Source: a bacterium | Lineage (GTDB): Bacteria; Pseudomonadota; Gammaproteobacteria; Pseudomonadales; Moraxellaceae | Reading direction: 5' to 3' | NCBI GenBank assembly: GCA_029945725.1 | Contig: JAQSDB010000003.1 | Span: forward strand, 189,842-253,841 | Length of the DNA stretch: 64,000 nucleotides | Shown here: one piece after another, positions 1 to 64,000 of the stretch | Layout: each line of letters begins with the position of its first letter | How positions within the stretch are numbered: the first letter of the stretch is position 1 | Notes under the pieces: model-generated | The model's database searches: none | What the model was told of the DNA's origin: nothing | Seen by the model: only the letters and a program-made list of their open reading frames with translations | Made by a program: the position numbers and the translations under genes

Positions 1-1
1 A

Positions 2-565
2 TCAGCTGTTTTTCAGCGCGTGCTCGACCAGGAAAATGCGGTCTTCGCCAAAATACAGCTCGTCACCCACAAAAATGGTCGGCGCGCCAAAGGCACCGCG
101 CTGCACGGCTTCATCGCTGGCGGCCTTGAGCTTTTCCTTGACGGCATCGTCGCCGGTCTGCGCCAGCAATTCCGCCGGCAGCAGCTCGGCCAGCACGGCG
201 GCATCGCCGATATTGCGGCCTTCGCCCCAGTAGGCGGCAAACAGCTTGAGCGCGAGCGGCTTGACCTGCTCCGGCTCTGCGGCTGTCAGGGCACGCATGG
301 CGGTGATGGTGTTGGCGGGAAACGCCGGGGGAAACCGGTAATCCAGGCCGTAATAGGCGAAGAGGCGCTGCAGGTCGTGCGGCATGTAGGCGGCTTTGGC
401 CGGCACCTGCATGGGCGCGGAATTGCCGGTCGCCTTGAACACGCCGCCCAGAAAGAAGGGCCGCCATACGGCATCCGCCAGCAGCGGCGAGCGCGCGACC
501 TGTGCTGCGGCGACATAGCTGTAGGGGCTGACCACATCAAAGAAGAATTCGACTTTCCGGCTCAT
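2..565 (-). CDS. 2-hydroxychromene-2-carboxylate isomerase-like protein (DsbA/kappa-GST fold)
   Basis: This 187-residue protein has the thioredoxin-like fold of the HCCA isomerase / kappa-class GST family. The N-terminus reads FFFDVVSPYSYVA, where the Ser in the SPYSY turn (about residue 13) usually contacts glutathione. Near the C-terminus GAFGAPTIFVGDELYFG carries the family cis-Pro loop (GAPT). Length is slightly below the usual 195-200. Known members isomerise aromatic degradation intermediates with glutathione, but no such pathway genes are visible here, so the true substrate is unknown. It is last in a tight minus-strand series after the small membrane peptide and the FAD oxidase (27-nt gap) and is probably co-transcribed with them. 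The stop codon lies at the window edge and the ORF is complete. Confidence 0.8.
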   Translation of the reverse strand: MSRKVEFFFDVVSPYSYVAAAQVARSPLLADAVWRPFFLGGVFKATGNSAPMQVPAKAAYMPHDLQRLFAYYGLDYRFPPAFPANTITAMRALTAAEPEQVKPLALKLFAAYWGEGRNIGDAAVLAELLPAELLAQTGDDAVKEKLKAASDEAVQRGAFGAPTIFVGDELYFGEDRIFLVEHALKNS

Positions 566-592
566 GGCATCACTCTTTTGTGTTGATGGTGT

Positions 593-685
593 TTATTCGC
601 GAGGCTTTTTCTTTTTGACCACAAGGATCAGGACAATGGTCGCCGTGATGGCCACGATGGGAAAATAGATGGCAGCGTGTGGCAT
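593..685 (-). CDS. 30-residue single-pass membrane peptide (not in ORF track)
   Basis: A short reading frame fills the gap between the FAD oxidase and the isomerase. Its translation is MPHAAIYFPIVAITATIVLI followed by LVVKKKKPRE. One hydrophobic helix spans about residues 5-23 and ends in a KKKK positive cluster, predicting an N-out, C-in membrane peptide. A Shine-Dalgarno AGGAG sits 7 nt before the ATG. It starts 29 nt after the oxidase stop and ends 27 nt before the isomerase start, so it fits the operon spacing exactly. I do not recognise a family. Function is unknown; the RBS and composition support translation, but homologues would be needed for certainty. Confidence 0.55.
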   Translation of the reverse strand: MPHAAIYFPIVAITATIVLILVVKKKKPRE

Positions 686-714
686 GACAGGGCTCCTGTT
701 TTTGTGCGTCGGTT

Positions 715-2124
715 TTACAGATCCAGCAGCTTGCCGGGGTTCATCACGTTATTGGGATCAAACACGCGCTTCACGGCTTTCATGTACTCGATTTCCACCG
801 CTGAACGCGTATAGCCGACATAGGGTTTTTTCGTCATGCCGACACCGTGCTCGGCCGATACCGACCCCCTGTATTTCGCTACCGTCTCGAACACCTGCGT
901 ATTCACGGTTTTGCATTTGGCGAAGAAATCTTCCTTGGCCATGTCGTCCGGCTTGAGGATGTTCAGGTGCAGGTTGCCGTCGCCGATATGGCCGAACCAG
1001 ACAATCTGGAAATCCGGGTACTGCTCGGTAACGATGGCATCAATGTCGGCAATGAAGGCCGGCACGCGCTGGATGATGACCGAGATGTCGTTCTTGTAGG
1101 GCGTGAAACGCGCAATGGTTTCAGAAATGTCTTCACGCAGGCGCCACAGGTTTCTCGCCTGGGTTTCGTTCTGGCTCATCACGCCATCCAGCACCCAGCC
1201 CTGCTCCACGCAATGCTCGAAAAGCGCCATGGCTTCATCCGCCATGGCCTCGCTCAGTGCCTCGAACTCGAGCAGTACGTAAAACGGCGTGGCGGTTGCA
1301 AACGGGCGCGGAATGCCGGTATGCGCCGTGACCAGCTGCGTGGAAAGCTCGGAGAAAAATTCAAACGCCGTGAGATCAAGCGTCTTCTGAAATGTGGCAA
1401 GGATGTGCATCACCGAGGCAAAGTCCGGCGTGCCCAGTACCAGCACGCGCAGGTCGCGCGGCTGCCGTTCCAGCTTCATGGTGGCTTCCACCACAAAACC
1501 CAGCGTGCCTTCGGCACCGATAAAGAGATGGCGGAAATCGTAGCCGGTGGCGTTCTTCACCATGTCCTTGTTGAGCTCGAGAATGTCGCCCTTGCCGGTA
1601 ACGACCTTGAGGCCCATCACCCAGTTGCGCGTCATGCCGTACTTGATGACCTTGATGCCGCCGGCATTGGTGCCGATATTGCCACCGATCTGCGAGGAGC
1701 CGGCGCTGGCAAAATCCACCGGGTAACAGAGGCCCTGTAGTTCGGCAAACACCTGCAGCTGTTCCGTCGCCACGCCCGCCTGGATGCGCACCATGCGGTC
1801 TTCCGGCACAAACTCCAGCACCTTGTTCATGTGGTCAAAGCTGACCACCACTTCGCCACTGGCGGCCACGGCGCCGGCGGAAAGCCCGGTGCGCCCGCCC
1901 GAAGGCACCAGGGCCAGGCCGAGCTCGTTTGCCAGCAGCACGATGGCCTGCACCTGCTCGATGCTCGTGGGGAAAACGATGGCGGCCGGTGCCGGCGTAT
2001 AGATTTTCGTCCAGTCGCAGCCCCAGGTTTTCAGGCTGTCCGCATCGGTACGGATACGGTTTTCGCCCACAATGGCGGCAAGGCGGTCCCGGATTTCAGG
2101 GCTGAACGAAGGGCTGAGCGACAT
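715..2124 (-). CDS. FAD-linked D-2-hydroxyacid dehydrogenase (GlcD/D2HGDH family)
   Basis: A 469-residue flavoprotein of the glycolate oxidase GlcD / D-2-hydroxyglutarate dehydrogenase group. The PCMH FAD-binding domain carries VPSGGRTGLSAGAV (about residue 73) and IGGNIGTNAGGIKVIKYG (about 147). The C-terminal cap has the catalytic and metal signature HIGDGNLHLNI (about 379) and SAEHGVGMTKK (about 427). It is divergent from serA across 147 bp. In Pseudomonas a homologue at this position oxidises the D-2-hydroxyglutarate made by SerA back to 2-oxoglutarate and drives serine synthesis; I infer the same role here. The ATG is preceded by GGAGG at 7 nt. Specific substrate (glycolate, lactate or 2-hydroxyglutarate) cannot be settled from sequence alone. 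Confidence 0.87.
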   Translation of the reverse strand: MSLSPSFSPEIRDRLAAIVGENRIRTDADSLKTWGCDWTKIYTPAPAAIVFPTSIEQVQAIVLLANELGLALVPSGGRTGLSAGAVAASGEVVVSFDHMNKVLEFVPEDRMVRIQAGVATEQLQVFAELQGLCYPVDFASAGSSQIGGNIGTNAGGIKVIKYGMTRNWVMGLKVVTGKGDILELNKDMVKNATGYDFRHLFIGAEGTLGFVVEATMKLERQPRDLRVLVLGTPDFASVMHILATFQKTLDLTAFEFFSELSTQLVTAHTGIPRPFATATPFYVLLEFEALSEAMADEAMALFEHCVEQGWVLDGVMSQNETQARNLWRLREDISETIARFTPYKNDISVIIQRVPAFIADIDAIVTEQYPDFQIVWFGHIGDGNLHLNILKPDDMAKEDFFAKCKTVNTQVFETVAKYRGSVSAEHGVGMTKKPYVGYTRSAVEIEYMKAVKRVFDPNNVMNPGKLLDL

Positions 2125-2271
2125 GAGAAAACCTCCATGGGAAACAGGCCGGAGCAGATTCCCAAAGACCGCAGGGTCAGCGGCATTGGGCGGTGGCTCA
2201 CAAGGCGGGCCATGCTACCATACGCGCCTTATTTTTCCGGCCCTGCCGGACCGTCAGACCACGGGGATGTT
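2125..2271. promoter_or_regulatory. Divergent intergenic promoter region, D2HGDH-like gene / serA
   Basis: The 147 bp between the divergent oxidase and serA starts must hold both promoters. I could not pick a convincing sigma70 pair by eye; the serA side contains an AT-rich stretch (cttatttttccgg) about 45 nt before its ATG. The shared spacer is the natural place for joint control of the two enzymes. Confidence 0.4.
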
Positions 2272-3501
2272 ATGAGCCAGCTTTCACTCGACAAGTCCAA
2301 GATCCGCTTCCTGCTGCTGGAAGGCGTGCACAAGAACGCCCTCGATGTGCTGAGCACCAATGGCTACACCAATATCGAATACCTGCGCGGCGCGCTCGAT
2401 GAAGACGCCCTGATCGAGAAGATCAAGGACGCCCACTTTGTCGGCATCCGCTCGCGCACCCAGCTCACCGAAAAGGTGCTGGATGCCGCCAACAAGCTGA
2501 TCGCCATCGGCTGTTTCTGCATCGGCACCAACCAGGTGAACCTGAAAGTCGCCATGAACAAGGGCATTCCGGTCTTCAATGCGCCCTACTCCAATACCCG
2601 TTCGGTGGCAGAACTCGTGCTCGGCCAGCTCATCCTGCTGCTGCGCGGCATCCCCGAAAAGAATGCCCTCGTGCATCGCGGCGGCTGGAGCAAATCGGCT
2701 GAAGGCTCATGGGAAACCCGCGGCAAGACCCTCGGCATCGTCGGTTACGGCAGCATCGGCTCGCAGCTCTCGGTGATTGCCGAATCGCTGGGCATGACCG
2801 TGATCTATTACGACGCCGTCACCAAGCTGCCGCTGGGCAATGCCCGCCAGATCGGCAGCATGGACGAGCTGCTCGCCAGCGCCGATGTGGTGACCCTGCA
2901 CGTGCCGGAAATCCCCTCCACCAGGAACATGATGCGCGCCGAGCAGTTCGCGAAAATGAAGAAGGGCTCCATCTTCATCAACGCCGCCCGCGGCACCTGC
3001 GTCGACATTGACGCCCTGGCCGAAGCCATCAAGAGCAAGCACATCGGCGGCGCCGCCATCGACGTGTTCCCGAAAGAACCCAAGGCCAATGACGAGATTT
3101 TCGAATCGCCCCTGCGCGGCCTCGACAATGTCATCCTCACGCCGCATATCGGCGGCTCCACGCTGGAAGCCCAGGCCAATATCGGCCTCGAAGTCGCCGA
3201 GAAGTTCGCCCGCTATTCCGACAGCGGCTCCACCCTCTCTGCCGTGAACTTCCCCGAAGTCGCCGTGCCCCTGCAGCCCGGCAAGCACCGCCTGCTGCAC
3301 ATCCACAAGAACGTGCCCGGCGTGCTGATGAACATTAACCGCGTCTTCGCCGAAAACAACATCAACATCAGCGCGCAAAGCCTGATGACCAATGATGCCA
3401 TCGGCTATCTGGTGATGGACGTGGACAAGGAATATTCCACCGTTGCCCTGGAAAAACTGCAGCAGATCGAAGGCACCATCCGCACCCGCGTGCTGTTCTG
3501 A
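2272..3501 (+). CDS. serA: D-3-phosphoglycerate dehydrogenase
   Basis: First enzyme of phosphoserine-pathway serine synthesis: oxidises 3-phosphoglycerate to 3-phosphohydroxypyruvate with NAD, and in homologues also reduces 2-oxoglutarate to D-2-hydroxyglutarate. The ORF track extends it to 1831, but homology begins at MSQLSLDKSKIRFLLLEG, giving 409 residues, the length of the E. coli-type enzyme. Visible features are the Rossmann loop GIVGYGSIGSQL (about 158), the catalytic Arg in NAARGTCVD (about 240), Glu in FPKEP (about 269) and His in LTPHIGGST (about 292). A C-terminal ACT domain (about 338-409), which binds serine for feedback inhibition, is intact. A strong terminator follows immediately. 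Confidence 0.96.
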   Translation: MSQLSLDKSKIRFLLLEGVHKNALDVLSTNGYTNIEYLRGALDEDALIEKIKDAHFVGIRSRTQLTEKVLDAANKLIAIGCFCIGTNQVNLKVAMNKGIPVFNAPYSNTRSVAELVLGQLILLLRGIPEKNALVHRGGWSKSAEGSWETRGKTLGIVGYGSIGSQLSVIAESLGMTVIYYDAVTKLPLGNARQIGSMDELLASADVVTLHVPEIPSTRNMMRAEQFAKMKKGSIFINAARGTCVDIDALAEAIKSKHIGGAAIDVFPKEPKANDEIFESPLRGLDNVILTPHIGGSTLEAQANIGLEVAEKFARYSDSGSTLSAVNFPEVAVPLQPGKHRLLHIHKNVPGVLMNINRVFAENNINISAQSLMTNDAIGYLVMDVDKEYSTVALEKLQQIEGTIRTRVLF

Positions 3502-3518
3502 TCAGGCAGTTGATCCCG

Positions 3519-3548
3519 TAAAAAAGCCGGCGCAAGCCGGCTTTTTTG
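3519..3548 (+). terminator. Rho-independent terminator after serA
   Basis: AAAAAGCCGGC-GCAA-GCCGGCTTTTTT begins 18 nt after the serA stop: a short GC stem with flanking A and T runs, able to act in both directions. Confidence 0.9.
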
Positions 3549-3631
3549 TTTCTGCGTTTTACGCATGCCATGCGGAATTCAAGGCGCCCGCTCGAACAGG
3601 GCATTCCAGCGGAATTACAGCCCCTATCGTA

Positions 3632-3679
3632 TAGCTTCCCAAGCTAGAGCCGTGGGTTCGATTCCCATCGCCCGCTCCA
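3632..3679 (+). pseudogene. Severed 3' fragment of tRNA-Gly(CCC)
   Basis: TAGCTTCCCAAGCTA followed by the variable region, T-arm, acceptor 3' strand and CCA is identical to the 3' part of the intact tRNA-Gly at 6385-6458. The upstream sequence (cccctatcgta) does not supply a D-arm or a GCGGGCG 5' acceptor strand, so no tRNA can fold. It lies on the opposite strand to the intact gene. Confidence 0.9.
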
Positions 3680-3883
3680 GTTTATTCCGTTGTTAATCCA
3701 CGAAAACTCAGGGTCACGGGATCATCGCAAGGATGGTTCGACGGGCACTGGTAAGAGTTTTTGCGGACCTTGAACGATGCAGGCCCAAGACGGCTGCCCC
3801 CAAGATTACCTAACTTGCTATGGGGCCAATATCTCTAAATGGTCTAGTTTGGATTTAACCGCTGTTTTCATATAGGCGACCCC

Positions 3884-3917
3884 AGCGCTAGGCGCAGTAC
3901 TGGCGCTGCATAGCGCT
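3884..3917. repeat. Nested palindrome inside the left arm
   Basis: AGCGCTA and TAGCGCT flank an inner CAGTACTG palindrome bordered by GCGC on both sides, forming a 34-nt imperfect cruciform or hairpin. The identical copy is at 6147-6180. The shape would suit a recombinase or replication-initiator binding site, but nothing in the sequence identifies the protein. Confidence 0.5.
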
Positions 3918-3944
3918 CATACAATCCAAGGGGTTTTGGTGGAT

Positions 3945-3973
3945 TTGACAGATACCTGAAACGGACTGATATT
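3945..3973 (+). promoter_or_regulatory. Candidate sigma70 promoter straddling the repeat boundary
   Basis: A consensus -35 TTGACA forms the last six bases of the left repeat arm. Exactly 17 nt later the unique interior has GATATT, which matches 4 of 6 positions of the -10 consensus. Transcription would run into the ATPase-TOPRIM gene with a leader of roughly 118 nt. The right arm ends in the same TTGACA facing inward but lacks a -10-like hexamer at the proper distance. Confidence 0.5.
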
Positions 3974-4097
3974 GCCTTTTTTGTCGGCATAAGGCAGCAA
4001 TACGTATCAGCGTGAGCTTCTTAGCGGATGCGAGCCAAGGATTGGTTACAGTAACCCCATAGTCGACGCCCCCCAAAAAACACCAAAGAAGCTAAAA

Positions 4098-6029
4098 ATG
4101 ATAGTTGGAATATTTCTTAGGTATATAAAAACTTACCAAGGCATTAACTACATTCCCATCACAGATGAAGACGGATTTTGTGGGCTTGTTGGGGACAATG
4201 GAATCGGAAAGAGCTCTGTACTTGAGGCATTGGACTGCTTCTTTAACTCAAAGGCTTGGAACTACAACATAGCAACACGCAGAAGAGGATTGGCAGACGC
4301 TAAGCCACAAATCGTTCCGGTTTTCCTTATAGAGCGAAATAAATTGGAGGGTGAACCTGCGCAGCTTGCGCAGCACCTGAGCGATGTCGCAGTAGCCGCC
4401 GAAGCTACGGACGTAGCTCTTTCATATCGCGCTGATATGCAAATCTTTATACAGCATAGAAATGCACTCCGGATGCATATTAACCTGGATAATTACTATC
4501 TTCTTCCTCTTGGCATTGATTACAGTAACGCCATTAGCGTTTCGTTTTTGAATTGTCGCTTACTTGTTGACCGCATATTGGAAGGTGTGCCAGAAGAAGG
4601 GAAAACAACCTTAGACGCCTCCGAACTTGATAGATTTAAGCCGCTCCTTGACAAGGTCAAAAGCATTTTCGAATACATCTACATACCTAAAGATATAGAT
4701 ACAGCTGCATTTACAAAGCTAGAGACCGACGAGATACAGGCCCTAATGGGCGAATCACTGAACGAGATTCTAGAGGCTCGAGTTCCTGCTTCGCAAATTA
4801 CTGAGATCAATCGAAGTCTGAATGAATTTATTGAAACGCTTTCGACTGAGTTAGATGGATACTCGTATAGAACACCAACGGATCGCCAGCAAAACCTAAA
4901 AAAGAATGATGTATACAACCTAATTACGCAGGCATTTTTCAACATACGCAGGCTTCACAAACGCCAAGGTGATAATTGGCTTGAGATTAGCAATCTTAGC
5001 TCTGGTGAAAAACAAAAAGCCATCATTGATGTCGCACGCAGCCTCATTATCAGGCATAGAACTGGCGCAGAGCACCTCATTATCGGAATCGACGAACCTG
5101 AGGCGTCTCTTCATATGTCGGCATGCTTTGATCAATTCGATTCAATTTATCAAATTAGCAGATCGTGTAGGCAGCTAATATTTTCGTCGCATTGGTACGG
5201 ATTTTTCCCAACCTCCGAAACAGGAAGTGCCTCAATAATCTCGAAGAACCAAGATGGGCATATTGTAGACTCAGTTAACTTGGGGCGCTACAGAGAGCAG
5301 GTTCGGCAAATGGTTACAGGCACACAAGGGGTTATGCCATATGATATTCGCTTGAAGAGCATAAATGACCTTGTTCAATCCATTATGGCTAGCGTAATTG
5401 GCGACCAACCATTTAATTGGCTTATCTGTGAGGGGTCGTCGGAGAAAAAATATTTCGCCGCCTACTTCTCCGATTTGATTTCTTCTCACAGGTTGCGAAT
5501 AGTTCCTGTGGGTGGCGCGAAAGAGATTAAGAAAATATATAATCACCTTGCAACAGCTTACGAAGACTTCAGGAATGAAATTTCCGGAAAAATTATCCTT
5601 GTATCTGACACTGATGCGAACTTGGTTAGATATGAAACTGAAGCCTTTGAAAGGCTAATATGTAAACGAATTGTGAGCTGTCAAACCGATCAAACAACAA
5701 AATTAGTTGGCATAAATGCAAATCCCTCTGCGCCAGAAACGGAGATCGAAGATGCCCTCAATGGAGGATTGTTTTTAGATACATTGAGAACATTTCAGGG
5801 CGAATATGCTGATCTTGCATTTCTTAATGATGTTACTTGTCACAACCCAGATGCTGTTTGCTCCTTTGCTCTTGATTTGCTTGGAAGCCAGAGACTTATC
5901 ATTAAAAGTTTTTTCGACCACGGGAATAATAAATATGAATTTTCTCGGAGATATGCTGAAGCATTGACTCCTCAGCATGCAATACCTCCTTGGATTAATC
6001 AGATTAGGGACGCATTTACGAGGCAATAA
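4098..6029 (+). CDS. OLD/PARIS-like ABC-ATPase with C-terminal TOPRIM nuclease domain (putative phage defence)
   Basis: A 643-residue protein. The N-terminal ABC/AAA ATPase shows Walker A GDNGIGKSS (32-40), ABC signature LSSGEKQ (about 300), Walker B LIIGIDEPEASLH (about 328-340) and an H-loop His in FSSHWYG. The C-terminus has TOPRIM features: the acidic motif LICEGSSEKKYF (about 440), a glycine motif VGGAKEI (about 472) and DxD in LVSDTDAN (about 502). This order matches class 1 OLD nucleases, GajA of Gabija, and PARIS in which AriA (ATPase) and AriB (TOPRIM) are fused. No UvrD-like GajB follows, so classical Gabija is unlikely. The gene is clearly AT-richer than its neighbours. It stands alone inside the inverted repeat. 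Anti-phage activity is inferred from family, not shown. Confidence 0.82.
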   Translation: MIVGIFLRYIKTYQGINYIPITDEDGFCGLVGDNGIGKSSVLEALDCFFNSKAWNYNIATRRRGLADAKPQIVPVFLIERNKLEGEPAQLAQHLSDVAVAAEATDVALSYRADMQIFIQHRNALRMHINLDNYYLLPLGIDYSNAISVSFLNCRLLVDRILEGVPEEGKTTLDASELDRFKPLLDKVKSIFEYIYIPKDIDTAAFTKLETDEIQALMGESLNEILEARVPASQITEINRSLNEFIETLSTELDGYSYRTPTDRQQNLKKNDVYNLITQAFFNIRRLHKRQGDNWLEISNLSSGEKQKAIIDVARSLIIRHRTGAEHLIIGIDEPEASLHMSACFDQFDSIYQISRSCRQLIFSSHWYGFFPTSETGSASIISKNQDGHIVDSVNLGRYREQVRQMVTGTQGVMPYDIRLKSINDLVQSIMASVIGDQPFNWLICEGSSEKKYFAAYFSDLISSHRLRIVPVGGAKEIKKIYNHLATAYEDFRNEISGKIILVSDTDANLVRYETEAFERLICKRIVSCQTDQTTKLVGINANPSAPETEIEDALNGGLFLDTLRTFQGEYADLAFLNDVTCHNPDAVCSFALDLLGSQRLIIKSFFDHGNNKYEFSRRYAEALTPQHAIPPWINQIRDAFTRQ

Positions 6030-6113
6030 GTACGTCATTTTCGGCGCTATCTCAGGGATAATTTGATGTCTCAAGCTGGATTGATATGCCGTGTTCTGGT
6101 TGCCTCATATGTA

Positions 6114-6432
6114 TGTCAAATCCACCAAAACCCCTTGGATTGTATGAGCGCTATGCAGCGCCAGTACTGCGCCTAGCGCTGGGGTCGCCTATATGAAAAC
6201 AGCGGTTAAATCCAAACTAGACCATTTAGAGATATTGGCCCCATAGCAAGTTAGGTAATCTTGGGGGCAGCCGTCTTGGGCCTGCATCGTTCAAGGTCCG
6301 CAAAAACTCTTACCAGTGCCCGTCGAACCATCCTTGCGATGATCCCGTGACCCTGAGTTTTCGTGGATTAACAACGGAATAAACTGGAGCGGGCGATGGG
6401 AATCGAACCCACGGCTCTAGCTTGGGAAGCTA
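6114..6432 (-). repeat. Right arm of perfect 319-bp inverted repeat
   Basis: Reverse-complement copy of 3632-3950 with no mismatch. Its outer end lies inside the anticodon stem of the intact tRNA-Gly(CCC). Between the ATPase stop (6029) and this arm there are 84 nt with no recognisable terminator. The inner palindrome copy is at 6147-6180. Confidence 0.97.
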
Positions 6433-6458
6433 GGGTATTGCCATTATGCGGCGCCCGC
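6385..6458 (-). tRNA. tRNA-Gly (anticodon CCC)
   Basis: Complete cloverleaf on the minus strand with encoded CCA. The acceptor GCGGGCG pairs with CGCCCGC, the discriminator is T, the anticodon stem CTAGC/GCTAG encloses TTCCCAA (anticodon CCC), and the T-arm is GTGGG-TTCGATT-CCCAT. The D-stem GCAT/ATAC has one apparent C-A mismatch. The 3' part from the anticodon stem on is shared with the inverted repeat. The gene reads GGG codons; whether other tRNA-Gly genes could cover for it lies outside the window. Confidence 0.92.
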
Positions 6459-6658
6459 AGAAGGTGGGGTGGTGGCGAAAGTGGCTTTACTGCCCCATGT
6501 TTCCTGATGGCCTAGGCTGACTGACCAGACACACGCTCCTACGGTGGCTATCGACATTTCCAGAGACGCCAAACACTTTCTATCCATGGCCCACACAAAA
6601 TCCCTGACAACGCCCGCATACCCGGATTGGCGACAGAATTCGTCATTAACCCTCACGG
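6459..6658. other. Intergenic stretch upstream of tRNA-Gly
   Basis: About 200 bp between the tRNA 5' end and the stop of the COG2187-type gene. It must contain the tRNA promoter on the minus strand, although I could not recognise a clear -35/-10 pair. The short plus-strand ORF here (6544-6729) runs into the downstream gene antisense and has no RBS support. Confidence 0.4.
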
Positions 6659-8263
6659 TTATTCCTGCCTCTCTTTTTTCACCCGCGCCCACAACGCCTC
6701 AAACTCCGGCAGCACCCATTCCCAGTTGATCGCCTGACTCGTGTCTATCGTCAGCGCGGCGGCCTTTTCACTTCCCTCCAGCGCCTCGCAGGCGGCGAGT
6801 TGCTTGTCGACCACTGAGGTATCGGCTTCGGAGGCATCGCGACCTTCGGCACTGCGCTGCGCGACGCGTGTGCGCAAGACTTCGGCGGGTGCGACAAAGG
6901 CCAGCAGCAGGCAGGGCCGCTGCATTTTCCTGGCGAGCCGGGCCATGCGCTCGCGCGGGGCCTTGCGGATAAAGGTGGCATCGACGAGTACCGGGAAGCC
7001 GGCCTGCAATACCGTTTCTGCCAGTGCCTCGAGCCGGTCCTGCACGCGCGCATTGGCGGCGGCGCTGTAAATGCCGCCGGGAATGCCGGCACTCGATTGC
7101 GTGGCGGCCAGCCCGTACAGGCGCTTGCGCTCGACATCGGCGCGCACGCGGACCAGGCCGAAAGCATCGGCGAGGTGTTGCGAATTCGTGGTCTTGCCGG
7201 AACCGGAAATGCCGTGGGTGAGTACCAGTGCCGTGCGCGCGGGTTCGGTATAACGGGCGGCCAGCTCGAGATAACGGCGGCACTCGGCCAGGCTGGCGTC
7301 GCGCTCACTGCCCTGCAACTCGGCCTGCAACTGCCCGAAGCGAATGGCGGCGACCTTGGCGCGCACCATGGCGCGGTAGCAGAGATAAAACGGCAGCAGG
7401 CGCAGGCCGGCGTAATCACCGGTTTTTTCCAGCCAGGCATTGAGGAAACGCCAGCCGAGATCGGCACGCCCGCGTGCCTGCAGATCCATCACCAGAAACG
7501 CCACATCGGCCATCACATCAATCCAGCGCAGCGACGGATTGAACTCGATGGCATCAAACAACACGGGCTGTTCTTCCAGCACCACGATATTGCCGAGATG
7601 CAGATCGCCATGGCATTCGCGCACATGGCCTGCGGCCAGGCGCCCGGCAAAAACATCGTGCAGCGCGGCAAACGTCGATGCACTCCATTGCTCTACCTTG
7701 CCGAGCAGGGCCTGCAAATCCGCTGCGGCCAGCACCTCGCGCATCTGCCCGAAATTCTCCTGCACCGGCCGGTACACATTGTCTGGATGACCGAACTCGC
7801 CTTCCGGCGCCGCCACCGCGACCTGCGCATGAAAATCCGCCACATGCGTGGCCAGCCGCTCCATCAGTGTCGGCATTTCCGTGTGCGTGGCCAGCAAGGC
7901 GGAGAGCAGGCGCTCCTGTGAAAACCGGCACATTTTTACCGCGTATTCCTGTGCAGCGTATTCCTGCGCACCGTTTGCATTACCCGGCTGCACGCGCACC
8001 GGGTTCGCGGTAATGCCGACGACGGCCTCGTAGAGCATCGGTGCCGTGCGGCGATTGATACGCAGTTCTTCCGCGCAGGCGGCGCGGCGTTTGGCGAGCG
8101 TGCTGAAATCGAGAAAGCCGAGATCAACCGGCTTTTTAAGCTTGTAGGCGTAATCGCCGGCCAGCACCACCCAGGAAATATGCGTTTCGATGCACTCGAT
8201 ATGCGGCGCCGGATGCGGAAACACATCCGGGTGCATGAGGTCGGCAGGCAACTCAAGCGGCAT
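6659..8263 (-). CDS. Fused aminoglycoside-phosphotransferase-like / P-loop kinase protein (COG2187 + COG0645)
   Basis: A 534-residue two-domain protein. The N-terminal half is an APH-like kinase fold with the catalytic-loop motif CHGDLHLGNIVV (about 215-226) and a following acidic metal-binding segment (LFDAIEFNP). The C-terminal half is an adenylate-kinase-like P-loop domain with HGISGSGKTT (about 350) and a DATFI strand. This exact fusion is common and uncharacterised in proteobacteria; the substrate is unknown and drug resistance should not be assumed. AGGGA precedes the ATG at 7 nt. It starts 49 nt after the stop of the TPR-PDZ gene and probably shares its transcript. Confidence 0.85.
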   Translation of the reverse strand: MPLELPADLMHPDVFPHPAPHIECIETHISWVVLAGDYAYKLKKPVDLGFLDFSTLAKRRAACAEELRINRRTAPMLYEAVVGITANPVRVQPGNANGAQEYAAQEYAVKMCRFSQERLLSALLATHTEMPTLMERLATHVADFHAQVAVAAPEGEFGHPDNVYRPVQENFGQMREVLAAADLQALLGKVEQWSASTFAALHDVFAGRLAAGHVRECHGDLHLGNIVVLEEQPVLFDAIEFNPSLRWIDVMADVAFLVMDLQARGRADLGWRFLNAWLEKTGDYAGLRLLPFYLCYRAMVRAKVAAIRFGQLQAELQGSERDASLAECRRYLELAARYTEPARTALVLTHGISGSGKTTNSQHLADAFGLVRVRADVERKRLYGLAATQSSAGIPGGIYSAAANARVQDRLEALAETVLQAGFPVLVDATFIRKAPRERMARLARKMQRPCLLLAFVAPAEVLRTRVAQRSAEGRDASEADTSVVDKQLAACEALEGSEKAAALTIDTSQAINWEWVLPEFEALWARVKKERQE

Positions 8264-8312
8264 GGTTCATCCCTGCATGATTCCCGTGAAAAATCCCGGC
8301 CCGCCTGCGCTC

Positions 8313-9434
8313 TCAGTAGAGCTGTACGCCGCCTGGCGACTGGCTGTTGCGGCGCAGGCGCACGGTATCCTCCTGCTTGCCTTTCTTGTGCAGGATGCGC
8401 AACTCGGCTTCGCTGTCGGGCTTGCCGTACAACTGGCGAATCGCCTCGCCGGCCGACATCTCGCTGACGGGCTTGCCGTCGATGGCGAGGATTTCGTCGT
8501 TTTCTTTCAGCCCTGCTGCGGCCGCCACACTGCCCGCAGGAACGGCACCCACGGCCAGATGGCCGTTCCAGCCGAGCTTGAGCATGATGGTGCCGGGCCG
8601 GTAGCTGAGCTTTACCGTCAGCGGCATCGAGCCTTCAAGCGGACCGTAAAGCGGCAGCTCGATGCTGCGCTTGTTTCCGGCAACCACCTTGCTGCAAGAG
8701 TCATTGCTTAACAGGCTCATGGCGGTGAGGGCCTGATACGTTGTGCGCTGGAAGCGCAGAACCATCTTGCCGTCCTTCTGCGCAATATCGCCTTCTACCT
8801 CGCCGGATTCGGGAGGAATCGTGCATTTTTCAGTTTGCACGGCCGTGCGCGACCAGCTGCCGGCCAGTTGCGTACCGCGGACATTCAGGCGGAACACCAT
8901 TTCTTCGCCGCTGGTAATGGGCATGCCCGAGCCAAAGTACAGGACTGAAACGATGTCCTTGTCGGTAACCGTGTGGTACTTGGCCTGCAGCACGATCTTG
9001 TCGCCATCGTTTTTCAGCTGAAAGAAATTGCCATCGCCATCCACCCAGGAGCCTTCGCGCGACTTCACCACGGCGACCTGTTCCTGGCGGAATTCGAGCT
9101 TGATGATTTCATCACCCACCTTGGTGGCATCATCTGCTTTCGGCGCCAGCTTCAGATAGGTTTTGTAGCAGGTGATGGCGGCATCAAAATGCCCGAGCTT
9201 GGATTCCACCGCGCCAAGGTTGTACCAGGCCGCCGCCATGTCGGGCGCGATCTCCGTAGCACGGCGAAACTGCTCTGCCGCCAGCGAAAGATCCGCATCC
9301 GACTTTGCCATTTCGATGGCGGCCGCGCCGCGCACAAAATAGCGCCGCGCCTCTTCATTGGCATCGGCACGAGCTGCCATCGCCACGCACAAGAGCAGCA
9401 GCGCTGCTGTTGCTTTCAGAAAATACGTTTTCAT
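8313..9434 (-). CDS. Secreted TPR-PDZ domain protein
   Basis: A 373-residue exported protein with a clear signal peptide (MKTYFLKATAALLLLCVAMAARA). Residues about 25-110 form TPR helices (AAAWYNLGAVESKLGHFDAAI). A central beta-rich part carries no family I recognise, and a C-terminal PDZ domain (about 285-360) shows AVPAGSVAAAAGLKENDEILAIDG. No protease catalytic residues are visible, so a scaffolding or substrate-recruiting role in the periplasm is likelier than proteolysis. GAAGGAA precedes the ATG at 5-6 nt. The region just upstream holds a 12-bp tandem repeat. Confidence 0.75.
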   Translation of the reverse strand: MKTYFLKATAALLLLCVAMAARADANEEARRYFVRGAAAIEMAKSDADLSLAAEQFRRATEIAPDMAAAWYNLGAVESKLGHFDAAITCYKTYLKLAPKADDATKVGDEIIKLEFRQEQVAVVKSREGSWVDGDGNFFQLKNDGDKIVLQAKYHTVTDKDIVSVLYFGSGMPITSGEEMVFRLNVRGTQLAGSWSRTAVQTEKCTIPPESGEVEGDIAQKDGKMVLRFQRTTYQALTAMSLLSNDSCSKVVAGNKRSIELPLYGPLEGSMPLTVKLSYRPGTIMLKLGWNGHLAVGAVPAGSVAAAAGLKENDEILAIDGKPVSEMSAGEAIRQLYGKPDSEAELRILHKKGKQEDTVRLRRNSQSPGGVQLY

Positions 9435-9450
9435 GAAAATTTCCTTCTGT

Positions 9451-9482
9451 TCATTGCATGGCTCATTGCATGGTTCATTGCG
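9451..9482. repeat. 12-bp tandem repeat upstream of the TPR-PDZ gene
   Basis: TCATTGCATGGC, TCATTGCATGGT and a partial TCATTGCG lie head to tail 17-48 nt before the ATG of the TPR-PDZ gene. This is the leader or promoter of that gene; unit-number changes would alter spacing there. Confidence 0.7.
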
Positions 9483-9580
9483 CTACTGATTGCGCTGCTT
9501 GTTTGGCGGTTCGCCGTAATTCCGGACACCCTGCTCATTGAACAGCCATTGCACTGATATTGAAGTGCAGCGGCCCCGCG

Positions 9581-10573
9581 TCAGTTTCCGCCGCCGGCGG
9601 GCGCTGCTGTCTTTTCCTTTGCCGCTGATTCCTGCTGCTCCAGGCGGCGCAACTCGGTGGCGGTGCGCTCACGGTCCGCCTTGGCCCTGGCCAGCGCCTC
9701 CCGTGCTTTTTTCAGGGCATCGCTCTCGCCGGCCGGTTTTTTTGTCTCGTCCTGCGCCTTCTTTTCTTCACGCGCCACTTCCTGTTCGCGCGCGGCAATC
9801 GTGCGATCGCTTTCCGCCAGATTCTGGCGTGCCTGCGTCAGCTGGCCGGCCATCCAGGCAAGGAACTGGGCGCGCAGCGCCGGATCGGTTGGCACCTCGT
9901 AGCGGTCGCTCGTGACCTCGGTCGGTGCGGGCACGGGCGGCACGGCACCGGCGGCCGGCGTGCAGCCGGCGCCGGGATTGTCCCAGTCCGGGCCTTTCTC
10001 GTTCCTGCTGTTGCGCGCCTCGTTGGCGGCGCAGTCAAGCTGCTGGCGTGCGGTGCCGGCAGCGGGTGCCTGCTTGAGCTCGATACGGTTGGCCGGCGTG
10101 ATCACCACGTCACCCTTGATGGTGCCGAGCAGGCCCTGCTGGTCTTTGCGGAACTGCTGGTCCTGTGCGGCGGCCTCGGCCTTTTTCTGTGCCTCCATTT
10201 TTTTCTGGAAGGCATCGTTTTCCGGCGCGGGGGCTGTGCCCGGTGCAGCAGACTGGCCGCCCTTTTTCTGGCCGGTGCGCGGGTACATGCCCTCCTTGAA
10301 ATAACACATGCCGGCACAGTCATTCTTGTAGAGGGAATTCAGGCAGCGCGAAAAATAATAGGAGCTGCATTCGCTCTCGGTCGGCCAGCAGGCACCAGTG
10401 CGCCCGGAGGATTGCTGCAGCCAGCTTTTCCAGTCGATGCAGTATTCGCCATGGGCACTGGACGCCAGCAGCACCAGCAGTGCCAGCAGCCCCCGGGCGC
10501 GGCCATGCCGGCTGCCCTGCACAATGAGGGTAGCCCTTGCAGGCACGGAAGACAGGAACCAGGGGAGTTTCAT
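9581..10573 (-). CDS. Secreted Cys-rich protein with C-terminal coiled coil, unknown function
   Basis: I do not recognise a family. The ORF track starts at 10621, but an internal ATG (MKLPWFLSSVPARATL) at 10573 has AGGA at the right distance and gives about 330 residues. The early hydrophobic stretch GLLALLVLLASSAHG looks like a signal peptide, though preceded by an unusually long basic N-region. The mature N-terminus has several cysteines (GACWPTESECSSYYFSRC) that could form disulfides in the periplasm. Then comes an Ala/Gln/Lys-rich, Pro-containing linker, and residues about 230-320 form a charged coiled coil (ALARAKADRERTATELRRLE). It is divergent from the CsgG-like gene. Confidence 0.6.
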   Translation of the reverse strand: MKLPWFLSSVPARATLIVQGSRHGRARGLLALLVLLASSAHGEYCIDWKSWLQQSSGRTGACWPTESECSSYYFSRCLNSLYKNDCAGMCYFKEGMYPRTGQKKGGQSAAPGTAPAPENDAFQKKMEAQKKAEAAAQDQQFRKDQQGLLGTIKGDVVITPANRIELKQAPAAGTARQQLDCAANEARNSRNEKGPDWDNPGAGCTPAAGAVPPVPAPTEVTSDRYEVPTDPALRAQFLAWMAGQLTQARQNLAESDRTIAAREQEVAREEKKAQDETKKPAGESDALKKAREALARAKADRERTATELRRLEQQESAAKEKTAAPAGGGN

Positions 10574-10764
10574 GAGCGCATCCTGAACGAAATCGCGGCG
10601 ATGCATATTGCCGCAGGTCAATGACGGCGGGCATGGCTGCCCGGCGGCCTGTTCACCAGCCCGTCTGCACGCCTGGCGCTTTCATCCGGACAGAAGCCCT
10701 TTTAGACTCCGGACTCTCAAGGCGCCGCTCCGCGCCGCAGAAAAACCGCACTCACGGAGGAACC

Positions 10765-11682
10765 ATGCGTATTTCGTCCCTGCTGCTGGCCAGCACCCTG
10801 ACCCTGCTCAGCACCATTGCCGCCGCTGCCCGCCCCACCATCGCCATCCTGCCCTTCAGCATCGACCGCAATGTGGTGATCAGCGATGGCCGCTCCGTGA
10901 TCAGCGGCACTATTGAAGACCAGACCTCGCTGCTGACCAACGAGCTGATTCACCAGCTGGTGGCCACGCGCAAGTTCGATGTGCTGGAACGTGCCCGCGT
11001 TGATGACCTGATCAAGGAAAAGCAGTTCCAGGAAAGCGATTACGCCTCGCCGGACGAAGCCCCGAAAATCGCCAGACTGCTTGGCGCCGATTATTTCGTG
11101 CTGGGCCGCATTGACGATCTCGAGGGCGAAAGCGAGCAGAAAAGCATCCCCTACAGCACGCAGACCTATGAGCAGCAAAAGGCCAGCATTGACCTTTACC
11201 TGCGCGTGATTGATGCGCGGACCGGGAAGATTGTGGCGGCGGAAAAGTTCGACAACGAAGCCCGTATACGCATCAACAACAACCCGAACCAGAAAAAACA
11301 GCAAAATGCCGGCAAGCAGCTCATCGTGCAGGCGGCGCAGGAAATGGTGAACCGCATCACCAATACCGTCTACCCGGTGAAAGTGGCGAAAGTGGATGGC
11401 AAAACGGTTTACCTGAATCGTGGTGCCGGCAGCAGCCTCAAGGTCGGTGACACCGTTTCCATCTACAGCCAGGGCGATGCCGTGGTGGACCAGGACACCC
11501 GTGAAGCCCTGGGCTACACCGAAAACGAAGTGGCACAGGCACGCATCACCGCGGTGGATGCGCGCTTTACCAAGGCAGAACTGGCCACGGATGCCGCGGT
11601 AAAAGAAGGCATGCTGGTGAAACCGGCAGCCCCCGAAAAAGCCGACGTGCCGGCTGATCTGCCGGCAGGCCCGCGCTGGTAG
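10765..11682 (+). CDS. CsgG/HfaB-like envelope protein
   Basis: The ORF track begins at 10621, but the ATG at 10765 has CGGAGG 6 nt upstream and starts a good signal peptide (MRISSLLLASTLTLLSTIAAA), giving 305 residues. The N-terminal domain resembles CsgG: PTIAILPFSIDRN, then the signature-like FDVLERARVDDLIKEKQF and LLGADYFVLGRIDDLE. No lipobox Cys is present, unlike true CsgG. The C-terminal part (VAKVDGKTVYLNRGAGSSLKVGD) resembles the FlgT-type C-terminal beta domain. It heads a same-strand run with the COG3014-like lipoprotein, YcfL-like and LpoB genes. No curli genes are nearby, so a role in amyloid export is not supported. Confidence 0.72.
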   Translation: MRISSLLLASTLTLLSTIAAAARPTIAILPFSIDRNVVISDGRSVISGTIEDQTSLLTNELIHQLVATRKFDVLERARVDDLIKEKQFQESDYASPDEAPKIARLLGADYFVLGRIDDLEGESEQKSIPYSTQTYEQQKASIDLYLRVIDARTGKIVAAEKFDNEARIRINNNPNQKKQQNAGKQLIVQAAQEMVNRITNTVYPVKVAKVDGKTVYLNRGAGSSLKVGDTVSIYSQGDAVVDQDTREALGYTENEVAQARITAVDARFTKAELATDAAVKEGMLVKPAAPEKADVPADLPAGPRW

Positions 11683-11759
11683 GCGCCGGCCACTATTGTC
11701 CGTCCGGCCTTCGCGTGCGAAGGCCGGTTAACCCCAAGAGCGACAGGAATATCCTGCCC

Positions 11760-13136
11760 ATGCGATCACGCCGTTTCACCCTTGCGCTGTTGCTGCCGGT
11801 ATTGCTGGGTGGTTGCGCTGCCTCCTCGGTACTGACGCCCTACCCTTCGCAGGCAGCGGCTTACCGTGCCGCACTGGCGGCGGGCACGCCGGCGGCGGGT
11901 GTCGAGCGCATTGGCAGCAATACCGAATCGGCTGACGGCATGCTCTACCTGCTGGAAAAAGGCCGGCTTGACCAGCTTGCCGGCCAGCACGCGGCCAGCC
12001 GCGCCGACTTTGATGCCGCCCTCGCCCGCTTTGATCGCCAGGACAACAAGGCCATTGTCTCGGCCTCGTCCTACGCTGCTTCCGGCGCCAGCCTGCTCAC
12101 CAACGACAACGCCCGCCCCTATGAAGGCCGCGTTTATGAACGTGTGTTTGTGCATCAGTACCAGGCGCTGAACTATCTGGCCGCCGGCGATGCGGCCGGG
12201 GCGCTGGTGGAAGTGCGGCGTGCCAACCAGGTGCAGGTGGACGCCCTCGCCAAAAAAGACGGCAAGGTCGATTCCGCGCGCTCGGATGCGCAGGGCAAGG
12301 GGCTCGACGAAAGCCGTTACGACAATTATTTCAGCCCCATGGATCTGGCTGCCGGCCGCGTCAAAACCGGCTTCCAGAATGCCGCCACGTTTTATCTTTC
12401 CGGCCTGATCTATGAAGCCACCGGCAGCACCAACGATGCCTTCATCGATTACCGCAAGGCGCTGGAACTGGTGCCGGACAATCCCTATCTGCAAAAGGAC
12501 GTGGTGCGCACCGGCCTTGCGGCCGGGCTTGAAGACACCAGAAAACTCGCGAAGCAGATCGGCAACGTGGCGGTCGGCCCGAAGCCGGGTGAAGGCGAGC
12601 TGGTGATTTACGTGGAGGAAGGCTATGTGCCCTCCAAGCAGGGCGTCGGCATTCCCATCTGGACGGCAAGAACCCTGAACACCGTGAGTTTTCCGATTTA
12701 CGCGGACTCGGCCGTGCCCGCACCGGTTTATGTGCAGGTCGACGGCATGGCGCTGCAGACTGCGCTGCTCGTGGATACGCGCGCGCTGGCCGTGCGCACG
12801 CTGAAGGATGAAGTGCCGGCCATGCTGGCACGCGCCTTTCTGCGCCTGCTCACCAAACAGGAAATGCAGCGCCAGGTACAAAAGCAGGACAACAGCGGCC
12901 TGCTCAATCTCGTGACCACGGTGTACAGCCTGGTGACGGACCAGCCCGACCTGCGCTCCTGGCTGACCCTGCCCGGCAGCGGCCAGATCCTGCGCCTGCC
13001 GTTGTCGGCCGGCAGCCATCGCGTGTCACTGCCCGGACTCGCGCCCATGGACATCGAGGTGCGTAACGGAAGACCTACACTGCTCCATCTGGCCGTCCTG
13101 CCCGGCAAAACGTACAGTTACCTTTATCCGCTTTGA
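11760..13136 (+). CDS. Outer-membrane lipoprotein of the COG3014 type
   Basis: The ATG at 11760 starts a lipoprotein signal (MRSRRFTLALLLPVLLGGCA) with lipobox LGGC; the track start at 11715 adds an unlikely leader. The resulting 458-residue protein resembles the uncharacterised COG3014 family that commonly sits beside YcfL and LpoB homologues. Visible parts are a TPR-like helical N-terminal half (FYLSGLIYEATGSTNDAFIDYRKALEL) and a beta-rich C-terminal half. Function is unknown; the neighbourhood implies peptidoglycan or outer-membrane maintenance. It ends 35 nt before the YcfL-like gene. Confidence 0.75.
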   Translation: MRSRRFTLALLLPVLLGGCAASSVLTPYPSQAAAYRAALAAGTPAAGVERIGSNTESADGMLYLLEKGRLDQLAGQHAASRADFDAALARFDRQDNKAIVSASSYAASGASLLTNDNARPYEGRVYERVFVHQYQALNYLAAGDAAGALVEVRRANQVQVDALAKKDGKVDSARSDAQGKGLDESRYDNYFSPMDLAAGRVKTGFQNAATFYLSGLIYEATGSTNDAFIDYRKALELVPDNPYLQKDVVRTGLAAGLEDTRKLAKQIGNVAVGPKPGEGELVIYVEEGYVPSKQGVGIPIWTARTLNTVSFPIYADSAVPAPVYVQVDGMALQTALLVDTRALAVRTLKDEVPAMLARAFLRLLTKQEMQRQVQKQDNSGLLNLVTTVYSLVTDQPDLRSWLTLPGSGQILRLPLSAGSHRVSLPGLAPMDIEVRNGRPTLLHLAVLPGKTYSYLYPL

Positions 13137-13171
13137 TCAAGCCACTACCCCACAGAGACACGGAGATCGTC

Positions 13172-13555
13172 ATGAAACGCATCCTCAGCGCCACGCTTCT
13201 CGGCAGCGTCCTGCTGCTGGCCGCCTGCAGCACCAGCAACTCCAAACTTGTTAACTACCGGGGCGGCGATCTCAAGGGCGTCATCGAAGTACAGAAATCC
13301 GCCGTGGTCCTGACCGAAGGCGGCCTGCCCCAGGCCAAGGCCATTCTGGTGAACGAATCCGGCGTGACGCAGAAGTTCGAATACAAGTTCACCTGGCTTG
13401 ATGCCAACGACATGGCCATCGACGAAGACAATCGCCCGTGGCGCCCGGTGACCCTCAAGGGCAAGGACCAGATTAATATCAGCGGCACCGGCCCCAATGA
13501 CAGTGCCCGAAAATTCCAGATCCAGATCCGCGAACCGCAAGGAGTGACAAAATAA
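13172..13555 (+). CDS. YcfL-like lipoprotein (DUF1425)
   Basis: A 127-residue lipoprotein with signal and lipobox LLAAC (MKRILSATLLGSVLLLAACS), starting at 13172 where GGAG lies about 7 nt upstream. The mature domain is a small beta-sandwich typical of DUF1425 (KFTWLDANDMAIDEDNRPWRP). In E. coli ycfL sits directly before lpoB, and the same order occurs here. Its TAA overlaps the lpoB ATG in TAATG, which indicates translational coupling. Confidence 0.82.
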   Translation: MKRILSATLLGSVLLLAACSTSNSKLVNYRGGDLKGVIEVQKSAVVLTEGGLPQAKAILVNESGVTQKFEYKFTWLDANDMAIDEDNRPWRPVTLKGKDQINISGTGPNDSARKFQIQIREPQGVTK

Positions 13556-14154
13556 TGAAACGCACCCTGATCCTGCTGCCGCTCATTGCGGCCGGCGTAT
13601 TCGGCATTAACGGCTGCAGCACGGTGCAGTACGGCGACGCCACTGCCGTGGAAACCGTCAACACCGATTTCGGTTCTACCGATCTGCAGATGATTGCCGA
13701 AAAGATGACGGACGACCTGCTGGCTTCCCCGGCCATGGCGGAAATCGCGCCCAATGGCAAACGCCCCATCCTCTTTGTGGACACCATCAAGAACAAGACG
13801 CTGGAGCACATTGATACGGAATCCATTACCGACACGATCTCCACCAAGATGCTCAACTCCGGCCGCTTCCGCTTTGTCGACATGACCCGCGTTGATGCCG
13901 TTGCCAAGCAGCTGGATTACCAGAAAAACAGCGGCATGGTGGATGAAAGAAAATCCGTGCAGATGGGCCGTCAGCTGGGTGCCCAGTTCATGCTCTACGG
14001 CAATTTCTCCTCCATCGAGAAAACCGCCGGCTCCACCAAGGATGTTTACTACAAGTTCACGATGAAGCTGACCAATATCGAAAGCGGCCTCGTGGAATTC
14101 CAGTCTGAAAAGGAAATCCGCAAGACCAAAAAGAAGAGCATGTTCGGTACCTGA
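13555..14154 (+). CDS. lpoB: Penicillin-binding protein activator LpoB
   Basis: A 199-residue outer-membrane lipoprotein (lipobox INGC at about 18-21) that in E. coli reaches through the peptidoglycan to stimulate PBP1b. The conserved core is present: LQMIAEKMTDDLLASP, RPILFVDTIKNKTLEHIDT and GRFRFVDMTRVDAVAKQL, with ARLGAQ-type QLGAQFMLYGNFSS. The linker between the lipobox and the globular domain is short, as outside Enterobacteriaceae. An AAGGAG RBS lies inside the end of the YcfL-like gene. The PBP1b partner is not in the window. Confidence 0.87.
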   Translation: MKRTLILLPLIAAGVFGINGCSTVQYGDATAVETVNTDFGSTDLQMIAEKMTDDLLASPAMAEIAPNGKRPILFVDTIKNKTLEHIDTESITDTISTKMLNSGRFRFVDMTRVDAVAKQLDYQKNSGMVDERKSVQMGRQLGAQFMLYGNFSSIEKTAGSTKDVYYKFTMKLTNIESGLVEFQSEKEIRKTKKKSMFGT

Positions 14155-14174
14155 TTTTTTCAGGCCATAAAAAA

Positions 14175-14338
14175 GGGAATTACATACGTAACTCCCTAGA
14201 CCCTAAATTACTGAACCCGAACCTTGATTTTACCTCTTTCGTCCCCGCGAAGGCGGGGACCCAGTGCCTTTTAAAGTCGCTGGGTTCCCGCCTTCGCGGG
14301 AATGACAGTGAAGTAAGGGAGTTAAAGATGTCATTCCC
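14175..14338. repeat. Nested inverted-repeat element (MITE- or REP-like)
   Basis: The core is a long palindrome, CCCCGCGAAGGCGGGGACCC opposed by GGGTTCCCGCCTTCGCGGGA. Outside it TAACTCCCT (14189-14197) is mirrored by AGGGAGTTA (14316-14324), and further out GGGAAT (14175-14180) by ATTCCC (14333-14338). This concentric symmetry of about 164 bp with no ORF fits a non-autonomous repeat element. The core type (GCGAAGGCGGG) is dispersed in many proteobacterial genomes. Confidence 0.7.
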
Positions 14339-14340
14339 AT

Positions 14341-14370
14341 AAAAAAGCCCGCAGATGCGGGCTTTTTTAT
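14341..14370. terminator. Bidirectional terminator between lpoB and the hydrolase
   Basis: AAAAAAGCCCGC-AGAT-GCGGGCTTTTTT is symmetric and lies between the convergent lpoB and alpha/beta hydrolase genes, so it can serve both. Confidence 0.9.
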
Positions 14371-14380
14371 TTGACGGCTT

Positions 14381-15259
14381 TCAGCTTAAAAAACCGGTGA
14401 CCAGCGCCGAGAATTCATCGGCCGCTTCCAGCATGGGATAGTGGCCAATGCCGGGCAGCCAGTGCAGCTCTGCATCGGGAATCTCCTGCGCCAATTTTTC
14501 GGCAATGGCCGGAATGCCGACCGGATCCCGGTCACCCCAGATCAGCGCCGTCTTGCAGTTGCACACCTGCAGGCCGCGCAGCCAGCGTGCCGTATGGATA
14601 TAACGGCGCTCCTCGAGATAGTGCGAGGCAAGACCCAGCGCAATATTGCCGTGATTGCTGCGCGTCAGCTCCCACAGGGTGGCAAGCTCGGCGGCCGTTT
14701 GCGCATCCTTGCGCGCGAATACTTCGGCCAGCGCATAACGGTAAAACGCCCCGTTCATGAGGCGGCTGGCAATCGGCCGCAGCCAGGGCAGGCGCAAGGC
14801 ATGCTGGCCGGGGCGCAGCCTGGCCATGGCATAGAAAAATCCGGAGTTGGTGAGAATGGCACGGTCGAGTGTTGTCTGCCGCGCTGATTCCTGCGCGCGC
14901 ATGAAAAGCTCGGCGGCAATGCTGGTGCCGTAATCATGCGCGAGCAAATGTGCGTGCGTGATGCCCATCTGCTCCCAGAGTGCTTCGGCCACATCCGCCT
15001 GTGCGAGCAGCGAATAGGAATAGTCGCGCGGTTTGTCGGAGAGGCCAAAGCCGGGATGATCGTGAATGACGACGCGGAATTCCTGCGTCAGTGCCGGCAG
15101 GACCCGCCAGAAATCGAAACTGCAGGAGGGAAAGCCGTGCAGCACAAGCAGCACGGGCGCATCACGCGGACCTTCGTCAACGACAAAAACTCGCAGCCCG
15201 AGCACCTCGCGAAAATGGCCGCGATCACGCCAGGCGCCGGCATCAGGAACAGCATTCAC
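14381..15259 (-). CDS. Alpha/beta hydrolase with Asp nucleophile (epoxide hydrolase/dehalogenase-like)
   Basis: The family features are HGFPSCSFDF (oxyanion strand), the nucleophile elbow LLAHDYGTS with Asp rather than Ser, an acidic residue in IWGDRDPVG, and the catalytic His in PGIGHYPML. Asp at the elbow points to the epoxide hydrolase / haloalkane dehalogenase branch; the substrate is unknown. The track start at 15328 overlaps the upstream gene. The GTG at 15259 has GGAGG exactly 6 nt upstream and falls 19 nt after the upstream stop, so I prefer it (about 292 residues). Likely co-transcribed with the EF-hand membrane protein. Confidence 0.8.
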   Translation of the reverse strand: MNAVPDAGAWRDRGHFREVLGLRVFVVDEGPRDAPVLLVLHGFPSCSFDFWRVLPALTQEFRVVIHDHPGFGLSDKPRDYSYSLLAQADVAEALWEQMGITHAHLLAHDYGTSIAAELFMRAQESARQTTLDRAILTNSGFFYAMARLRPGQHALRLPWLRPIASRLMNGAFYRYALAEVFARKDAQTAAELATLWELTRSNHGNIALGLASHYLEERRYIHTARWLRGLQVCNCKTALIWGDRDPVGIPAIAEKLAQEIPDAELHWLPGIGHYPMLEAADEFSALVTGFLS

Positions 15260-15278
15260 GGCATTCCTCCGGAACAGC

Positions 15279-17441
15279 TCAGACACCAAAATGACCACGG
15301 GTATAACCCCATGCGGCAGCAGCGACAATGAGCATCAGCAGCAACCACCAGACCCAGTGATGCTGCTTCTCGGCATAGGGATCGGCCAGTGCGCGCTCGG
15401 CGCCTTTCGGCAATTCGGCGAGCTGCGTCAGTGCCGTACCGAAAGCGATATTGATGCCGGCGCGCGTGTTCACCGCCCAGCCATTGGCATCGAGCATCGG
15501 CGCGAGATTGCGTTTGCGCAGCTTGAACCAGGCCAGCACCATGGACGGCCCGGAAATCAGCAGCACCACACCGAGCAGCGCCAGCGGCATCTGCCACCAC
15601 AACAGCGAAAGAAACCCGGCAGCAATCGCCGCCAGCGCGGTGCCGATGGCACCAACCGCGAGGCCGATGGCGGCAAAAATACCGGCGAACCTGGCGATAT
15701 CAAACGGCGGCACGGCGGCTGCCGCTGGTGCGGGTGCTGCAGCGGCTGCCACCGCCGCGGCCGGGGCATTTTCCACATGCGTGGCCGACGCCGTTACGCT
15801 GCTGGCTGATTTTTCTTCAATCGCCTTGTCGCGCGATGCCGCCATTTTCTGCATCTGGCCCGAGATCATTTTTCCGATACGCCGGTACGGCGTCCAGAAT
15901 GCCTCGCGCACGCTGATGGAGTGTTCGATCAGCTTGACCACATGCGCATCCCAGTCCACGCCCTTGCGGTCATAGAAAATGCCGTTGCGCCCCAGCATCA
16001 GGTTGCCGGCATCGCCGGCGGTGATCGCCGCCACGATCAGCATCTTTTCTGCGCTGCCGCGGCGCGTGCATTCGCAATACACCAGATAGCTGCCGCTGGC
16101 GGCGGCCATGGCGCTGTGCCGGCCGAGATCATTCACGCGCACGGTGAGGTCGGCACTTTTCCCGTCGATGAACAGCGTGCCTGCCTGGAAGATGGCCTTG
16201 TCGCGGCGTGTATAGAATTCACGGAAGGAAATGAAGTTGTTCAGCAGCATGACCAGGTTTTTCTGGAAGCGGACCAGCTTGTCCACATCAAGCAGGCCTT
16301 CCGCCTCTGCAGCAACCGCCTTGTCCTGCGCTACCAGTGCCAGCAACTGCTCGCGCACATCATTGGCCACCAGCCATTCGATGCGGGCCGGTTCGAGCGC
16401 ATCGATGCCAAGCACCGGCTTTTCGCCCAGCCAGGTGAAATACGGTGCGCACTTTTCTGCAATGCCGTTCCAGTCTTTCGCTGAAAGCGAGGTTTTTTCC
16501 CCCAGCAAGGGCAGCACCACTTTCTCGCGGAAACGGGTGAGCGCATCAATCCACGCCGGATTGATGCCGTCGACCAGGGGCAGATCACGGCCTGGCGCAA
16601 TATTGGCCAAGGGCAGACCGGCTGTTTGCGCCGAGTTGGCCATGTCCAGTGCGGCCAGACGAACCAGCTCGGCCTCTTCGCCATTCATCAGGGCGCCCGC
16701 ACGCGGATCAAATTCCGCCATGCGCACGCGATTGAAAAAGTCGTCGATTTTTTCGCGCAGCCCGGAGAGTGCGGCAATCGCTTCTTCGGTTGCCGCGCCG
16801 AAAGGCTGCAAGGCGGCCTCCTTGCCGGCACGCTGATGCCAGGCGGCAAAGGTTTCGGCCTGGATAAAAAACCCGTTAATTTTTTCTTCGGAAACCGCGG
16901 GCTCGTTGCTGCGATCCGTTTCAGCTCCCATGCAGGCAATGATGTCGGCAATGGCGGCTTTCAGTGCTTCGTCATCCGTCATGGTCGCCGGCACAAAACC
17001 ATCGCCATTGGGTTTTTCCGGCGGAAACACTGCCGCCAGATCATCGGTATCCAGCACCGAAATCTGTGCTGCATCCGGCAAGCCGATATTGACCAGCAGG
17101 CGCCGTGCCGATGCCGCCAGATGCCGGCCGGCCTCCGAATCATTCAGTGCCGACAGCGGCAAATCCTCTCCGGAAAAAAGCACGGCAGGATCGTTCAGGA
17201 CGGAAAGCGCCCAGTCGACGGCGTTCAGCAATTCCGGCGCACGGATTCGCCCGTCCTTGTCGGCATCAATGTATTCCAGTGTGCGCGCATCAAACTCAAG
17301 CCCCTGCACCGGGCAGGCCAGTGCCGCCCAGAGCTTCTGGTCGAGGGTGTGCAGGGCCGCCAGATCGGCCGGGGTATCGATACGTACCTGATCAAAACCA
17401 CCGGACCGGAAAAAACGCCAGTGATGGGAAATTGCCGTCAT
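15279..17441 (-). CDS. EF-hand-containing membrane protein, unknown function
   Basis: About 720 residues starting at MTAISHHWRFFRSGGFDQV, whose ATG has AAGGAA about 6 nt upstream; the track start at 17483 is 14 codons too early. A canonical EF-hand loop DADKDGRIRAPEL lies near residue 60, suggesting calcium binding. A long cytosolic or periplasmic helical part follows, then an Ala-rich linker (about 570-600). Two or three hydrophobic segments follow (IFAAIGLAVGAIGTALAAIAAGFLSLLWW and ALLGVVLLISGPSMVLAW), and a final helix near the C-terminus (WWLLLMLIVAAAAWGY). I do not recognise a characterised family. It precedes the Asp-type hydrolase by 19 nt. Confidence 0.7.
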   Translation of the reverse strand: MTAISHHWRFFRSGGFDQVRIDTPADLAALHTLDQKLWAALACPVQGLEFDARTLEYIDADKDGRIRAPELLNAVDWALSVLNDPAVLFSGEDLPLSALNDSEAGRHLAASARRLLVNIGLPDAAQISVLDTDDLAAVFPPEKPNGDGFVPATMTDDEALKAAIADIIACMGAETDRSNEPAVSEEKINGFFIQAETFAAWHQRAGKEAALQPFGAATEEAIAALSGLREKIDDFFNRVRMAEFDPRAGALMNGEEAELVRLAALDMANSAQTAGLPLANIAPGRDLPLVDGINPAWIDALTRFREKVVLPLLGEKTSLSAKDWNGIAEKCAPYFTWLGEKPVLGIDALEPARIEWLVANDVREQLLALVAQDKAVAAEAEGLLDVDKLVRFQKNLVMLLNNFISFREFYTRRDKAIFQAGTLFIDGKSADLTVRVNDLGRHSAMAAASGSYLVYCECTRRGSAEKMLIVAAITAGDAGNLMLGRNGIFYDRKGVDWDAHVVKLIEHSISVREAFWTPYRRIGKMISGQMQKMAASRDKAIEEKSASSVTASATHVENAPAAAVAAAAAPAPAAAAVPPFDIARFAGIFAAIGLAVGAIGTALAAIAAGFLSLLWWQMPLALLGVVLLISGPSMVLAWFKLRKRNLAPMLDANGWAVNTRAGINIAFGTALTQLAELPKGAERALADPYAEKQHHWVWWLLLMLIVAAAAWGYTRGHFGV

Positions 17442-17517
17442 GAGAGTTTCCTTGCAGGGGGCATTCAGAGATGCCCCGTCCATAAAAATAAAAGAGTAAA
17501 AGAGCCGGCAGCAGGGC

Positions 17518-18519
17518 TCAAGCGCCGGCGGGCGGCGCGGACGCCAGCATCAGCGCCAGGGCGGCATGCACCGGGGCGCGCAGGTCATCACGCTCGTTGG
17601 CCAGCTGGTGCGAGGCTTCCGGCAGCATGACCTCGTGCTCGACATGAAAATGGCGCTGCACAAAGCGGTTGTTGTAGGGCCATTCCACCGTCTCGTCGCG
17701 CATTCCCTGCACCATCAATACCGGAAAATCACACGCCGGAAGCTGCTCCATATGATGCACCCAGCGCCTGAGCGCGCCAATCCATCCCATGGGCACCATG
17801 CGGTCCTGCAGCGGATCTTCATCCTGCACAAAGCGCAAAAAATCCTTGTCACTGCTGTTGGCCCTGAATATGCGCGGGACGGCTTTCTGGAAATGCCGGA
17901 TCAGCCAGAAGCCAAAGCGGATTCTCGTCCATTGTGCAGGACGCAGCAGCGGCGCCAGCAACAGGACTTTTTGCAAAGCCGGCACCTTGCCCGCTGCCCG
18001 CTCGCTCAGCACGTAATCCATGAGGATGGCCCCGCCGGTACTTTGACCGACGCCGTAAAAAGGCCAGGGCAGGTCGCTGCCATATTGCGCCAGCGCTTCT
18101 TTCAGCACGAACTGGTAGTGCGAAAAATCGGGGATATCCATGCGCGCACCGCCAGACAGGCCGTGACCCGGCAGATCGTAAACAAACACCGCATAACCGC
18201 GCGTGAGACTGTCCCGGATGATGTGGCCATAAAGGCCGGAGTGATCGAGATAGCCATGCAGGATGAAAACCGTGCCTTTGGCCGCCGCTATGCCGGGAGG
18301 CATGAAAACCTGACCCAGCAGACGATAACCGTAAGCGTCAAACCAGCCGGCGTAGTGCCGCACACCGGGCAGGGTTTTTTCGAAATCAAGACCGTAAAAA
18401 TGCACGTAGTCCGCCAAGGCATCACGCAACGGTGCATAGACCGCAAGATCAAGACGCCGCAATGCCTGCCGGACAGCCTCGACATCCAGCGGCGTTGCCA
18501 GGCCAGCGTTTGATGCCAT
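17518..18519 (-). CDS. Alpha/beta hydrolase, lysophospholipase / monoacylglycerol lipase-like
   Basis: A 333-residue serine hydrolase of the S33 / hydrolase_4 type. It shows HGYLDHSGLYGHII (oxyanion turn), YDLPGHGLSGG, and the nucleophile elbow VGQSTGGAIL. Downstream, VQGMRDETV supplies the acid and EASHQLANE the His. There is no signal peptide, so it is probably cytoplasmic. GGAGG precedes the ATG. It reads toward the EF-hand gene with 76 nt between them. Lipid monoester hydrolysis is inferred from family. Confidence 0.78.
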   Translation of the reverse strand: MASNAGLATPLDVEAVRQALRRLDLAVYAPLRDALADYVHFYGLDFEKTLPGVRHYAGWFDAYGYRLLGQVFMPPGIAAAKGTVFILHGYLDHSGLYGHIIRDSLTRGYAVFVYDLPGHGLSGGARMDIPDFSHYQFVLKEALAQYGSDLPWPFYGVGQSTGGAILMDYVLSERAAGKVPALQKVLLLAPLLRPAQWTRIRFGFWLIRHFQKAVPRIFRANSSDKDFLRFVQDEDPLQDRMVPMGWIGALRRWVHHMEQLPACDFPVLMVQGMRDETVEWPYNNRFVQRHFHVEHEVMLPEASHQLANERDDLRAPVHAALALMLASAPPAGA

Positions 18520-18765
18520 ACAACCTCCGCAACCGTTTCATCCGCCGTGTTATAGCACGAACGCATGTCTTCAAAGATATCGCCAAAGCCCGATGCAGGG
18601 CACAGACCGCTTAATACGATCATGACGCTTGTGCAGCAACGCCACCGGCGCCGTTACGCACTGCAACGGCGGCGACTGGCTGTCAGGGGAAAGGGGGTTG
18701 ATCATCATCTCGATGACAGAAAAAACACGGCGCATCCGGCAATGTCTTTTTCTTCCGGCACCGTG

Positions 18766-19158
18766 CTATTCGGTTTCTCTTCTGTCACGACCGCGCCGGC
18801 GATCCGGCTGAATGGCCGTGCCGCGACGAACATCGCGCCGGTCGCGGCTTTTGTGGCGGCGGTCGCCGTGGCGGTGCTCAATGCCATCCCAGCCTCCCGT
18901 TGCCAGTACCTCGCTGCCATCGGCCGTTTCCAGCGCTTCAAGATGGGTAATCAGGCCGACCTCGGCCAGCACCTCGAGGTAGCGATTACCGGCATCAAGA
19001 TCAACATCGTGCTTGATGATTGCCGGCTTTGCCGCCAGCAGCGCTTCCACCCGGGCCGCCGTCACATGAAAAAATTCGGCCAGATTGACGGCCACCTCGG
19101 CATGACTGAGGCCGGGCAGGTATTTGCCGCGAAAAACCAGACGGTAACGTGAGGTCAT
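18766..19158 (-). CDS. Small protein with bL12-like helical domain and Arg-rich tail
   Basis: About 130 residues starting at MTSRYRLVF; the second ATG (19158) has AGGGA at 7 nt and is preferred over 19164. Residues 1-75 resemble a small domain often seen at the N-terminus of proteobacterial membrane proteins (YRLVFRGKYLPG, then LLAAKPAIIKHDVDLDAG and YLEVLAEVGLI). Here it is followed not by membrane helices but by a very basic tail (DRRHKSRDRRDVRRG). Nucleic-acid or anionic-surface binding is possible, with no direct evidence. It is oriented toward the lipase-like gene but separated from it by 246 bp. Confidence 0.55.
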   Translation of the reverse strand: MTSRYRLVFRGKYLPGLSHAEVAVNLAEFFHVTAARVEALLAAKPAIIKHDVDLDAGNRYLEVLAEVGLITHLEALETADGSEVLATGGWDGIEHRHGDRRHKSRDRRDVRRGTAIQPDRRRGRDRRETE

Positions 19159-19309
19159 GAGCATCCCTGTTGTTTTTATAGGGGATCGGGTTATCCCGAT
19201 ACGGCATGTCTGCCTTACAGGTTAGGCCGGCCGGTCGCTGATGCAAAGCGTGGCATTTATGCAAACTGACATACGGAGTGATGCGTTTCCCGCGCGGTGC
19301 GGGCCATAA

Positions 19310-19336
19310 AAAAAGGGCGCACAAGGCGCCCTTTTT
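19310..19336. terminator. Terminator after fba
   Basis: AAAAAGGGCGC-ACAAG-GCGCCCTTTTT lies 14 nt beyond the fba stop on the minus strand and ends the tkt-epd-pgk-fba run. Confidence 0.88.
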
Positions 19337-19349
19337 CATGCCCGGCCCC

Positions 19350-20414
19350 TCATTTCACGCTTTGCTTCAGCTCACCCGAGGCATAGCGATCCGTCATCTT
19401 TTCCAGTGACAGCGGCTTGATCCTGCTGGCCTGACCGGCCGCGCCAAACGCCTCGTAACGGGCAATGGCGATGTCACGCATGGCCTCGATGGTGTCCTTG
19501 AGGTATTTGCGCGGATCAAACTCGGCCGGATTTTTGGCGAGATGACGGCGAATGGCGCCCGTTGCTGCCAGACGCAGGTCCGTATCGATATTCACCTTGC
19601 GTACGCCGTGCTTGATGGCCTCGACAATCTGCTCGACCGGCACACCGTAGGTTTCCTTGATGTCGCCACCGTACTGGTTGATGACGGCCAGCCATTCCTG
19701 CGGCACCGAGCTGGAGCCGTGCATCACCAGATGCGTATTGGGAATGCGCGCATGAATTTCCTTCACGCGGCTGATCGACAGGATGTCGCCGGTGGGCGGA
19801 CGCGTGAACTTGTAGGCGCCGTGCGAGGTGCCAATGGCAATGGCCAGCGCATCAACGCCGGTATCGCGCACAAACTGCGCCGCTTCTTCCGGATCGGTCA
19901 GCAGCTGCGAATGATCCAGCACGCCTTCGGCACCGACACCGTCTTCTTCACCGGCCATGCCGGTTTCCAGCGAACCAAGGCAGCCGATCTCGCCTTCCAC
20001 CGACACGCCACAGGCATGTGCAAGCTCGACCACATTACGGGTCACGCGCACGTTGTAATCGTAATCAGCGGGCGTCTTGCCATCTTCCTTCAGCGAGCCA
20101 TCCATCATCACGGAAGAAAAGCCGAGCTGGATGGAGCGCTGGCAGATAGCCGGCGAAGTACCGTGATCCTGGTGCATGACCACGGGGATATGCGGAAACT
20201 CCTCGATCGCCGCCAGAATCATGTGGCGCAGGAAGGGCGCACCGGCGTATTTGCGTGCACCGGCCGAGGCCTGCACGATCACGGGCGAATCCGTTTTGTG
20301 CGCCGCTTCCATGATGGCGCGCATCTGTTCGAGGTTGTTCACATTGAATGCCGGCACGCCGTAACCGTTTTCGGCGGCGTGATCGAGCATCTGTCGCAAG
20401 CTGATAAGTGCCAT
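19350..20414 (-). CDS. fba: Class II fructose-1,6-bisphosphate aldolase (Calvin-type)
   Basis: A 354-residue zinc-dependent aldolase interconverting fructose-1,6-bisphosphate with dihydroxyacetone phosphate and glyceraldehyde-3-phosphate. Zinc and catalytic signatures are visible: [10 protein letters not shown] (first His/Asp), VEGEIGCLG (Glu), [11 protein letters not shown] (His), VMHGSSSVP (His) and [10 protein letters not shown]. Sequence and length fit the CbbA/Fba subgroup common in Pseudomonas rather than E. coli FbaA. The RBS GAGGAAT lies inside the last codons of the DUF559 gene, whose TAG ends 3 nt before this ATG. It closes the minus-strand carbon-metabolism run. Confidence 0.95.
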
Positions 20415-20417
20415 TTT

Positions 20418-20825
20418 CTATTCCTCAATCAATGCCCCCAAAGAGTCCCCCTCTCCCCGCTTGCGGGGAGAGGGCCGGGGTGAGGGGCGGTTTTCAATTA
20501 CCTGACGGATGCACTCAAGCACCGCATCCGTCTTCAAAATCACATCATCATTCCAGAAACGTAAAACAGTGAGTCCGCGCTCTTCCAGGAAATCGGTTCT
20601 CTCCTGATCATACTGCGTACGTTCAATATGCTGACCGCCATCAAGCTCGACGACCAAACATCGCTCTGCGCAGTAAAAGTCCAGCACATAAGGCGGCAGG
20701 GGGAATTGCTGGCGAAACTTCAGCCCCAAAAAATGCCGCCCTCTTAAATGTCGCCACAACTGTTGTTCGGCATCCGTTTGGCACCTGCGCAAAAGGCGCG
20801 CGAACTCGCCATTCTGTTTTCGCAT
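20418..20825 (-). CDS. DUF559 (Vsr/endonuclease-fold) protein inserted between pgk and fba
   Basis: A 135-residue DUF559 protein, a small domain of the very-short-patch-repair / restriction-endonuclease fold. Conserved parts are AEQQLWRHLRGRHFLGLKFRQQFPL, the catalytic-like VLDFYCAERCLVVELDGGQH (D and ExD), and LEERGLTVLRFWNDDV. The C-terminal end RPSPRPSPRKRGEG is translated directly from the left palindromic repeat, as typical for this family. It interrupts the otherwise compact pgk-fba spacing and its stop is 3 nt from the fba start. DUF559 genes travel with such palindromes; the actual activity is not established. Confidence 0.8.
   Translation of the reverse strand: MRKQNGEFARLLRRCQTDAEQQLWRHLRGRHFLGLKFRQQFPLPPYVLDFYCAERCLVVELDGGQHIERTQYDQERTDFLEERGLTVLRFWNDDVILKTDAVLECIRQVIENRPSPRPSPRKRGEGDSLGALIEE
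20449..20490. repeat. Left palindrome of the DUF559 island
   Basis: CCCTCTCCCCGC-TT-GCGGGGAGAGGG followed by a GGGGTGAGGGGC tail. It is the inverted counterpart of 20850-20889 and lies within the 3' end of the DUF559 reading frame. Confidence 0.88.
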
Positions 20826-20849
20826 ACGACATCCTTGTCGTTATCGAGA

Positions 20850-20889
20850 GCCCCTCACCCCAACCCTCTCCCCGCTCACGGGGAGAGGG
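20850..20889. repeat. Right palindrome of the DUF559 island
   Basis: GCCCCTCACCCC-aa-CCCTCTCCCCG-CTCA-CGGGGAGAGGG, the mirror of 20449-20490. It lies between the pgk stop and the DUF559 start. Confidence 0.88.
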
Positions 20890-20906
20890 AGAAAGTCAAA
20901 ATCACC

Positions 20907-22097
20907 TTATTTCTTCGCCGCTTCTTCCAGTGCAACTACCGCCGGCAGTTTTTTGCCTTCCACAAACTCGAGGAAGGCGCCGCCGCCGGTGGAAATGTAG
21001 GAAATCTTTTCCGATACACCGTATTTATCAATCGCCGCCAGCGTATCGCCGCCACCGGCAATCGAGAATGCTGCGCTGTCAGCAATCGCGTGCGAAAGCA
21101 CTTCGGTGCCGTGACCAAACTTGTCGACTTCAAACACGCCGACCGGGCCATTCCACAAAATGGTTCTGGCGGACTTCAGCATGCCGGCAAACAGGGCAGC
21201 CGTTTTCGGGCCGACATCCAGAATCATGTCGTTGTCGCCAACCGCTTCAACATTCTTTACCACGGCCTCAGCAGCATTCACGAAGGCCATGAAATCATCG
21301 ATCGGGCCTTTGACTTCAGCCACCACCACATCAACCGGCAGCGGCACACTCACTCTGGCCGCAATCGCCCTGGCGGTCTCCAGCAGCTCGTGCTCGCACA
21401 GTGACTTGCCGACATTGAAACCTGCTGCTGCCAGAAAGGTGTTGGCGATGCCGCCACCGACAATCAGCTGGTCGCAAAGTCCGGCGAGCGATGTCAGCAC
21501 ATCGAGCTTGGTCGAGACTTTCGAGCCCGCCACAATCGCCACCATCGGACGTTCGGGTTTTGCCAGGGCCTTTTCCAGCGCCTCCAGCTCGGCCGCCAGC
21601 AGGGGGCCGGCAGCCGCCACTTTGGCAAACTTTGCCACGCCGTGGGTGGAGCCCTCGGCGCGGTGCGCCGTACCGAAGGCATCCATCACGAAAACATCGC
21701 AGAGGGCCGCATATTTCTGCGCCAGCTCGTCAGTGTTTTTCTTTTCGCCCTTGTTGAAGCGCACGTTTTCAAACAGCACGATGTCGCCGGCCTTGATGTC
21801 GACACCATCCAGATAATCCTTCAGCAGGGGCACATCACGACCCAGTGCCTTCGACAGATAATCGGCCACCGGCTTCAGGGAATTTTCTTCGGAGAACTCG
21901 CCCTCAACCGGGCGCCCGAGATGCGAGCACACCATCAGGGCGGCACCTTTTTCCAGGGCCAGCCGGATCGTGGGCAGGGCCGCCTCGATACGCGCTGCAC
22001 TGGCAACGGCGCCATTCTTTACGGGCACATTCAGATCCTCGCGAATCAGAACGCGCTTTCCCTGCAGATCCAGATCGGACATCTTGATAACGGACAT
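20907..22097 (-). CDS. pgk: Phosphoglycerate kinase
   Basis: A 396-residue glycolytic enzyme transferring phosphate between 1,3-bisphosphoglycerate and ADP. It carries the substrate-binding N-domain motif [14 protein letters not shown], the [15 protein letters not shown] loop, [10 protein letters not shown], the hinge helix and the C-terminal nucleotide motif [17 protein letters not shown] and [10 protein letters not shown]. Length is normal. It starts 7 nt after the epd-like stop, so co-transcription is near certain. Downstream the DUF559 island separates it from fba. Confidence 0.96.
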
Positions 22098-22104
22098 CGG
22101 AAAC

Positions 22105-23112
22105 CTACCTCTTGCTTAAATACCCGCACAAATCGAGAAGACGATTGGCGTAACCCCATTCGTTGTCATACCAGACCAGCACTTTGGCCTGCCGTCCGGC
22201 CACCAGTGTTCCGGTGGCATCAAAAATCAGCGAATACGGTGAGTGCGTGAAATCGCTGGAGACCAGCAGCTCCTCGCAATAACCGAGAATGCCGGCGTAG
22301 CCGCCCGCTGCACTGGCGGCAAAAACCGCGTTGATGGCCGCGGCGCTGACGTCTTTCCTGCAGACAAAACTGAAATCAATGGCCGCCACATTCTGCGTCG
22401 GCACGCGCAGCGAATAGCCTTCAATGCGCTGACCGCTGTCGGGCAGGACGCGGCGCAGGGCACCGATGCTGCTGGACGTCGTCGGAATGATGTTCACGCT
22501 GGCCGCACGGCCACGGCGCAGGTCGCGATGCGTCCTGTCCAGCACGCTCTGGTCCGACGTCATGGCATGAATCTCGGTCATCAGGCCGGATTCAATGCCA
22601 AAGGCTTCGTCGATGATTTTCACCAGCGGCACCAGCGCATGCGTGGTGCAGGAAACACTGGAAATAATGCGGTGCTCGGGGCGCACGCTTTCGTGATTCA
22701 CGCCATAGACCAGCGTGGCATCCACTTCATCAAACGGCGCCGCACCGATGATGACTTTTCCGGCACCTGCCGCGAGATGGCGCGCCGCTTCATCACGCGC
22801 GCGGAATTCACCGGTGCACTCCAGCACCACATCAATGCCGAGCGCGGCCCAGGGCAGATTTTCCGGTACCGGCTCGCTCAGCAGCGAAATCCGGTGGCCA
22901 TTGATCTGCAGCTCGCTGCCGGACAGCGCGACTTCACCGGCGAAGCGGCCATGGGTGCTGTCATAGCGCGTCAGGTGAGCCAGCGTTTCCGGCGAGCCGA
23001 GATCATTGATGGCAACAAATTCCAGCGCCGGGCTGGCGCCGGACTCAAAATACGCACGCAGCACGTTACGGCCGATGCGGCCATAACCGTTGATAGCAAT
23101 GCGTAATGCCAT
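22105..23112 (-). CDS. epd: Erythrose-4-phosphate dehydrogenase-like member of the GAPDH family
   Basis: A GAPDH-family protein of about 335 residues starting at [20 protein letters not shown] (ATG at 23112; the track start adds 14 codons). It resembles Epd more than Gap[10 protein letters not shown] with a preceding [22 protein letters not shown]-type strand, and [16 protein letters not shown]. The catalytic Cys is present, but the motif reads SCTTHA instead of the near-invariant SCTTN. The gene sits between tkt and pgk, the classical epd-pgk-fba order. Epd oxidises erythrose-4-phosphate for pyridoxal phosphate synthesis; GAPDH activity cannot be excluded. Confidence 0.8.
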
Positions 23113-23154
23113 ATGCGTCTTCCCGTCAGGACGAATGAGTGAGTCGCCGCACAC

Positions 23155-25164
23155 TCAGGCGCTGATGTCGTTGACGGCATTCACCACGGCATCGGTGGTA
23201 ATGCCGAAATACTGGTAGAGCTGGCCGGCCGGAGCGGATTCGCCAAACGTGGTCATGCCGATGACGCGGCCATCAAGACCGGCAAACTTCCACCAGTAAT
23301 CCACGTGCGAGGCTTCGACCACCACGCGCGCACGGATCGCTGCCGGCAAAACACTTTCGCGATATTCCGGCGTCTGCGCCATGAAAACATCGGTGGACGG
23401 CAGCGACACCACGCGCACGGACTTTCCGGCAGCGGCGAGCTGTTGCTGCGCCTCGACGGCGAGGGAAATTTCCGAACCGGTCGCGATGATGATGGCATCA
23501 AGGACGCTGCCGCTTTCTTTCACCAGCACATAACCACCACGACGCACGTCGGCCAGCTGCTGCGCATCGCGCGGCTGGTGCGGCAGGTTCTGGCGCGAAA
23601 AAATCAGCGCGGTGGGGCCGTCAGCGCGCTCGATGGCGGCTTTCCACGCCACTGCGGATTCCACCGTGTCAGCCGGACGCCACACACTCATGTTCGGTGT
23701 GCCGCGCAGGGAGGCCAGCTGCTCCACCGGCTGGTGCGTCGGGCCGTCTTCGCCGAGGCCGATCGAATCATGCGTATAGACATGGATCACGCGCTGCTTC
23801 ATCAGTGCGGCCATGCGCACGGCATTGCGCGCGTATTCCATGAAGATCAGGAAAGTTGCGCCGTAGGGAATGAAACCGCCATGCAGGGCGATGCCGTTCA
23901 TGATGGCGCTCATGCCGAATTCACGCACACCATAGAAAACATAGTTGCCGGCCGCGTCGTCCTGGATGCCGTGGCAGCCTTTCCAGAGCGTGAGATTGGA
24001 ACCGGCGAGATCGGCGGAACCGCCGAGCAGTTCCGGCAACAGCGGGCCAAAGGCATTGAGCGAATTCTGCGAGGCCTTGCGTGAAGCGATCGTCTCGCCC
24101 TTTTCTGCACAGGCGGCAATCCAGGCATCGGCTTTGGCAGAAAAATCCGCCGGCAACTCGCCTTTCAGGCGGCGCTGCAATTCACGCGCAAGTTCCGGAT
24201 GCGCATGTTCGTAGGCGCGAAACAGGCTGTCCCATTCGCTTTCCAGGGCTTCGCCGCGCGGACGGCCATCCCAGGCTTCGTAAATGTCGGCAGGAATCTC
24301 GAAGGGAGCGTAGCTCCAGCCCAGTGCGGCACGCGTCAGCGCGATTTCGGCATCACCGAGCGGCGCGCCATGACAGTCTTCCTTGCCCTGCTTGTTGGGG
24401 CTGCCGGCACCGATCACGGTACGGCATATGATCAGCGCGGGTTTTTCGCTTTCGCCATGCGCCTTGATGATGGCCGCACGAATCGCTTCGGAATCGTGGC
24501 CGTCAATCTGGCCGATCACCTGCCAGCCGTAGGCTTCAAAACGTTTTTTGGTGTCGTCGCTGAACCAGCCTTCGACTTCGCCGTCGATGGAAATGCCGTT
24601 GTCGTCATAGAAGGCGACGAGCTTGCCGAGCTTGAGCGTGCCGGCCAGCGAACACACTTCATGCGAAATGCCTTCCATCAGGCAGCCATCACCCAGAAAG
24701 GTGTAGGTGTGGTGATCGACGACGTTGAAATCACCGCGATTGAATTGTGCCGCCAGGGTTTTTTCCGCTATCGCCATGCCGACGGCATTGGCCAGACCCT
24801 GGCCGAGCGGGCCGGTGGTAGTTTCGATGCCGGGCGTGTAACCGAGCTCGGGGTGACCCGGCGTCTTGCTGTGCAGCTGGCGGAAATGCTTCAGGTCATC
24901 AATCGAGAGGTCGTAGCCCGTGAGGTGCAGGAGGGCGTACTGCAGCATGGAGCCGTGGCCGTTGGAGAGGACGAAACGGTCGCGGTTGGCCCAGGCCGGA
25001 TTTTTCGGGTTGTAGCGCATGGGACCGCGCCACAGCACTTCGGCAATATCCGCCATGCCCATGGGCGCACCCGGATGACCGGAATTGGCCTTTTGCACGG
25101 CATCCATGGCGAGGGCACGAATGGCATTGGCAAGGCGGCGTTCGGGAAGGGCGGCGGCGGGCAT
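23155..25164 (-). CDS. tkt: Transketolase
   Basis: Thiamine-diphosphate enzyme of the pentose phosphate pathway, 669 residues from [17 protein letters not shown]. The track start at 25374 is too early; the ATG at 25164 has GGAGAG about 6 nt upstream. Family motifs include [16 protein letters not shown], the ThDP motif [24 protein letters not shown], and the C-terminal [16 protein letters not shown]. It leads the run tkt-epd-pgk-fba, and its sugar product erythrose-4-phosphate is the substrate of the epd gene product 42 nt downstream. Confidence 0.95.
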
Positions 25165-25418
25165 GTGACTCTCCGGGGCTGGCCATGGGAATGGCCCGAA
25201 AAAATGAGGGCGTATTGTCCCCGAAAGGCCTGCGACAAGAAACCTTTGTCTGCCGCCAGCACGGCACCGGTTACTGACACACACCTGTTGCACTGTCCCG
25301 TTCGTTTCGTCGGAGCGATGCCCCGAAAGAGCAGCCTGAAACAGCAAAGGCGGAATAATGCCGCGCCTTGCCACTACAATGACAAACGTTACGGTGCCAA
25401 CCTCAAGGAGCCTGCAAA

Positions 25419-27287
25419 TTGTCCGGTCTTCGACTGCTCCTTCCCGCCTTCCTCGCAGGCTGCTTCTGTTGCACGCCCCTGCAGGCCTTGCCAGCCAAGG
25501 CCGGCGACAAGGACGTGGTGCCTGCTGCGCCAGTGACGCAATTCATTGTCAAACTGCGCCAGGCCGACACCGCCATGCCCATCGCCGTCATGACGGAAAG
25601 CCGCGTTGCCGGCCTCGGCAAACTGGCCGGCAAGACCCTGCACTGGCACCGCAACATGTCCAGCGGCGCCAGTGTCCTGCGCCTTGCTGCTGCTGTCAGC
25701 GCCACCGAGGCTGACGCCATTGCACGACGCCTTGAGCTGTCTCCGGATGTGGAGCACGCCTCCCCTGACTACCGCCGCCGGATATTCATGCTCCCCAATG
25801 ACACCCGCTTCAGCGAGCAATGGAGCCTGATGGACCCGGCGTCCACGATCGGCGGCATCAGCACAACCGGTGGCGCCAGCCTGCCGGGCGCATGGGACCG
25901 GAGCCTCGGCAGCAGCAATACCGTGATTGCCGTGGTTGATACCGGCATCCTCATGCATGCGGAACTCGGCGCGCGCGTCCTGCCCGGCTATGACTTCATC
26001 AGTGACACGGTCACCTCCAATGACGGAGATGGCCGCGACAACAACGCACTCGACGCCGGCGACTGGATCACCGCCTCTGACGCGACCGACCATCCTGTCG
26101 AGTGCTCCGGACAGGCCGCCAGCGACAGCAGCTGGCATGGCACGCATGTGGCGGGCATTGCGGCGGCTACCGGCAACAACGGCACGGGCATGGCCGGCAT
26201 CAGCTGGGGCGCCAGCATCCTGCCGGTACGTGCACTCGGAAAATGCGGCGGCTTTGACTCGGACATCATTGACGGCGTGCGCTGGGCCGCCGGCCTTTCC
26301 GTCCCCGGCATTCCCGTCAATCCCCATCCGGCCATCGTCATCAACCTGAGCCTGGGGAGCAGCAGCCGCTGCACGGCCGCCTGGCAATCCGCGCTGAATG
26401 ATGTGTATGCCATGGGCGTCACGGTTGTGGCTGCAACCGGCAATGATTTCGCCAGAACCGTGTCATCGCCGGCCAACTGCAATCATGTCATCGCCGTCAC
26501 CGCCAACTCCGTGGAAGGCCTCTCCAGTATCTATGCCAATACCGGCACGCAAACCACCATCAGCGCGCCGGGCGGTGGCCTTGGTACCGACTCCGGCGGC
26601 AATGCCACCGGCAGCGGGCTGGAGATCCTGTCTCTCGGCAATACCGGCACGACCGTTCCCGGCAGCGACACCTATGTCTTCATGATGGGCACCAGCCAGG
26701 CCACGCCCCACGTAACCGGCACCATCGCCCTTCTGCACGAGTTGCTGCCGACGGCCAGCCCGGATCGCCTGCGCCAGTTACTGACCGGCTCTGCCCGTGC
26801 ATTCCCCAGTGGCAGCTGGTGCACGCATCAGGCCCAGCTCGGCAAATGCGGAGCCGGCCTGCTGGATGCGGGCGCAGCCCTGCAAGCAGCAGCCATTGTT
26901 GCCACCAGCAATCATGTCCCCGTCCCCGATGTACTGCCCACGCAGTCAGGCATAGCCGGACAAGCCATGCACTTTACCGTCACGGCCACCGATGCCGATG
27001 GTGATGCGCTGAGCTTTGACACGGTATCCCGGCCCGCCGGCTCCACACTTTCAGGCACAGGAGCGTTCACCTGGAACAGCCCCGTCATCGGCCATGCCAC
27101 GCTCAGCTATACCGTCAGTGACGGCATCAGCAGCAGTGCGCTGCAAACCGTGGACATCGTGATCACCAGCCCGCCCCCGCCGCCACCCCCGCCACCCGCA
27201 CCGGGCAGCAGTGGTGGCGGAGCCGCGTCCGGGGAGCTGCTTCTGCTGCTTGCCATTACCGGCCTGCGCACGCGACGGCGTCGCTGA
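25419..27287 (+). CDS. Secreted S8 subtilisin-like protease with GlyGly-CTERM-type tail
   Basis: A 622-residue exported serine protease. Translation starts at a TTG with a strong AAGGAG 8 nt upstream and opens a signal peptide ([20 protein letters not shown]). A pro-region (about 35-120) precedes the catalytic domain: Asp in [10 protein letters not shown] (about 173), His in [12 protein letters not shown] (about 240), Ser in [12 protein letters not shown] (about 426). A He_PIG/cadherin-like beta domain follows ([13 protein letters not shown]). After it come a poly-Pro linker, [11 protein letters not shown], a short hydrophobic helix and RTRRRR. That last module matches the GlyGly-CTERM surface-sorting signal cut by rhombosortase. 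The gene lies alone between tkt and metK. Confidence 0.88.
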
Positions 27288-27485
27288 AGCAACAGGCTGG
27301 CGAGGATCACCGCCCGGGGCGGGCAATGGCGGTGGCCGGACAGACGGAATCATTTTCCGTTTTGACCGGGTGCGTTCAGCTCTGCCTCCGGCTAGTATCG
27401 CCCGTTCAATCCGCCGGCTTTGGCTCCTTCGGCCGCGCGGACGATCCCCGGATTTCCCGGCGGCTCATAAAAGGAGACATGAATA

Positions 27486-28679
27486 ATGTCCGAATACTCT
27501 GTTTTTACCTCTGAATCCGTGTCCGAAGGCCATCCCGATAAAATGGCCGACCAGATTTCCGATGCCATCCTCGACGCCATCATTGCCGAAGACCCGTACG
27601 CCCGTGTCGCCTGCGAAACACTGGTGAAGACCGGCGTGGCGATTGTTGCCGGTGAAATCACCACCACCGCCAAGATCGACTACGAAGGCATCATCCGCAA
27701 CGTCATCCTCGACATCGGCTACAACTCCTCCGATGTGTATTTCGACGGCAAGACCTGCGGCGTGCTCAACCTGATCGGCCAGCAGTCGCCCGACATCAAC
27801 CAGGGCGTCGACCGTGCCAAACCCGAAGACCAGGGCGCCGGCGACCAGGGCCTGATGTTCGGTTATGCCACCAGTGAAACCGAATCGCTGATGCCGGCTC
27901 CCATCCTGTACTCGCACCGTCTGGTCGAGCGTCAGGCCGAAGCCCGCAAGTCCGGCCTGCTCGACTGGCTGCGCCCGGATGCCAAGTCGCAGGTCACCTT
28001 CCGCTATGAAAACGGCCTGCCCGTGGCCGTTGATGCCGTGGTGCTCTCCACTCAGCACAGCCGCGAAGTCAGCAATGCCGACATCGAGGAAGGCGTGATG
28101 GAGCTGGTGATCAAGCATGTGCTGCCGGCCAAATGGCTGACGAAAGACACCAAGTACTTCATCAACCCCACCGGCCGTTTTGAAATCGGCGGCCCCATGG
28201 GCGATTGCGGCCTGACCGGACGCAAGATCATCGTCGACAGCTACGGCGGCATGGCCCGTCACGGCGGCGGCGCCTTCTCCGGCAAGGATCCCTCCAAGGT
28301 CGACCGCTCTGCCGCCTATGCCGGCCGCTATGTCGCCAAGAACATCGTTGCCGCCGGCCTTGCCGACCGTTGCGAAATCCAGGTCAGTTACGCCATCGGC
28401 GTGGCCGAGCCCACCTCGATCTCGGTCAACACCTTCGGCAGCGGCAAGATCAGCGACGCCAGGCTCATCGAGCTCGTCCGCGACCACTTCGAGCTGCGCC
28501 CCTACGGTCTGGTGAAGCAGCTCGACCTGCTGCATCCCATCTACCGCACCACGTCGGCCTACGGTCACTTCGGCCGCACGCCGGAAACCCTGAGCCTGAA
28601 CGGCAAGACCTTCTCGACCTTCACCTGGGAAAAGACCGACAAGGCCGAGGCGCTGCGTGCCGCAGCCGGCCTGAAGTAA
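27486..28679 (+). CDS. metK: S-adenosylmethionine synthase
   Basis: A 397-residue enzyme making SAM from methionine and ATP. Signatures: [20 protein letters not shown] (methionine/ATP site), the [13 protein letters not shown] hexapeptide region, and [26 protein letters not shown] precedes the ATG at 11 nt. The 198-bp leader has no SAM riboswitch that I recognise. A strong terminator follows. It begins a set of activated-methyl-cycle genes with ahcY and metF. Confidence 0.97.
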
Positions 28680-28694
28680 GCCAGCCCTCACCCG

Positions 28695-28727
28695 TAAAAA
28701 AGCCCGGCCATAGAGCCGGGCTTTTTT
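28695..28727. terminator. Terminator between metK and the DUF4404 gene
   Basis: AAAAAAGCCCGGC-CATAGA-GCCGGGCTTTTTT, a symmetric hairpin between convergent genes. Confidence 0.92.
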
Positions 28728-28766
28728 GTGGTTTCTTGCCAGACAATGCGGGTCACCGCGAGGGCC

Positions 28767-29039
28767 TTATATGCCCATGGAAGAAAACTTCTGCAAAACG
28801 TCCCTTACGATGGAAGCCAGCAGGGGATGCTGTATCGCTACCTGGGCCTCCCACGCGCGCAGGAGTTCTTCCAGGGCAGCAACATCCGGTGGCAACTGGG
28901 CATTGAGCTGAACCTCCAGCGCTTCGACCGCGTTGCTCATGGCCTGCTGCTGGCCGGCATCCAGATGCTGGCTGTGCTGATGCTGGTGCAGCTGCGACCT
29001 GAGGGCAGCGAGTTTTTCTTCGGTCAGTTTATGCGGCAT
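28767..29039 (-). CDS. DUF4404 family protein
   Basis: A 90-residue helical protein starting at MPHKLTEEKLAALRSQLHQH, where AAGGAG lies 7 nt before the ATG; the track start at 29060 has no such site. The pattern (AALRSQLHQHQ, then HPLLASIVRDVLQKFSSMGI) matches DUF4404, small cytoplasmic proteins of unknown role common in Pseudomonadales. It is convergent with metK and divergent from ahcY. Confidence 0.75.
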   Translation of the reverse strand: MPHKLTEEKLAALRSQLHQHQHSQHLDAGQQQAMSNAVEALEVQLNAQLPPDVAALEELLRAWEAQVAIQHPLLASIVRDVLQKFSSMGI

Positions 29040-29182
29040 GACAGAACTCCTTGATAACAATGGCCATGGCTCAAGCTTACGCCCCCAAGCCCCCGACCGG
29101 GCACAACAGTTTCAAGAATGGCCGTCTGAAAGCGGCGGGGGCTGGTGCAGTTACCCCGCTTCGCGGTTAGAATGGCCGCCTG

Positions 29183-29257
29183 CTTGAGGAGCGCTGCGAC
29201 GGAACCCTGTTCCGCCAGGCTCAAGTCCCCGGTTTTCCGGTTGTAACTGCGCTCGCT
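29183..29257 (+). ncRNA. S-adenosylhomocysteine (SAH) riboswitch controlling ahcY
   Basis: The sequence has the conserved core of the SAH-sensing riboswitch: TTGAGGAGCGCTGCGACGG, then CCAGGCTCAA and finally AACTGCGCTCGC. The pairings are TTGAG with CTCAA (P1) and GAGCGC with GCGCTC, the pseudoknot-like P4 pairing. It ends about 82 nt before the ahcY start. In known cases SAH binding turns on expression of the hydrolase that removes this toxic by-product. The fit to the consensus is by eye. Confidence 0.85.
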
Positions 29258-29339
29258 AGACCCTGATGCGGTTGGCGAGCTTCTGTTTCAAACCTCCCTG
29301 CCGCGTCATTTTTCGATTCTCTTCATGAGGAATGACGCA

Positions 29340-30758
29340 ATGACTGCCTTTCAAACTGTCGATCTGAACAAGTTCACCGATTACAAAGTGGCGGATATTT
29401 CCCTGGCCGAGTACGGCCGCAAGGAAATCATCCTCGCCGAAACCGAAATGCCTGCCCTCATGGGCCTGCGCCGCAAATACGCTGCCAGCAAGCCGCTGGC
29501 CGGCGCCCGGATCATGGGCTGCATCCACATGACCATCCAGACCGCCGTGCTCATCGAGACGCTGGTGGAACTGGGCGCCGAAGTGCGCTGGTCCTCCTGC
29601 AATATTTTCTCCACCCAGGATCATGCTGCTGCGGCCATCGCCGCTGCCGGCATTCCGGTGTTTGCCTGGAAGGGCGAGACGGAAGACGAGTTCTGGTGGT
29701 GCATCGAGAAAACCATTCTTGATGGCGACAAGCCCTGGAATGCCAACATGATTCTCGACGACGGCGGCGACCTCACCGTGGTCGTGCATGACAAGTATCC
29801 GGACATGCTGAAAACCATTCACGGCATCACCGAAGAAACCACGACCGGCGTGCATCGCCTGGTGGAAATGCTGGCCAGCGGCACGCTGAAAGTGCCGGCG
29901 GTCAACGTCAATGATTCCGTCACCAAATCCAAGAACGACAACAAGTACGGCTGCCGCCATTCCCTCAACGATGCCATCAAGCGCGGTGTCGACATGCTGA
30001 TGGCCGGCCGTCGTGCACTCGTCATCGGTTACGGCGATGTCGGCAAGGGCTCGGCGCAGTCGCTGCGCCAGGAAGGCATGATCGTGCGCGTCACGGAAAT
30101 CGATCCGATTTGCGCCATGCAGGCCTGCATGGATGGCTATGAAGTCGTCTCTGCTTACAAGAACGGCATCAACACCGGCAAGTTTGAAGACGTGGATCAT
30201 CGCCTGCTGGGTGAAACCGATCTCGTGGTCACCACCACCGGCAACAACAATGTCTGCGATTCCGCCATTCTGCGCGCCCTGAAGAACGGCGCCGTGGTCT
30301 GCAATATCGGTCACTTCGATACCGAAATCGATACCGCCTACATGCGCGCCAACTGGCACTGGGATGAAGTGAAGCCGCAGGTACACAAGATCTATCGCGT
30401 GGCCGCCGGCAGCGAAGTGAAATCCAATGACCCGAATTACCTGATCCTGCTTTCCGAAGGTCGCCTGGTGAATCTCGGCAATGCCACCGGTCACCCGTCA
30501 CGCATCATGGATGGCTCCTTTGCCAATCAGGTGCTGGCACAGATGTACCTCTACGAACAGAAGTTCTGTGACCACTCGCCGGCCATGCAGGAGCGCATGC
30601 TGAAAGTGGAAGTGCTGCCGAAAAAACTGGATGAGGAAGTGGCCGCTGCCATGGTTGCCGGTTTTGGTGGCGTGATCACGAAGCTGACTGAAGCCCAGGC
30701 CAAATACATTGGCGTGAGCGTGGAAGGCCCGTTCAAGCCAGAGCAGTACAAATACTGA
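29340..30758 (+). CDS. ahcY: Adenosylhomocysteinase (SAH hydrolase)
   Basis: Cleaves S-adenosylhomocysteine to homocysteine and adenosine with bound NAD. The ATG at 29340 ([17 protein letters not shown]) has GAGGAA 7-8 nt upstream and fits the family; 29325 is an alternative in the same frame. Length 472 residues, the long bacterial form. Motifs: [37 protein letters not shown], the NAD loop [15 protein letters not shown] and the C-terminal [14 protein letters not shown], ending KPEQYKY. Regulated by the upstream SAH riboswitch. Confidence 0.97.
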
Positions 30759-30841
30759 TATACCGCGTGGCGGGCCGGGCTGCAGACATCCGCATGGAGC
30801 TTGCTGCCGCGGGCCCGCCCAACCCCATTCCTCTTGCGCAG

Positions 30842-30872
30842 GACGGGTTGACGGCAGAACCGTCAACCCGTC
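30842..30872 (+). repeat. Perfect 13-bp hairpin directly before metF
   Basis: GACGGGTTGACGG-CAGAA-CCGTCAACCCGTC ends 12 nt before the metF ATG and has no T-tract, so it is not a simple terminator. A second GC-rich stem (GGCGGGCC with GGCCCGCC) lies just upstream in the same ahcY-metF gap. Together they could tune metF translation or transcript stability. Confidence 0.75.
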
Positions 30873-30884
30873 GCAGGAACCATC

Positions 30885-31733
30885 ATGCCCACGACAAAAA
30901 AACATTTTTCCTTCGAATTCTTTCCGCCAAAAACCGATGCCGGCGCTGACAAGCTGCGCGAGGTCAGAAAGACGCTTGCCGTATTGAAGCCGGAATTCTT
31001 TTCCGTGACCTACGGCGCCGGTGGCTCCACGCGTGACCGCTCGCTCGGCACCGTGCTGGAAATCCAGCGTGACTCCGGCTGCGCTGCGGCGCCGCACCTG
31101 TCCTGTATCGGCGACAGCAAGGCCGATCTTGCCGAACTGCTCACCACCTACAAGAACAACGGCATCCGCCATATTGTCGCCTTGCGCGGTGACCTGCCCT
31201 CGGGCATGGGCATGGGCAGCGGCGAGATGGCTTACGCATCTGATCTGGTGCGTTTCATTCGCGACACCACCGGTGATCACTTCCATATTGAAATTGCGGC
31301 CTACCCGGAATGTCATCCGCAGGCCCTGAACATGGATGCAGATATTGCGCACTTTGTGCACAAGGCGAAGCAGGGTGCCAATTCGGCTATCACGCAGTAT
31401 TTTTTCAATGCCGACAGCTATTTTCATTTTGTGGAAAAAGTGCAGAAGGCTGGCGTGGATATCCCGGTCATCCCCGGCATCATGCCCATCATCAACTTCA
31501 CCAATCTGGTGCGCTTCTCGGATGCCTGTGGTGCCGAAATCCCGCGCTGGATACGCCGACAGATCGCCAGCTATGGCGACGATGCCGCCAGTGCACACCG
31601 CTTTGGCGAAGAAGTCGTGACCGGCCTGTGCGAGCAGTTGCTGAAGGGCGGCGCTCCCGGCCTGCACTTCTACACCATGAATCAGGCCGAGCCCACGCTG
31701 GCACTCTGGCGCAATCTCGGCCTGCCACGATAA
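30885..31733 (+). CDS. metF: 5,10-methylenetetrahydrofolate reductase
   Basis: A 282-residue flavoprotein reducing methylene-THF to methyl-THF, the methyl donor for homocysteine remethylation. Start of fold: KKHFSFEFFPPKTDAGADKL. It has the FAD/folate motifs FSVTYGAGGSTRDRS and HIVALRGDLPSG, then AAYPECHPQA and ITQYFFNADSYF. Lies 126 nt after ahcY and completes the methionine cycle segment, but methionine synthase is not in the window. AGGA lies about 7 nt before the ATG, just after the hairpin. Confidence 0.95.
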   Translation: MPTTKKHFSFEFFPPKTDAGADKLREVRKTLAVLKPEFFSVTYGAGGSTRDRSLGTVLEIQRDSGCAAAPHLSCIGDSKADLAELLTTYKNNGIRHIVALRGDLPSGMGMGSGEMAYASDLVRFIRDTTGDHFHIEIAAYPECHPQALNMDADIAHFVHKAKQGANSAITQYFFNADSYFHFVEKVQKAGVDIPVIPGIMPIINFTNLVRFSDACGAEIPRWIRRQIASYGDDAASAHRFGEEVVTGLCEQLLKGGAPGLHFYTMNQAEPTLALWRNLGLPR

Positions 31734-31738
31734 TGGCA

Positions 31739-31781
31739 CTCCTGTAAAAACGCCGGATTTATTCCGGCGTTTTTACAGGAG
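31739..31781. terminator. 19-bp perfect palindrome / terminator after metF
   Basis: CTCCTGTAAAAACGCCGGA-TTTAT-TCCGGCGTTTTTACAGGAG starts 5 nt after the metF stop. The GC core with flanking A5 and T5 works as an intrinsic terminator on either strand; the extra paired CTCCTGT arms make the stem unusually long. Confidence 0.88.
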
Positions 31782-31864
31782 CAGCCCGGCTGCCTGCCCG
31801 CACACTGGCAGACAGCAAACTTTGCCCCTACCATGCCGTCTGATCATTCAAGGCTGCCGCTGTC

Positions 31865-33265
31865 ATGAACAAGAACGACGCCATTGCCCGGCGCGACCTA
31901 AAACATGTGTGGCACCCCTGCACACAGATGCAGGATCACGAGCGTCTGCCCATTGTTCCCATACAGAGCGGGCAGGGTGTGTGGCTGCAAGACTTTGAAG
32001 GCAAGCGCTATCTGGATGCCGTGAGCTCGTGGTGGGTCAATCTTTTTGGCCACGCTAATCCGCGCATCAATAACGCCGTGAAAAAGCAGCTCGATACGCT
32101 GGAGCATGTCATTCTGGCCGGCTTCACCCATGAGCCCATCGTCGAGCTTTCCGAGCGTCTCGTCACGCTCGCACCACCCGGCCTGACGCGCTGCTTCTAC
32201 GGCGACAATGGTTCTGCGGCGACAGAAATCGCCCTGAAGATGAGCCTGCATTTCTGGCGCAATACCGGCAAGCCGGAGAAAACCCGTTTCATCTGTCTGG
32301 AAAACGGTTATCACGGCGAAACCCTCGGCAGCCTCAGTGTTACCGACATTCCGCTTTTTTCTGCCACCTATGCACCACTACTGAAAGAGCATTTCCGCGC
32401 GCCTTCACCCGACTGCTCAAAACGGGACGAAGGTGAATCCTGGGAAGCGTATTCACGCCGCCAGTTCGATGCCATGGAAAAACTGCTGGAACAGCATCAT
32501 GGCGAAGTATGCGCCGTAATACTGGAGCCGCTGGTACAGGGGGCGGCCGGCATGAAAATGTATCACCCGGTTTATCTCACGCTGCTGCGTGAAGCGTGCG
32601 GCCGTTATGGCGTACACCTGATTGCCGATGAAATTGCCGTGGGCTTTGGCCGCACCGGCACCATGTTTGCGTGCGAGCAGGCCGGTATCACGCCGGATTT
32701 TCTTTGCCTGTCCAAGGGCCTTACCGCCGGCTATCTGCCCATGTCCGTCGTCATGACCACGGAAACGGTGTATGAAGCTTTTTACGGCAGCTATGAAAGC
32801 CTGAAAGGTTTTCTGCACTCACACAGCTATACCGGCAACGCGCTGGCGGCGAGTGCCGCCCTTGCTTCCCTCGATATTTTTGCCAGTGACAATATTCTGG
32901 AAAAAAACCGCGAACTGGCACGCACCATGGCCGATGCCCTCGCACCACTGGCCAGTCACCCCCATGTACTCGAAGTCCGCCAGACCGGCATGATCGCTGC
33001 CGTGGAACTGGTACAGGACAAGAAAACCCGGGCGGCTTTTGACTGGCGCGAACGCCGTGGCCTGCAGATTTTCGAACACGCCCTTGCCAAAGGCGTGTTG
33101 CTGCGTCCGATTGGCAATGTGGTGTACTTCATTCCGCCGTATGTCATCACGCCCGATGAAATACGCCTGATGATCGGCGTCGCGACCGAAGCCATTGACC
33201 GGATTGTTCATGTACCTGCCCACGCGACCCCGCATGCCAATGAAAAACCCGTGGTGCTGCCCTGA
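31865..33265 (+). CDS. bioA: Adenosylmethionine-8-amino-7-oxononanoate aminotransferase
   Basis: A 466-residue PLP enzyme of biotin synthesis that transfers the amino group of SAM to KAPA, forming DAPA. Class III aminotransferase features: VWHPCTQMQDHERLP, the YLDAVSSWWVNLFGHANPRIN motif split, GDNGSAATEIALKM, ENGYHGETLGSLSV, IADEIAVGFGRTG and the PLP lysine in LCLSKGLTAGYLP (about 285). It uses SAM made by metK four genes upstream. Its TGA overlaps the rsmE ATG in TGATG. No other bio gene is present. Confidence 0.95.
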   Translation: MNKNDAIARRDLKHVWHPCTQMQDHERLPIVPIQSGQGVWLQDFEGKRYLDAVSSWWVNLFGHANPRINNAVKKQLDTLEHVILAGFTHEPIVELSERLVTLAPPGLTRCFYGDNGSAATEIALKMSLHFWRNTGKPEKTRFICLENGYHGETLGSLSVTDIPLFSATYAPLLKEHFRAPSPDCSKRDEGESWEAYSRRQFDAMEKLLEQHHGEVCAVILEPLVQGAAGMKMYHPVYLTLLREACGRYGVHLIADEIAVGFGRTGTMFACEQAGITPDFLCLSKGLTAGYLPMSVVMTTETVYEAFYGSYESLKGFLHSHSYTGNALAASAALASLDIFASDNILEKNRELARTMADALAPLASHPHVLEVRQTGMIAAVELVQDKKTRAAFDWRERRGLQIFEHALAKGVLLRPIGNVVYFIPPYVITPDEIRLMIGVATEAIDRIVHVPAHATPHANEKPVVLP

Positions 33266-33990
33266 TGCGCTTCTTCGTTGATGCCCCCCTGCCCTCCCGG
33301 AGCGAAGTCACGCTTCCCGAAGAAGTTGCCCATCATCTGGTGCGTGTTCTGCGCACGGACGTCGGCACACGCTTCCGTATTTTCAATGGCGAAGGCGGAT
33401 CGCACGGCGCCGAGCTGATTGAAGCCGGCAAGAAATCGGCACGGGTACAACTGCTGGATTTCCAGGCAGACGACCAGCAGTCACCCTTGCTCACTCATCT
33501 CGGCCAGGTGATGTCGCGCGGCGAACGTATGGATTATGCCATCCAGAAAGCTACCGAGCTCGGCGTCACGGAAATCACGCCCCTCAGCAGCGAACGCTGC
33601 GAGCTCAAGCTGCGCGGCGATGATCGTGCCGGAAAAAAAACCGAACACTGGCGCAGGATTGCCATCAGCGCCTGCGAACAGTGCGGACGCAATCGCCTGC
33701 CCGTTATTCACGAACCACAAGCACTGGATTCATGGATAGCGGGCGTGCAAAGCGAACTGAAACTGGTACTGGTACCTGCCGCTGCGCGCGGCCTGCCCGC
33801 AACGGCCATCCGCTCTGTGGCCTTGCTGATCGGCCCCGAAGGCGGTCTTTCCGGCCCTGAAATAGCTGCCGCGCAAACAGCCGGCTTTCAGCCCTGGCAA
33901 CTTGGCCCGCGCATTTTCCGCACGGAAACTGCTCCGGTCGCGGCGCTGGCGGTACTGCAATCGGTTTTTGGTGACCTGCGTCAGGAATGA
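33265..33990 (+). CDS. rsmE: 16S rRNA (uracil-1498-N3)-methyltransferase
   Basis: A 241-residue SPOUT-class, SAM-dependent methyltransferase acting on the 30S subunit. It has an N-terminal PUA-like domain (RFFVDAPLPSRSEVTLPEEV) and a knotted C-terminal domain with GERMDYAIQKATELGV, WRRIAISACEQCGR, LLIGPEGGLSGPEI and RIFRTETAPVAALAVLQ. Overlaps bioA by one base, so it is translationally coupled to it; the same bioA-rsmE pairing is found in Pseudomonas. Confidence 0.94.
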   Translation: MRFFVDAPLPSRSEVTLPEEVAHHLVRVLRTDVGTRFRIFNGEGGSHGAELIEAGKKSARVQLLDFQADDQQSPLLTHLGQVMSRGERMDYAIQKATELGVTEITPLSSERCELKLRGDDRAGKKTEHWRRIAISACEQCGRNRLPVIHEPQALDSWIAGVQSELKLVLVPAAARGLPATAIRSVALLIGPEGGLSGPEIAAAQTAGFQPWQLGPRIFRTETAPVAALAVLQSVFGDLRQE

Positions 33991-34163
33991 TTTACTTCGC
34001 GCCTTTCAGCAGGCCTGAAATGGCCACACAAAACCGTGTGCGCGGGAAATTCAGGATGACGATTCAAGGCGCGTAGCCGCCTTTGCTCTTCCGGCAACCT
34101 GCCCGCGCCCCTTATGATGCGGCAGCACCCCGCATTATTTTCAGTTGTCTTCCGGAGACCGGG

Positions 34164-35879
34164 ATGATCCGCATTCGCCCGCCATGCGCCCTGTTTTTTT
34201 TCCTGTCCCTGTTTGCGGCGCCTGCTGTTGCAACGGATACGGCGGCACCCGCACCCGAGGGCGATACCGGACGTTATCCACTCAGCACTGCCAGCGCCGC
34301 ACAAGCCATGGTGGTCACTGCCAACCACTATGCCACTGCTGCTGCACGCCAGATGCTCTGGGCTGGCGGCAGCGCCATTGATGCAGCGATCGCCGCACAA
34401 GCCGTGCTCGGGCTGGTGGAACCGCAAGCATCGGGGTTTGGTGGTGGCGCTTTTATCGTTTATCACGACGGCAAAAAGACCCTCAGCTTTGACGGCCGTG
34501 AAACGGCCCCTGCCAGCGCCACCGCCAAACGTTTTCTCGACATGAAAGGCCGGCCCCTGCCCCTTCATACGGCGATTGGCAGTGGTCTTGGTATGGGAGT
34601 GCCCGGTGTTCTGGCGGCACTGGACGAAGCCCATGACCGTTATGGCCGCCTGCCCTGGAAAAAACTCTTTGCACCAGCGATCGGACTGGCACGTGACGGC
34701 TTTCCGGTCTCTTCGCGCCTGCATGCCCTGATCGAGCGCGACCCGTTGCTGCGCGAGAAAGATCGTACGCGTGATTATTTTTTTGATCACGAAGGCCGGC
34801 CTTTGGCAACCGGCTATGTACTGAAAAATCCTGCCTATGCCGGCACGCTTGAGCGCATTGCCGATAAAGGCGCCAAAGAGTTTTACCGCGGCCGCACCGG
34901 CAGGGACATGATCAAGTCGCTGAATATTCTGGGCGCCGACACCACGGAAGATGACTGGAAGCATTATCGCGCCCGGGTCAGCCCCGCATTATGCCGTCCC
35001 TACCACCAGCTGGAAGTCTGTACGGCACCACCGCCTTCCGGTGGCTGGACCGTATTGCAGACACTCTCACTGCTTGAAAACTTTCCGCCCGACAATGACG
35101 CCACCCTGCGCCTGCACCGGCTGCTTGAGGCAGAGCGCCTGAGCTTTGCCGATCGCCAGCGCTACAGTGCCGATCCGGCTTTTGTCCCGGTTCCACTACA
35201 GGGCCTGCTGGAGAAAAGCTATATCGATAACCGCGCGGCACTGATCGCCGATAAAAGCATGCACAGCGCCAATGCCGGAGTCCCTGCGGGGCTTGTCGCA
35301 CCGTGGGGCAGCGATGGCCAGCTACAGGAAAACGGCACAACACAGATCGTCATTGCTGATGGCCACGGCCAATGGCTTTCCATGACCAGCTCCATTGAGG
35401 ACTCCTTTGGCAGCCGGCTGCTCGTTGACGGTATTTTCTTCAATAACCAGCTCACCGATTTCAGCTTCATGCCCGCGGCAGATGGTCATCCTCCGGCAAA
35501 CCGCGTGGAGGCCGGCAAACGCCCGCGCAGCGCGATGGCACCGGTCATTGTGCTGGGCACCGATAAAGCCCCGCTACTGGCGCTGGGTTCGGCGGGCGGC
35601 AGCCGCATCATCGGCTATGTCTTGCGCGCACTGGTCGGCAGCATTGACGAGGGGCTCACGCCGGGCGAAGTGGTCAGCCTGCCCATGGCACTGTCACGCA
35701 ATGGACCGACCGAGGTCGACAGTGATTTCCCGGCAGATATGCGCAGCGCACTGCAGGCGCGTGACCAGATCATGGCGGACAGCGAGCTCAATAGCGGACT
35801 GGCCATTATTCGCCGCAATAATGGCCAGCTGGAAGGCGCTGCTGATCCCCGCCGCGAAGGCAGGGCTGCAGGATTCTAG
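34164..35879 (+). CDS. ggt: Gamma-glutamyltransferase
   Basis: An exported Ntn-hydrolase proenzyme of 571 residues starting at MIRIRPPCALFFFLSLFAAP (ATG 34164, GGAG upstream; the track start at 34083 precedes the signal peptide). Matches: AMVVTANHYATAAARQMLWAGGSA, EPQASGFGGGAF, FDGRETAPASA and LALGSAGGSRII. The autoprocessing site reads NGTTQIVIAD, with the nucleophilic Thr at about 392; the usual TTH is TTQ here. It would cleave glutathione and other gamma-glutamyl compounds in the periplasm. Confidence 0.9.
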   Translation: MIRIRPPCALFFFLSLFAAPAVATDTAAPAPEGDTGRYPLSTASAAQAMVVTANHYATAAARQMLWAGGSAIDAAIAAQAVLGLVEPQASGFGGGAFIVYHDGKKTLSFDGRETAPASATAKRFLDMKGRPLPLHTAIGSGLGMGVPGVLAALDEAHDRYGRLPWKKLFAPAIGLARDGFPVSSRLHALIERDPLLREKDRTRDYFFDHEGRPLATGYVLKNPAYAGTLERIADKGAKEFYRGRTGRDMIKSLNILGADTTEDDWKHYRARVSPALCRPYHQLEVCTAPPPSGGWTVLQTLSLLENFPPDNDATLRLHRLLEAERLSFADRQRYSADPAFVPVPLQGLLEKSYIDNRAALIADKSMHSANAGVPAGLVAPWGSDGQLQENGTTQIVIADGHGQWLSMTSSIEDSFGSRLLVDGIFFNNQLTDFSFMPAADGHPPANRVEAGKRPRSAMAPVIVLGTDKAPLLALGSAGGSRIIGYVLRALVGSIDEGLTPGEVVSLPMALSRNGPTEVDSDFPADMRSALQARDQIMADSELNSGLAIIRRNNGQLEGAADPRREGRAAGF

Positions 35880-36039
35880 TGATAGTGAAGGCCCAGCCCA
35901 CCGTGCAAATGTACCACTGCAACGCATGGCAGCGGCACCTGAACGCCACAGAAAAATGGATGACTGAGCCTGCACGAATACCAGCAAACGGCGAGTGGTC
36001 TGCACATCATGTTTCAACACTGATCAAGGGAACGCGACC

Positions 36040-37320
36040 ATGCCGAGGATTGCACTGCACTGGCAAATACTGATGGCAATTTTTCTCGGCGGCATTGCCG
36101 GTATTGCACTCAATCACCTTGCCCTTCCCGCTGACAATGGCATTCCCGTCACGCTGAAAATGCTCGGCCAGATTTTCATGAACGGACTCAAGCTCATTGT
36201 GATTCCACTGGTCGTCAGCTCCATCATCGTCGGCATCAGCAGCATTGGTGAAGAAATAGGACGCATGGGCGTCAACACGCTTGCCTACTACATTGGCAGC
36301 AGCGTTTGCGCGGTGCTGGTCGGAGTGCTCTGCGTGAACCTGATTGAGCCCGGTATTTTTCATGGCGCGCCGCTGGGCACACAGATTGCGCTGCCCGCAG
36401 GAACATCTGGCGCTCTCGCCAAGGTTCAGGACAAGTCCCTGGGTGATGTGCTGGATATCTTCCTCAGCATGGTTCCCGCCAACCTGTTTGGAGCGGCGCT
36501 GGAAGGAAACATGATAGGGCTCATCATGTTCAGCCTGCTTTATGGTTTCTTTGCTGCGCGCCTGCCTTCCGCAGCAAAAGAAATCCAGCTGCAGTTCTGG
36601 AATGGTGTCCAGCAGATCATGGTGGGTATCACTCAGGTCGTGCTGATGTTTGCCCCGGTTGGCGTATTTGCCCTGATCGCCACCACTCTGGCTGACACCG
36701 GCTTTGGTGCCCTGCTGCCGATGTTATGGTTTTTCGTTACCGTATTGCTGGGGCTGGCCATTCATATGCTGGTCACGACTTCGCTGTTTCTTCATTTCGT
36801 TGCCAGGGTCTCGCCATGGCGGCATATATACGCCATGGCCCCGGCGCTGCTCACCGCATTTTCCACCGCATCCAGCAATGCAACATTGCCGGTCACCCTG
36901 CGCTCACTGCGCGAGCGTGCCGGCGTATCGGAACGTGTGTCCGGGATGAGTGCACCTTTGGGTGCGAGCATGAACATGGATGGCACGGCATTATACGAAT
37001 GTGCAGCGGCGCTTTTTCTTGCCCAGGCTTACGGGCTGGATCTTTCCGTCGCGCAGCAATTTACCGTGGTGCTGATAGCCCTGCTTACCGGCTTTGGCAT
37101 GGCGGGCATTCCTGCCGCCAGCCTGGTCGCAATCGCGGTGATTCTCGGCGCGCTGGGCCTGCCACTTGAAGCAATAGGCCTGCTGCTTATTACCGACCGC
37201 CTGCTGGACATGTTCCGTACCGCCGTCAATGTTTACAGTGACTCGGTCGCAGCCATATTTGTCGCCAGCCAGGAAGGTGAGGCTTTGCTGCCCTTGCGCT
37301 ACCAGAACAACAAAACCTGA
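36040..37320 (+). CDS. Dicarboxylate/amino-acid:cation symporter (DAACS/SDF family)
   Basis: A 426-residue inner-membrane symporter from MPRIALHWQILMAIFLGG, with AAGGGA before the ATG; the track start 35995 lacks support. Family features: GQIFMNGLKLIVIPLVVSSI, the serine-rich HP1 region TAFSTASSNATLPVTL, and MDGTALYECAAALFLAQAYG, the cation/substrate motif (NMDGT). HP2 is GFGMAGIPAASLV, followed by TDRLLDMFRTAVNVYSDS. These fit glutamate/aspartate or C4-dicarboxylate uptake. It lies 160 bp after ggt; glutamate released by that enzyme would be a plausible substrate. Confidence 0.9.
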   Translation: MPRIALHWQILMAIFLGGIAGIALNHLALPADNGIPVTLKMLGQIFMNGLKLIVIPLVVSSIIVGISSIGEEIGRMGVNTLAYYIGSSVCAVLVGVLCVNLIEPGIFHGAPLGTQIALPAGTSGALAKVQDKSLGDVLDIFLSMVPANLFGAALEGNMIGLIMFSLLYGFFAARLPSAAKEIQLQFWNGVQQIMVGITQVVLMFAPVGVFALIATTLADTGFGALLPMLWFFVTVLLGLAIHMLVTTSLFLHFVARVSPWRHIYAMAPALLTAFSTASSNATLPVTLRSLRERAGVSERVSGMSAPLGASMNMDGTALYECAAALFLAQAYGLDLSVAQQFTVVLIALLTGFGMAGIPAASLVAIAVILGALGLPLEAIGLLLITDRLLDMFRTAVNVYSDSVAAIFVASQEGEALLPLRYQNNKT

Positions 37321-37334
37321 AGGCGGTGAGCCGT

Positions 37335-37949
37335 TTAATACATGGTAAAAAATGACGGCAGCACGCTGTGCGCGCGCAAAATATCCAGCCCTCCCATCAA
37401 TGCCACTGCCAGAATAAACCAGATGACTTCGGCCATGTCCTTGCGAAACAGGCGCACATCAACCGTTCTCGGTGTTTCCGAAAGATTGCTGAAGCGGCGC
37501 GGAAAAAAGGCCGGGGTTGTGGCGCAGTAATCATCAAACGCCTTGCCATACAGGGGGCGCAGTTTGGACTCTTCACTGCGGATAACGCCCGGGTAGTACA
37601 AGGCGAAGAAAATCCCTACCACGAGAAAAATGGTGAGCGAGTGTGCCGACAGGGCAACGCCAAGAGCGCCAATCAGGCTGAACAGATAAAGCGGGTTGCG
37701 GCAGAGGCCATACGGCCCGTCCATGACCAGCTCATGCGTCTTGCGGCCACCAATATAAATGCTGCACCAGAGCCGCCCGATAGCGCCCGCTCCGGCCAGC
37801 ACAAAACCCGCCATCTTCAGCAGTGTTTCACAGTCCGGGGAAAGCGCCCGCGGCGTAGCAAACAAAAGCAAGCCTATAACAAGGGCGGCAGCGCCACGTG
37901 ACACCGGAATACGAGCCGCCTCAACAAGACTGGCATACTTCTTCTGCAT
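37335..37949 (-). CDS. Isoprenylcysteine-carboxyl/phospholipid methyltransferase-like membrane protein
   Basis: A 204-residue multi-pass membrane protein of the ICMT/PEMT superfamily. The SAM-binding signature GPYGLCRNPLYLFSLIGALG lies near residues 78-97, followed by hydrophobic helices and the conserved acidic RSEESKLRPLYG. Four to five membrane helices are apparent. Bacterial members methylate unknown small or lipid substrates. Convergent with the symporter gene, with only 14 nt between stops. Confidence 0.78.
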   Translation of the reverse strand: MQKKYASLVEAARIPVSRGAAALVIGLLLFATPRALSPDCETLLKMAGFVLAGAGAIGRLWCSIYIGGRKTHELVMDGPYGLCRNPLYLFSLIGALGVALSAHSLTIFLVVGIFFALYYPGVIRSEESKLRPLYGKAFDDYCATTPAFFPRRFSNLSETPRTVDVRLFRKDMAEVIWFILAVALMGGLDILRAHSVLPSFFTMY

Positions 37950-38405
37950 GATAACTCCGCATTATTTTCATGGGATCAATAAGGGCATGACTGGGCAGCA
38001 CTACGGCCCAACCGATCCGCGTCGACCACAAATTGTGGGAAAGAAATGAGATTCCTGATCATCCCTGTCCACGCCGCTCCAGGCCCGGCCGGGATGAAAA
38101 GGCGGGCTTTTGGGCCCGTTTTCTGTTGTTTAATGATCTCACAAAAGCCCACAAGGCAAAACCTCCACGGTGGCAGCAAGGTCTTGAGCCGCCATGCCGG
38201 AGGAGACACGATCCCGATCACAGCATGAGGCAGACGCCCTGATTGCCACTCATTGCAGAGTGCCAGGGCATTCGCACACTAAACGGCCTGGCGCAAGGAG
38301 GGAGCGGAACTGCAACCACGCCCCCGGAAATGGCCACTTACTCAGGGATCACTCCGGAAAAAGCAGAAGCCGGCTGCCGCTTCAGCCTCCCGTCTACTGC
38401 CATTC
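37950..38405. other. 456-bp gene-free stretch with hairpins and many GGA motifs
   Basis: I see no supportable protein gene. The stretch holds several stems: CGGGC-TTTTGG-GCCCG followed by TTTT (near 38105), and a strong two-part hairpin GCCCTG/CAGGGC enclosing CACTC/GAGTG (38236-38269). On the plus strand GGA occurs repeatedly (CCGGAGGAG, AAGGAGGGAGCGGAA, CCCGGAAATGG, TCCGGAAAAAG), reminiscent of CsrA/RsmA-binding RNAs. A P2-like GGCAAAACC at 38156 faintly recalls c-di-GMP riboswitches, but the remainder does not match. A structured RNA is possible, not shown. Confidence 0.3.
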
Positions 38406-40388
38406 TCAGTTTCTTGGCGGAATTCCCGCCGTGGCTTCTTTCGCAGGAAGCTTCATGTCGCCGCGACTGAATGCCTCTGCTGCCGTCTGGTAATAGGTAA
38501 TGGCTTCATTGACCAGAGCCGTATCAGGTGCCACCTCAGTCTGCTTTTCTTTTTCGCTGGCTGCATTTTCAACACGGAACACCCTTGCCGGATGTCGCGG
38601 CGCCAGTACGACCAGTTTGTCACCCTTGAGATAACCAACCTCCTGGTAATTTGCGATCAACGCGCGCGGCTCATAGTTTTTGTCGCGCAGGACATCCTTG
38701 CCAAAAAAGTGGGGATCGGCGGAGTAGCCCAGCATCCCCATCAGGGTTGGTGCAATATCCATCTGGCTGACCATGCGGGTTTCTTCCTGCGGCTTCACAA
38801 AGCCCGGGGCATAAACAATGGCAGGGATGTGGTAGCGATAAACAGGGAGTGATGTTTTTCCGGCACTGGAGCCGCAATGATCCGCCACAATCACGAATAC
38901 CGTATCCTTGAACCAGGCATGCTTTTCAGCATCTTTCAGGAACTTTCCGATCGCGTAATCGGTGTATTTGACCGCGCCATCGCGACCACCCGGTGACTTG
39001 ATATCAATACGGCCATCGGGATAAGTGTACGGGCGATGATTGGATGTCGTCATCAGCATCAGGAACTGCGGAGCCTTGCCGGCCTCCTTGTCGAGCAGCT
39101 TCTCTGCCTGATTAAACAGGTATTCGTCCGACATGCCCCAGGCATTGGCAAAACCGACTTCATTGGCAGGCACATCACTGCGATCGACTACCTGATAGCC
39201 ATTGTGACTGAAGTAGTAATTCATGTTATCGAAGTAGCCATAGCCACCATAGATATACCAGGAATGATAACCCTGCCGGTTCAGGGCAGCGCCGAGTGTT
39301 GCAAGATCCTCATTGTGCGGGCGACGGACAATCGATTGCCCTGGCGTTGGCGGCACACTCAGGCTGAGGGACTCAAGACCGCGCACCGTGCGCGTACCGG
39401 CCGCATAGAGTTGCGTAAAGAGCAGGCCCTCTCTGGAAAGACGATCCATATTGGGTGTCAGTCCGTTTTTATTACCAAAAATACCAAGATAATCCGCGCT
39501 CAGGCTTTCTACCGTGATCATCACCAGATGCCTGGGGCGAGTTGGCGCGGCTACAGACGCCGATGCTGCGGGGCTTGCCTGGTAAGCCGGCGCCATTGCA
39601 AGCGCCTTTAAACCTGCGTGCAGTTTCGCCGCTGGCAATACCGGATAGTAGCTTGCGTAATCCAGCTCATTGTTTTTATAGGCACTGAACAACCCATAAA
39701 GACCATTGCCGGCAATTTCATTCGTATAGCGATTGCGGGTAATGGAAAATTTATCAATACCCCATGAAAACCAGGCAATGGCGCACGCAGCCATCAGCGC
39801 AAACAAAACAGCTGTACGCGCCGCACCATGAATATGCACAGCCTTTTTCCATGAACCATGCCACCACAGGGCCAGGGCAAGTGCTGCCACGGCAAAGCCG
39901 CTCAAGAGAGGAAGAACCGGATAGGACTGCATGATGTTGTCTATCACTTCATGCGTGTAAACCAGATAGTCCACAGCAATGAAATTGAAACGAACGCCAA
40001 ACTCCAACCAGAAGATTATCTCGGACGCCATCTGGAAAATAAGGGTGAAGGCTATAACAGCAAATGCCGTACCCAGTAAAACCGAAGCCGCACGCGGCCA
40101 GCGCCGGGGCAAAAAAAGTTCAAAAGCGGCAACCGGCAATAACGCAATGCTGAGTGTGGCCACATCACTGACAAATCCCAGAAAAAAAGCTGCAATCCAG
40201 CTTTTTACACTGGCGTCTGCGACGCCCACACTAAGCCCGAAAAGCACTACCCGGGTCAGGAACGACAAAAACAGAAACAGCAGGGCAACACGCAACGTCA
40301 GGGAATGTCCGAGACTGCGCCACTGTGCCGATCCATACTCCTGGCCCTCGCGCGCGGGTATGCGCGATGAAGAGGATGATTTCGTCAT
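38406..40388 (-). CDS. LTA-synthase-like sulfatase-family membrane protein (phosphoglycerol-transferase type)
   Basis: A 660-residue protein with five N-terminal membrane helices (about 30-215) and a periplasmic sulfatase-fold domain (about 290-590). Metal-site and nucleophile motifs: HLVMITVESLSADYLG (metal Glu), the catalytic Thr in AGTRTVRGLESLS (about 330), TTSNHRPYTYPDG (His) and VFVIVADHCGSS (Asp-His). This arrangement fits LtaS/OpgB/MdoB-like enzymes that move phosphoglycerol or phosphoethanolamine onto surface glycans. In a gram-negative, osmoregulated periplasmic glucan modification is a reasonable inference; the acceptor is unknown. Confidence 0.85.
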   Translation of the reverse strand: MTKSSSSSRIPAREGQEYGSAQWRSLGHSLTLRVALLFLFLSFLTRVVLFGLSVGVADASVKSWIAAFFLGFVSDVATLSIALLPVAAFELFLPRRWPRAASVLLGTAFAVIAFTLIFQMASEIIFWLEFGVRFNFIAVDYLVYTHEVIDNIMQSYPVLPLLSGFAVAALALALWWHGSWKKAVHIHGAARTAVLFALMAACAIAWFSWGIDKFSITRNRYTNEIAGNGLYGLFSAYKNNELDYASYYPVLPAAKLHAGLKALAMAPAYQASPAASASVAAPTRPRHLVMITVESLSADYLGIFGNKNGLTPNMDRLSREGLLFTQLYAAGTRTVRGLESLSLSVPPTPGQSIVRRPHNEDLATLGAALNRQGYHSWYIYGGYGYFDNMNYYFSHNGYQVVDRSDVPANEVGFANAWGMSDEYLFNQAEKLLDKEAGKAPQFLMLMTTSNHRPYTYPDGRIDIKSPGGRDGAVKYTDYAIGKFLKDAEKHAWFKDTVFVIVADHCGSSAGKTSLPVYRYHIPAIVYAPGFVKPQEETRMVSQMDIAPTLMGMLGYSADPHFFGKDVLRDKNYEPRALIANYQEVGYLKGDKLVVLAPRHPARVFRVENAASEKEKQTEVAPDTALVNEAITYYQTAAEAFSRGDMKLPAKEATAGIPPRN

Positions 40389-40716
40389 GAATGTGCTCCA
40401 AAAACAACCGCATACTCTATAAGCTGGCAGGAAGGGATGTGTTTGATTGATCTACGAAGAAAAGCGCGTTAATAGTCCAAGCGGCGATAAAGCATGGCAA
40501 GCACGGGATAATCCGTACAAAACCCGGAGAAGCAAGCGCTCCCCTCAGGGCAGAGCCTTACGGCTCATGCGACTTGTTCTGGCGTCGTGCCACATGCAGC
40601 CACCGCTTCAATGCGGTGGCAGTTCAAGGATGTTTTTTGCGCGAACAGAATATCTGTCGGGGCGACCATTATTGCCGGCATCAATTTTGGGGATGCCGGC
40701 AATAATGGCGTGAAGA
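40389..40716. other. 328-bp gene-free stretch with three hairpins (candidate structured RNA)
   Basis: No protein gene is supportable. Within it lie GAGCC-TTAC-GGCTC (near 40552), GCCACCGC-TTCAAT-GCGGTGGC (40599-40620), a GGATGTTTTTTG run 17 nt later, and a perfect 17-bp hairpin at 40666-40708. Several stems ending in a T-run look like a small RNA on the plus strand. Promoter elements were not recognised, so this stays a candidate. Confidence 0.35.
40666..40708. repeat. Perfect 17-bp inverted repeat downstream of the cytochrome b561 gene
   Basis: CCATTATTGCCGGCATC and GATGCCGGCAATAATGG are separated by 9 nt and lie 8 nt beyond the cytochrome b561 stop. There is no T-tract on the minus strand, so it may stabilise the mRNA 3' end or be a protein-binding palindrome rather than a classical terminator. 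Confidence 0.8.
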
Positions 40717-41274
40717 TCAGGAGCGGGATGTGAATGGCAGCATGCGCTTAAGCACACCATCCTTCACGATGAACTGATGCCAGACCGCTGCCGCCACATG
40801 CAGGCCGATCAATGTCAGCAACAAGGGCCACCAGACATCCTCATGCAGACCCTTTAGCTGCTCCGCAAGCGGCTTGTTCTCAGAAAGAAAAACCGGAATA
40901 TCAAACACGCCGAACCAGGACACTACCCGGCCATCAAACTGTGACATCAGCAAGCCCGACAGTGGCATCATGATCATCAGGAAATACAATGCCCAATGCA
41001 CGCCTTCCGCCGCACGATGCTGCCACTTCGAGGTGATCACGGAATCAGGTGCAGGGCCGGAAAAACGCCAGGCCAAACGCAGCCACACCAGAAAGAAAAC
41101 AGACGCGCCAAAAGCCCTGTGAAGGTTCATCCATTCGGCTCGTTCGGTGGAGCCCTTGGGGAAGTCCTCGTGCTGCTCGAACGCAAACCAGGCACCCACA
41201 ATCAGGGCAAACATCAACCAGTGAAAACTCTTGGCAACCCAGCCCCAGTACATTGGTGTGTTACGTGCGGGCAT
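40717..41274 (-). CDS. Cytochrome b561 (CybB family)
   Basis: A 185-residue four-helix diheme membrane cytochrome. Candidate axial histidines are in KSFHWLMFALIVGAW, WMNLHRAFGASVF, HRAAEGVHWALYFLMIM and LTLIGLHVAAAVWHQF, placed one per helix as in the family. The loop SWFGVFDIPVFLSENKPLAEQLKGLHED is typical. Family members pass electrons from quinol to superoxide or other acceptors. Stands alone between the hairpin region and the chp operon. Confidence 0.88.
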   Translation of the reverse strand: MPARNTPMYWGWVAKSFHWLMFALIVGAWFAFEQHEDFPKGSTERAEWMNLHRAFGASVFFLVWLRLAWRFSGPAPDSVITSKWQHRAAEGVHWALYFLMIMMPLSGLLMSQFDGRVVSWFGVFDIPVFLSENKPLAEQLKGLHEDVWWPLLLTLIGLHVAAAVWHQFIVKDGVLKRMLPFTSRS

Positions 41275-41386
41275 CTCCGTGCTCCTGTGTCAGTGAACAG
41301 ACCGAAAGTATATATGCAAGACAAACGGGCGGGGGAAAATGAAAAGGCGCCAGGCCGCCCCGTCAACATGGGGGAAGGCCCGTGAA

Positions 41387-41872
41387 TCAGCCGAGCAAAT
41401 GCGCCTCAAGCGCATCCAGATCGGGGATTACGGCCAGTTCGCCGGCGTAACGCACCTGCAAAAACTCCACTTCACTGGTCGGCGCACCCTCAAGGTCTTC
41501 AAGCTGGGCAATCTTGACCTTGGCGAGGCGTGGCACACCCTGCACCACAATGCCGTAATAAGGTAGCTCGCGCTGTGCACTGATGCCGCTGACAATGGCA
41601 ACCTGCTCATGTTCGCGTGGCACGGCTTGTCCGTTCAGACCCTCAAAGGCAACCACCGGTACCGGCATATCGCGCCAGGTAATAAAACCAAGATGCCAGG
41701 CCGGGCTGCCAGCAGGGGCCGGAGTCATCTCGGTAACAGGAACCACCTCCGCCACAGTGATGTTGGGAAGCAGCAACTGGCGACCCGTCACAGGGACCAG
41801 CAGGCAGGCGATAGTGCCTGTCGTTGCCCCCAGCAGCGTGGTCTGGTTGAGCGTAAGTTGGGTCGTGGCCAT
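41387..41872 (-). CDS. chpC: CheW-like protein ChpC
   Basis: A CheW-fold protein of about 161 residues from MATTQLTLNQTTLLG; the track start at 41902 lies inside chpB. Recognisable parts: LLLPNITVAEVVPVTE, WHLGFITWRDMPVPVVAFE and PYYGIVVQGVPRLAKV. Last gene of the pilGHIJK-chpABC order known from Pseudomonas, where ChpC is an accessory coupling protein linking receptors to ChpA. Begins 14 nt after chpB. Confidence 0.87.
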   Translation of the reverse strand: MATTQLTLNQTTLLGATTGTIACLLVPVTGRQLLLPNITVAEVVPVTEMTPAPAGSPAWHLGFITWRDMPVPVVAFEGLNGQAVPREHEQVAIVSGISAQRELPYYGIVVQGVPRLAKVKIAQLEDLEGAPTSEVEFLQVRYAGELAVIPDLDALEAHLLG

Positions 41873-41886
41873 GAGGGAATCCGTCT

Positions 41887-42903
41887 TCAGGCAATCGCGC
41901 AAACGCGATTGCGTACATGTTCTACAAGATGTGCCGCCAACTCGGTTGGCGTGCCGTTAAACGTCACAACGCCGGTAGCGCGCATGGAATCCGGCTGGCT
42001 GGCACAGGCGCAACTCTCGGCAGTTTGCGCCCAGATGAAACCGCCGGACTCCTGCATTATCGGCCCGGAGATTGAACCGTCGCCGCCCATGCCACTGAAA
42101 ATAAGCGCACCCGAGTTCTCGCCAAAACGGCGTGCCACATTGGCAATAATCTGGTCCATCGACGGTGAATAAGGACCATCCCATTTGATGTTGCGCATCA
42201 GCACTTCACCATCAGAACCAAAGTCAATTTCACTTCCGACAGGAGCAATCAGCAACTCGCCATTACGCAAATGATCACCCTGGGCTGCCACCTTGCAGGG
42301 CATGCCATTGTGACGCACCAGCACATGGGACAGCGTATCCTGCATGCGCTCATCAATATGCTGGGCCAGGACAAATGCCACCGGCATGCCCTTGGGCAAA
42401 CAATCCAGAAATTCCTTTACGGCGGCAGGGCCACCCAGCGACGCAGCCAGCACACAAACCAGATCCAGCTCATCAGGATTGCGCGTCGCACACTCCTCAG
42501 GCAACTCCAGGACTACTGATGCCTGCCGCGGCTCTGCCCGCTCCAGCACCTCCAGGTGCTCTTCAAGTACGGGCTCGCCTACGGTCTCCTTGATTTTGAT
42601 GAACACGCGCCGTTCCCAGCGCGGGTAGCTGCGCGACCCGGGAGGCGGCGCCTCTTCAAGACCAAACAGAATCGGTGCGGCAGAATTATCAAGGAGACGA
42701 TCCAGAAAGACCTCATCCTCTTCCTGCATGTCCACCAGCCATACATCCAGCTCGGCGGTGTGCAATGCAGTTTCATCCAGACGATCCGGCGAGGTATTCA
42801 GGCTCAACTCGTAGCCGTGCCCCTTCACTGTCTGCGCCAGCGCAAGACGCTGCAGATTGGAATCGCTGACTACACCGATGCGCGGATTGCGACGTTCTTG
42901 CAT
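41887..42903 (-). CDS. chpB: CheB-type methylesterase ChpB
   Basis: A 338-residue protein with a divergent N-terminal receiver (LDVWLVDMQEEDE as the acceptor strand) and a C-terminal methylesterase domain with the catalytic set Ser in AASLGGPAAV, His in VLAQHIDERM and Asp in SGMGGDGSISG. It should remove methyl groups from PilJ, opposing PilK. The receiver is weak and may not be phosphorylated normally. Starts 3 nt after chpA. Confidence 0.9.
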   Translation of the reverse strand: MQERRNPRIGVVSDSNLQRLALAQTVKGHGYELSLNTSPDRLDETALHTAELDVWLVDMQEEDEVFLDRLLDNSAAPILFGLEEAPPPGSRSYPRWERRVFIKIKETVGEPVLEEHLEVLERAEPRQASVVLELPEECATRNPDELDLVCVLAASLGGPAAVKEFLDCLPKGMPVAFVLAQHIDERMQDTLSHVLVRHNGMPCKVAAQGDHLRNGELLIAPVGSEIDFGSDGEVLMRNIKWDGPYSPSMDQIIANVARRFGENSGALIFSGMGGDGSISGPIMQESGGFIWAQTAESCACASQPDSMRATGVVTFNGTPTELAAHLVEHVRNRVCAIA

Positions 42904-42906
42904 GGC

Positions 42907-45900
42907 TTACCTCACCGTCGATGCGGCCAGCAATTCAGCAATGGTTTCCAGTAACTGGTCTTCCTGGAAAGGCTTGCCCATATAGGCATTTACGCCAATC
43001 TGGAAAGCTCGCTCACGATGTTTTTCACCGGTACGCGAGGTGATCATGATAATGGGCAAGTCTTCCAGATTGGGATTATGTCGCACCAGTGATGCCACTT
43101 CGAAACCATCCATGCGTGGCATTTCAATATCAAGCAGCATGACATCCGGCCGTTGATCCTCAAGCTTGGCAATAGCATCCATACCATCTTTTGCGAGCAG
43201 AACCTCATAGCCGTGACGTTCAAGCAGGCGCGACGTCACTTTGCGCACCGTGACCGAGTCATCAACCACCATGACCAGACGTGTACGTGCTGTTTCGGCC
43301 GCAGATTTTCCTGTTCCTGCATCGAAGGTCGCGGCAATACGTGGCTGCGTCTGCGAGGCCGCACGCAACATGGCAATAACGTCAAGAATGATGACAACAG
43401 AGCCGTCACCAAGAATCGTGGCGCCAGAAATGCCCGCTACAGATGCCAGCTGGGCGCCAACAGACTTCACTACAATTTCGCGTGAACCAATCAGCTGATC
43501 CACCTGAATGGCAATACGCTGCTCACCGCCACGTATCAGCAACACAGGCAAAGGCAGGGTATGCCCGAGCAGATTGGGCGACTTCACGCCATGCACAAAC
43601 TCGCCCAGATAGGAAAGCCGATAGGCAACATTGGCATATTCAAACAGGGGGGCGTCAGGTGCGTAGTACGTTTCCAGTTCATAGGGACTGGCACGTACGA
43701 TACCTTCAATCTGTGACAGGGGAATCGCGTAACTGTCTTCACCGATACGCACCATGAGCGCACGGTTCACCGCCACCGTAAATGGCAGGCGAACCGTGAA
43801 GGTGGTGCCCTGACCTGACACCGAATGAATGGAAACCACACCACCCATTTGCTTGATCTCGGAGGTCACCACATCCATGCCCACACCACGGCCCGATATC
43901 TGGGTCACCGCAGCCGCCGTGGAGAACCCGGCATGGAAAATAAACTGGATGACATCCTGATCGGAAATGTCCTGGTCTGCCGTGATGAGGCCGCGCTCAA
44001 GGGCTTTTTTACGCACAGCGGGAATGTTGATGCCGCGCCCGTCATCTGACAGCGTAAGTACCACTTCGCCGCCTTCACGGGCCAGCGTCAATGTGACACG
44101 GCCTTGCGCCGGCTTGCCGGCAGCAGCGCGTCCGGCCTGATCTTCAAGACCATGATCGACTGCATTACGCAGCATGTGCTCCAGTGGCGCGACAATACGC
44201 TCAAGCAGCGTACGATCCATTTCACCTTCGGGGTTGATCACATCCAGATCAGCCGGCTTGTGCACTTCCTGACCGGTCTGGCGCACGATGCGCTTGAGGC
44301 GTGGAACCAGGCGAGAGAAAGGCACCATGCGCGAACGCATCAACCCTTCCTGCAGCTCGGTATTGATGCGCGACTGCTGCAGCAGCAGGGTTTCGGTATC
44401 GCGCGCCTTGTCGATCAAGGTCGACTTCAAATCCAGTAAATCGGAAGCTGACTCCGTAAGCGCCTTCGAAAGCTGATTCAGCGACGAGTACTGATCCATT
44501 TCAAGCGGATCGAAATCCTCATATTTGCCACCAGTATCCTCGTTATGACGCGAGATGATCTGGCTTTCCATTTCGGCATCCATGCGGCGCAACTGTTCTG
44601 CCAGACGCTGGATAGTGGAGCCCATTTCTTCCACGGTCTGGGCAAAACCATGCACACCCATTTCTACACGGGAGCGCGTAATCGAGGTTTCACCCGCCAG
44701 ATTCACCAGCTTTTCCAGCAGATCGGAGGGCACACGGATCATTTCCTGCGGGCCGCGTGCCCCTGCATCCTTCCTGAATCCACCCTGCATTGATGGCGGC
44801 ATGATTCGTTCGCCACTTGCCACCACTCCTGCAACAACAGGCGCAGTCAGGGAAACAGCAGGCGCGCTGACCAGAGCCATCGGTTCTGCAACCACCAGCG
44901 GCTCATCTGCAACACTTTCTGCCACAGCAGGCGAAGCAACGCCAAAACCCCCACGAACGGCCTTGATGGACTCCAGTACAGCCTGCTGGCGCTCAGCAAG
45001 TCCTGCAAAAAACGCATCATCAACAATGCCGGCGCCACTCTGGACAGCGGCCAGATCGGTTTCCCAATCGTGCGCGAGATCCCCGAGCTTTTTGAGCCCG
45101 GCAAGACGAGCACCACCCTTCAGGGTGTGCAGATGACGCAGCAAGGCCTCCATATGAATCGTGGAGTCGCGATCGCCCAGCCACTCTTGCAAGGTGGTCT
45201 CAATGCCTTCTGCCAGCTCTTCGGACTCTTCAAGAAAGATTTCAAGAATATCGCTGTCAACATTCTCCGGAACCGGTGCCGCCTCAATGGTTTTTGGGCC
45301 CGGCGGAGGCGCTACTGCATGAGCCTCTTGCGCATCGGCGACAAGAGCGATCTCGGGCTCAACCGGTGTCAGCGTAACGCTGGCTGGCGTGTCCTGAAAA
45401 TTCTCCGGATCTGCCGCATAGGATGTGATCTGGAGAACAAGATCACTTGTTTCAGGACAGGCGCCTTGATGACGAAGTGCATCCACCGACTCCGCAAGAC
45501 GGTCGTGACAGCGATGCAGCAAGGTGAACAGCATCGGTGTGGGCGTCATGAGGCCATCACACACCGCCTCATAAAGATTTTCGAGATGATGCGCAAGATC
45601 ACCAAGCGGAACAATCTCCGCCATGCGTGCACCACCCTTCAGCGTATGCAGGCCGCGCTGCAATTGCTGCACCGGCAAGGTGTTATTGATGTCGTTATGC
45701 CAAGCCGCCAGTTGCTCGCTGGTCGCATCAACAATCTCACCCGCCTCTTCGAGAAATATCTCCAGCAACTCAGGATCAAAACCCTGATCCTCGGGGGCCA
45801 CTGAAACGGCAGGCGCGCTCACAATCACTACAGCCGGCTCAATCAGGGGAGCTGGCTCAATTACCGCAGCGGGCTCCACCTCATCGACAACAGGCTGGGT

Positions 45901-48900
45901 CAGGCCCGGGAAAAACTCTGCAAAGACCGCATCCCTGTCTTCTACGGCAACCTCGGCAACAGAATCGGCAACCGCCTCCTCCGGCAAAGAGGAAAACTCA
46001 TCAGAAAAAGATGACTCCACCTGATCTGTCTCTGATGAAGACAGATGCACCTCATCCACCGGCAATATATTTCCCGGCTCAGTGGCGCCTGCATCTACAT
46101 CGGGCACGCCCGCCGCAGGGTCGCGACGATAGGCATTGATTGCGGTGACCAGATCAAAACCGGCCACGCAATTACCGCTACTACGCAGCTCACCGACCAT
46201 GTCGGCAAGACGGTCGTGGCAGCGCTGCAGCAAATTCGTCAGTTCAGGCGCAGCCTTATAGCGACCATCAACAAGACCTTCGTACAGGAATTCAAGCTCA
46301 TGCGAGAGATCCCCCAGAGGGCGGATCTCGGCAAGGCGGGCACCACCTTTCAGAGTATGAAGATGACGCTGCAGCGCACCGAGTGCTGCTTTATTATCAT
46401 GGTCATTGCGCCACGCATCGAGCTCACCCTGCGCCGCCTCGAGAACCTCATCAGCCTCTTCCAGAAAAATTTCCAGCAACTCAGGATCGACCGCATCCAC
46501 GGCCACCAGATCAGCCGGCTCTTCCCATGCAGCAGAATCAGCATCGGTCATTTGCTCGGCAAGGCTGGGCTGGGCTTCCGATACAAAAGCCGCCATGGAT
46601 GGTTCATCGTTCAGAGCGACGTCCAGAGCGGCTACCGGTGTCTCCAGCAAATCCAGCAGGCGAGTCAGTACGGCTTCATTGGCGTATACCGTTTGACTGG
46701 CAGCAAGCGTATCAAACGTATTGATGATTTCGTCATGGGCGCCAGCGAGATCATTGAGCAACTCACTGTCCAGAGACAGCTCAAGCGCAGCAAGGCGCGC
46801 ATATACCCCCGCAAGTCGTGAGCTCAACAATGCCAGCGGAGCAACGCTGCAGTTGTCCGCCGCATTAGCAAGCAGCGATAGCTCATGCTGCAAGGCATCA
46901 ACTCTTGCACTTGCATCAGGGGATGACAGCCATCCATCAAGCTCCCAGGGGGCATCCAGCACATGATCCAGACCCAGCTCCATGAAACTGGCGACCAAAC
47001 CCTTGGTTGCTGCCGTAAGGTCGGATGCAACCTCACTATTCATTAATTGCTCTGAGCGCTCTTTTTCCAGACTGGCAAGGCGCTCTTGATCAAGACGATT
47101 GATGCGGGCGATCAGCTCATCCGCCGCTTCAATATGTCCATCACCACCACTCACCAGATTGGAGATACTGGCATTGATCAAATCATGGCCATCACGCAGC
47201 ACATGTAAATGATCACGGCGGGCGTTGCCAGTCTGATTGCGCAAATCCTTGAACAGATGCTCCATGGGCGATGCAATATCGGCAACAGCATTGATTCCAG
47301 CCATGCCTGCTGAACCCTTGAGGGTATGCAGGGAGCGCAGTACTTCATCACTGATAGGAGTAGCCGAGCGCTCAGGATCAACAGCGTCGAGGTAATGACG
47401 GATTTCTTCCAGATGCGTTTCCGCCTCACTGGTAAATATTTCCAGCAGGACAGGATCCGTCTCGGACATTGACTCCCGTGGGGTCGCCTCAACTCCTTCA
47501 TCGGCAACAGCAGCAGCGCCAGTATCCTCAGTAATCACATCGGCAGAAAGTTCAAGCAGTGGATCAGACTCATCGGCTATGGCATTGACGGTAACCGTCG
47601 TCGCAGGCGCACTATCGACTGGAGCCTCAAGGCTTGCCGCCAACGCATCGAAATCCTCGGCACTGGATGTATCCGCCTCAAGAAAGGCATGAGCCTGTTC
47701 TGCAGCACGCGCAACATCAAGCGCACTCAGAACCTCACCGCGCGATACCGCATCGGCAGCCTCCATCAAGGGACTGGTATCCAGCCGCGGTGGTTGGCGA
47801 TGCGCAAAATCCTCTACCAGACCCGGAATGACGGACAAGCACTCTGAAACCAGATTAACCATGACCTGATCGGGCTGCAGTATCTTGTCCCGAACCTTGT
47901 TAAGCATGTTTTCGAAAGCCCAGGCCAGTTCGGCCACGACCCTGGCACCAACCATGCGGCCAGAACCTTTCAGCGTATGAAAGCCGCGCCGGAACTCAAG
48001 CAGTGAGGCAGTATCTTCAAAATTAGCGGCCCATTTCGGGAAATACTGGTTGATGTTTTCCATCACTTCTTCGGCTTCTTCCACGAATATTTCGCGGATT
48101 TCCTCATCAAAGTCGTGATTATCTTCCGGCATACGGGTCAGTACTGGCAGGACAGGTTTCTTGGCTGCTTCGACAACAGGAGCAGGGGTCTCGGCCATTG
48201 GCTCAGAAGCAACATCCAGAGAAGCTCCTTCTACTTCTATCGCATCAATCAGTGCTGACTCGTCGAAATTCGCTGCGCTTTCATCGATAAAAAAACTTCC
48301 CTCACTCTCAACCACAGGCAAAACCGCGGTCACTGCATCGCCTTCAACAGACTCTATATCTTCGAGAAAAAACTCGTCGCCGGCCGCGGGCTCAAGACTG
48401 GCAGAAACACTGTCCCCCTCTTGCATAAAATCATTTAACGCCGATTCACCTAAATCAGCAGTCTCATTGGCCAGCCACTCTTCGTCAGAGATTGCTGCAG
48501 CGGCAGGAGCCTCTTCAATTCCAGCATCTGCAAACGGGGCTGCGGCAAAGCTGCTTTGTGCGACATTCAACTCATCCGAAATTTCCCGCAAAAGAGTATC
48601 GGCAGTGCGATCCTGCAGCACCTCGTCTTCTCTCGTCTCTACAATAATTTCCTCTTCCGGCAAGGCGGTAGCATCAGCAATCTCGGCCTCGAAGGCAGCA
48701 GCATTCTCGGCCGTCCACTCACCCTCATCGCCGGAAGCAAGATCATCTGATTCGTCATCAGTGACTGCATTGACCAGCGGGGGTGCCGCACTATCGACCG
48801 GAGCAAATCCAAGCTTGGCCAGGCCGCGCTCGGCAATATCCAGAATATTGTCGCCGCCGTGAGTATCATTGGCGATGCGCTCAAGATAGTACTCAATCGA

Positions 48901-50472
48901 TGTAATAACATCGGCCAGCGTATCCATCTCCTTCCAGTCGGGGCGATGCTGGCCGGCAAGCAGGCTTTGCGAAACATAACGGCCAGCCGCGCCGAGAATC
49001 TCGGCTGGGCGATGCAAAGAGAGAATGGAAAGTCCGCCGCGAACGGTATCGACAAGTTCCGGAATACTCTCAAGATGCGTCGGATTCCATTGTGAAGCGA
49101 TGTACTCAATGATCGCATCCTTGGCCTTCTCCAGTGCACCCCGTGACTCACGCAATACCGCCGATTGCGCATCCGAAAGCTGATCCTGCGCAGAAAACTC
49201 CGAGGCAGGATTGGCGGCAGTCTGGCCAATCGGCTTCTCTGCAACCATCCCCATCAATGTGGCCTCTACATAAAGCACTGCGCCAGCAATATCGAGGAGT
49301 CGGCCATCAAGAGGAAGCACTCCAGAACTCGTAATACTATCGATAGTCTCGATTTGCTCCTGCAAAATCCGGCGCGGCTGTCCAAGACCAAGAACGGCTA
49401 CCGTATCTGCAACCTGTTTAAGAACCGGCACGAGCGCAGAAAGGTCACCGACACTTTTCTCTGCATCTGTTTTACGCACGAACAGGTCAAGAGCATCCTT
49501 CACCCGGGCCAGTTCTTCACAAAGCGCATCCACCACCGACTTCATGGCTTCGCGATCCGGGCCATTCATGCGCGCCCGCTCTTCATTCACCAGCGCATCG
49601 CCAGGCAGAGCATCGTCCAGGCGATAGAGATCCTTTACACTGCGCAGCTTGCCGGTATTGCCGGAACTTTTAGCCACGTAATACAGCAGGTTTTTCAATA
49701 GATCAGTCGGGGCGCGTCGGGAAGCATCTCCGCCGGCATTTCGCAACTGGCGATCAACCTGCGCCAGCAGCATCTTTACTGACGTTCCTGCATCAATGCT
49801 TTTCTCAATCAAGCCCTCAACAAGGGCCGCACTGACAAGCCAAAGCTCGCGCAGGGGCGAAGCTCCGGCAAGCGTCTCAAGGCGCGCAAACAAATGCGCC
49901 ATTTTCTTCAGATTGTCGGGTGTATTGTCATTGCGAATGACGCCAAGCAGAGCCAGCTGATAAGCCTGCCGGATTTTTTTAAGCAGGACTGGAGCAATAT
50001 CCGCAGAGCTGACCTGAATGGGAGCGCGCTCTCCGGCAGCAAGATCAGGCGTAAAGAGAGCAGTCTCGGACAACAATGGCTCGCCACGCGCCGCACGCAA
50101 GTCATTAAGTAAAGGCAGAAGCACAACCGGAAGATCACGCCGCGACGCCTTCACTCGCTCAAGGTAGGGCGGCAATTGCAAAATCGCGCGCATGAGCACT
50201 TCCTGCCCATCAGGAATACGCGAAACCTGACCATTAATCAGGGCGAGACAAAGCTTCTCCATCTCTTCGGCAAGCAGGGCTGCGCCATAGAATTCCACCA
50301 TCTGCAGAGTGCCAAACACCTGATGCAAATAGGCGAGGCAGAAGCGCATTTGTGCTCCGTCCTCCGGATTTTCCACGAACGCTTCCAGCGCCTGTCGCGA
50401 CTGCTTCAGCGTTTCTTCGATTTCGCCCTTGACCCAATCCAGAGCCAGAAAGCTGTGATTGTCACCCATCAT
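42907..50472 (-). CDS. chpA: Giant hybrid CheA-type histidine kinase ChpA
   Basis: A 2521-residue histidine kinase for twitching motility. Five canonical HPt motifs appear: HTLKGSGRMVGA (about 830), HTLKGSAGMAG (about 1046), HTLKGGARLAEI (about 1370), HTLKGGARMAEI (about 1607) and HTLKGGARLAGL (about 1781). Degenerate HPt-like helices occupy the first 600 residues (YLHQVFGTLQMVEF). A very acidic linker (about 600-780) follows. The CheA core has EHMLRNAVDHGLE (N box, about 2100), LSDDGRGINI and GRGVGMDVVTSEI; then come a CheW domain and a C-terminal receiver with LLLDIEMPRMDG (Asp about 2447). ATG is preceded by GAGGG. Confidence 0.95.
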   Translation of the reverse strand: MMGDNHSFLALDWVKGEIEETLKQSRQALEAFVENPEDGAQMRFCLAYLHQVFGTLQMVEFYGAALLAEEMEKLCLALINGQVSRIPDGQEVLMRAILQLPPYLERVKASRRDLPVVLLPLLNDLRAARGEPLLSETALFTPDLAAGERAPIQVSSADIAPVLLKKIRQAYQLALLGVIRNDNTPDNLKKMAHLFARLETLAGASPLRELWLVSAALVEGLIEKSIDAGTSVKMLLAQVDRQLRNAGGDASRRAPTDLLKNLLYYVAKSSGNTGKLRSVKDLYRLDDALPGDALVNEERARMNGPDREAMKSVVDALCEELARVKDALDLFVRKTDAEKSVGDLSALVPVLKQVADTVAVLGLGQPRRILQEQIETIDSITSSGVLPLDGRLLDIAGAVLYVEATLMGMVAEKPIGQTAANPASEFSAQDQLSDAQSAVLRESRGALEKAKDAIIEYIASQWNPTHLESIPELVDTVRGGLSILSLHRPAEILGAAGRYVSQSLLAGQHRPDWKEMDTLADVITSIEYYLERIANDTHGGDNILDIAERGLAKLGFAPVDSAAPPLVNAVTDDESDDLASGDEGEWTAENAAAFEAEIADATALPEEEIIVETREDEVLQDRTADTLLREISDELNVAQSSFAAAPFADAGIEEAPAAAAISDEEWLANETADLGESALNDFMQEGDSVSASLEPAAGDEFFLEDIESVEGDAVTAVLPVVESEGSFFIDESAANFDESALIDAIEVEGASLDVASEPMAETPAPVVEAAKKPVLPVLTRMPEDNHDFDEEIREIFVEEAEEVMENINQYFPKWAANFEDTASLLEFRRGFHTLKGSGRMVGARVVAELAWAFENMLNKVRDKILQPDQVMVNLVSECLSVIPGLVEDFAHRQPPRLDTSPLMEAADAVSRGEVLSALDVARAAEQAHAFLEADTSSAEDFDALAASLEAPVDSAPATTVTVNAIADESDPLLELSADVITEDTGAAAVADEGVEATPRESMSETDPVLLEIFTSEAETHLEEIRHYLDAVDPERSATPISDEVLRSLHTLKGSAGMAGINAVADIASPMEHLFKDLRNQTGNARRDHLHVLRDGHDLINASISNLVSGGDGHIEAADELIARINRLDQERLASLEKERSEQLMNSEVASDLTAATKGLVASFMELGLDHVLDAPWELDGWLSSPDASARVDALQHELSLLANAADNCSVAPLALLSSRLAGVYARLAALELSLDSELLNDLAGAHDEIINTFDTLAASQTVYANEAVLTRLLDLLETPVAALDVALNDEPSMAAFVSEAQPSLAEQMTDADSAAWEEPADLVAVDAVDPELLEIFLEEADEVLEAAQGELDAWRNDHDNKAALGALQRHLHTLKGGARLAEIRPLGDLSHELEFLYEGLVDGRYKAAPELTNLLQRCHDRLADMVGELRSSGNCVAGFDLVTAINAYRRDPAAGVPDVDAGATEPGNILPVDEVHLSSSETDQVESSFSDEFSSLPEEAVADSVAEVAVEDRDAVFAEFFPGLTQPVVDEVEPAAVIEPAPLIEPAVVIVSAPAVSVAPEDQGFDPELLEIFLEEAGEIVDATSEQLAAWHNDINNTLPVQQLQRGLHTLKGGARMAEIVPLGDLAHHLENLYEAVCDGLMTPTPMLFTLLHRCHDRLAESVDALRHQGACPETSDLVLQITSYAADPENFQDTPASVTLTPVEPEIALVADAQEAHAVAPPPGPKTIEAAPVPENVDSDILEIFLEESEELAEGIETTLQEWLGDRDSTIHMEALLRHLHTLKGGARLAGLKKLGDLAHDWETDLAAVQSGAGIVDDAFFAGLAERQQAVLESIKAVRGGFGVASPAVAESVADEPLVVAEPMALVSAPAVSLTAPVVAGVVASGERIMPPSMQGGFRKDAGARGPQEMIRVPSDLLEKLVNLAGETSITRSRVEMGVHGFAQTVEEMGSTIQRLAEQLRRMDAEMESQIISRHNEDTGGKYEDFDPLEMDQYSSLNQLSKALTESASDLLDLKSTLIDKARDTETLLLQQSRINTELQEGLMRSRMVPFSRLVPRLKRIVRQTGQEVHKPADLDVINPEGEMDRTLLERIVAPLEHMLRNAVDHGLEDQAGRAAAGKPAQGRVTLTLAREGGEVVLTLSDDGRGINIPAVRKKALERGLITADQDISDQDVIQFIFHAGFSTAAAVTQISGRGVGMDVVTSEIKQMGGVVSIHSVSGQGTTFTVRLPFTVAVNRALMVRIGEDSYAIPLSQIEGIVRASPYELETYYAPDAPLFEYANVAYRLSYLGEFVHGVKSPNLLGHTLPLPVLLIRGGEQRIAIQVDQLIGSREIVVKSVGAQLASVAGISGATILGDGSVVIILDVIAMLRAASQTQPRIAATFDAGTGKSAAETARTRLVMVVDDSVTVRKVTSRLLERHGYEVLLAKDGMDAIAKLEDQRPDVMLLDIEMPRMDGFEVASLVRHNPNLEDLPIIMITSRTGEKHRERAFQIGVNAYMGKPFQEDQLLETIAELLAASTVR

Positions 50473-50578
50473 TTATGCCCTCAGGGGCCATATCGTTATT
50501 GTCTATGCCATCGTGGCGCTGTTATGGCGATCCTTGCCGTACGATTGCCATGCTGTTTCTTGCATGGCAAACATGCCA

Positions 50579-51466
50579 TCAAACCTTTCGACGAAACGCC
50601 AACGTATCCGGATAATCCACTCGTACCAGCTGCGGATGCGCCCAATCTGCAGCCTCTCCCACACCCAGCACCATCAATCCACCAGGCGCAAGGCGCGCTG
50701 CGAGATTGGCGAGAATGTCGCGCTTGCGAAAGCGCCGGAAATAAATCAGCACATTCTGGCAAAAAATCACATCAATACCGGATAACGGCATGCGATCCAG
50801 CTCCATGATATTGAGCTGAACAAAAGCAATGCGCTTCTTCAATGCATCAGTGACCTGCCAATCTTTCTTGCCAACCACCGAATCAAAATATTTATTCTTC
50901 CACGCAGTCGGCACATTGTGCAGGCGGCGTTCGCCATAAATACCCAGACGCGCACGTGATAACGTAGGCAAACTGATGTCCGAAGCCGTCACCCCAAAAT
51001 AAACCTTGCTGCGATTCAGGTCAGTCAATTGCGCATCCGTCTGCATGGCCAGCGAATACGGCTCCTCTCCCGTAGAGCAACCAACGCTCCACAAGTTCAG
51101 TGACTTGCGCTCCGGCTCCTTCATCATTATTTCTGAGATATGCGAACGCACCAGCGCAAACGAACTCGGATGCCTGAAAAAAGAGGTCTCCTGAACGGTA
51201 AGCCGATCAACAAGCACGGCCCATTCACGTTCCGCAACCGGACCGGCCATGAGTTGTTCGTAATAGGTTTCGTAATCACTTACACCAATCTCGCGCATGC
51301 GAATGGCGAGATTGGTTTCGAGAAAGGAACGGCGCGAGATCCCCACCGTCATACCGGTCCGGGCCTCGATCAGGGTCTGCCACAGCTCGAACTGTTCATC
51401 CGAGATGGGCGCGAGCGACTTGATGCCCCAACGGTTTGTGGTGGCCACATCGGTTGTCCTGTACAT
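50579..51466 (-). CDS. pilK: CheR-type chemoreceptor methyltransferase PilK
   Basis: A 295-residue SAM-dependent methyltransferase. CheR features: N-terminal helices FELWQTLIEARTGMTV, ETSFFRHPSSFALV, LWSVGCSTGEEPYSLAMQ (SAM motif), NIMELDRMPLSGIDVIFCQN and LIYFRRFRKRDI. It should methylate glutamates in PilJ for adaptation. Sits between pilJ (26 nt) and chpA (106 nt). Confidence 0.92.
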   Translation of the reverse strand: MYRTTDVATTNRWGIKSLAPISDEQFELWQTLIEARTGMTVGISRRSFLETNLAIRMREIGVSDYETYYEQLMAGPVAEREWAVLVDRLTVQETSFFRHPSSFALVRSHISEIMMKEPERKSLNLWSVGCSTGEEPYSLAMQTDAQLTDLNRSKVYFGVTASDISLPTLSRARLGIYGERRLHNVPTAWKNKYFDSVVGKKDWQVTDALKKRIAFVQLNIMELDRMPLSGIDVIFCQNVLIYFRRFRKRDILANLAARLAPGGLMVLGVGEAADWAHPQLVRVDYPDTLAFRRKV

Positions 51467-51492
51467 GCTCGCCCCAAAAAGGCCCGCGAGCC

Positions 51493-53628
51493 TTAGGCGT
51501 GTTCAGGCAATTTGAAGCCGGCGACCGACTGACGCAACTCATTGGCCATTTCTGCAAGATTACCAATTGAGCGCGCAGTCGCAATCGTACCCGCTGTCGT
51601 CTGCGAGGTGATTTCCTGAATCACGTTCATGGTATTGGAGATATGGCCTGCAGAAGCTGCCTGCTGGCGAGCGGCATTCGAAATATTCTGGATAAGGTCG
51701 GCGAGATTTCTCGACACCGTTTCAATCTCTTCCAGAGCCACACCGGCGTCCTGTGCGAGTCGCGCACCACGCACCACTTCGGCAGTGGTTTGTTCCATCG
51801 AAATAACGGCTTCGTTGGTATCGGTTTGAATCGTTTTCACCAACTGTTCAATCTGTTTCGTTGCAGCAGCAGAGCGCTCGGCAAGACGCTGCACTTCATC
51901 GGCCACCACCGCAAAACCTCGACCGGCATCACCAGCCATGGATGCCTGGATCGCCGCGTTCAAGGCCAGAATGTTTGTCTGGTCAGCGATATCATTAATA
52001 AGCGACACAATGTCACCAATTTCCTGCGATGACTCACCAAGACGTTTGATACGTTTTGACGTTTCCTGAATCTGTTCACGAATCGTATCCATGCCAGAGA
52101 TGGTGTTTTGCACCACTTCAGCACCCTTGTGGGCAATACCCACAGAGCGCTCGGCCACTGCGGCAGACTCGGCAGCATTGGCCGACACCTGGTCAATGGA
52201 CACGGCCATTTCATTAACGGCAGCAGAGGCGCCGGCAATTTCCTGAGCCTGATGCTCCGAGGCTTCGGCAAGATGCATCGCCGTAGACTGGGTCTCCTGA
52301 GCAGCAGCAGACACCTGCACAGCTGTCTGGTTAATCGTGGTAACAAGGCCGCGCAACTGGTCAATCGAGTAGTTGATCGAGTCGGCAATGGCGCCTGTAA
52401 AATCTTCGGTAACCGTTGCCTGTACCGTTAGATCACCGTCAGCAAGGTCGCCAAGCTCATCAAGGAGACGCAAAATAGCATCCTGATTACGACGATTCTC
52501 CGATTCGATCTGTTCGGCTCGCGCCATTTCCTGATTACGCTCAACCTGGGCACTGATGCGATCGCGGTTGGCGCCGATGGAGAAAAGCTTCATGCCGCAA
52601 GCAATGCCAAGAATCAATGCCACAATGCCGATCAGGGTATAGATCGTTGTATCAGCGCCCTCAGCAACTTTCGTTGACAACTCAGTGGTGGCATCAAGCA
52701 TGCCCTTGGAGTCGCGGAAAATGGAATCTGCCGCTTCACGCACCTGAAACAACTCTGGCGAAGTCTCAAGAATGGCATCTGCCGACTTTTTCACAGACTG
52801 GTCAAAGCTTTCAGCAATTGCCGAGAGGGCATCTTGCGCTTCCGGATCAGTTACCTGTTGCACGCCCAGCGCAGCATCACCATCGAGCATACCCTTCAGC
52901 ACACGTTCGAATTGTGCAGAGTCACGTCCAAAGGAGTCGGCAGAAGTAACTGCGTCAGTGCCACCCTGCAGCACCTTGTTAACGGAGCGCAAGATACGCT
53001 CTGCCAATACGGACTGTTGTTTGGCAATTGAGATCTGGCCAGCAGATGCCTTCGTACGCAACATGCCCTCAACCACGATATCGTATTCTGCCTGCAGGTC
53101 AGGAACGGTTTCCGTCAGCGTCTGCGCGAGCTCGTGCAGACCTGTCACCGAGGCTTTGCCATCCAGCACAATCTTGGCGTTATTGGAGACAGGCTGCCAA
53201 ATCTTCTCGACGCCAAGCATCTCAGGCGCCTTTTCGCCTCGCGAAGCCTTGAGTGCGCCCCAACGCTCCTGGAAATCATCGTGTGCCTTCTTCAGCTGCG
53301 CGAAAGCTTCGTCATTACCGCCAGCTGCTTCCGTCGCATTCTTGGCAATATCCTGAGAAAGCACGCGCAGCTCGGAGGCGTTCTTGATCATGGTAGTGGC
53401 GTTATAACTCTTCACACCCACCACGAAGAATGCGGCCACCACCACCGCCAATGCGGCCGCCAACCCTATCAGCCAAGGCTTTGTATCCGCCACGTCACTG
53501 GAGGTATCCGTGAATAGAGAGGACCAGAACTCACGCTGAAGTAAAGAGCGAAAGCTTTCTTTGGAGAAAACACGCTTCCATTCAACGTTCGTGAATTTGT
53601 CACGAGCAGCTTGCAGATTTGGATTCAT
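51493..53628 (-). CDS. pilJ: Methyl-accepting chemotaxis protein PilJ
   Basis: A 711-residue chemoreceptor from [17 protein letters not shown] (53628); the track start adds an unsupported leader. A first membrane helix at about 50-70 ([20 protein letters not shown]) and a second at about 333-353 ([17 protein letters not shown]) enclose a periplasmic PilJ-type sensor. Then come HAMP-like and signalling regions with the hairpin core [20 protein letters not shown]. PilJ is the receptor for the Chp pathway, in Pseudomonas sensing pilus-surface contact through pilin. Confidence 0.93.
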
Positions 53629-53707
53629 ACCATCAGCCCTCGACGGCCCCCTGTTGTAATTTTTTAATTGGCAGACCGGCATGCCGGTCCATTTTCAAGC
53701 TGCATTC

Positions 53708-54244
53708 TCAGGAATGGGCAGCCTGTAGAAACTGTGGATCCTCTACCAGTCGGCTCAGGCTGAAAATCGTCCATTGACGGTCTTCACGCTTAAAAGCCCC
53801 CTGTACAAACGGCACCAGTTCGGCAGGTACCGCAGGTGTTTCTGCGGAGTAATCCTGCACAGGAAAGTGCTGCATACCCAACACGTCATCCACGACCAGC
53901 CCGCTGAAAATATCGCCCTGATCAATCACGATCAGGCGACGTCTGTGCTCCTGCAGGGTAGACAGCCGATTGAAATAACCCAGAAGGTCCATGATCGGCA
54001 GCAAGCGGCCACGCACATTGGCAATTCCCTTCATCCATGACCTCACCCCGGGCACATGGGTATAGCGCGGCACTGCCAGCACCTCGGAAACCTCCCCCAT
54101 GGCCGCAAGAAAATACTGGCCATCAAGCGTAAAGCCGATACCGCTCCAGTACTCGATTGCCTGCCCGTCAGCAGGCAGACCCAAAGTGCGCTGCCTGGAT
54201 CTTTCTGCAATTTCGAGAAGCTTTATGAAGCCCTTAGCCGCCAT
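53708..54244 (-). CDS. pilI: CheW-like adaptor PilI
   Basis: A 178-residue CheW-domain protein (GFTLDGQYFLAAMGEVSEVL, WMKGIANVRGRLLPIMDL, GLVVDDVLGMQHFP) that couples the receptor PilJ to ChpA. Position third in pilGHIJK agrees. 23 nt after pilH and 79 nt before pilJ. Confidence 0.92.
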   Translation of the reverse strand: MAAKGFIKLLEIAERSRQRTLGLPADGQAIEYWSGIGFTLDGQYFLAAMGEVSEVLAVPRYTHVPGVRSWMKGIANVRGRLLPIMDLLGYFNRLSTLQEHRRRLIVIDQGDIFSGLVVDDVLGMQHFPVQDYSAETPAVPAELVPFVQGAFKREDRQWTIFSLSRLVEDPQFLQAAHS

Positions 54245-54267
54245 GATATCTACTTGTTATTTTTGGG

Positions 54268-54636
54268 TTATTTGCCAGGAACCAGGCTGGCAATAGTCTG
54301 CATCAGGAAAGTTTCATCCACCGGCTTGGTCAGATAGTCCCTCGCACCCTGACGCTTACCCCAGACACGATCAGTCTCCTGATCCTTGGTCGTTACAATC
54401 ACGATCGGAATATGGGCCGTATCTTCACCTTTGGTGAGCTGACGGGTAGCCTGAAAGCCATTCAGACCGGGCATTACTACGTCCATCAAAACCAGATCTG
54501 GCTGCTCAGCACGCGCCATCGCAACACCATCAGCGCCATTGGCAGCCTCAAGAACCTGATGACCATGCTTTTCAAGAATTTCACGGAAGCGATAAGTTTC
54601 CGTGGGTGAATCATCAACGATCAGAATACGCGCCAT
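54268..54636 (-). CDS. pilH: CheY-like response regulator PilH
   Basis: A 122-residue single-domain receiver: acidic pocket ILIVDDSPTETYRF, acceptor Asp in LVLMDVVMPGLNGFQ, Thr in IVIVTTKDQ and Lys in DYLTKPVDE. In Pseudomonas PilH is one of two Chp output regulators and affects pilus retraction or phosphate sink. Second gene of the cluster. Confidence 0.92.
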   Translation of the reverse strand: MARILIVDDSPTETYRFREILEKHGHQVLEAANGADGVAMARAEQPDLVLMDVVMPGLNGFQATRQLTKGEDTAHIPIVIVTTKDQETDRVWGKRQGARDYLTKPVDETFLMQTIASLVPGK

Positions 54637-54668
54637 AGTCCCCCCGCAAATGCTTGCCAGTCCGCGGC

Positions 54669-55055
54669 CTAGACCCGGACATGCTGCCGAATTGCACCCA
54701 GTAACTCTTCCTTACTGAATGGCTTGGTCAGGTACTCGTCAGAGCCCACAATACGCCCCTTGGCCTTGTCAAAAAGACCGTCCTTCGATGACAGCATGAT
54801 CACCGGAGTAGCCTTGAAGGCAGAGTTATTCTTGATCAATGCACAGGTCTGATAGCCATCCAGCCGCGGCATCATGATGTCGACGAAGATGATGTGCGGA
54901 TTGGTATCGGCAATCTTGGCAAGAGCATCAAAGCCGTCAGTTGCCGTAATCACGGTACAGCCAGCTTTTTGCAGCAGGGTTTCTGCAGTGCGGCGAATAG
55001 TCTTGGAGTCGTCAATCACCATGACTTTCAAACCGTCGAAATTATCTTCTGACAT
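54669..55055 (-). CDS. pilG: CheY-like response regulator PilG
   Basis: A 128-residue receiver with VMVIDDSKTIRRTAETLLQ, acceptor Asp in IIFVDIMMPRLDGYQ, Ser in IMLSSKDG and Lys in EYLTKPFSK. First gene of the cluster; PilG promotes pilus extension in Pseudomonas. The 265-bp region upstream should carry the operon promoter. Confidence 0.92.
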   Translation of the reverse strand: MSEDNFDGLKVMVIDDSKTIRRTAETLLQKAGCTVITATDGFDALAKIADTNPHIIFVDIMMPRLDGYQTCALIKNNSAFKATPVIMLSSKDGLFDKAKGRIVGSDEYLTKPFSKEELLGAIRQHVRV

Positions 55056-55320
55056 TGGAGCAGCCTTTTTTCTTTCGGATGAGGCTTTTTAGGAGCCTGC
55101 TTCGGGCATGAAAAAAACCGGAAGAGGACTATCGCATCAAGCCACAGGGCAATAGAAACGACAGAATGGCACCGTTTTAACACAGTTTTTCAGGGCCCGC
55201 TACATGGGCCAAAAAGTAAAAGCCCCTGTCGCGAATCAAGTCGGGACAAGGGCTTAGCGCAATTTTCTGACGAGCCACTGCAAGTTTGGGCATGAGCGGC
55301 AAGTCGCCACCCCCAAAGCG
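55056..55320 (-). promoter_or_regulatory. Leader region of the pil-chp operon
   Basis: 265 bp between the cysA stop and pilG. It contains the cysA terminator (55211-55256) and then about 150 bp before the pilG ATG, where the pil-chp promoter should lie. I could not assign -35/-10 boxes with confidence. No ORF with an RBS is present. Confidence 0.45.
55211..55256 (-). terminator. Terminator of the cysTWA operon
   Basis: Read on the minus strand: AAGCCCTTGTC, a 14-nt loop, GACAGGGGCTT (one mismatch) and then TTACTTTTT. It lies about 65 nt after the cysA stop and insulates pilG. Confidence 0.75.
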
Positions 55321-56406
55321 TCAAATCACATAGTCACTAACCGCCCCGCCCTGGTCGGCAGAAAGAAAGACCCGAGCCTGGCGCGGCCGAAAATAGACCG
55401 TCTCGCCCTCTTCCACAGGCTCTGACAAGTAGCGCTCGCGCGAGAGCTCGACTTCAACCTTCTCGTTGGCATGCGCCAGCACCAGACGAACCAGACCACC
55501 CAATCGCCTGACCTCATCAACACGCCCCGTCAGGGACTCCGGCAGCGGCAGCCGCGAGAGCTCGATATCATGCGGACGGACATAGGCAACGGCCTGCGAG
55601 GCATCCACGCCGGCATGCTCGCTGACCTCAAGCCGCAGGCCACCCAGGTCGGCCCAGCCGTGATCCACACGGCCGTGAAAAAGATTCACATTGCCGAGGA
55701 AGCTGTAAACAAAAGGGCTGGCAGGGGCCTGATAGACCTCGTCCGGCGTACCCACCTGCTCAATATGCCCCTTGTTGAGCACTACAATGCGGTCAGCAAC
55801 CTCCAGCGCCTCCTCCTGATCATGGGTCACAAACACCGAGGTGACATGAATCTCGTCATGCAGCTGACGCAACCAGCGCCTGAGATCCTTGCGTACTTTT
55901 GCATCAAGCGCCCCGAAGGGTTCATCCAGCAGTAACAGTTTTGGCTCAACCGCCAGCGCACGGGCGAGAGCAATACGCTGACGCTGCCCCCCGGAAAGCT
56001 GACTGGGATAACGGTCTGCCAGCCAGTCCAGCTGCACCAGCTCCAGCAGTGCATGAACCTTCTTGCGAATCTCTGCCTCGGAAGGTCGCTGTTTGCGCGG
56101 GCGCACGCGCAAACCAAAAGCCACATTCTCAAAAACACTCATATGGCGAAACAATGCATAGTGCTGGAAAACAAAGCCAACCTGGCGATCGCGCACATGC
56201 TGATCGGTCGTGTCTTCACCATGAAAAAGAATGCTGCCATTGTCCGCCGATTCAAGGCCCGCAATAATGCGTAGCAGTGTTGTCTTGCCACAACCAGAGG
56301 GGCCCAGCAACGCTACCAGCTCGCCGGTTTCCACCGTAAGACTCACATTATCCAGCGCGACAAAGTCGCCAAAGCGCTTGCTGATATTCCTGATATCGAT
56401 GCTCAT
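55321..56406 (-). CDS. cysA: Sulfate/thiosulfate ABC transporter ATP-binding protein
   Basis: A 361-residue ABC ATPase from [20 protein letters not shown] (56406 fits the family start; 56418 is an in-frame alternative). Walker [15 protein letters not shown], signature [17 protein letters not shown], Walker [15 protein letters not shown] and H-loop [16 protein letters not shown]. The C-terminal TOBE-like regulatory domain follows. Powers the CysT-CysW permease; 19 nt after cysW. Confidence 0.95.
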
Positions 56407-56425
56407 TATGTATGTCATCCGCCCT

Positions 56426-57325
56426 TTAATTATTCACTGGACCGGATTCCTGATATCCGGAACGCAATGCCTTGATTTCCTTTGCCAGTTGCCACTCGGC
56501 AAAGCTTTTGATCAGCAAGGTGATCAACGCCAGAAAGGCCAGCAGCGAGGCAACAGCAAACGCTGCCACGAAGTTGTATTCGTTGTAGAGAATCTCAACC
56601 TGCAATGGCATGGTATTGGTCAAGCCTCGAATATGCCCAGAGACCACTGATACCGCACCAAACTCTCCCATGGCACGCGCGTTACAGAGAATAACGCCAT
56701 AAAGAATCCCCCACTTTATGTTCGGCAAAGTGACATGCCAGAAGGTCTTGAAGCCGGAAGCACCCAGTGTAATTGCAGCCTCCTCCTCTTCGATCCCTTG
56801 CGATTGCATCAAGGGAATCAGTTCACGCGCTACAAAAGGAAACGTTACAAATAACGTCGCCAGAACAATCCCTGGCACTGCAAAAAGTATCTTGATGTCA
56901 TGTTCATAAAGCCACTCACCAAAAACCCCCTGAGCACCGAACAGCAACACATAGATAAGGCCGGCAATGACAGGCGACACGGCAAAGGGAAGATCAATAA
57001 GGGTGATCAGTAACTGCTTGCCGCGGAAATCAAATTTTGCAATTGCCCATGCGGCCGACACCCCGAAAACAAGATTAAGCGGAACGGAAATCCCTGCTGC
57101 AATCAGTGTCAGCTTGATGGCCGACAATGCATCCGGATCTTTGAGCGCCGAAAAGTAAGCTTCAGCGCCCTTTCTAAATGCCTCCACAAAAACAGCAGCG
57201 AGCGGCGCCAGCAAAAAGATCGCCAGAAAAAGCATGGCAACGCCAATTAGCAGCGCACGAATCCACCACGCCTCCGTAGTGGCGCTAGTGCGCCTGGATG
57301 CGGTCACCGATGAATGAATAGACAT
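56426..57325 (-). CDS. cysW: Sulfate/thiosulfate ABC permease CysW
   Basis: A 299-residue permease with six membrane helices and the EAA loop [20 protein letters not shown] that docks Cys[20 protein letters not shown] and [15 protein letters not shown] are characteristic. 12 nt after cysT, 19 nt before cysA. Confidence 0.95.
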
Positions 57326-57337
57326 AATTATTCCTGA

Positions 57338-58174
57338 TCAGATACGACCGTGACGGCGCTGACTCCAGGCCTGCAAGCCATTCACTGTCAGCAACAAGAC
57401 AAAAGAAATCAGCATCATGACCAAAGCAATCGCCGTTGCTCCCGCATAATTGTATTGCTCCAGCTGGGTGATAATGAGCAGGGGGGTGATTTCAGAAATC
57501 ATCGGCATATTGCCGGCAATGAAAATTACCGATCCGTATTCGCCAATGGCCCGCGCAAACGCCAAGGCAAAACCCGTAATCAATGCCGGCAAAATAGCCG
57601 GAAAAATGACTTTCAAAAAAGTCTGCCCGCGGCTGGCGCCCAGACTGACGGCCGCCTCCTCCACCTCAACCTCAAGATCCTCCAGCACGGGCTGCAGCGT
57701 TCTCACCACAAAAGGCAAACCAATAAAAGTCAGGGCCACGACAACCCCCAAAGGCTTGAAAGCAACCTTGATTCCGAGGGGCTCAAGGTACTGGCCAATC
57801 CAGCCATTCGGGACAAAAAGTGTTGTCAGTGCAATGCCGGCCACCGCTGTGGGCAAGGCAAAGGGCAGATCCACCAGCGCATCAATCAGGCGCCGGCCCG
57901 GAAAGCGGTAGCGCACCAGCACCCAGGCCACCAGAAAACCAAAAACCGCATTGATCACAGCGCCGATAAATGCCGCGCCAAAGCTCAGACGGTACGATGC
58001 CATGACACGTGGCGAGGTCACGATGCCCACAAAGTCACCCCATGACAAAGAGGCGCTCTTCCAGAACAGACCGGAAAGGGGAATGAGGATAAGCAGACTG
58101 AGATAAAAGATCGTGAAGCCCATCGTCAGGCCGAAGCCAGGCAACACACTGGGCTTTCGCCAAAATGACTGTGT
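57338..58174 (-). CDS. cysT: Sulfate/thiosulfate ABC permease CysT
   Basis: A 278-residue permease from MTQSFWRKPSVLPGFGLTMG, the usual family length; the track start at 58216 is a TTG without support. Six helices, LPFALPTAVAGIALTTLF and the EAA loop VEEAAVSLGASRGQTFLKV are visible, followed by GEYGSVIFIAGN. First gene of cysTWA; the 151 bp upstream separates it from the regulator and holds a motif shared with the sbp promoter. Confidence 0.95.
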   Translation of the reverse strand, partial: TQSFWRKPSVLPGFGLTMGFTIFYLSLLILIPLSGLFWKSASLSWGDFVGIVTSPRVMASYRLSFGAAFIGAVINAVFGFLVAWVLVRYRFPGRRLIDALVDLPFALPTAVAGIALTTLFVPNGWIGQYLEPLGIKVAFKPLGVVVALTFIGLPFVVRTLQPVLEDLEVEVEEAAVSLGASRGQTFLKVIFPAILPALITGFALAFARAIGEYGSVIFIAGNMPMISEITPLLIITQLEQYNYAGATAIALVMMLISFVLLLTVNGLQAWSQRRHGRI

Positions 58175-58312
58175 CATAAACCGTACAACCCCAAAAAATA
58201 CGCCAAGACCGCCCAAGGTGCGGCAGACACAGGGCCCCTGCGAATGGCGGCGGCCACTTTATCCGTAGAAAAATGACAGATGAAATACCAATTACGCAGG
58301 ACGAGCTGCTTT

Positions 58313-58322
58313 TTGGTTATAA
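58313..58322 (+). promoter_or_regulatory. Motif TTGGTTATAA in the cysT leader
   Basis: Copy of the ten-base motif found before sbp. It lies 3 nt beyond the regulator stop and about 139 nt before the cysT start. Confidence 0.35.
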
Positions 58323-58325
58323 CCC

Positions 58326-59039
58326 TCAGGAGGCGAAGCGTATGCCCTCTGCTCCGCTCCCGCGTTTGCGCGGAGCCTCATTGGCAAAACGGTAACCGCT
58401 ACCACGGACCGCTTCGATCAGGTGACCCGAGCCATAGCGGGCCAATTGATTGCGCAGACGGTAAACGTGCACATCAACGGTACGCTCCTCCACAAAGCCC
58501 TGATCTGCCCACACCGTTTCCAGCAATTGGGCGCGCGTATAAACGCGGCCGGGGTGAGCCATAAGGAAATACAGAAGGCGGAATGCCAGTGAGGTCAGAT
58601 TCAGCGGTAGATGTCCCACCCATGCCTGTTGCTGACCCGGATCCAGTCGCAGCCCCTCCAGCTCCAGAGGCGTCAGTTCGGACGGGCCTGGTTTCAGCAC
58701 AGCCTTGAGCTTGAGCAGTAACTCACGCGGCTCTGTCGACACCCGGTGCACCGATGGCGCAATCGCCACTCCCGGCAACTCATCCAGCACCAGGGCCGGC
58801 AGGCGCCGCGAGTCCGGCAAATGCCGGCGCAAGGGCGACACCAGCACGGCCGCGTGTTGCCGACTGCCCAGAACAAGGACGTCAGGCACCACAGCAGGCT
58901 CCTGCTGATGCAGGAAGTGCAGGGCCTCATCGCTGTCGCCGGCGGCGATCACGATATAACCGCCCTGTTGCTCAAGCACATGGGTGACAAAGCGGCGCGC
59001 CAGCTCATGCTCATGGATCAGTAATACGACGGTGCTCAT
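58326..59039 (-). CDS. OmpR-type winged-helix regulator with degenerate receiver
   Basis: A 237-residue DNA-binding protein. The C-terminal winged helix (about 135-225) is intact (LTSLAFRLLYFLMAHPGRVY and VEERTVDVHVYRLRNQL, GSGYRF) and PhoB-like. The N-terminal receiver-like part lacks key residues: the strand that should end in the phospho-acceptor Asp reads PDVLVLGSRQH, and the acidic pocket DD is replaced by HEHE. It probably acts without phosphorylation or senses another signal. No histidine kinase is adjacent. It is embedded among sulfate-uptake genes, so regulation of them is plausible. Confidence 0.8.
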   Translation of the reverse strand: MSTVVLLIHEHELARRFVTHVLEQQGGYIVIAAGDSDEALHFLHQQEPAVVPDVLVLGSRQHAAVLVSPLRRHLPDSRRLPALVLDELPGVAIAPSVHRVSTEPRELLLKLKAVLKPGPSELTPLELEGLRLDPGQQQAWVGHLPLNLTSLAFRLLYFLMAHPGRVYTRAQLLETVWADQGFVEERTVDVHVYRLRNQLARYGSGHLIEAVRGSGYRFANEAPRKRGSGAEGIRFAS

Positions 59040-59071
59040 GATTCGGATTCCTGTTCGCGCACGGCGGCTGA

Positions 59072-60076
59072 TTACTTCGCAGCCGGAACATAGATCTGGT
59101 CAAAAAGGCCGCCATCTGCAAAATGGATGCCCTGCACTCTTTTCCAGCCCCCCAGCGCGTCAATACCAACCAGCTTCAGCGGCTTGAATGTCGCCGAATA
59201 CTGACTCCGCACGACGGCATCGCGCGGGCGCAAATAATGCCTGGCTGCCAGTTTTTGACCTTCCGTCGAATAGAGATACTCCAGATAGGCGCGGGACTGC
59301 TTCAGCGTGCCATGTTTGCTGGCAAACTTTTCAACCACTGCCACGGGTGGCTCGGCAAGAATACTGACCGATGGATAGATTATTTCCAGATTGGCATCAG
59401 CAAGCTCTCGCTGTGTCAGGAAGGCTTCATTCTCGAACGTAACGAGCACATCACCGATACCACGCTGCGCAAATGTTGTGGTCGCGCCACGGCCACCCGC
59501 ATCAAGAACAGGCACATTGCGGAAAAGCTTCTGCTCGAAATCAATCGCACTGGCGTCGCCACCCCCCTTTTTCCTCGCATAAATCCAGGCGCCAAGATAG
59601 GTATAGCGGCCATTACCAGAGGTCTTTGGATTAGGAATAATCACGGACAGGCCCGGCTTCACCAGATCCCCCCAGTCCTTGATGCCGTTTGGATTACCTT
59701 TACGCACCAAAAACACGATAGTGGAAGTAAACGGAGAGCTGTTATCGCGATATTTCTTCACCCAGTCTTTTGGCAATAGCTCCTTTTCTGCAAGAATATC
59801 GATGTCATTGGACTGATTCATGGTCGCTACATCTGCTTCGAGGCCGTCTGCCACGGCTCTCGCCTGCTTGCTGGAACCCCCGTGTGACTGATTGATCGTC
59901 AGCGTTTCTCCGGTCTTGTTTTTCCAGTAAACCGTGAAGACATCATTATAGTCCTTGAAAAATTCCCGGGTTACATCGTACGAAACATTGAGCAACGTAG
60001 CCGCAGATACTGACTGCGCCAACAAAATAGCAGCGGCAGTAAAACCAATATTTGAAATAATTCCGTGCTTTTTCAT
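59072..60076 (-). CDS. Periplasmic sulfate-binding protein (second copy)
   Basis: A 334-residue binding protein of the Sbp/CysP family with signal peptide MKKHGIISNIGFTAAAILLA ending in SVSAA. Mature sequence begins TLLNVSYDVTREFFKDYN; further family segments are QSHGGSSKQARAVADGLEAD, NPKTSGNGRYTYLGAW and PPVAVVEKFASKHGT. Paralogous to the protein at 60405-61424, from which it differs throughout. AAGGGAAG precedes the ATG. Delivers sulfate or thiosulfate to CysTW. Confidence 0.92.
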   Translation of the reverse strand: MKKHGIISNIGFTAAAILLAQSVSAATLLNVSYDVTREFFKDYNDVFTVYWKNKTGETLTINQSHGGSSKQARAVADGLEADVATMNQSNDIDILAEKELLPKDWVKKYRDNSSPFTSTIVFLVRKGNPNGIKDWGDLVKPGLSVIIPNPKTSGNGRYTYLGAWIYARKKGGGDASAIDFEQKLFRNVPVLDAGGRGATTTFAQRGIGDVLVTFENEAFLTQRELADANLEIIYPSVSILAEPPVAVVEKFASKHGTLKQSRAYLEYLYSTEGQKLAARHYLRPRDAVVRSQYSATFKPLKLVGIDALGGWKRVQGIHFADGGLFDQIYVPAAK

Positions 60077-60098
60077 AATGCTTCCCTTTATTTTTCCT

Positions 60099-60314
60099 TC
60101 AGATAATGGCCAAAGCCACTTCCGTTGACTTGACCAATGCCACTACCTCGGTACCGACTACCAGATTAAGATCCCTGACGGACCTTGTGGTGATAACCGA
60201 TGTGACGATACCAAAGGGCGTCTCCACTTCGACCTCTGAAACTACTGGACCCGTGATAATTTCCTTGATATGGCCCCGGAACTGGTTTCGTACATTGATG
60301 GCTTCTATGCTCAT
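60099..60314 (-). CDS. Molbindin-like TOBE-domain protein (Mop)
   Basis: A 71-residue single TOBE/Mop domain: MSIEAINVRNQFRGHIKEI and VVSEVEVETPFGIVTSVITT, closing with VVALVKSTEVALAI. The ATG at 60314 has GGAG about 7 nt upstream and the length is exactly that of molbindins; the track start is too early. Such proteins bind molybdate or tungstate in the cytoplasm. Placed between two sulfate-binding protein genes, it suggests handling of an oxyanion that competes with sulfate. Confidence 0.87.
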   Translation of the reverse strand: MSIEAINVRNQFRGHIKEIITGPVVSEVEVETPFGIVTSVITTRSVRDLNLVVGTEVVALVKSTEVALAII

Positions 60315-60404
60315 TTTTCTACTCCGGAATATTTTCGTTGCAGGCGAGAAAAGCCCCGTGCTGCCCGTCACAAGCATTCATGGCGACACGATCAGCAGAT
60401 CAGA

Positions 60405-61424
60405 TTATTTCTTTCCCGGCACATAGATCTGGTCAAAGGTGCCGCCATCCGCGAAATGCGTTTCAGTGGCAAGGCTCCAGCCGCCAAAATCCTTGATGCT
60501 GAAAAGCTTTATTTTCGGCAGCTGTTTTTCATATTTTGCGGCAGCTTTCGGGCTGGTCGGGCGGTAATAGTTGCGACCGGCAATGTCCTGCCCTTCGTCA
60601 CTGTAGAGGTACTGCAGATAGGCCTTTGCCACTTCAGTCGTGCCATGCTTCCTGGCATTCCGGTCAACCACTGCTACCGGTGGCTCCGCCAGAATACTGA
60701 TCGACGGCACCACGATTTCAACTTTCTCCGGGCCCAGCTCCTTCACCGCTAGGAAGGCTTCGTTTTCCCATGCCAGCAGGACATCACCGATACCACGCTC
60801 AACGAAGGTGGTCGTGGAGCCTCGCGCACCGGAATCCAGCACAGGCACATTCTGATAAAGCTTCTTCACGAAGGCCTTGGCGGTATCGGTATTGGCGCCC
60901 GGCTGGCGCAGGGCATAACCCCAGGCCGCAAGATAATTCCAGCGCGCTCCGCCCGAGGTTTTGGGATTGGGCGTGATCACCTGCAGCCCTGGCCTGACCA
61001 GATCACCCCAGTCCTTGATGCCTTTGGGATTTCCCTTGCGCACCAGAAATACAATCGTGGAAGTGTAGGGAGCGCTGTTATGGGGGAGGCGCCTGGCCCA
61101 GTTTTCATCAAGCAGCCTGGCCTTGCTGGCCAGGGGATCAATATCGCCTGCCAGTGCCAGGGTCACGACATCCGCCTCGAGACCATCAATCACCGAACGG
61201 GCCTGCTTGCCAGAACCGCCATGGGACTGCCTGACCACCACATCATCCCCTGTCCTGGCTTTCCAGTACCGGGCAAAGGCCTGGTTGTAATCCTGATAAA
61301 GTTCGCGAGTGGGATCGTAGGAAACGTTGAGCAGATTGATCTCGGCAGCACTGGCAGCCGCCGCTGACACCCCAAGCGCAAGCACTAGCGCGCTGACACC
61401 CAGACGGAAAAAGGAGATTTTCAT
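60405..61424 (-). CDS. sbp: Periplasmic sulfate-binding protein
   Basis: A 339-residue sulfate-binding protein from [20 protein letters not shown] (61424), with signal peptide and mature start [21 protein letters not shown]. Segments typical of Sbp: [60 protein letters not shown] and [19 protein letters not shown]. First of the two paralogues after the TSUP permease. Confidence 0.93.
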
Positions 61425-61510
61425 GGCACACCCCGAAAACAAATGAATTGATTAGGGGGCTGATGCTATTGCGACAAGGAAGAGTTTAAAAAGAATAAAT
61501 AGTTACTCAC

Positions 61511-61520
61511 TTATAACCAA
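61511..61520 (-). promoter_or_regulatory. Motif TTGGTTATAA upstream of sbp, shared with cysT leader
   Basis: TTGGTTATAA (read on the minus strand) lies about 87 nt before the sbp start. The same ten bases occur at 58313-58322 between the regulator and cysT, in opposite orientation. A second 9-mer, ACCAATTAC, also recurs in both leaders (61516-61524 and 58287-58295). They may be parts of a shared operator, for example for CysB or the embedded regulator. Confidence 0.35.
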
Positions 61521-62282
61521 TTACCATCCCATCAAGGCATCCACCAGAAGTTTGCCGCCGGCCACCACGGTCAGAATCTCAAAGGCATGCTTGACCAGCC
61601 GGTTTCCCTTGAGCAGGGCCCAGTGGGCGCCAATATACCCCCCCAGAAATGAGCCCAGCAGCAAGGGGGGCAACCAGTCCCATTTGACTGGCGCCTGTAC
61701 CGACAGCATCGCGGCACCGAGGCCATTCCAGAAAAGCCCGACCAGGATCAAGGTGTAGGAAACAGCACGGGTGTAATCGAGACCGAACCATCGTACCAGC
61801 CAGATTGTGACGAACAGGCCGGTACCCGATGTGAGCGAACCATTGAGAACGCCCGTCAGAAACAACACCAGTCCGCCGAGCACAAGGCCCGACCGGTCGC
61901 GATGACGGCGCTCGCTACACTGCCCGAGCTGTGGCCGGCGCCATGAATAAACACCCAGGCCCAGAGTCAGCAGCCCGAGGGCAAGCTCTGCCCAGCGATC
62001 GGGAATGCGCAGGATCAGCTGGGTGCCGAGAAGGACTCCGGGCCAGCCACAAGCCAGGATGAACAGAGCAAAGCGCCAGCGCATCCGCCCCTCGCGCAGG
62101 TGCCGGATCGTGGCACCCACACCCAGCGCAACACTGGCAATCTTGTGCGTCGCCAATGCCGCAGGAAATCCCAGGCCAAGCATCAGCAGGGCCGGTAACT
62201 GCAGGAGGCCTGCGCCGCCACCGGCCAGGGCGGAAAGGGTGTTTGCCAGCAGCGCCACAAAAAACAAAACCACGACATCCAT
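61521..62282 (-). CDS. TSUP family anion permease (TauE/SafE)
   Basis: A 253-residue membrane protein with about eight helices and the family opening LANTLSALAGGGAGLLQLPALLMLGL. A second repeat half is TGVLNGSLTSGTGLFVTIWLV. TSUP proteins move sulfite, sulfonates or related anions. Directly upstream of sbp in the sulfate locus, hence sulfur-anion export or import is likely. Direction cannot be told from sequence. Confidence 0.87.
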   Translation of the reverse strand: MDVVVLFFVALLANTLSALAGGGAGLLQLPALLMLGLGFPAALATHKIASVALGVGATIRHLREGRMRWRFALFILACGWPGVLLGTQLILRIPDRWAELALGLLTLGLGVYSWRRPQLGQCSERRHRDRSGLVLGGLVLFLTGVLNGSLTSGTGLFVTIWLVRWFGLDYTRAVSYTLILVGLFWNGLGAAMLSVQAPVKWDWLPPLLLGSFLGGYIGAHWALLKGNRLVKHAFEILTVVAGGKLLVDALMGW

Positions 62283-62365
62283 GACTGTCGGCCCTGAGCC
62301 TGCTCCCCTAGAATAGGCCCGGATTATAACGGAGCTGCCGTCTGCACTCCCCGGAGAAAAAGCCC

Positions 62366-63007
62366 ATGAAACCTCTTTTTTCCCTTCTGCTCCTGACCTG
62401 CATCCTTGGTGCGTCCATCACACAAGCGGCTGATGTCGAAGCGCGCTGGTACCGCTATTACGATGACAAGAAACAGCCGAACGTGACCGACAGTGTGACG
62501 TCCGACCATATCGCGCACGGCTATGACGAGCTCACCGCAGGCATGCAGGTCATCAAGCATGTGCCCGCGCAACGAACACTGACCGCCGAAGAGGTCGCTG
62601 CCGCCAAAGCCAAACGCGAGGCAGACGCGCAACGCGAACGTGACGACAAGCAACTCTTGCGCCTGTACTCATCCGTTGCCGATGCCGAGCATGCGCGCAA
62701 CCGGCAGCTTGATGCCGTACAGCTGCGCGTTGATTTCAGCACCAACTCTCTTACCAGTCTGCGTCAGCGCCGTGCTGCCGAGGCGCAAAAAGCGGCAGTT
62801 TTCGAACGCACCGGCAAGCCCGTACCAAAAGATACCAAGGACGGAATAGCTAACTACGACAAACAGATTCAAAGTGCGCAAACAGAAATAAGTGCACGAA
62901 AAGCTGAACAAGACAAGATTCGCAGCGACTTCGCGCCTGCAATTAAACGCCTTCAGGAACTAACTGCCACGCGAACGGGAAGCTCTCCGGCAATCACCAA
63001 ACCCTGA
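62366..63007 (+). CDS. Secreted DUF4124-like protein with coiled coil
   Basis: A 213-residue exported protein with signal peptide MKPLFSLLLLTCILGASITQ ending in AADVE. The N-terminal mature part (WYRYYDDKKQPNVTDSVT, then GYDELTAGMQVIKHVP) resembles DUF4124, a short domain common in proteobacterial periplasmic proteins. The remainder is a charged helical region (EVAAAKAKREADAQRERDDK) likely to form a coiled coil. No function is known. Divergent from the TSUP gene and convergent with slmA. Confidence 0.7.
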   Translation: MKPLFSLLLLTCILGASITQAADVEARWYRYYDDKKQPNVTDSVTSDHIAHGYDELTAGMQVIKHVPAQRTLTAEEVAAAKAKREADAQRERDDKQLLRLYSSVADAEHARNRQLDAVQLRVDFSTNSLTSLRQRRAAEAQKAAVFERTGKPVPKDTKDGIANYDKQIQSAQTEISARKAEQDKIRSDFAPAIKRLQELTATRTGSSPAITKP

Positions 63008-63018
63008 AATCAGAAAAT

Positions 63019-63046
63019 AAAAAAGCCGGCAGTTGCCGGCTTTTTT
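63019..63046. terminator. Bidirectional terminator between the DUF4124-like gene and slmA
   Basis: AAAAAAGCCGGC-AGTT-GCCGGCTTTTTT, symmetric, between convergent genes. Confidence 0.92.
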
Positions 63047-63075
63047 ATACGAGCTCAAGAACAAGCAGAAGCCAG

Positions 63076-63681
63076 TCAGATCTTCAGCTCACGGAACAAC
63101 TGAACCGAAAGGAAGCTCCACTGCGCCGCCCATGATTCCGTAGGTTTTCGCCTGAAACCAGAACGCACGAACTGGCTGATATGCCCCTCAACCAGAGCCA
63201 GCATAAGATTGGCAGCGGCATTGCCTGTCATCACTGTACCCAATGACTGGCGCAGCTCGGCATCACGCAACACCTGCCGCAACTGGGTTTCCAGACGCTC
63301 AAAGAACTGGGCGATGCGTAACTGCAACCGCTCATGCTCACCCGTCAATGCATCCCCGTTAAGAATCCGTGTAATACCCGGATTTCGTTCCGTGAACACC
63401 AGTAGAAGGCCGAGGATTTTTTCACAGCGAACTCGTGCATCATCCTCTTCCTGAAGAATCAGGCTTACGCGCGAAAAAACCACATCCTCAACAAACTCAA
63501 TAAGGCCCTCAAACATTTTTGCCTTGCTGGGAAAATGCCGATACAGCGCCGCCTCGGTCACACCAACTTCTTTTGCCAGCGCCGCCGTGGTTATGCGTGC
63601 CCCGGGCTGACTTTCCAGCATGGAAGCCAGAGACTGCAGAATATGTTCACGCCGTGAAATCTTTGGTTCGGCAGCTGTCAT
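63076..63681 (-). CDS. slmA: Nucleoid occlusion factor SlmA
   Basis: A 201-residue TetR-fold DNA-binding protein. The HTH region (about 28-58) reads [24 protein letters not shown] and is nearly the SlmA consensus. The C-terminal domain has [22 protein letters not shown] and [12 protein letters not shown], both diagnostic. SlmA binds chromosomal sites and blocks FtsZ ring assembly over the nucleoid. It follows argB on the same strand, as in other gammaproteobacteria. Confidence 0.93.
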
Positions 63682-63714
63682 GCTTGCCTCCTTGCAGCGT
63701 CAGGTAGTTTGAAA

Positions 63715-64000
<286 letters not shown>

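Follow-up and report, generated by a model that had tools for sequence, protein, structure and literature searches.

Units between inverted tRNA-Gly(CCC) halves, with probable phage-defence cargo, in a genus of the Moraxellaceae

The unit described here lies beside serA in the window, by which is meant the whole stretch of 64,000 nucleotides of a Moraxellaceae genome that was analysed. It measures ~2.8 kb end to end, carries one gene and is bounded by two long terminal inverted repeats (TIRs) whose arms are spaced 2.2 kb apart (Table 1). The outer tip of each arm is the 3' half of a tRNA-Gly(CCC) gene. At the right end this half belongs to a formally intact tRNA gene, and at the left end it stands as a fragment.

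Table 1. Features of the unit and its left margin, in window coordinates.
Feature	Position	Strand	Basis or remark
Left outer arm ('D arm'); interpreted as P-type arm of a putative left attachment site	3594..3631, limits approximate	+	likeness to G005 and G004 arms
tRNA-Gly(CCC) 3' half, anticodon stem to CCA (fragment)	3632..3679	+	100% identical to 6385-6432, minus strand
Left terminal inverted repeat, including tRNA half	3632..3950	+	exact 319-bp inverted repeat; motif ~64 nt past CCA
Genus-wide TIR motif, window variant GGGCACTGGTAAGAGTTTTTGCGGACC	3740..3770	+	CCA offset equal to that in sister units; weak own score
Cargo gene, 643-aa AAA ATPase with C-terminal TOPRIM motifs, predicted OLD-class	4098..6029	+	Pfam, PADLOC, homologue context, GC
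Right terminal inverted repeat	6114..6432	-	exact reverse complement of 3632-3950
tRNA-Gly(CCC), formally intact, foreign type, extra to native gene	6385..6458	-	ARAGORN; Rfam 46.8 bits; type comparison

A preliminary description of this DNA had reported that the tRNA-Gly 3' fragment is inverted relative to the intact gene, and this holds: the two 48-nt halves face each other without a single mismatch. The halves are only the tips of a perfect inverted repeat, which continues for 271 bp beyond the tRNA sequence. Identity is 100% over the 319 bp and drops to background within a few bases on both sides, the outer edge being at the anticodon stem and the inner one past position 3950. A perfect inverted repeat of this length, with arms 2.2 kb apart, is far beyond chance, and the first 14 kb hold no other inverted repeat better than 31 nt at 71%. 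No further copy of the repeat was found in its own genome or in 146 relatives, the latter searched with the 280-nt inner repeat. Could the repeat be a fold-back artefact of the assembly? This is unlikely, because the arms enclose a unique open reading frame and because the same architecture, with other cargo, is present in independently assembled sister genomes. Rfam detects a single tRNA in the unit (6388-6458). A 'tRNA-Val' called by ARAGORN at 3584-3679 was rejected; it is a chimera of the tRNA-Gly fragment and unrelated upstream sequence. Further upstream, at 3503-3579, Rfam gives weak matches below its threshold (BSnc120, Thr_leader), which fall on the serA terminator hairpin.

The only open reading frame between the arms encodes an ATPase-TOPRIM protein. 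It is matched by the Pfam families AAA_15 (3e-20) and AAA_21, and by the PADLOC profiles AriA (1.3e-21), Old (5e-11) and GajA. Its motifs, the Walker A sequence GDNGIGKSS followed by IDEPE, CEGSSE and SDTDA, are largely invariant in three homologues. The protein thus has both the ATPase and the TOPRIM catalytic motifs by which the OLD class is recognized, and it shares with OLD, Gabija GajA, the retron Eco8 effector and PARIS AriA an N-terminal ABC-type ATPase with Walker motifs and a C-terminal TOPRIM-like E..DTD. Unlike these systems, however, it has no partner gene in the cassette, and its profile similarity to any one of the named systems is only weak. A homologue of 58% identity is located on an Acinetobacter plasmid, between pglX and pglZ of a BREX-1 locus. 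Judged by its motifs, its profile matches and the setting of this homologue, the product is probably an anti-phage protein of the OLD class. An AlphaFold model was of too low a quality to be used (mean pLDDT 53), and the retron Eco8 effector chains that head its list of structural matches are no more than suggestive. The gene is AT-rich, with 42% GC as against 60% in the flank.

Where did the tRNA gene of the unit come from? The window genome (G000) has its native tRNA-Gly(CCC) at a conserved locus (G000:C3:502198), with upstream genes that are common across the genus, and the 3' half of this native gene is of the AGATAGCG type. The 5' and 3' halves of the window's own gene are both of the TAGAGCC type, which is that of sister species and is found in G003 and G005. 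The serA flanks of six sister genomes contain no tRNA-Gly. The foreign type, together with this absence beside serA, therefore suggests that the tRNA-Gly of the window probably arrived with the unit or with an earlier insertion. An empty site was sought at serA and at the neighbouring kinase gene, where gene order is not conserved; the order next to serA is different in every sister genome examined, and the empty site is for this reason not readable base by base. The tRNA gene has C at position 8, a position nearly always occupied by U in tRNAs, as well as other changes in its 5' half, and given these substitutions it may not be functional.

The tRNA half served as a lead to sister genomes of the same genus, in which the same inverted architecture surrounds different cargo. 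In G003, an inverted repeat of 179 bp encloses a type II-A retron, with a reverse transcriptase (1.6e-93) and an NDT effector (2.2e-46). This unit sits at the native tRNA locus, which is not the orthologue of the window site. Its far copy resembles a whole tRNA-Gly (92% over 74 nt), and the repeat runs through the entire tRNA-like copy and ~25 nt upstream of it, at an identity below that of the inner part. In G004, a Moraxellaceae MAG, a repeat of 235 bp encloses a ThiF operon downstream of the 3' end of ssrA (tmRNA), a gene that was identified by eye from this end. The unit lies immediately downstream of the apparent ssrA 3' end (L027:5300-5475, on G004:C9); ssrA is a classic integration hotspot. 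At a second locus of the same genome two units are stacked at an intact tRNA-Gly, one with a NACHT-type ATPase and then one with an RmrA-like protein, and where the two meet the tRNA halves have been lost. Partial units are found at contig ends in G005, G007 and G002, which is what one would expect of short-read assemblies if these break at long repeats, and the far copies in G005 and G002 keep tRNA-like 5' halves.

The architecture, with different cargo, is thus present in at least four genomes and at unrelated loci: the native tRNA locus, beside serA and downstream of ssrA. Repeat identity across the units ranges from 87% to 100%. Each arm consists of the tRNA-Gly(CCC) 3' half from the anticodon stem onwards, followed by 80 to 270 nt that contain a shared motif. 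At native loci one end always rebuilds a complete tRNA. The far ends vary in kind: some are decayed tRNA, others P-like. Two tRNA-Gly halves in inverted orientation less than 20 kb apart were found in this genus only, both in 349 family genomes and among the matches listed for 369 class genomes. There is a strong case that the window unit is one of a family of such units. Their cargo, as annotated from the predicted proteins, appears to be mostly known or probable phage defence.

Do the arms share anything besides the tRNA half? Beyond it they differ between units, and what recurs is a motif close to ACTGTTAAGACTTTTATGC at a near-constant distance from the CCA, usually 64 to 66 nt. In leave-one-out tests the motif was clear in G003 when this genome was held out, and also in G002:C89, which was never in the training set. 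In the window the best position of the motif has this offset too, but the copy is weak and its score by itself does not reach significance. The motif model matches six of the nine genus genomes, and in 369 class genomes it finds only weak matches that are judged to be chance. Among ten TIRs from G004 and G005, five contain the module GTTTCGATAGTTGGCC. A second arm-type repeat in the TIR, sought with a motif profile test, came near significance in one unit only. In G004 the same TIR motif is also present after a second, different tRNA-Gly(CCC) isogene (L055:1-240, on G004:C4), and the ends are therefore not tied to one tRNA sequence.

The boundary of the repeat at the anticodon stem is also the place where dozens of viral tRNA-Gly(CCC) attachment sites end. 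The same tRNA-Gly half, beginning at the anticodon loop, lies next to the integrase genes of phages pAN and Anatole. Among 80 viral stretches that contain the half, roughly one in two has a 5' side that is not tRNA from the anticodon stem outwards; in sequence such stretches resemble attP or attR sites, and the left end of the window unit looks alike. Anticodon-centred sites are one of the common classes of integration into tRNA genes (PMC4383910), and the fragment ends at this known integrase core, at the anticodon stem, as phage attP sites do. What then is the sequence outside the left core? When the D arm was compared with the outer arm of the G005 unit (C16:1), the best score was above all 500 shuffles, and a weaker likeness, also above shuffles, was found to a G004 outer arm (right end of L028). 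Its likeness to tRNA 5' halves does not exceed that of shuffles, and against the viral P arms tested it does no better than shuffles.

No recombinase is encoded in any unit examined. When 30 integrases of the genus were compared with the units, there was no match better than E 0.05, and no integrase with an attachment site in the tRNA-Gly(CCC) half was found in the genus, nor was one found in or beside the units. A search for an autonomous copy yielded no recombinase-bearing relative; it covered 146 relatives for the 280-nt inner repeat, viral and genome contigs for the motif, and plasmids and phages for the TIR. The phages, plasmids and viral contigs searched gave no match to the TIR motif. 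A search of the literature found no description of inverted tRNA-ended cassettes.

How might such units move? The reading that we prefer, and to which an even chance may be given, is that the window unit is a non-autonomous defence cassette set between two inverted attachment sites of a tRNA-Gly-specific tyrosine integrase, and that it is moved or exchanged in trans. Each end of a unit would be an attachment site of an integrase specific for tRNA-Gly(CCC), with its core at the anticodon arm and with the P' arm directed inward at both ends. At one end the core would be joined to the tRNA 5' half, which would give a complete tRNA gene there; at the other its partner would be a P-type arm or a decayed tRNA. 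An integrase from a phage or an integrative element, acting in trans, could then insert, exchange or invert the module at such sites, in analogy to XerCD acting on inverted pdif sites in Acinetobacter. What is observed is the inverted architecture, found again at other loci and around other genes, together with a tRNA of foreign type, an edge at the usual integrase core and no recombinase gene; the low GC content of the cargo also favours this reading. From these comparisons we infer the action of a tyrosine integrase on the ends, the roles of the arms and the movement in trans. If recombination is site-specific, the junctions of excised, inverted or swapped forms would be expected inside TAGCTTCCCAAGCTA. 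Attachment sites of this kind present two difficulties: a double-stranded DNA circle that joins both ends would contain a long perfect palindrome, and the overlap TTCCCAA is not self-complementary, so that the two ends of a single unit should recombine poorly unless overlap mismatches are tolerated. Against this reading also stand the failure to find a matching integrase in the genus, or the TIR motif in phages, plasmids and viral contigs, the weak motif copy of the window, the mixed kinds of far end, and a D arm unlike the viral P arms tested.

The strongest rival is passive homologous exchange between inverted tRNA copies. An old inverted duplication of tRNA-Gly would have become a hotspot where cargo is swapped by homologous recombination, gene conversion keeps the inner parts identical, and the unused outer tRNA half decays. 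The G003 unit is consistent with such a history, as its repeat covers the whole tRNA-like copy and upstream nucleotides at a lower identity than the inner part, and so is the spread of repeat identity from unit to unit. Passive exchange accords less well with units at several unrelated loci, with a window tRNA of foreign type, with a window repeat that is perfect up to the anticodon stem and breaks off to background exactly there, or with a left outer arm that is common to several genomes and is not tRNA; we consider it unlikely. Transposition by a DDE enzyme is quite improbable. TIRs of a MITE-like element or DDE-type transposon that captured a tRNA end, served by a transposase in trans, would explain why the units have terminal inverted repeats and no internal transposase, occupy several loci and can be stacked. 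However, no convincing target-site duplication is seen beside 3632 or 6432 (as judged by eye on the occupied site), the ends coincide with a known integrase core and not with arbitrary sequence, and one end always rebuilds the tRNA at native loci.

Is the left fragment perhaps nothing but the remnant of a convergent, full tRNA-Gly gene? The preliminary description had pointed to a sister genome with two convergent full tRNA-Gly genes as the sign of such decay, and part of this picture is found. The G003 far copy is tRNA-like over its whole length, so that some far ends go back to a full tRNA copy; the tRNA-like 5' halves kept in G005 and G002 are in keeping with this. The G003 copy, however, lies at a native locus. 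For the window a decayed second tRNA is disfavoured and very unlikely: the repeat takes in a further 271 bp past the tRNA, and what precedes the left copy on its 5' side is like the far arms of units in G005 and G004, not like a tRNA 5' half. A one-off inverted duplication beside the tRNA, by template switching or replication slippage and with no mobility, would be a simple account of a perfect long inverted repeat, but it is disfavoured and hardly credible given that at least four genomes have this architecture around different cargo, together with a conserved motif and the same boundary. Of the three histories initially proposed (terminal inverted repeats that each captured the tRNA end, inversion between attachment sites, and template switching), the first fits best, because the repeat extends well past the tRNA and because such arms recur on other units of the genus; one-off template switching is left unsupported.

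How does a cassette between inverted attachment sites, the preferred reading, compare with known elements? Like tRNA islands and prophages with a tyrosine integrase (Islander class A, anticodon-loop), the window unit has a core that begins at the anticodon arm and extends as far as the tRNA 3' end, and one of its two ends carries a complete tRNA. Unlike them, it has its displaced fragment in inverted, not direct, orientation, it contains no integrase gene, and it is a small unit with a single gene. It had been argued at the start, and rightly, that an ordinary tyrosine-integrase island would leave its repeat in direct orientation and that another history was needed here. Islander discards opposite-orientation fragments and candidates without an integrase (PMC4383910). 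The dif modules of Acinetobacter, recombinase-less modules between inversely oriented sites (PMC13141974), offer another parallel. These pdif modules of plasmids and chromosomes, which depend on XerC/XerD, belong to the same bacterial family, carry cargo that is often short and of a single function, and are stacked. In architecture the window unit agrees with them, its cargo lying between inversely oriented sites and lacking a recombinase gene, and the ends may be active recombination sites. The recombinase of dif modules acts in trans, which for the units described here is only a supposition, and these units end in tRNA-Gly(CCC) halves whose long arms point inward, where dif modules have 28-bp dif sites; a search of the window that allowed up to 3 mismatches found no dif-like 28-bp XerC/XerD site. 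Other tyrosine-recombinase elements with terminal inverted repeats are SE, RIT, GInt and Tn554 (PMC10214605). Their inverted repeats are short and they carry genes for two to three recombinases, whereas the units described here encode none and end in tRNA. In Thermococcus, the tRNA-specific integrase Int-pTN3 has been shown to invert the DNA that lies between oppositely oriented tRNA sites, tRNA-Gly genes among them (PMC5495485), but this system is archaeal, its inversions are of chromosome scale, and it has no tie to cargo modules.

Site-specific cargo modules are a known kind, and a new class is a possibility if mobilization in trans holds. Such a class, undescribed so far, would comprise defence cassettes with two inverted tRNA-derived attachment sites and inward P' arms, shuffled between species by the integrases of resident phages or integrative elements; we put it forward tentatively, as somewhat short of an even chance. 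If true, members of the genus would pass single defence systems to one another as small modules, which would rely on phages or other integrative elements for the machinery of integration at tRNA-Gly(CCC). Lone retrons, OLD-class nucleases and the like would then have a concrete way to move without a mobility gene. Standard island searches would then have a blind spot, and such modules would be systematically missed, because island finders drop inverted tRNA fragments and integrase-less candidates.

Two further observations concern individual sister units. In G005, a two-gene cargo (L052:937-3442, on G005:C16) lies between tRNA-Gly remnants; its products of 505 and 325 amino acids have no match in NCBIfam or PHROGs, and the pair is a candidate for an unknown defence system. 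At L028:7911-8140 (G004:C9) two units are fused back to back. The tRNA halves are absent at this junction, and what is left is a long imperfect palindrome and a terminator-like hairpin, as if the centre of the palindrome had been deleted.

Follow-up and report, generated by a model that had tools for sequence, protein, structure and literature searches.

REG, a regulatory gene in the sulfate-uptake operon of the window (the whole stretch of 64,000 nucleotides analysed here), is conserved within one small lineage. Judged by its sequence, it encodes an Asp-less, or pseudo-receiver, regulator, the term being used as in a 2025 review for a receiver homologue without the residues needed for phosphotransfer (PMC12632262). 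The explanation that we favour, with a probability of about 0.5, is that REG is a phosphorylation-independent PhoB paralogue, accessory to CysB in the control of sulfate uptake, whose N-terminal domain is structural and whose activity is set by dosage.

The REG open reading frame was confirmed (237 aa, ATG start, exactly 58326-59039, minus strand). It is the fourth gene of an operon in the order sbp1-mop-sbp2-REG-cysT-cysW-cysA, all on the same strand, and starts 32 bp from sbp2, with 148 bp between REG and cysT. This agrees with an earlier note on this DNA, which had put a regulator between sbp and cysT, here more precisely between sbp2 and cysT. The features of the region are the following.

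55321..56418, minus strand: cysA, sulfate ABC ATPase (CysA/TIGR00968 matches)
56426..57325, minus strand: cysW, sulfate permease (TIGR02140, 1.5e-124)
57338..58177, minus strand: cysT, sulfate permease, directly downstream of REG (TIGR02139, 1.2e-124)
58178..58325, minus strand: REG-cysT intergenic leader, with the block TATAACCAAAAnGCAG conserved in three genomes
58326..59039, minus strand: REG, PhoB paralogue, with a predicted pseudo-receiver (residues 1-118) and a winged helix (about 125-220)
58380..58667, minus strand: PhoB-type winged-helix DNA-binding domain (residues 125-220)
58686..59039, minus strand: N-terminal pseudo-receiver domain, with Gly58 at the acceptor, His9-Glu10 at the acidic pair and a model without helix a4
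59072..60076, minus strand: sbp2, sulfate-binding protein (NCBIfam, 2.2e-122)
60099..60314, minus strand: mop, 71-aa single TOBE/molbindin-like protein (the listed reading frame extends to 60377; homologues begin at residue 22)
60405..61424, minus strand: sbp1, sulfate-binding protein, first gene of the operon (NCBIfam, 2.6e-158)
61425..61520, minus strand: sbp1 leader, with the conserved ATTCTTTTT block, related to a stretch in a REG-less genome

The two sulfate-binding protein genes (59072-61424, minus strand) are paralogues of about 58% identity, and among the loci read both are present only in the window and in its closest relative, G027. Next to sbp1 on its upstream side, and in the same orientation, lies a TSUP/TauE-like permease gene (61521-62282, minus strand), which is kept in G027 and, at a distance, in G040; it is possibly a further sulfur transporter of the locus.

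The DNA-binding half can be recognised without difficulty. Trans_reg_C is the sole Pfam match in REG (1.4e-25; 89.6 bits, cut-off 26.2), the effector domain of E. coli PhoB gives the best PDB match (3.4e-25), and Foldseek superposes the winged helix on PhoB effector crystal structures with 44-47% identity and an rmsd of 1.5-1.9 A, all of which bears out the claim of an intact PhoB-like DNA-binding domain. In the alignment, PhoB Arg193, Asp196, Arg201, Arg203 and Arg219 are retained in all seven full-length members of the family; Asp196, Arg201 and Arg203 are recognition-helix residues and Arg219 is a wing residue (PhoB numbering). The position of PhoB Arg200 is instead an invariant Tyr across the seven, and this substitution, with the other residues kept, suggests that the DNA specificity of REG is likely to be related to that of PhoB but altered. 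REG also misses the PhoB equivalog TIGR02154 (124 bits versus a cut-off of 296), and the genome of the window carries a separate canonical PhoB with an intact acceptor (L002, at G000:C3:330704). In a winged-helix tree, the REG proteins group together as a single clade (SH-aLRT 99) next to that of PhoB, with weak support for the exact branching. On these alignments and this tree, REG is a PhoB-lineage paralogue and not the PhoB orthologue.

The receiver half is far more diverged. Pfam Response_reg scores only 18.8 bits on REG against a cut-off of 30.2, and the three most distant members have no match to it whatsoever, so that Pfam-based surveys would miss receivers of the REG type. The N-domain is matched to 24 PhoB receivers with an E of 4e-8 (hhalign) and, in a profile search, to RR468 with an E of 5e-5. 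The structure prediction of the N-domain proposed in the earlier note was run with AF2 on an alignment of REG orthologs only (pLDDT 84, pTM 0.81), and the top Foldseek match of the resulting model is the PhoB receiver (TM about 0.7, probability 1.00). The profiles and the models thus make a clear case for a receiver fold despite the sub-threshold Pfam score. In the AF2 models, strand b3 spans residues 54-58, which puts Gly58 at the PhoB acceptor position. That position reads G, G, G, G, G, S, S across the seven full-length members, and the Thr and Lys of canonical receivers are lost in REG and are not conserved among the members. The acidic pair had been described as absent. This holds insofar as no pair is conserved in the seven (HE in the window, then HE, HD, HE, HR, LK and LV), but REG itself keeps one acidic residue, Glu10, which the variation to HR, LK and LV marks as not a conserved one.

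The earlier note had named one observation that would count against its reading, an alignment with a conserved Asp at the acceptor position, and the default MAFFT alignment does set the invariant Asp53 opposite the PhoB acceptor. REG would then be a working response regulator whose site had simply been misaligned. We consider this highly improbable, since three independent methods, hhalign, the HMMER profile alignments and AF2 (both models), agree that Asp53 marks the beginning of b3 and that Gly58, at the end of the strand, occupies the acceptor position, and since the acidic pair and the Lys are unconserved. Asp53 corresponds to the Pro-Asp that opens b3 and that canonical receivers also carry (PDLILLD), and the MAFFT placement is therefore an artefact.

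In both AF2 models, moreover, b4 (82-85) and b5 (98-100) are linked by about 12 residues that do not form a helix a4. The absence of a4 rests on prediction, with moderate model confidence in the b4-b5 loop; the most distant REG members likewise have a short segment here. Activated OmpR/PhoB proteins dimerise through their a4-b5-a5 face. As modelled, then, the canonical dimer face of REG is remodelled, and REG would have to dimerise otherwise or not at all.

No kinase was found within or adjoining the cys operon in the window, as had been noted before; the nearest is the ChpA-like hybrid kinase of a Pil-Chp cluster (42907-50472), about 5 kb beyond cysA. We rejected this Chp kinase as a partner of REG because, among the loci read, the window and G027 are the only ones with Pil-Chp next to the cys operon, and because in the more distant orthologous loci the kinase does not neighbour the cys genes. 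The twitching chemosensory cluster itself looks complete (41887-55055, minus strand), its hybrid kinase being 2521 aa long. Phosphorylation-independent action of REG, which the earlier note had proposed, is well supported by the alignments and models, with neither an acceptor Asp nor a conserved acidic pair or Lys, and by the lack of a partner kinase. Set beside PhoB, REG has the same two-domain order, a winged helix with about 45% identity to the effector domain of E. coli PhoB, the key recognition-helix Arg residues and, in its N-domain, a receiver fold; it differs in having no acceptor Asp, no conserved acidic pair or Lys, no a4 in the model and no PhoR partner, in the invariant Tyr for Arg200, and in being encoded in a sulfate operon.

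Six full-length orthologs of REG (40-84% identical) and one contig-edge fragment were found, in two genera; a contig scan returned one ortholog, that of G027, which is already in this count. Of about 330 family genomes searched, the only ones found with REG belong to genus g1 (6 of its 9 genomes) or genus g2 (2 genomes, one of them with the contig-edge fragment). It lies immediately upstream of cysT in all eight occurrences, the fragment included, and usually 18-32 bp behind sbp or mop; the link to the sulfate locus, already drawn in the earlier note, is thus supported by synteny in two genera. With seven conserved syntenic members, a chance observation is excluded. Within g1, REG and cysT are both present in six genomes and both absent in three. 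One g2 genome has sbp-cysT without REG, showing that REG is dispensable. In the rest of the family and order, cysT is preceded by sbp or, in several genera, by an alpha/beta-hydrolase-like gene. Beyond the two genera, searches of order, class and phylum samples, in which rare outliers could be missed, gave no REG orthologs and only PhoB-like proteins, all of which keep the acceptor Asp where DNA was fetched and translated. A contig titled 'Pedobacter sp.' (JAVHYE010000083.1, L009) carries a locus 84% identical to the gammaproteobacterial-type cys/pil region of the window, and its organism label looks wrong.

The reading frame is intact and the length kept in all members, down to 40% identity. 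Nei-Gojobori dN/dS between the window and G027 is 0.17 for the N-half and 0.04 for the C-half; other pairs give 0.20-0.43 and 0.06-0.24, respectively, some with dS near saturation. Both halves of REG are under purifying selection, which is weaker on the N-half: its dN/dS is about 1.3-4 times that of the DNA-binding domain, and it is the more divergent domain in every pair compared.

CysB has a gene of its own in the genome of the window, and the protein shares 65% identity with its E. coli counterpart. ATTCTTTTT recurs in the seven sbp leaders, ahead of a TAgnaT-like -10, and a related stretch occurs in one REG-less genome; this block is probably a CysB-type promoter element. The block TATAACCAAAAnGCAG is common to the REG-cysT leader of three genomes, and its core motif also precedes cysB. 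In related genomes the core TTATAACCAAA is found before sbp, cysT and cysB, with a weak version at cysB in a genome without REG. We rejected TTATAACCAAA as a REG-specific site, as it is also present at cysB promoters and its count in the genome of the window equals the control count. Its presence at cysB promoters makes it look like a CysB element, cysB being autoregulated by CysB in enteric bacteria (PMC11329422), and the leader motifs TATAACCAAAAnGCAG and TTATAACCAAA are probably both CysB elements. A search of the sbp and cysT leaders for Pho-box-like sites and 11-bp direct repeats gave none consistently above shuffled sequence (one leader reached p 0.03 among 13 tested). CysB and Cbl, with which REG probably shares a target operon, are LysR regulators of sulfur assimilation and belong to a protein family unrelated to REG.

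The favoured explanation would have a PhoB-lineage paralogue join the sulfate-uptake operon and lose phosphorelay control. REG would bind DNA without a phosphorylation trigger and adjust the transcription of the sbp and/or cysTWA genes, accessory to CysB. Its N-domain would be mainly a structural or multimerisation module, and its activity would be set chiefly by the amount that the operon makes, an autogenous feedback on sulfate uptake. Supporting this are the Gly or Ser at the acceptor in all seven members, the synteny with cysT in all eight occurrences and the co-occurrence of the two genes in g1, together with purifying selection on both domains, the kept recognition residues, the position of the REG clade beside PhoB, the presence of CysB in the same genome and the counterpart of the sbp promoter block in a REG-less genome. 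We count against it that a REG site was not found in the leaders, that REG is dispensable in one g2 genome and that the usual dimer face is absent from the model. The pseudo-receiver regulators reviewed include constitutively active ones that are controlled by their availability (PMC12632262).

The class of Asp-less pseudo-receivers is already known, 609 OmpR-type cases having been counted (PMC4395418); what is new is the sulfate-operon context, the predicted absence of a4 and a confined family locked in synteny. Like HP1043, ChxR, RitR and GlnR, REG combines a receiver fold, predicted to be free of control by Asp phosphorylation, with an OmpR/PhoB winged helix and is an orphan without a partner kinase. 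It differs from them in the model without a4, in its place in a sulfate-uptake operon, in its restriction to two genera and in a receiver below the Pfam cut-off. Among the open-licence papers searched, none was found to describe such a regulator within a sulfate operon. Pseudo-receivers are widespread, and how those of bacteria are switched on and off has been called a mystery (PMC12632262); here is one that is tied by synteny to one well-defined pathway, that of sulfate uptake, in small genomes in which CysB is encoded as well, with a short list of candidate signals (sulfate, cysteine precursors, the transporter, Mop) and of candidate targets (the sbp and cysT leaders).

The N-domain could be read quite differently. 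It might be a decaying receiver without a role, with only the winged helix mattering, or the whole gene might be drifting; the greater divergence of the N-domain and its score under the Pfam threshold would fit, but a dN/dS well below 1, the intact frame and length in all members and the retained fold make this improbable. It might, on the other hand, be a one-component sensor, DNA binding being switched when the pseudo-receiver binds a sulfur signal (sulfate, APS, O-acetylserine, cysteine or sulfide), much as some pseudo-receiver regulators are inhibited by the end products of their pathways. Ligand-binding pseudo-receivers are known, JadR1 and RedZ among them (PMC12632262), the N-domain is conserved under purifying selection and REG sits in the sulfate operon. 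The invariant N-domain residues, however, are mostly hydrophobic core (L7, L22, V30, L40, L107-109) with Y28, D53, D86 and E103, among which a conserved polar pocket is not evident, and the raised dN/dS of the N-domain also argues against a ligand sensor, which we regard as a minority possibility. Redox sensing through Cys was rejected: six of the seven members, REG and five of its six orthologs, have no Cys, so that a RitR-type redox switch is excluded for most of the family by sequence, and REG differs from redox pseudo-receivers of the RitR/HP1021 type in lacking the regulatory cysteine.

Control through a protein partner, with the N-domain docking CysA or the small oxyanion-binding-type Mop and so reporting transport or oxyanion status, seems to us doubtful as well. 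Mop lies between sbp and REG in 5/7 members, no Mop was seen next to cysT in those family loci read that lack REG, and PhoB itself is controlled through the phosphate transporter. In two members, G059 and G064, Mop is nevertheless missing from the locus, and there is no strong match elsewhere (G064 is incomplete). We judge a scaffold or dimerisation role, in which operon expression sets the activity, to be no less likely than the metabolite or partner sensing suggested in the earlier note. One might still speculate, with some reserve, that a PhoB paralogue was rebuilt as a sulfur regulator, losing a4 and phosphorylation, with its pseudo-receiver taking input directly from sulfate uptake through a sulfur ligand or through Mop or CysA. 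If true, such input would couple an ABC transporter to a PhoB-type regulator without a kinase.

Mop is 85-89% identical across the two genera, against 40-84% for REG. Its relatives elsewhere in the family adjoin a sulfonate-type ABC ATPase (L143-L166). SsuF is a molbindin, and the Mop at 60099-60314 is possibly SsuF-like. The ssuF gene of a sulfonate cluster has been reported as essential but of unknown function (PMC4267179).
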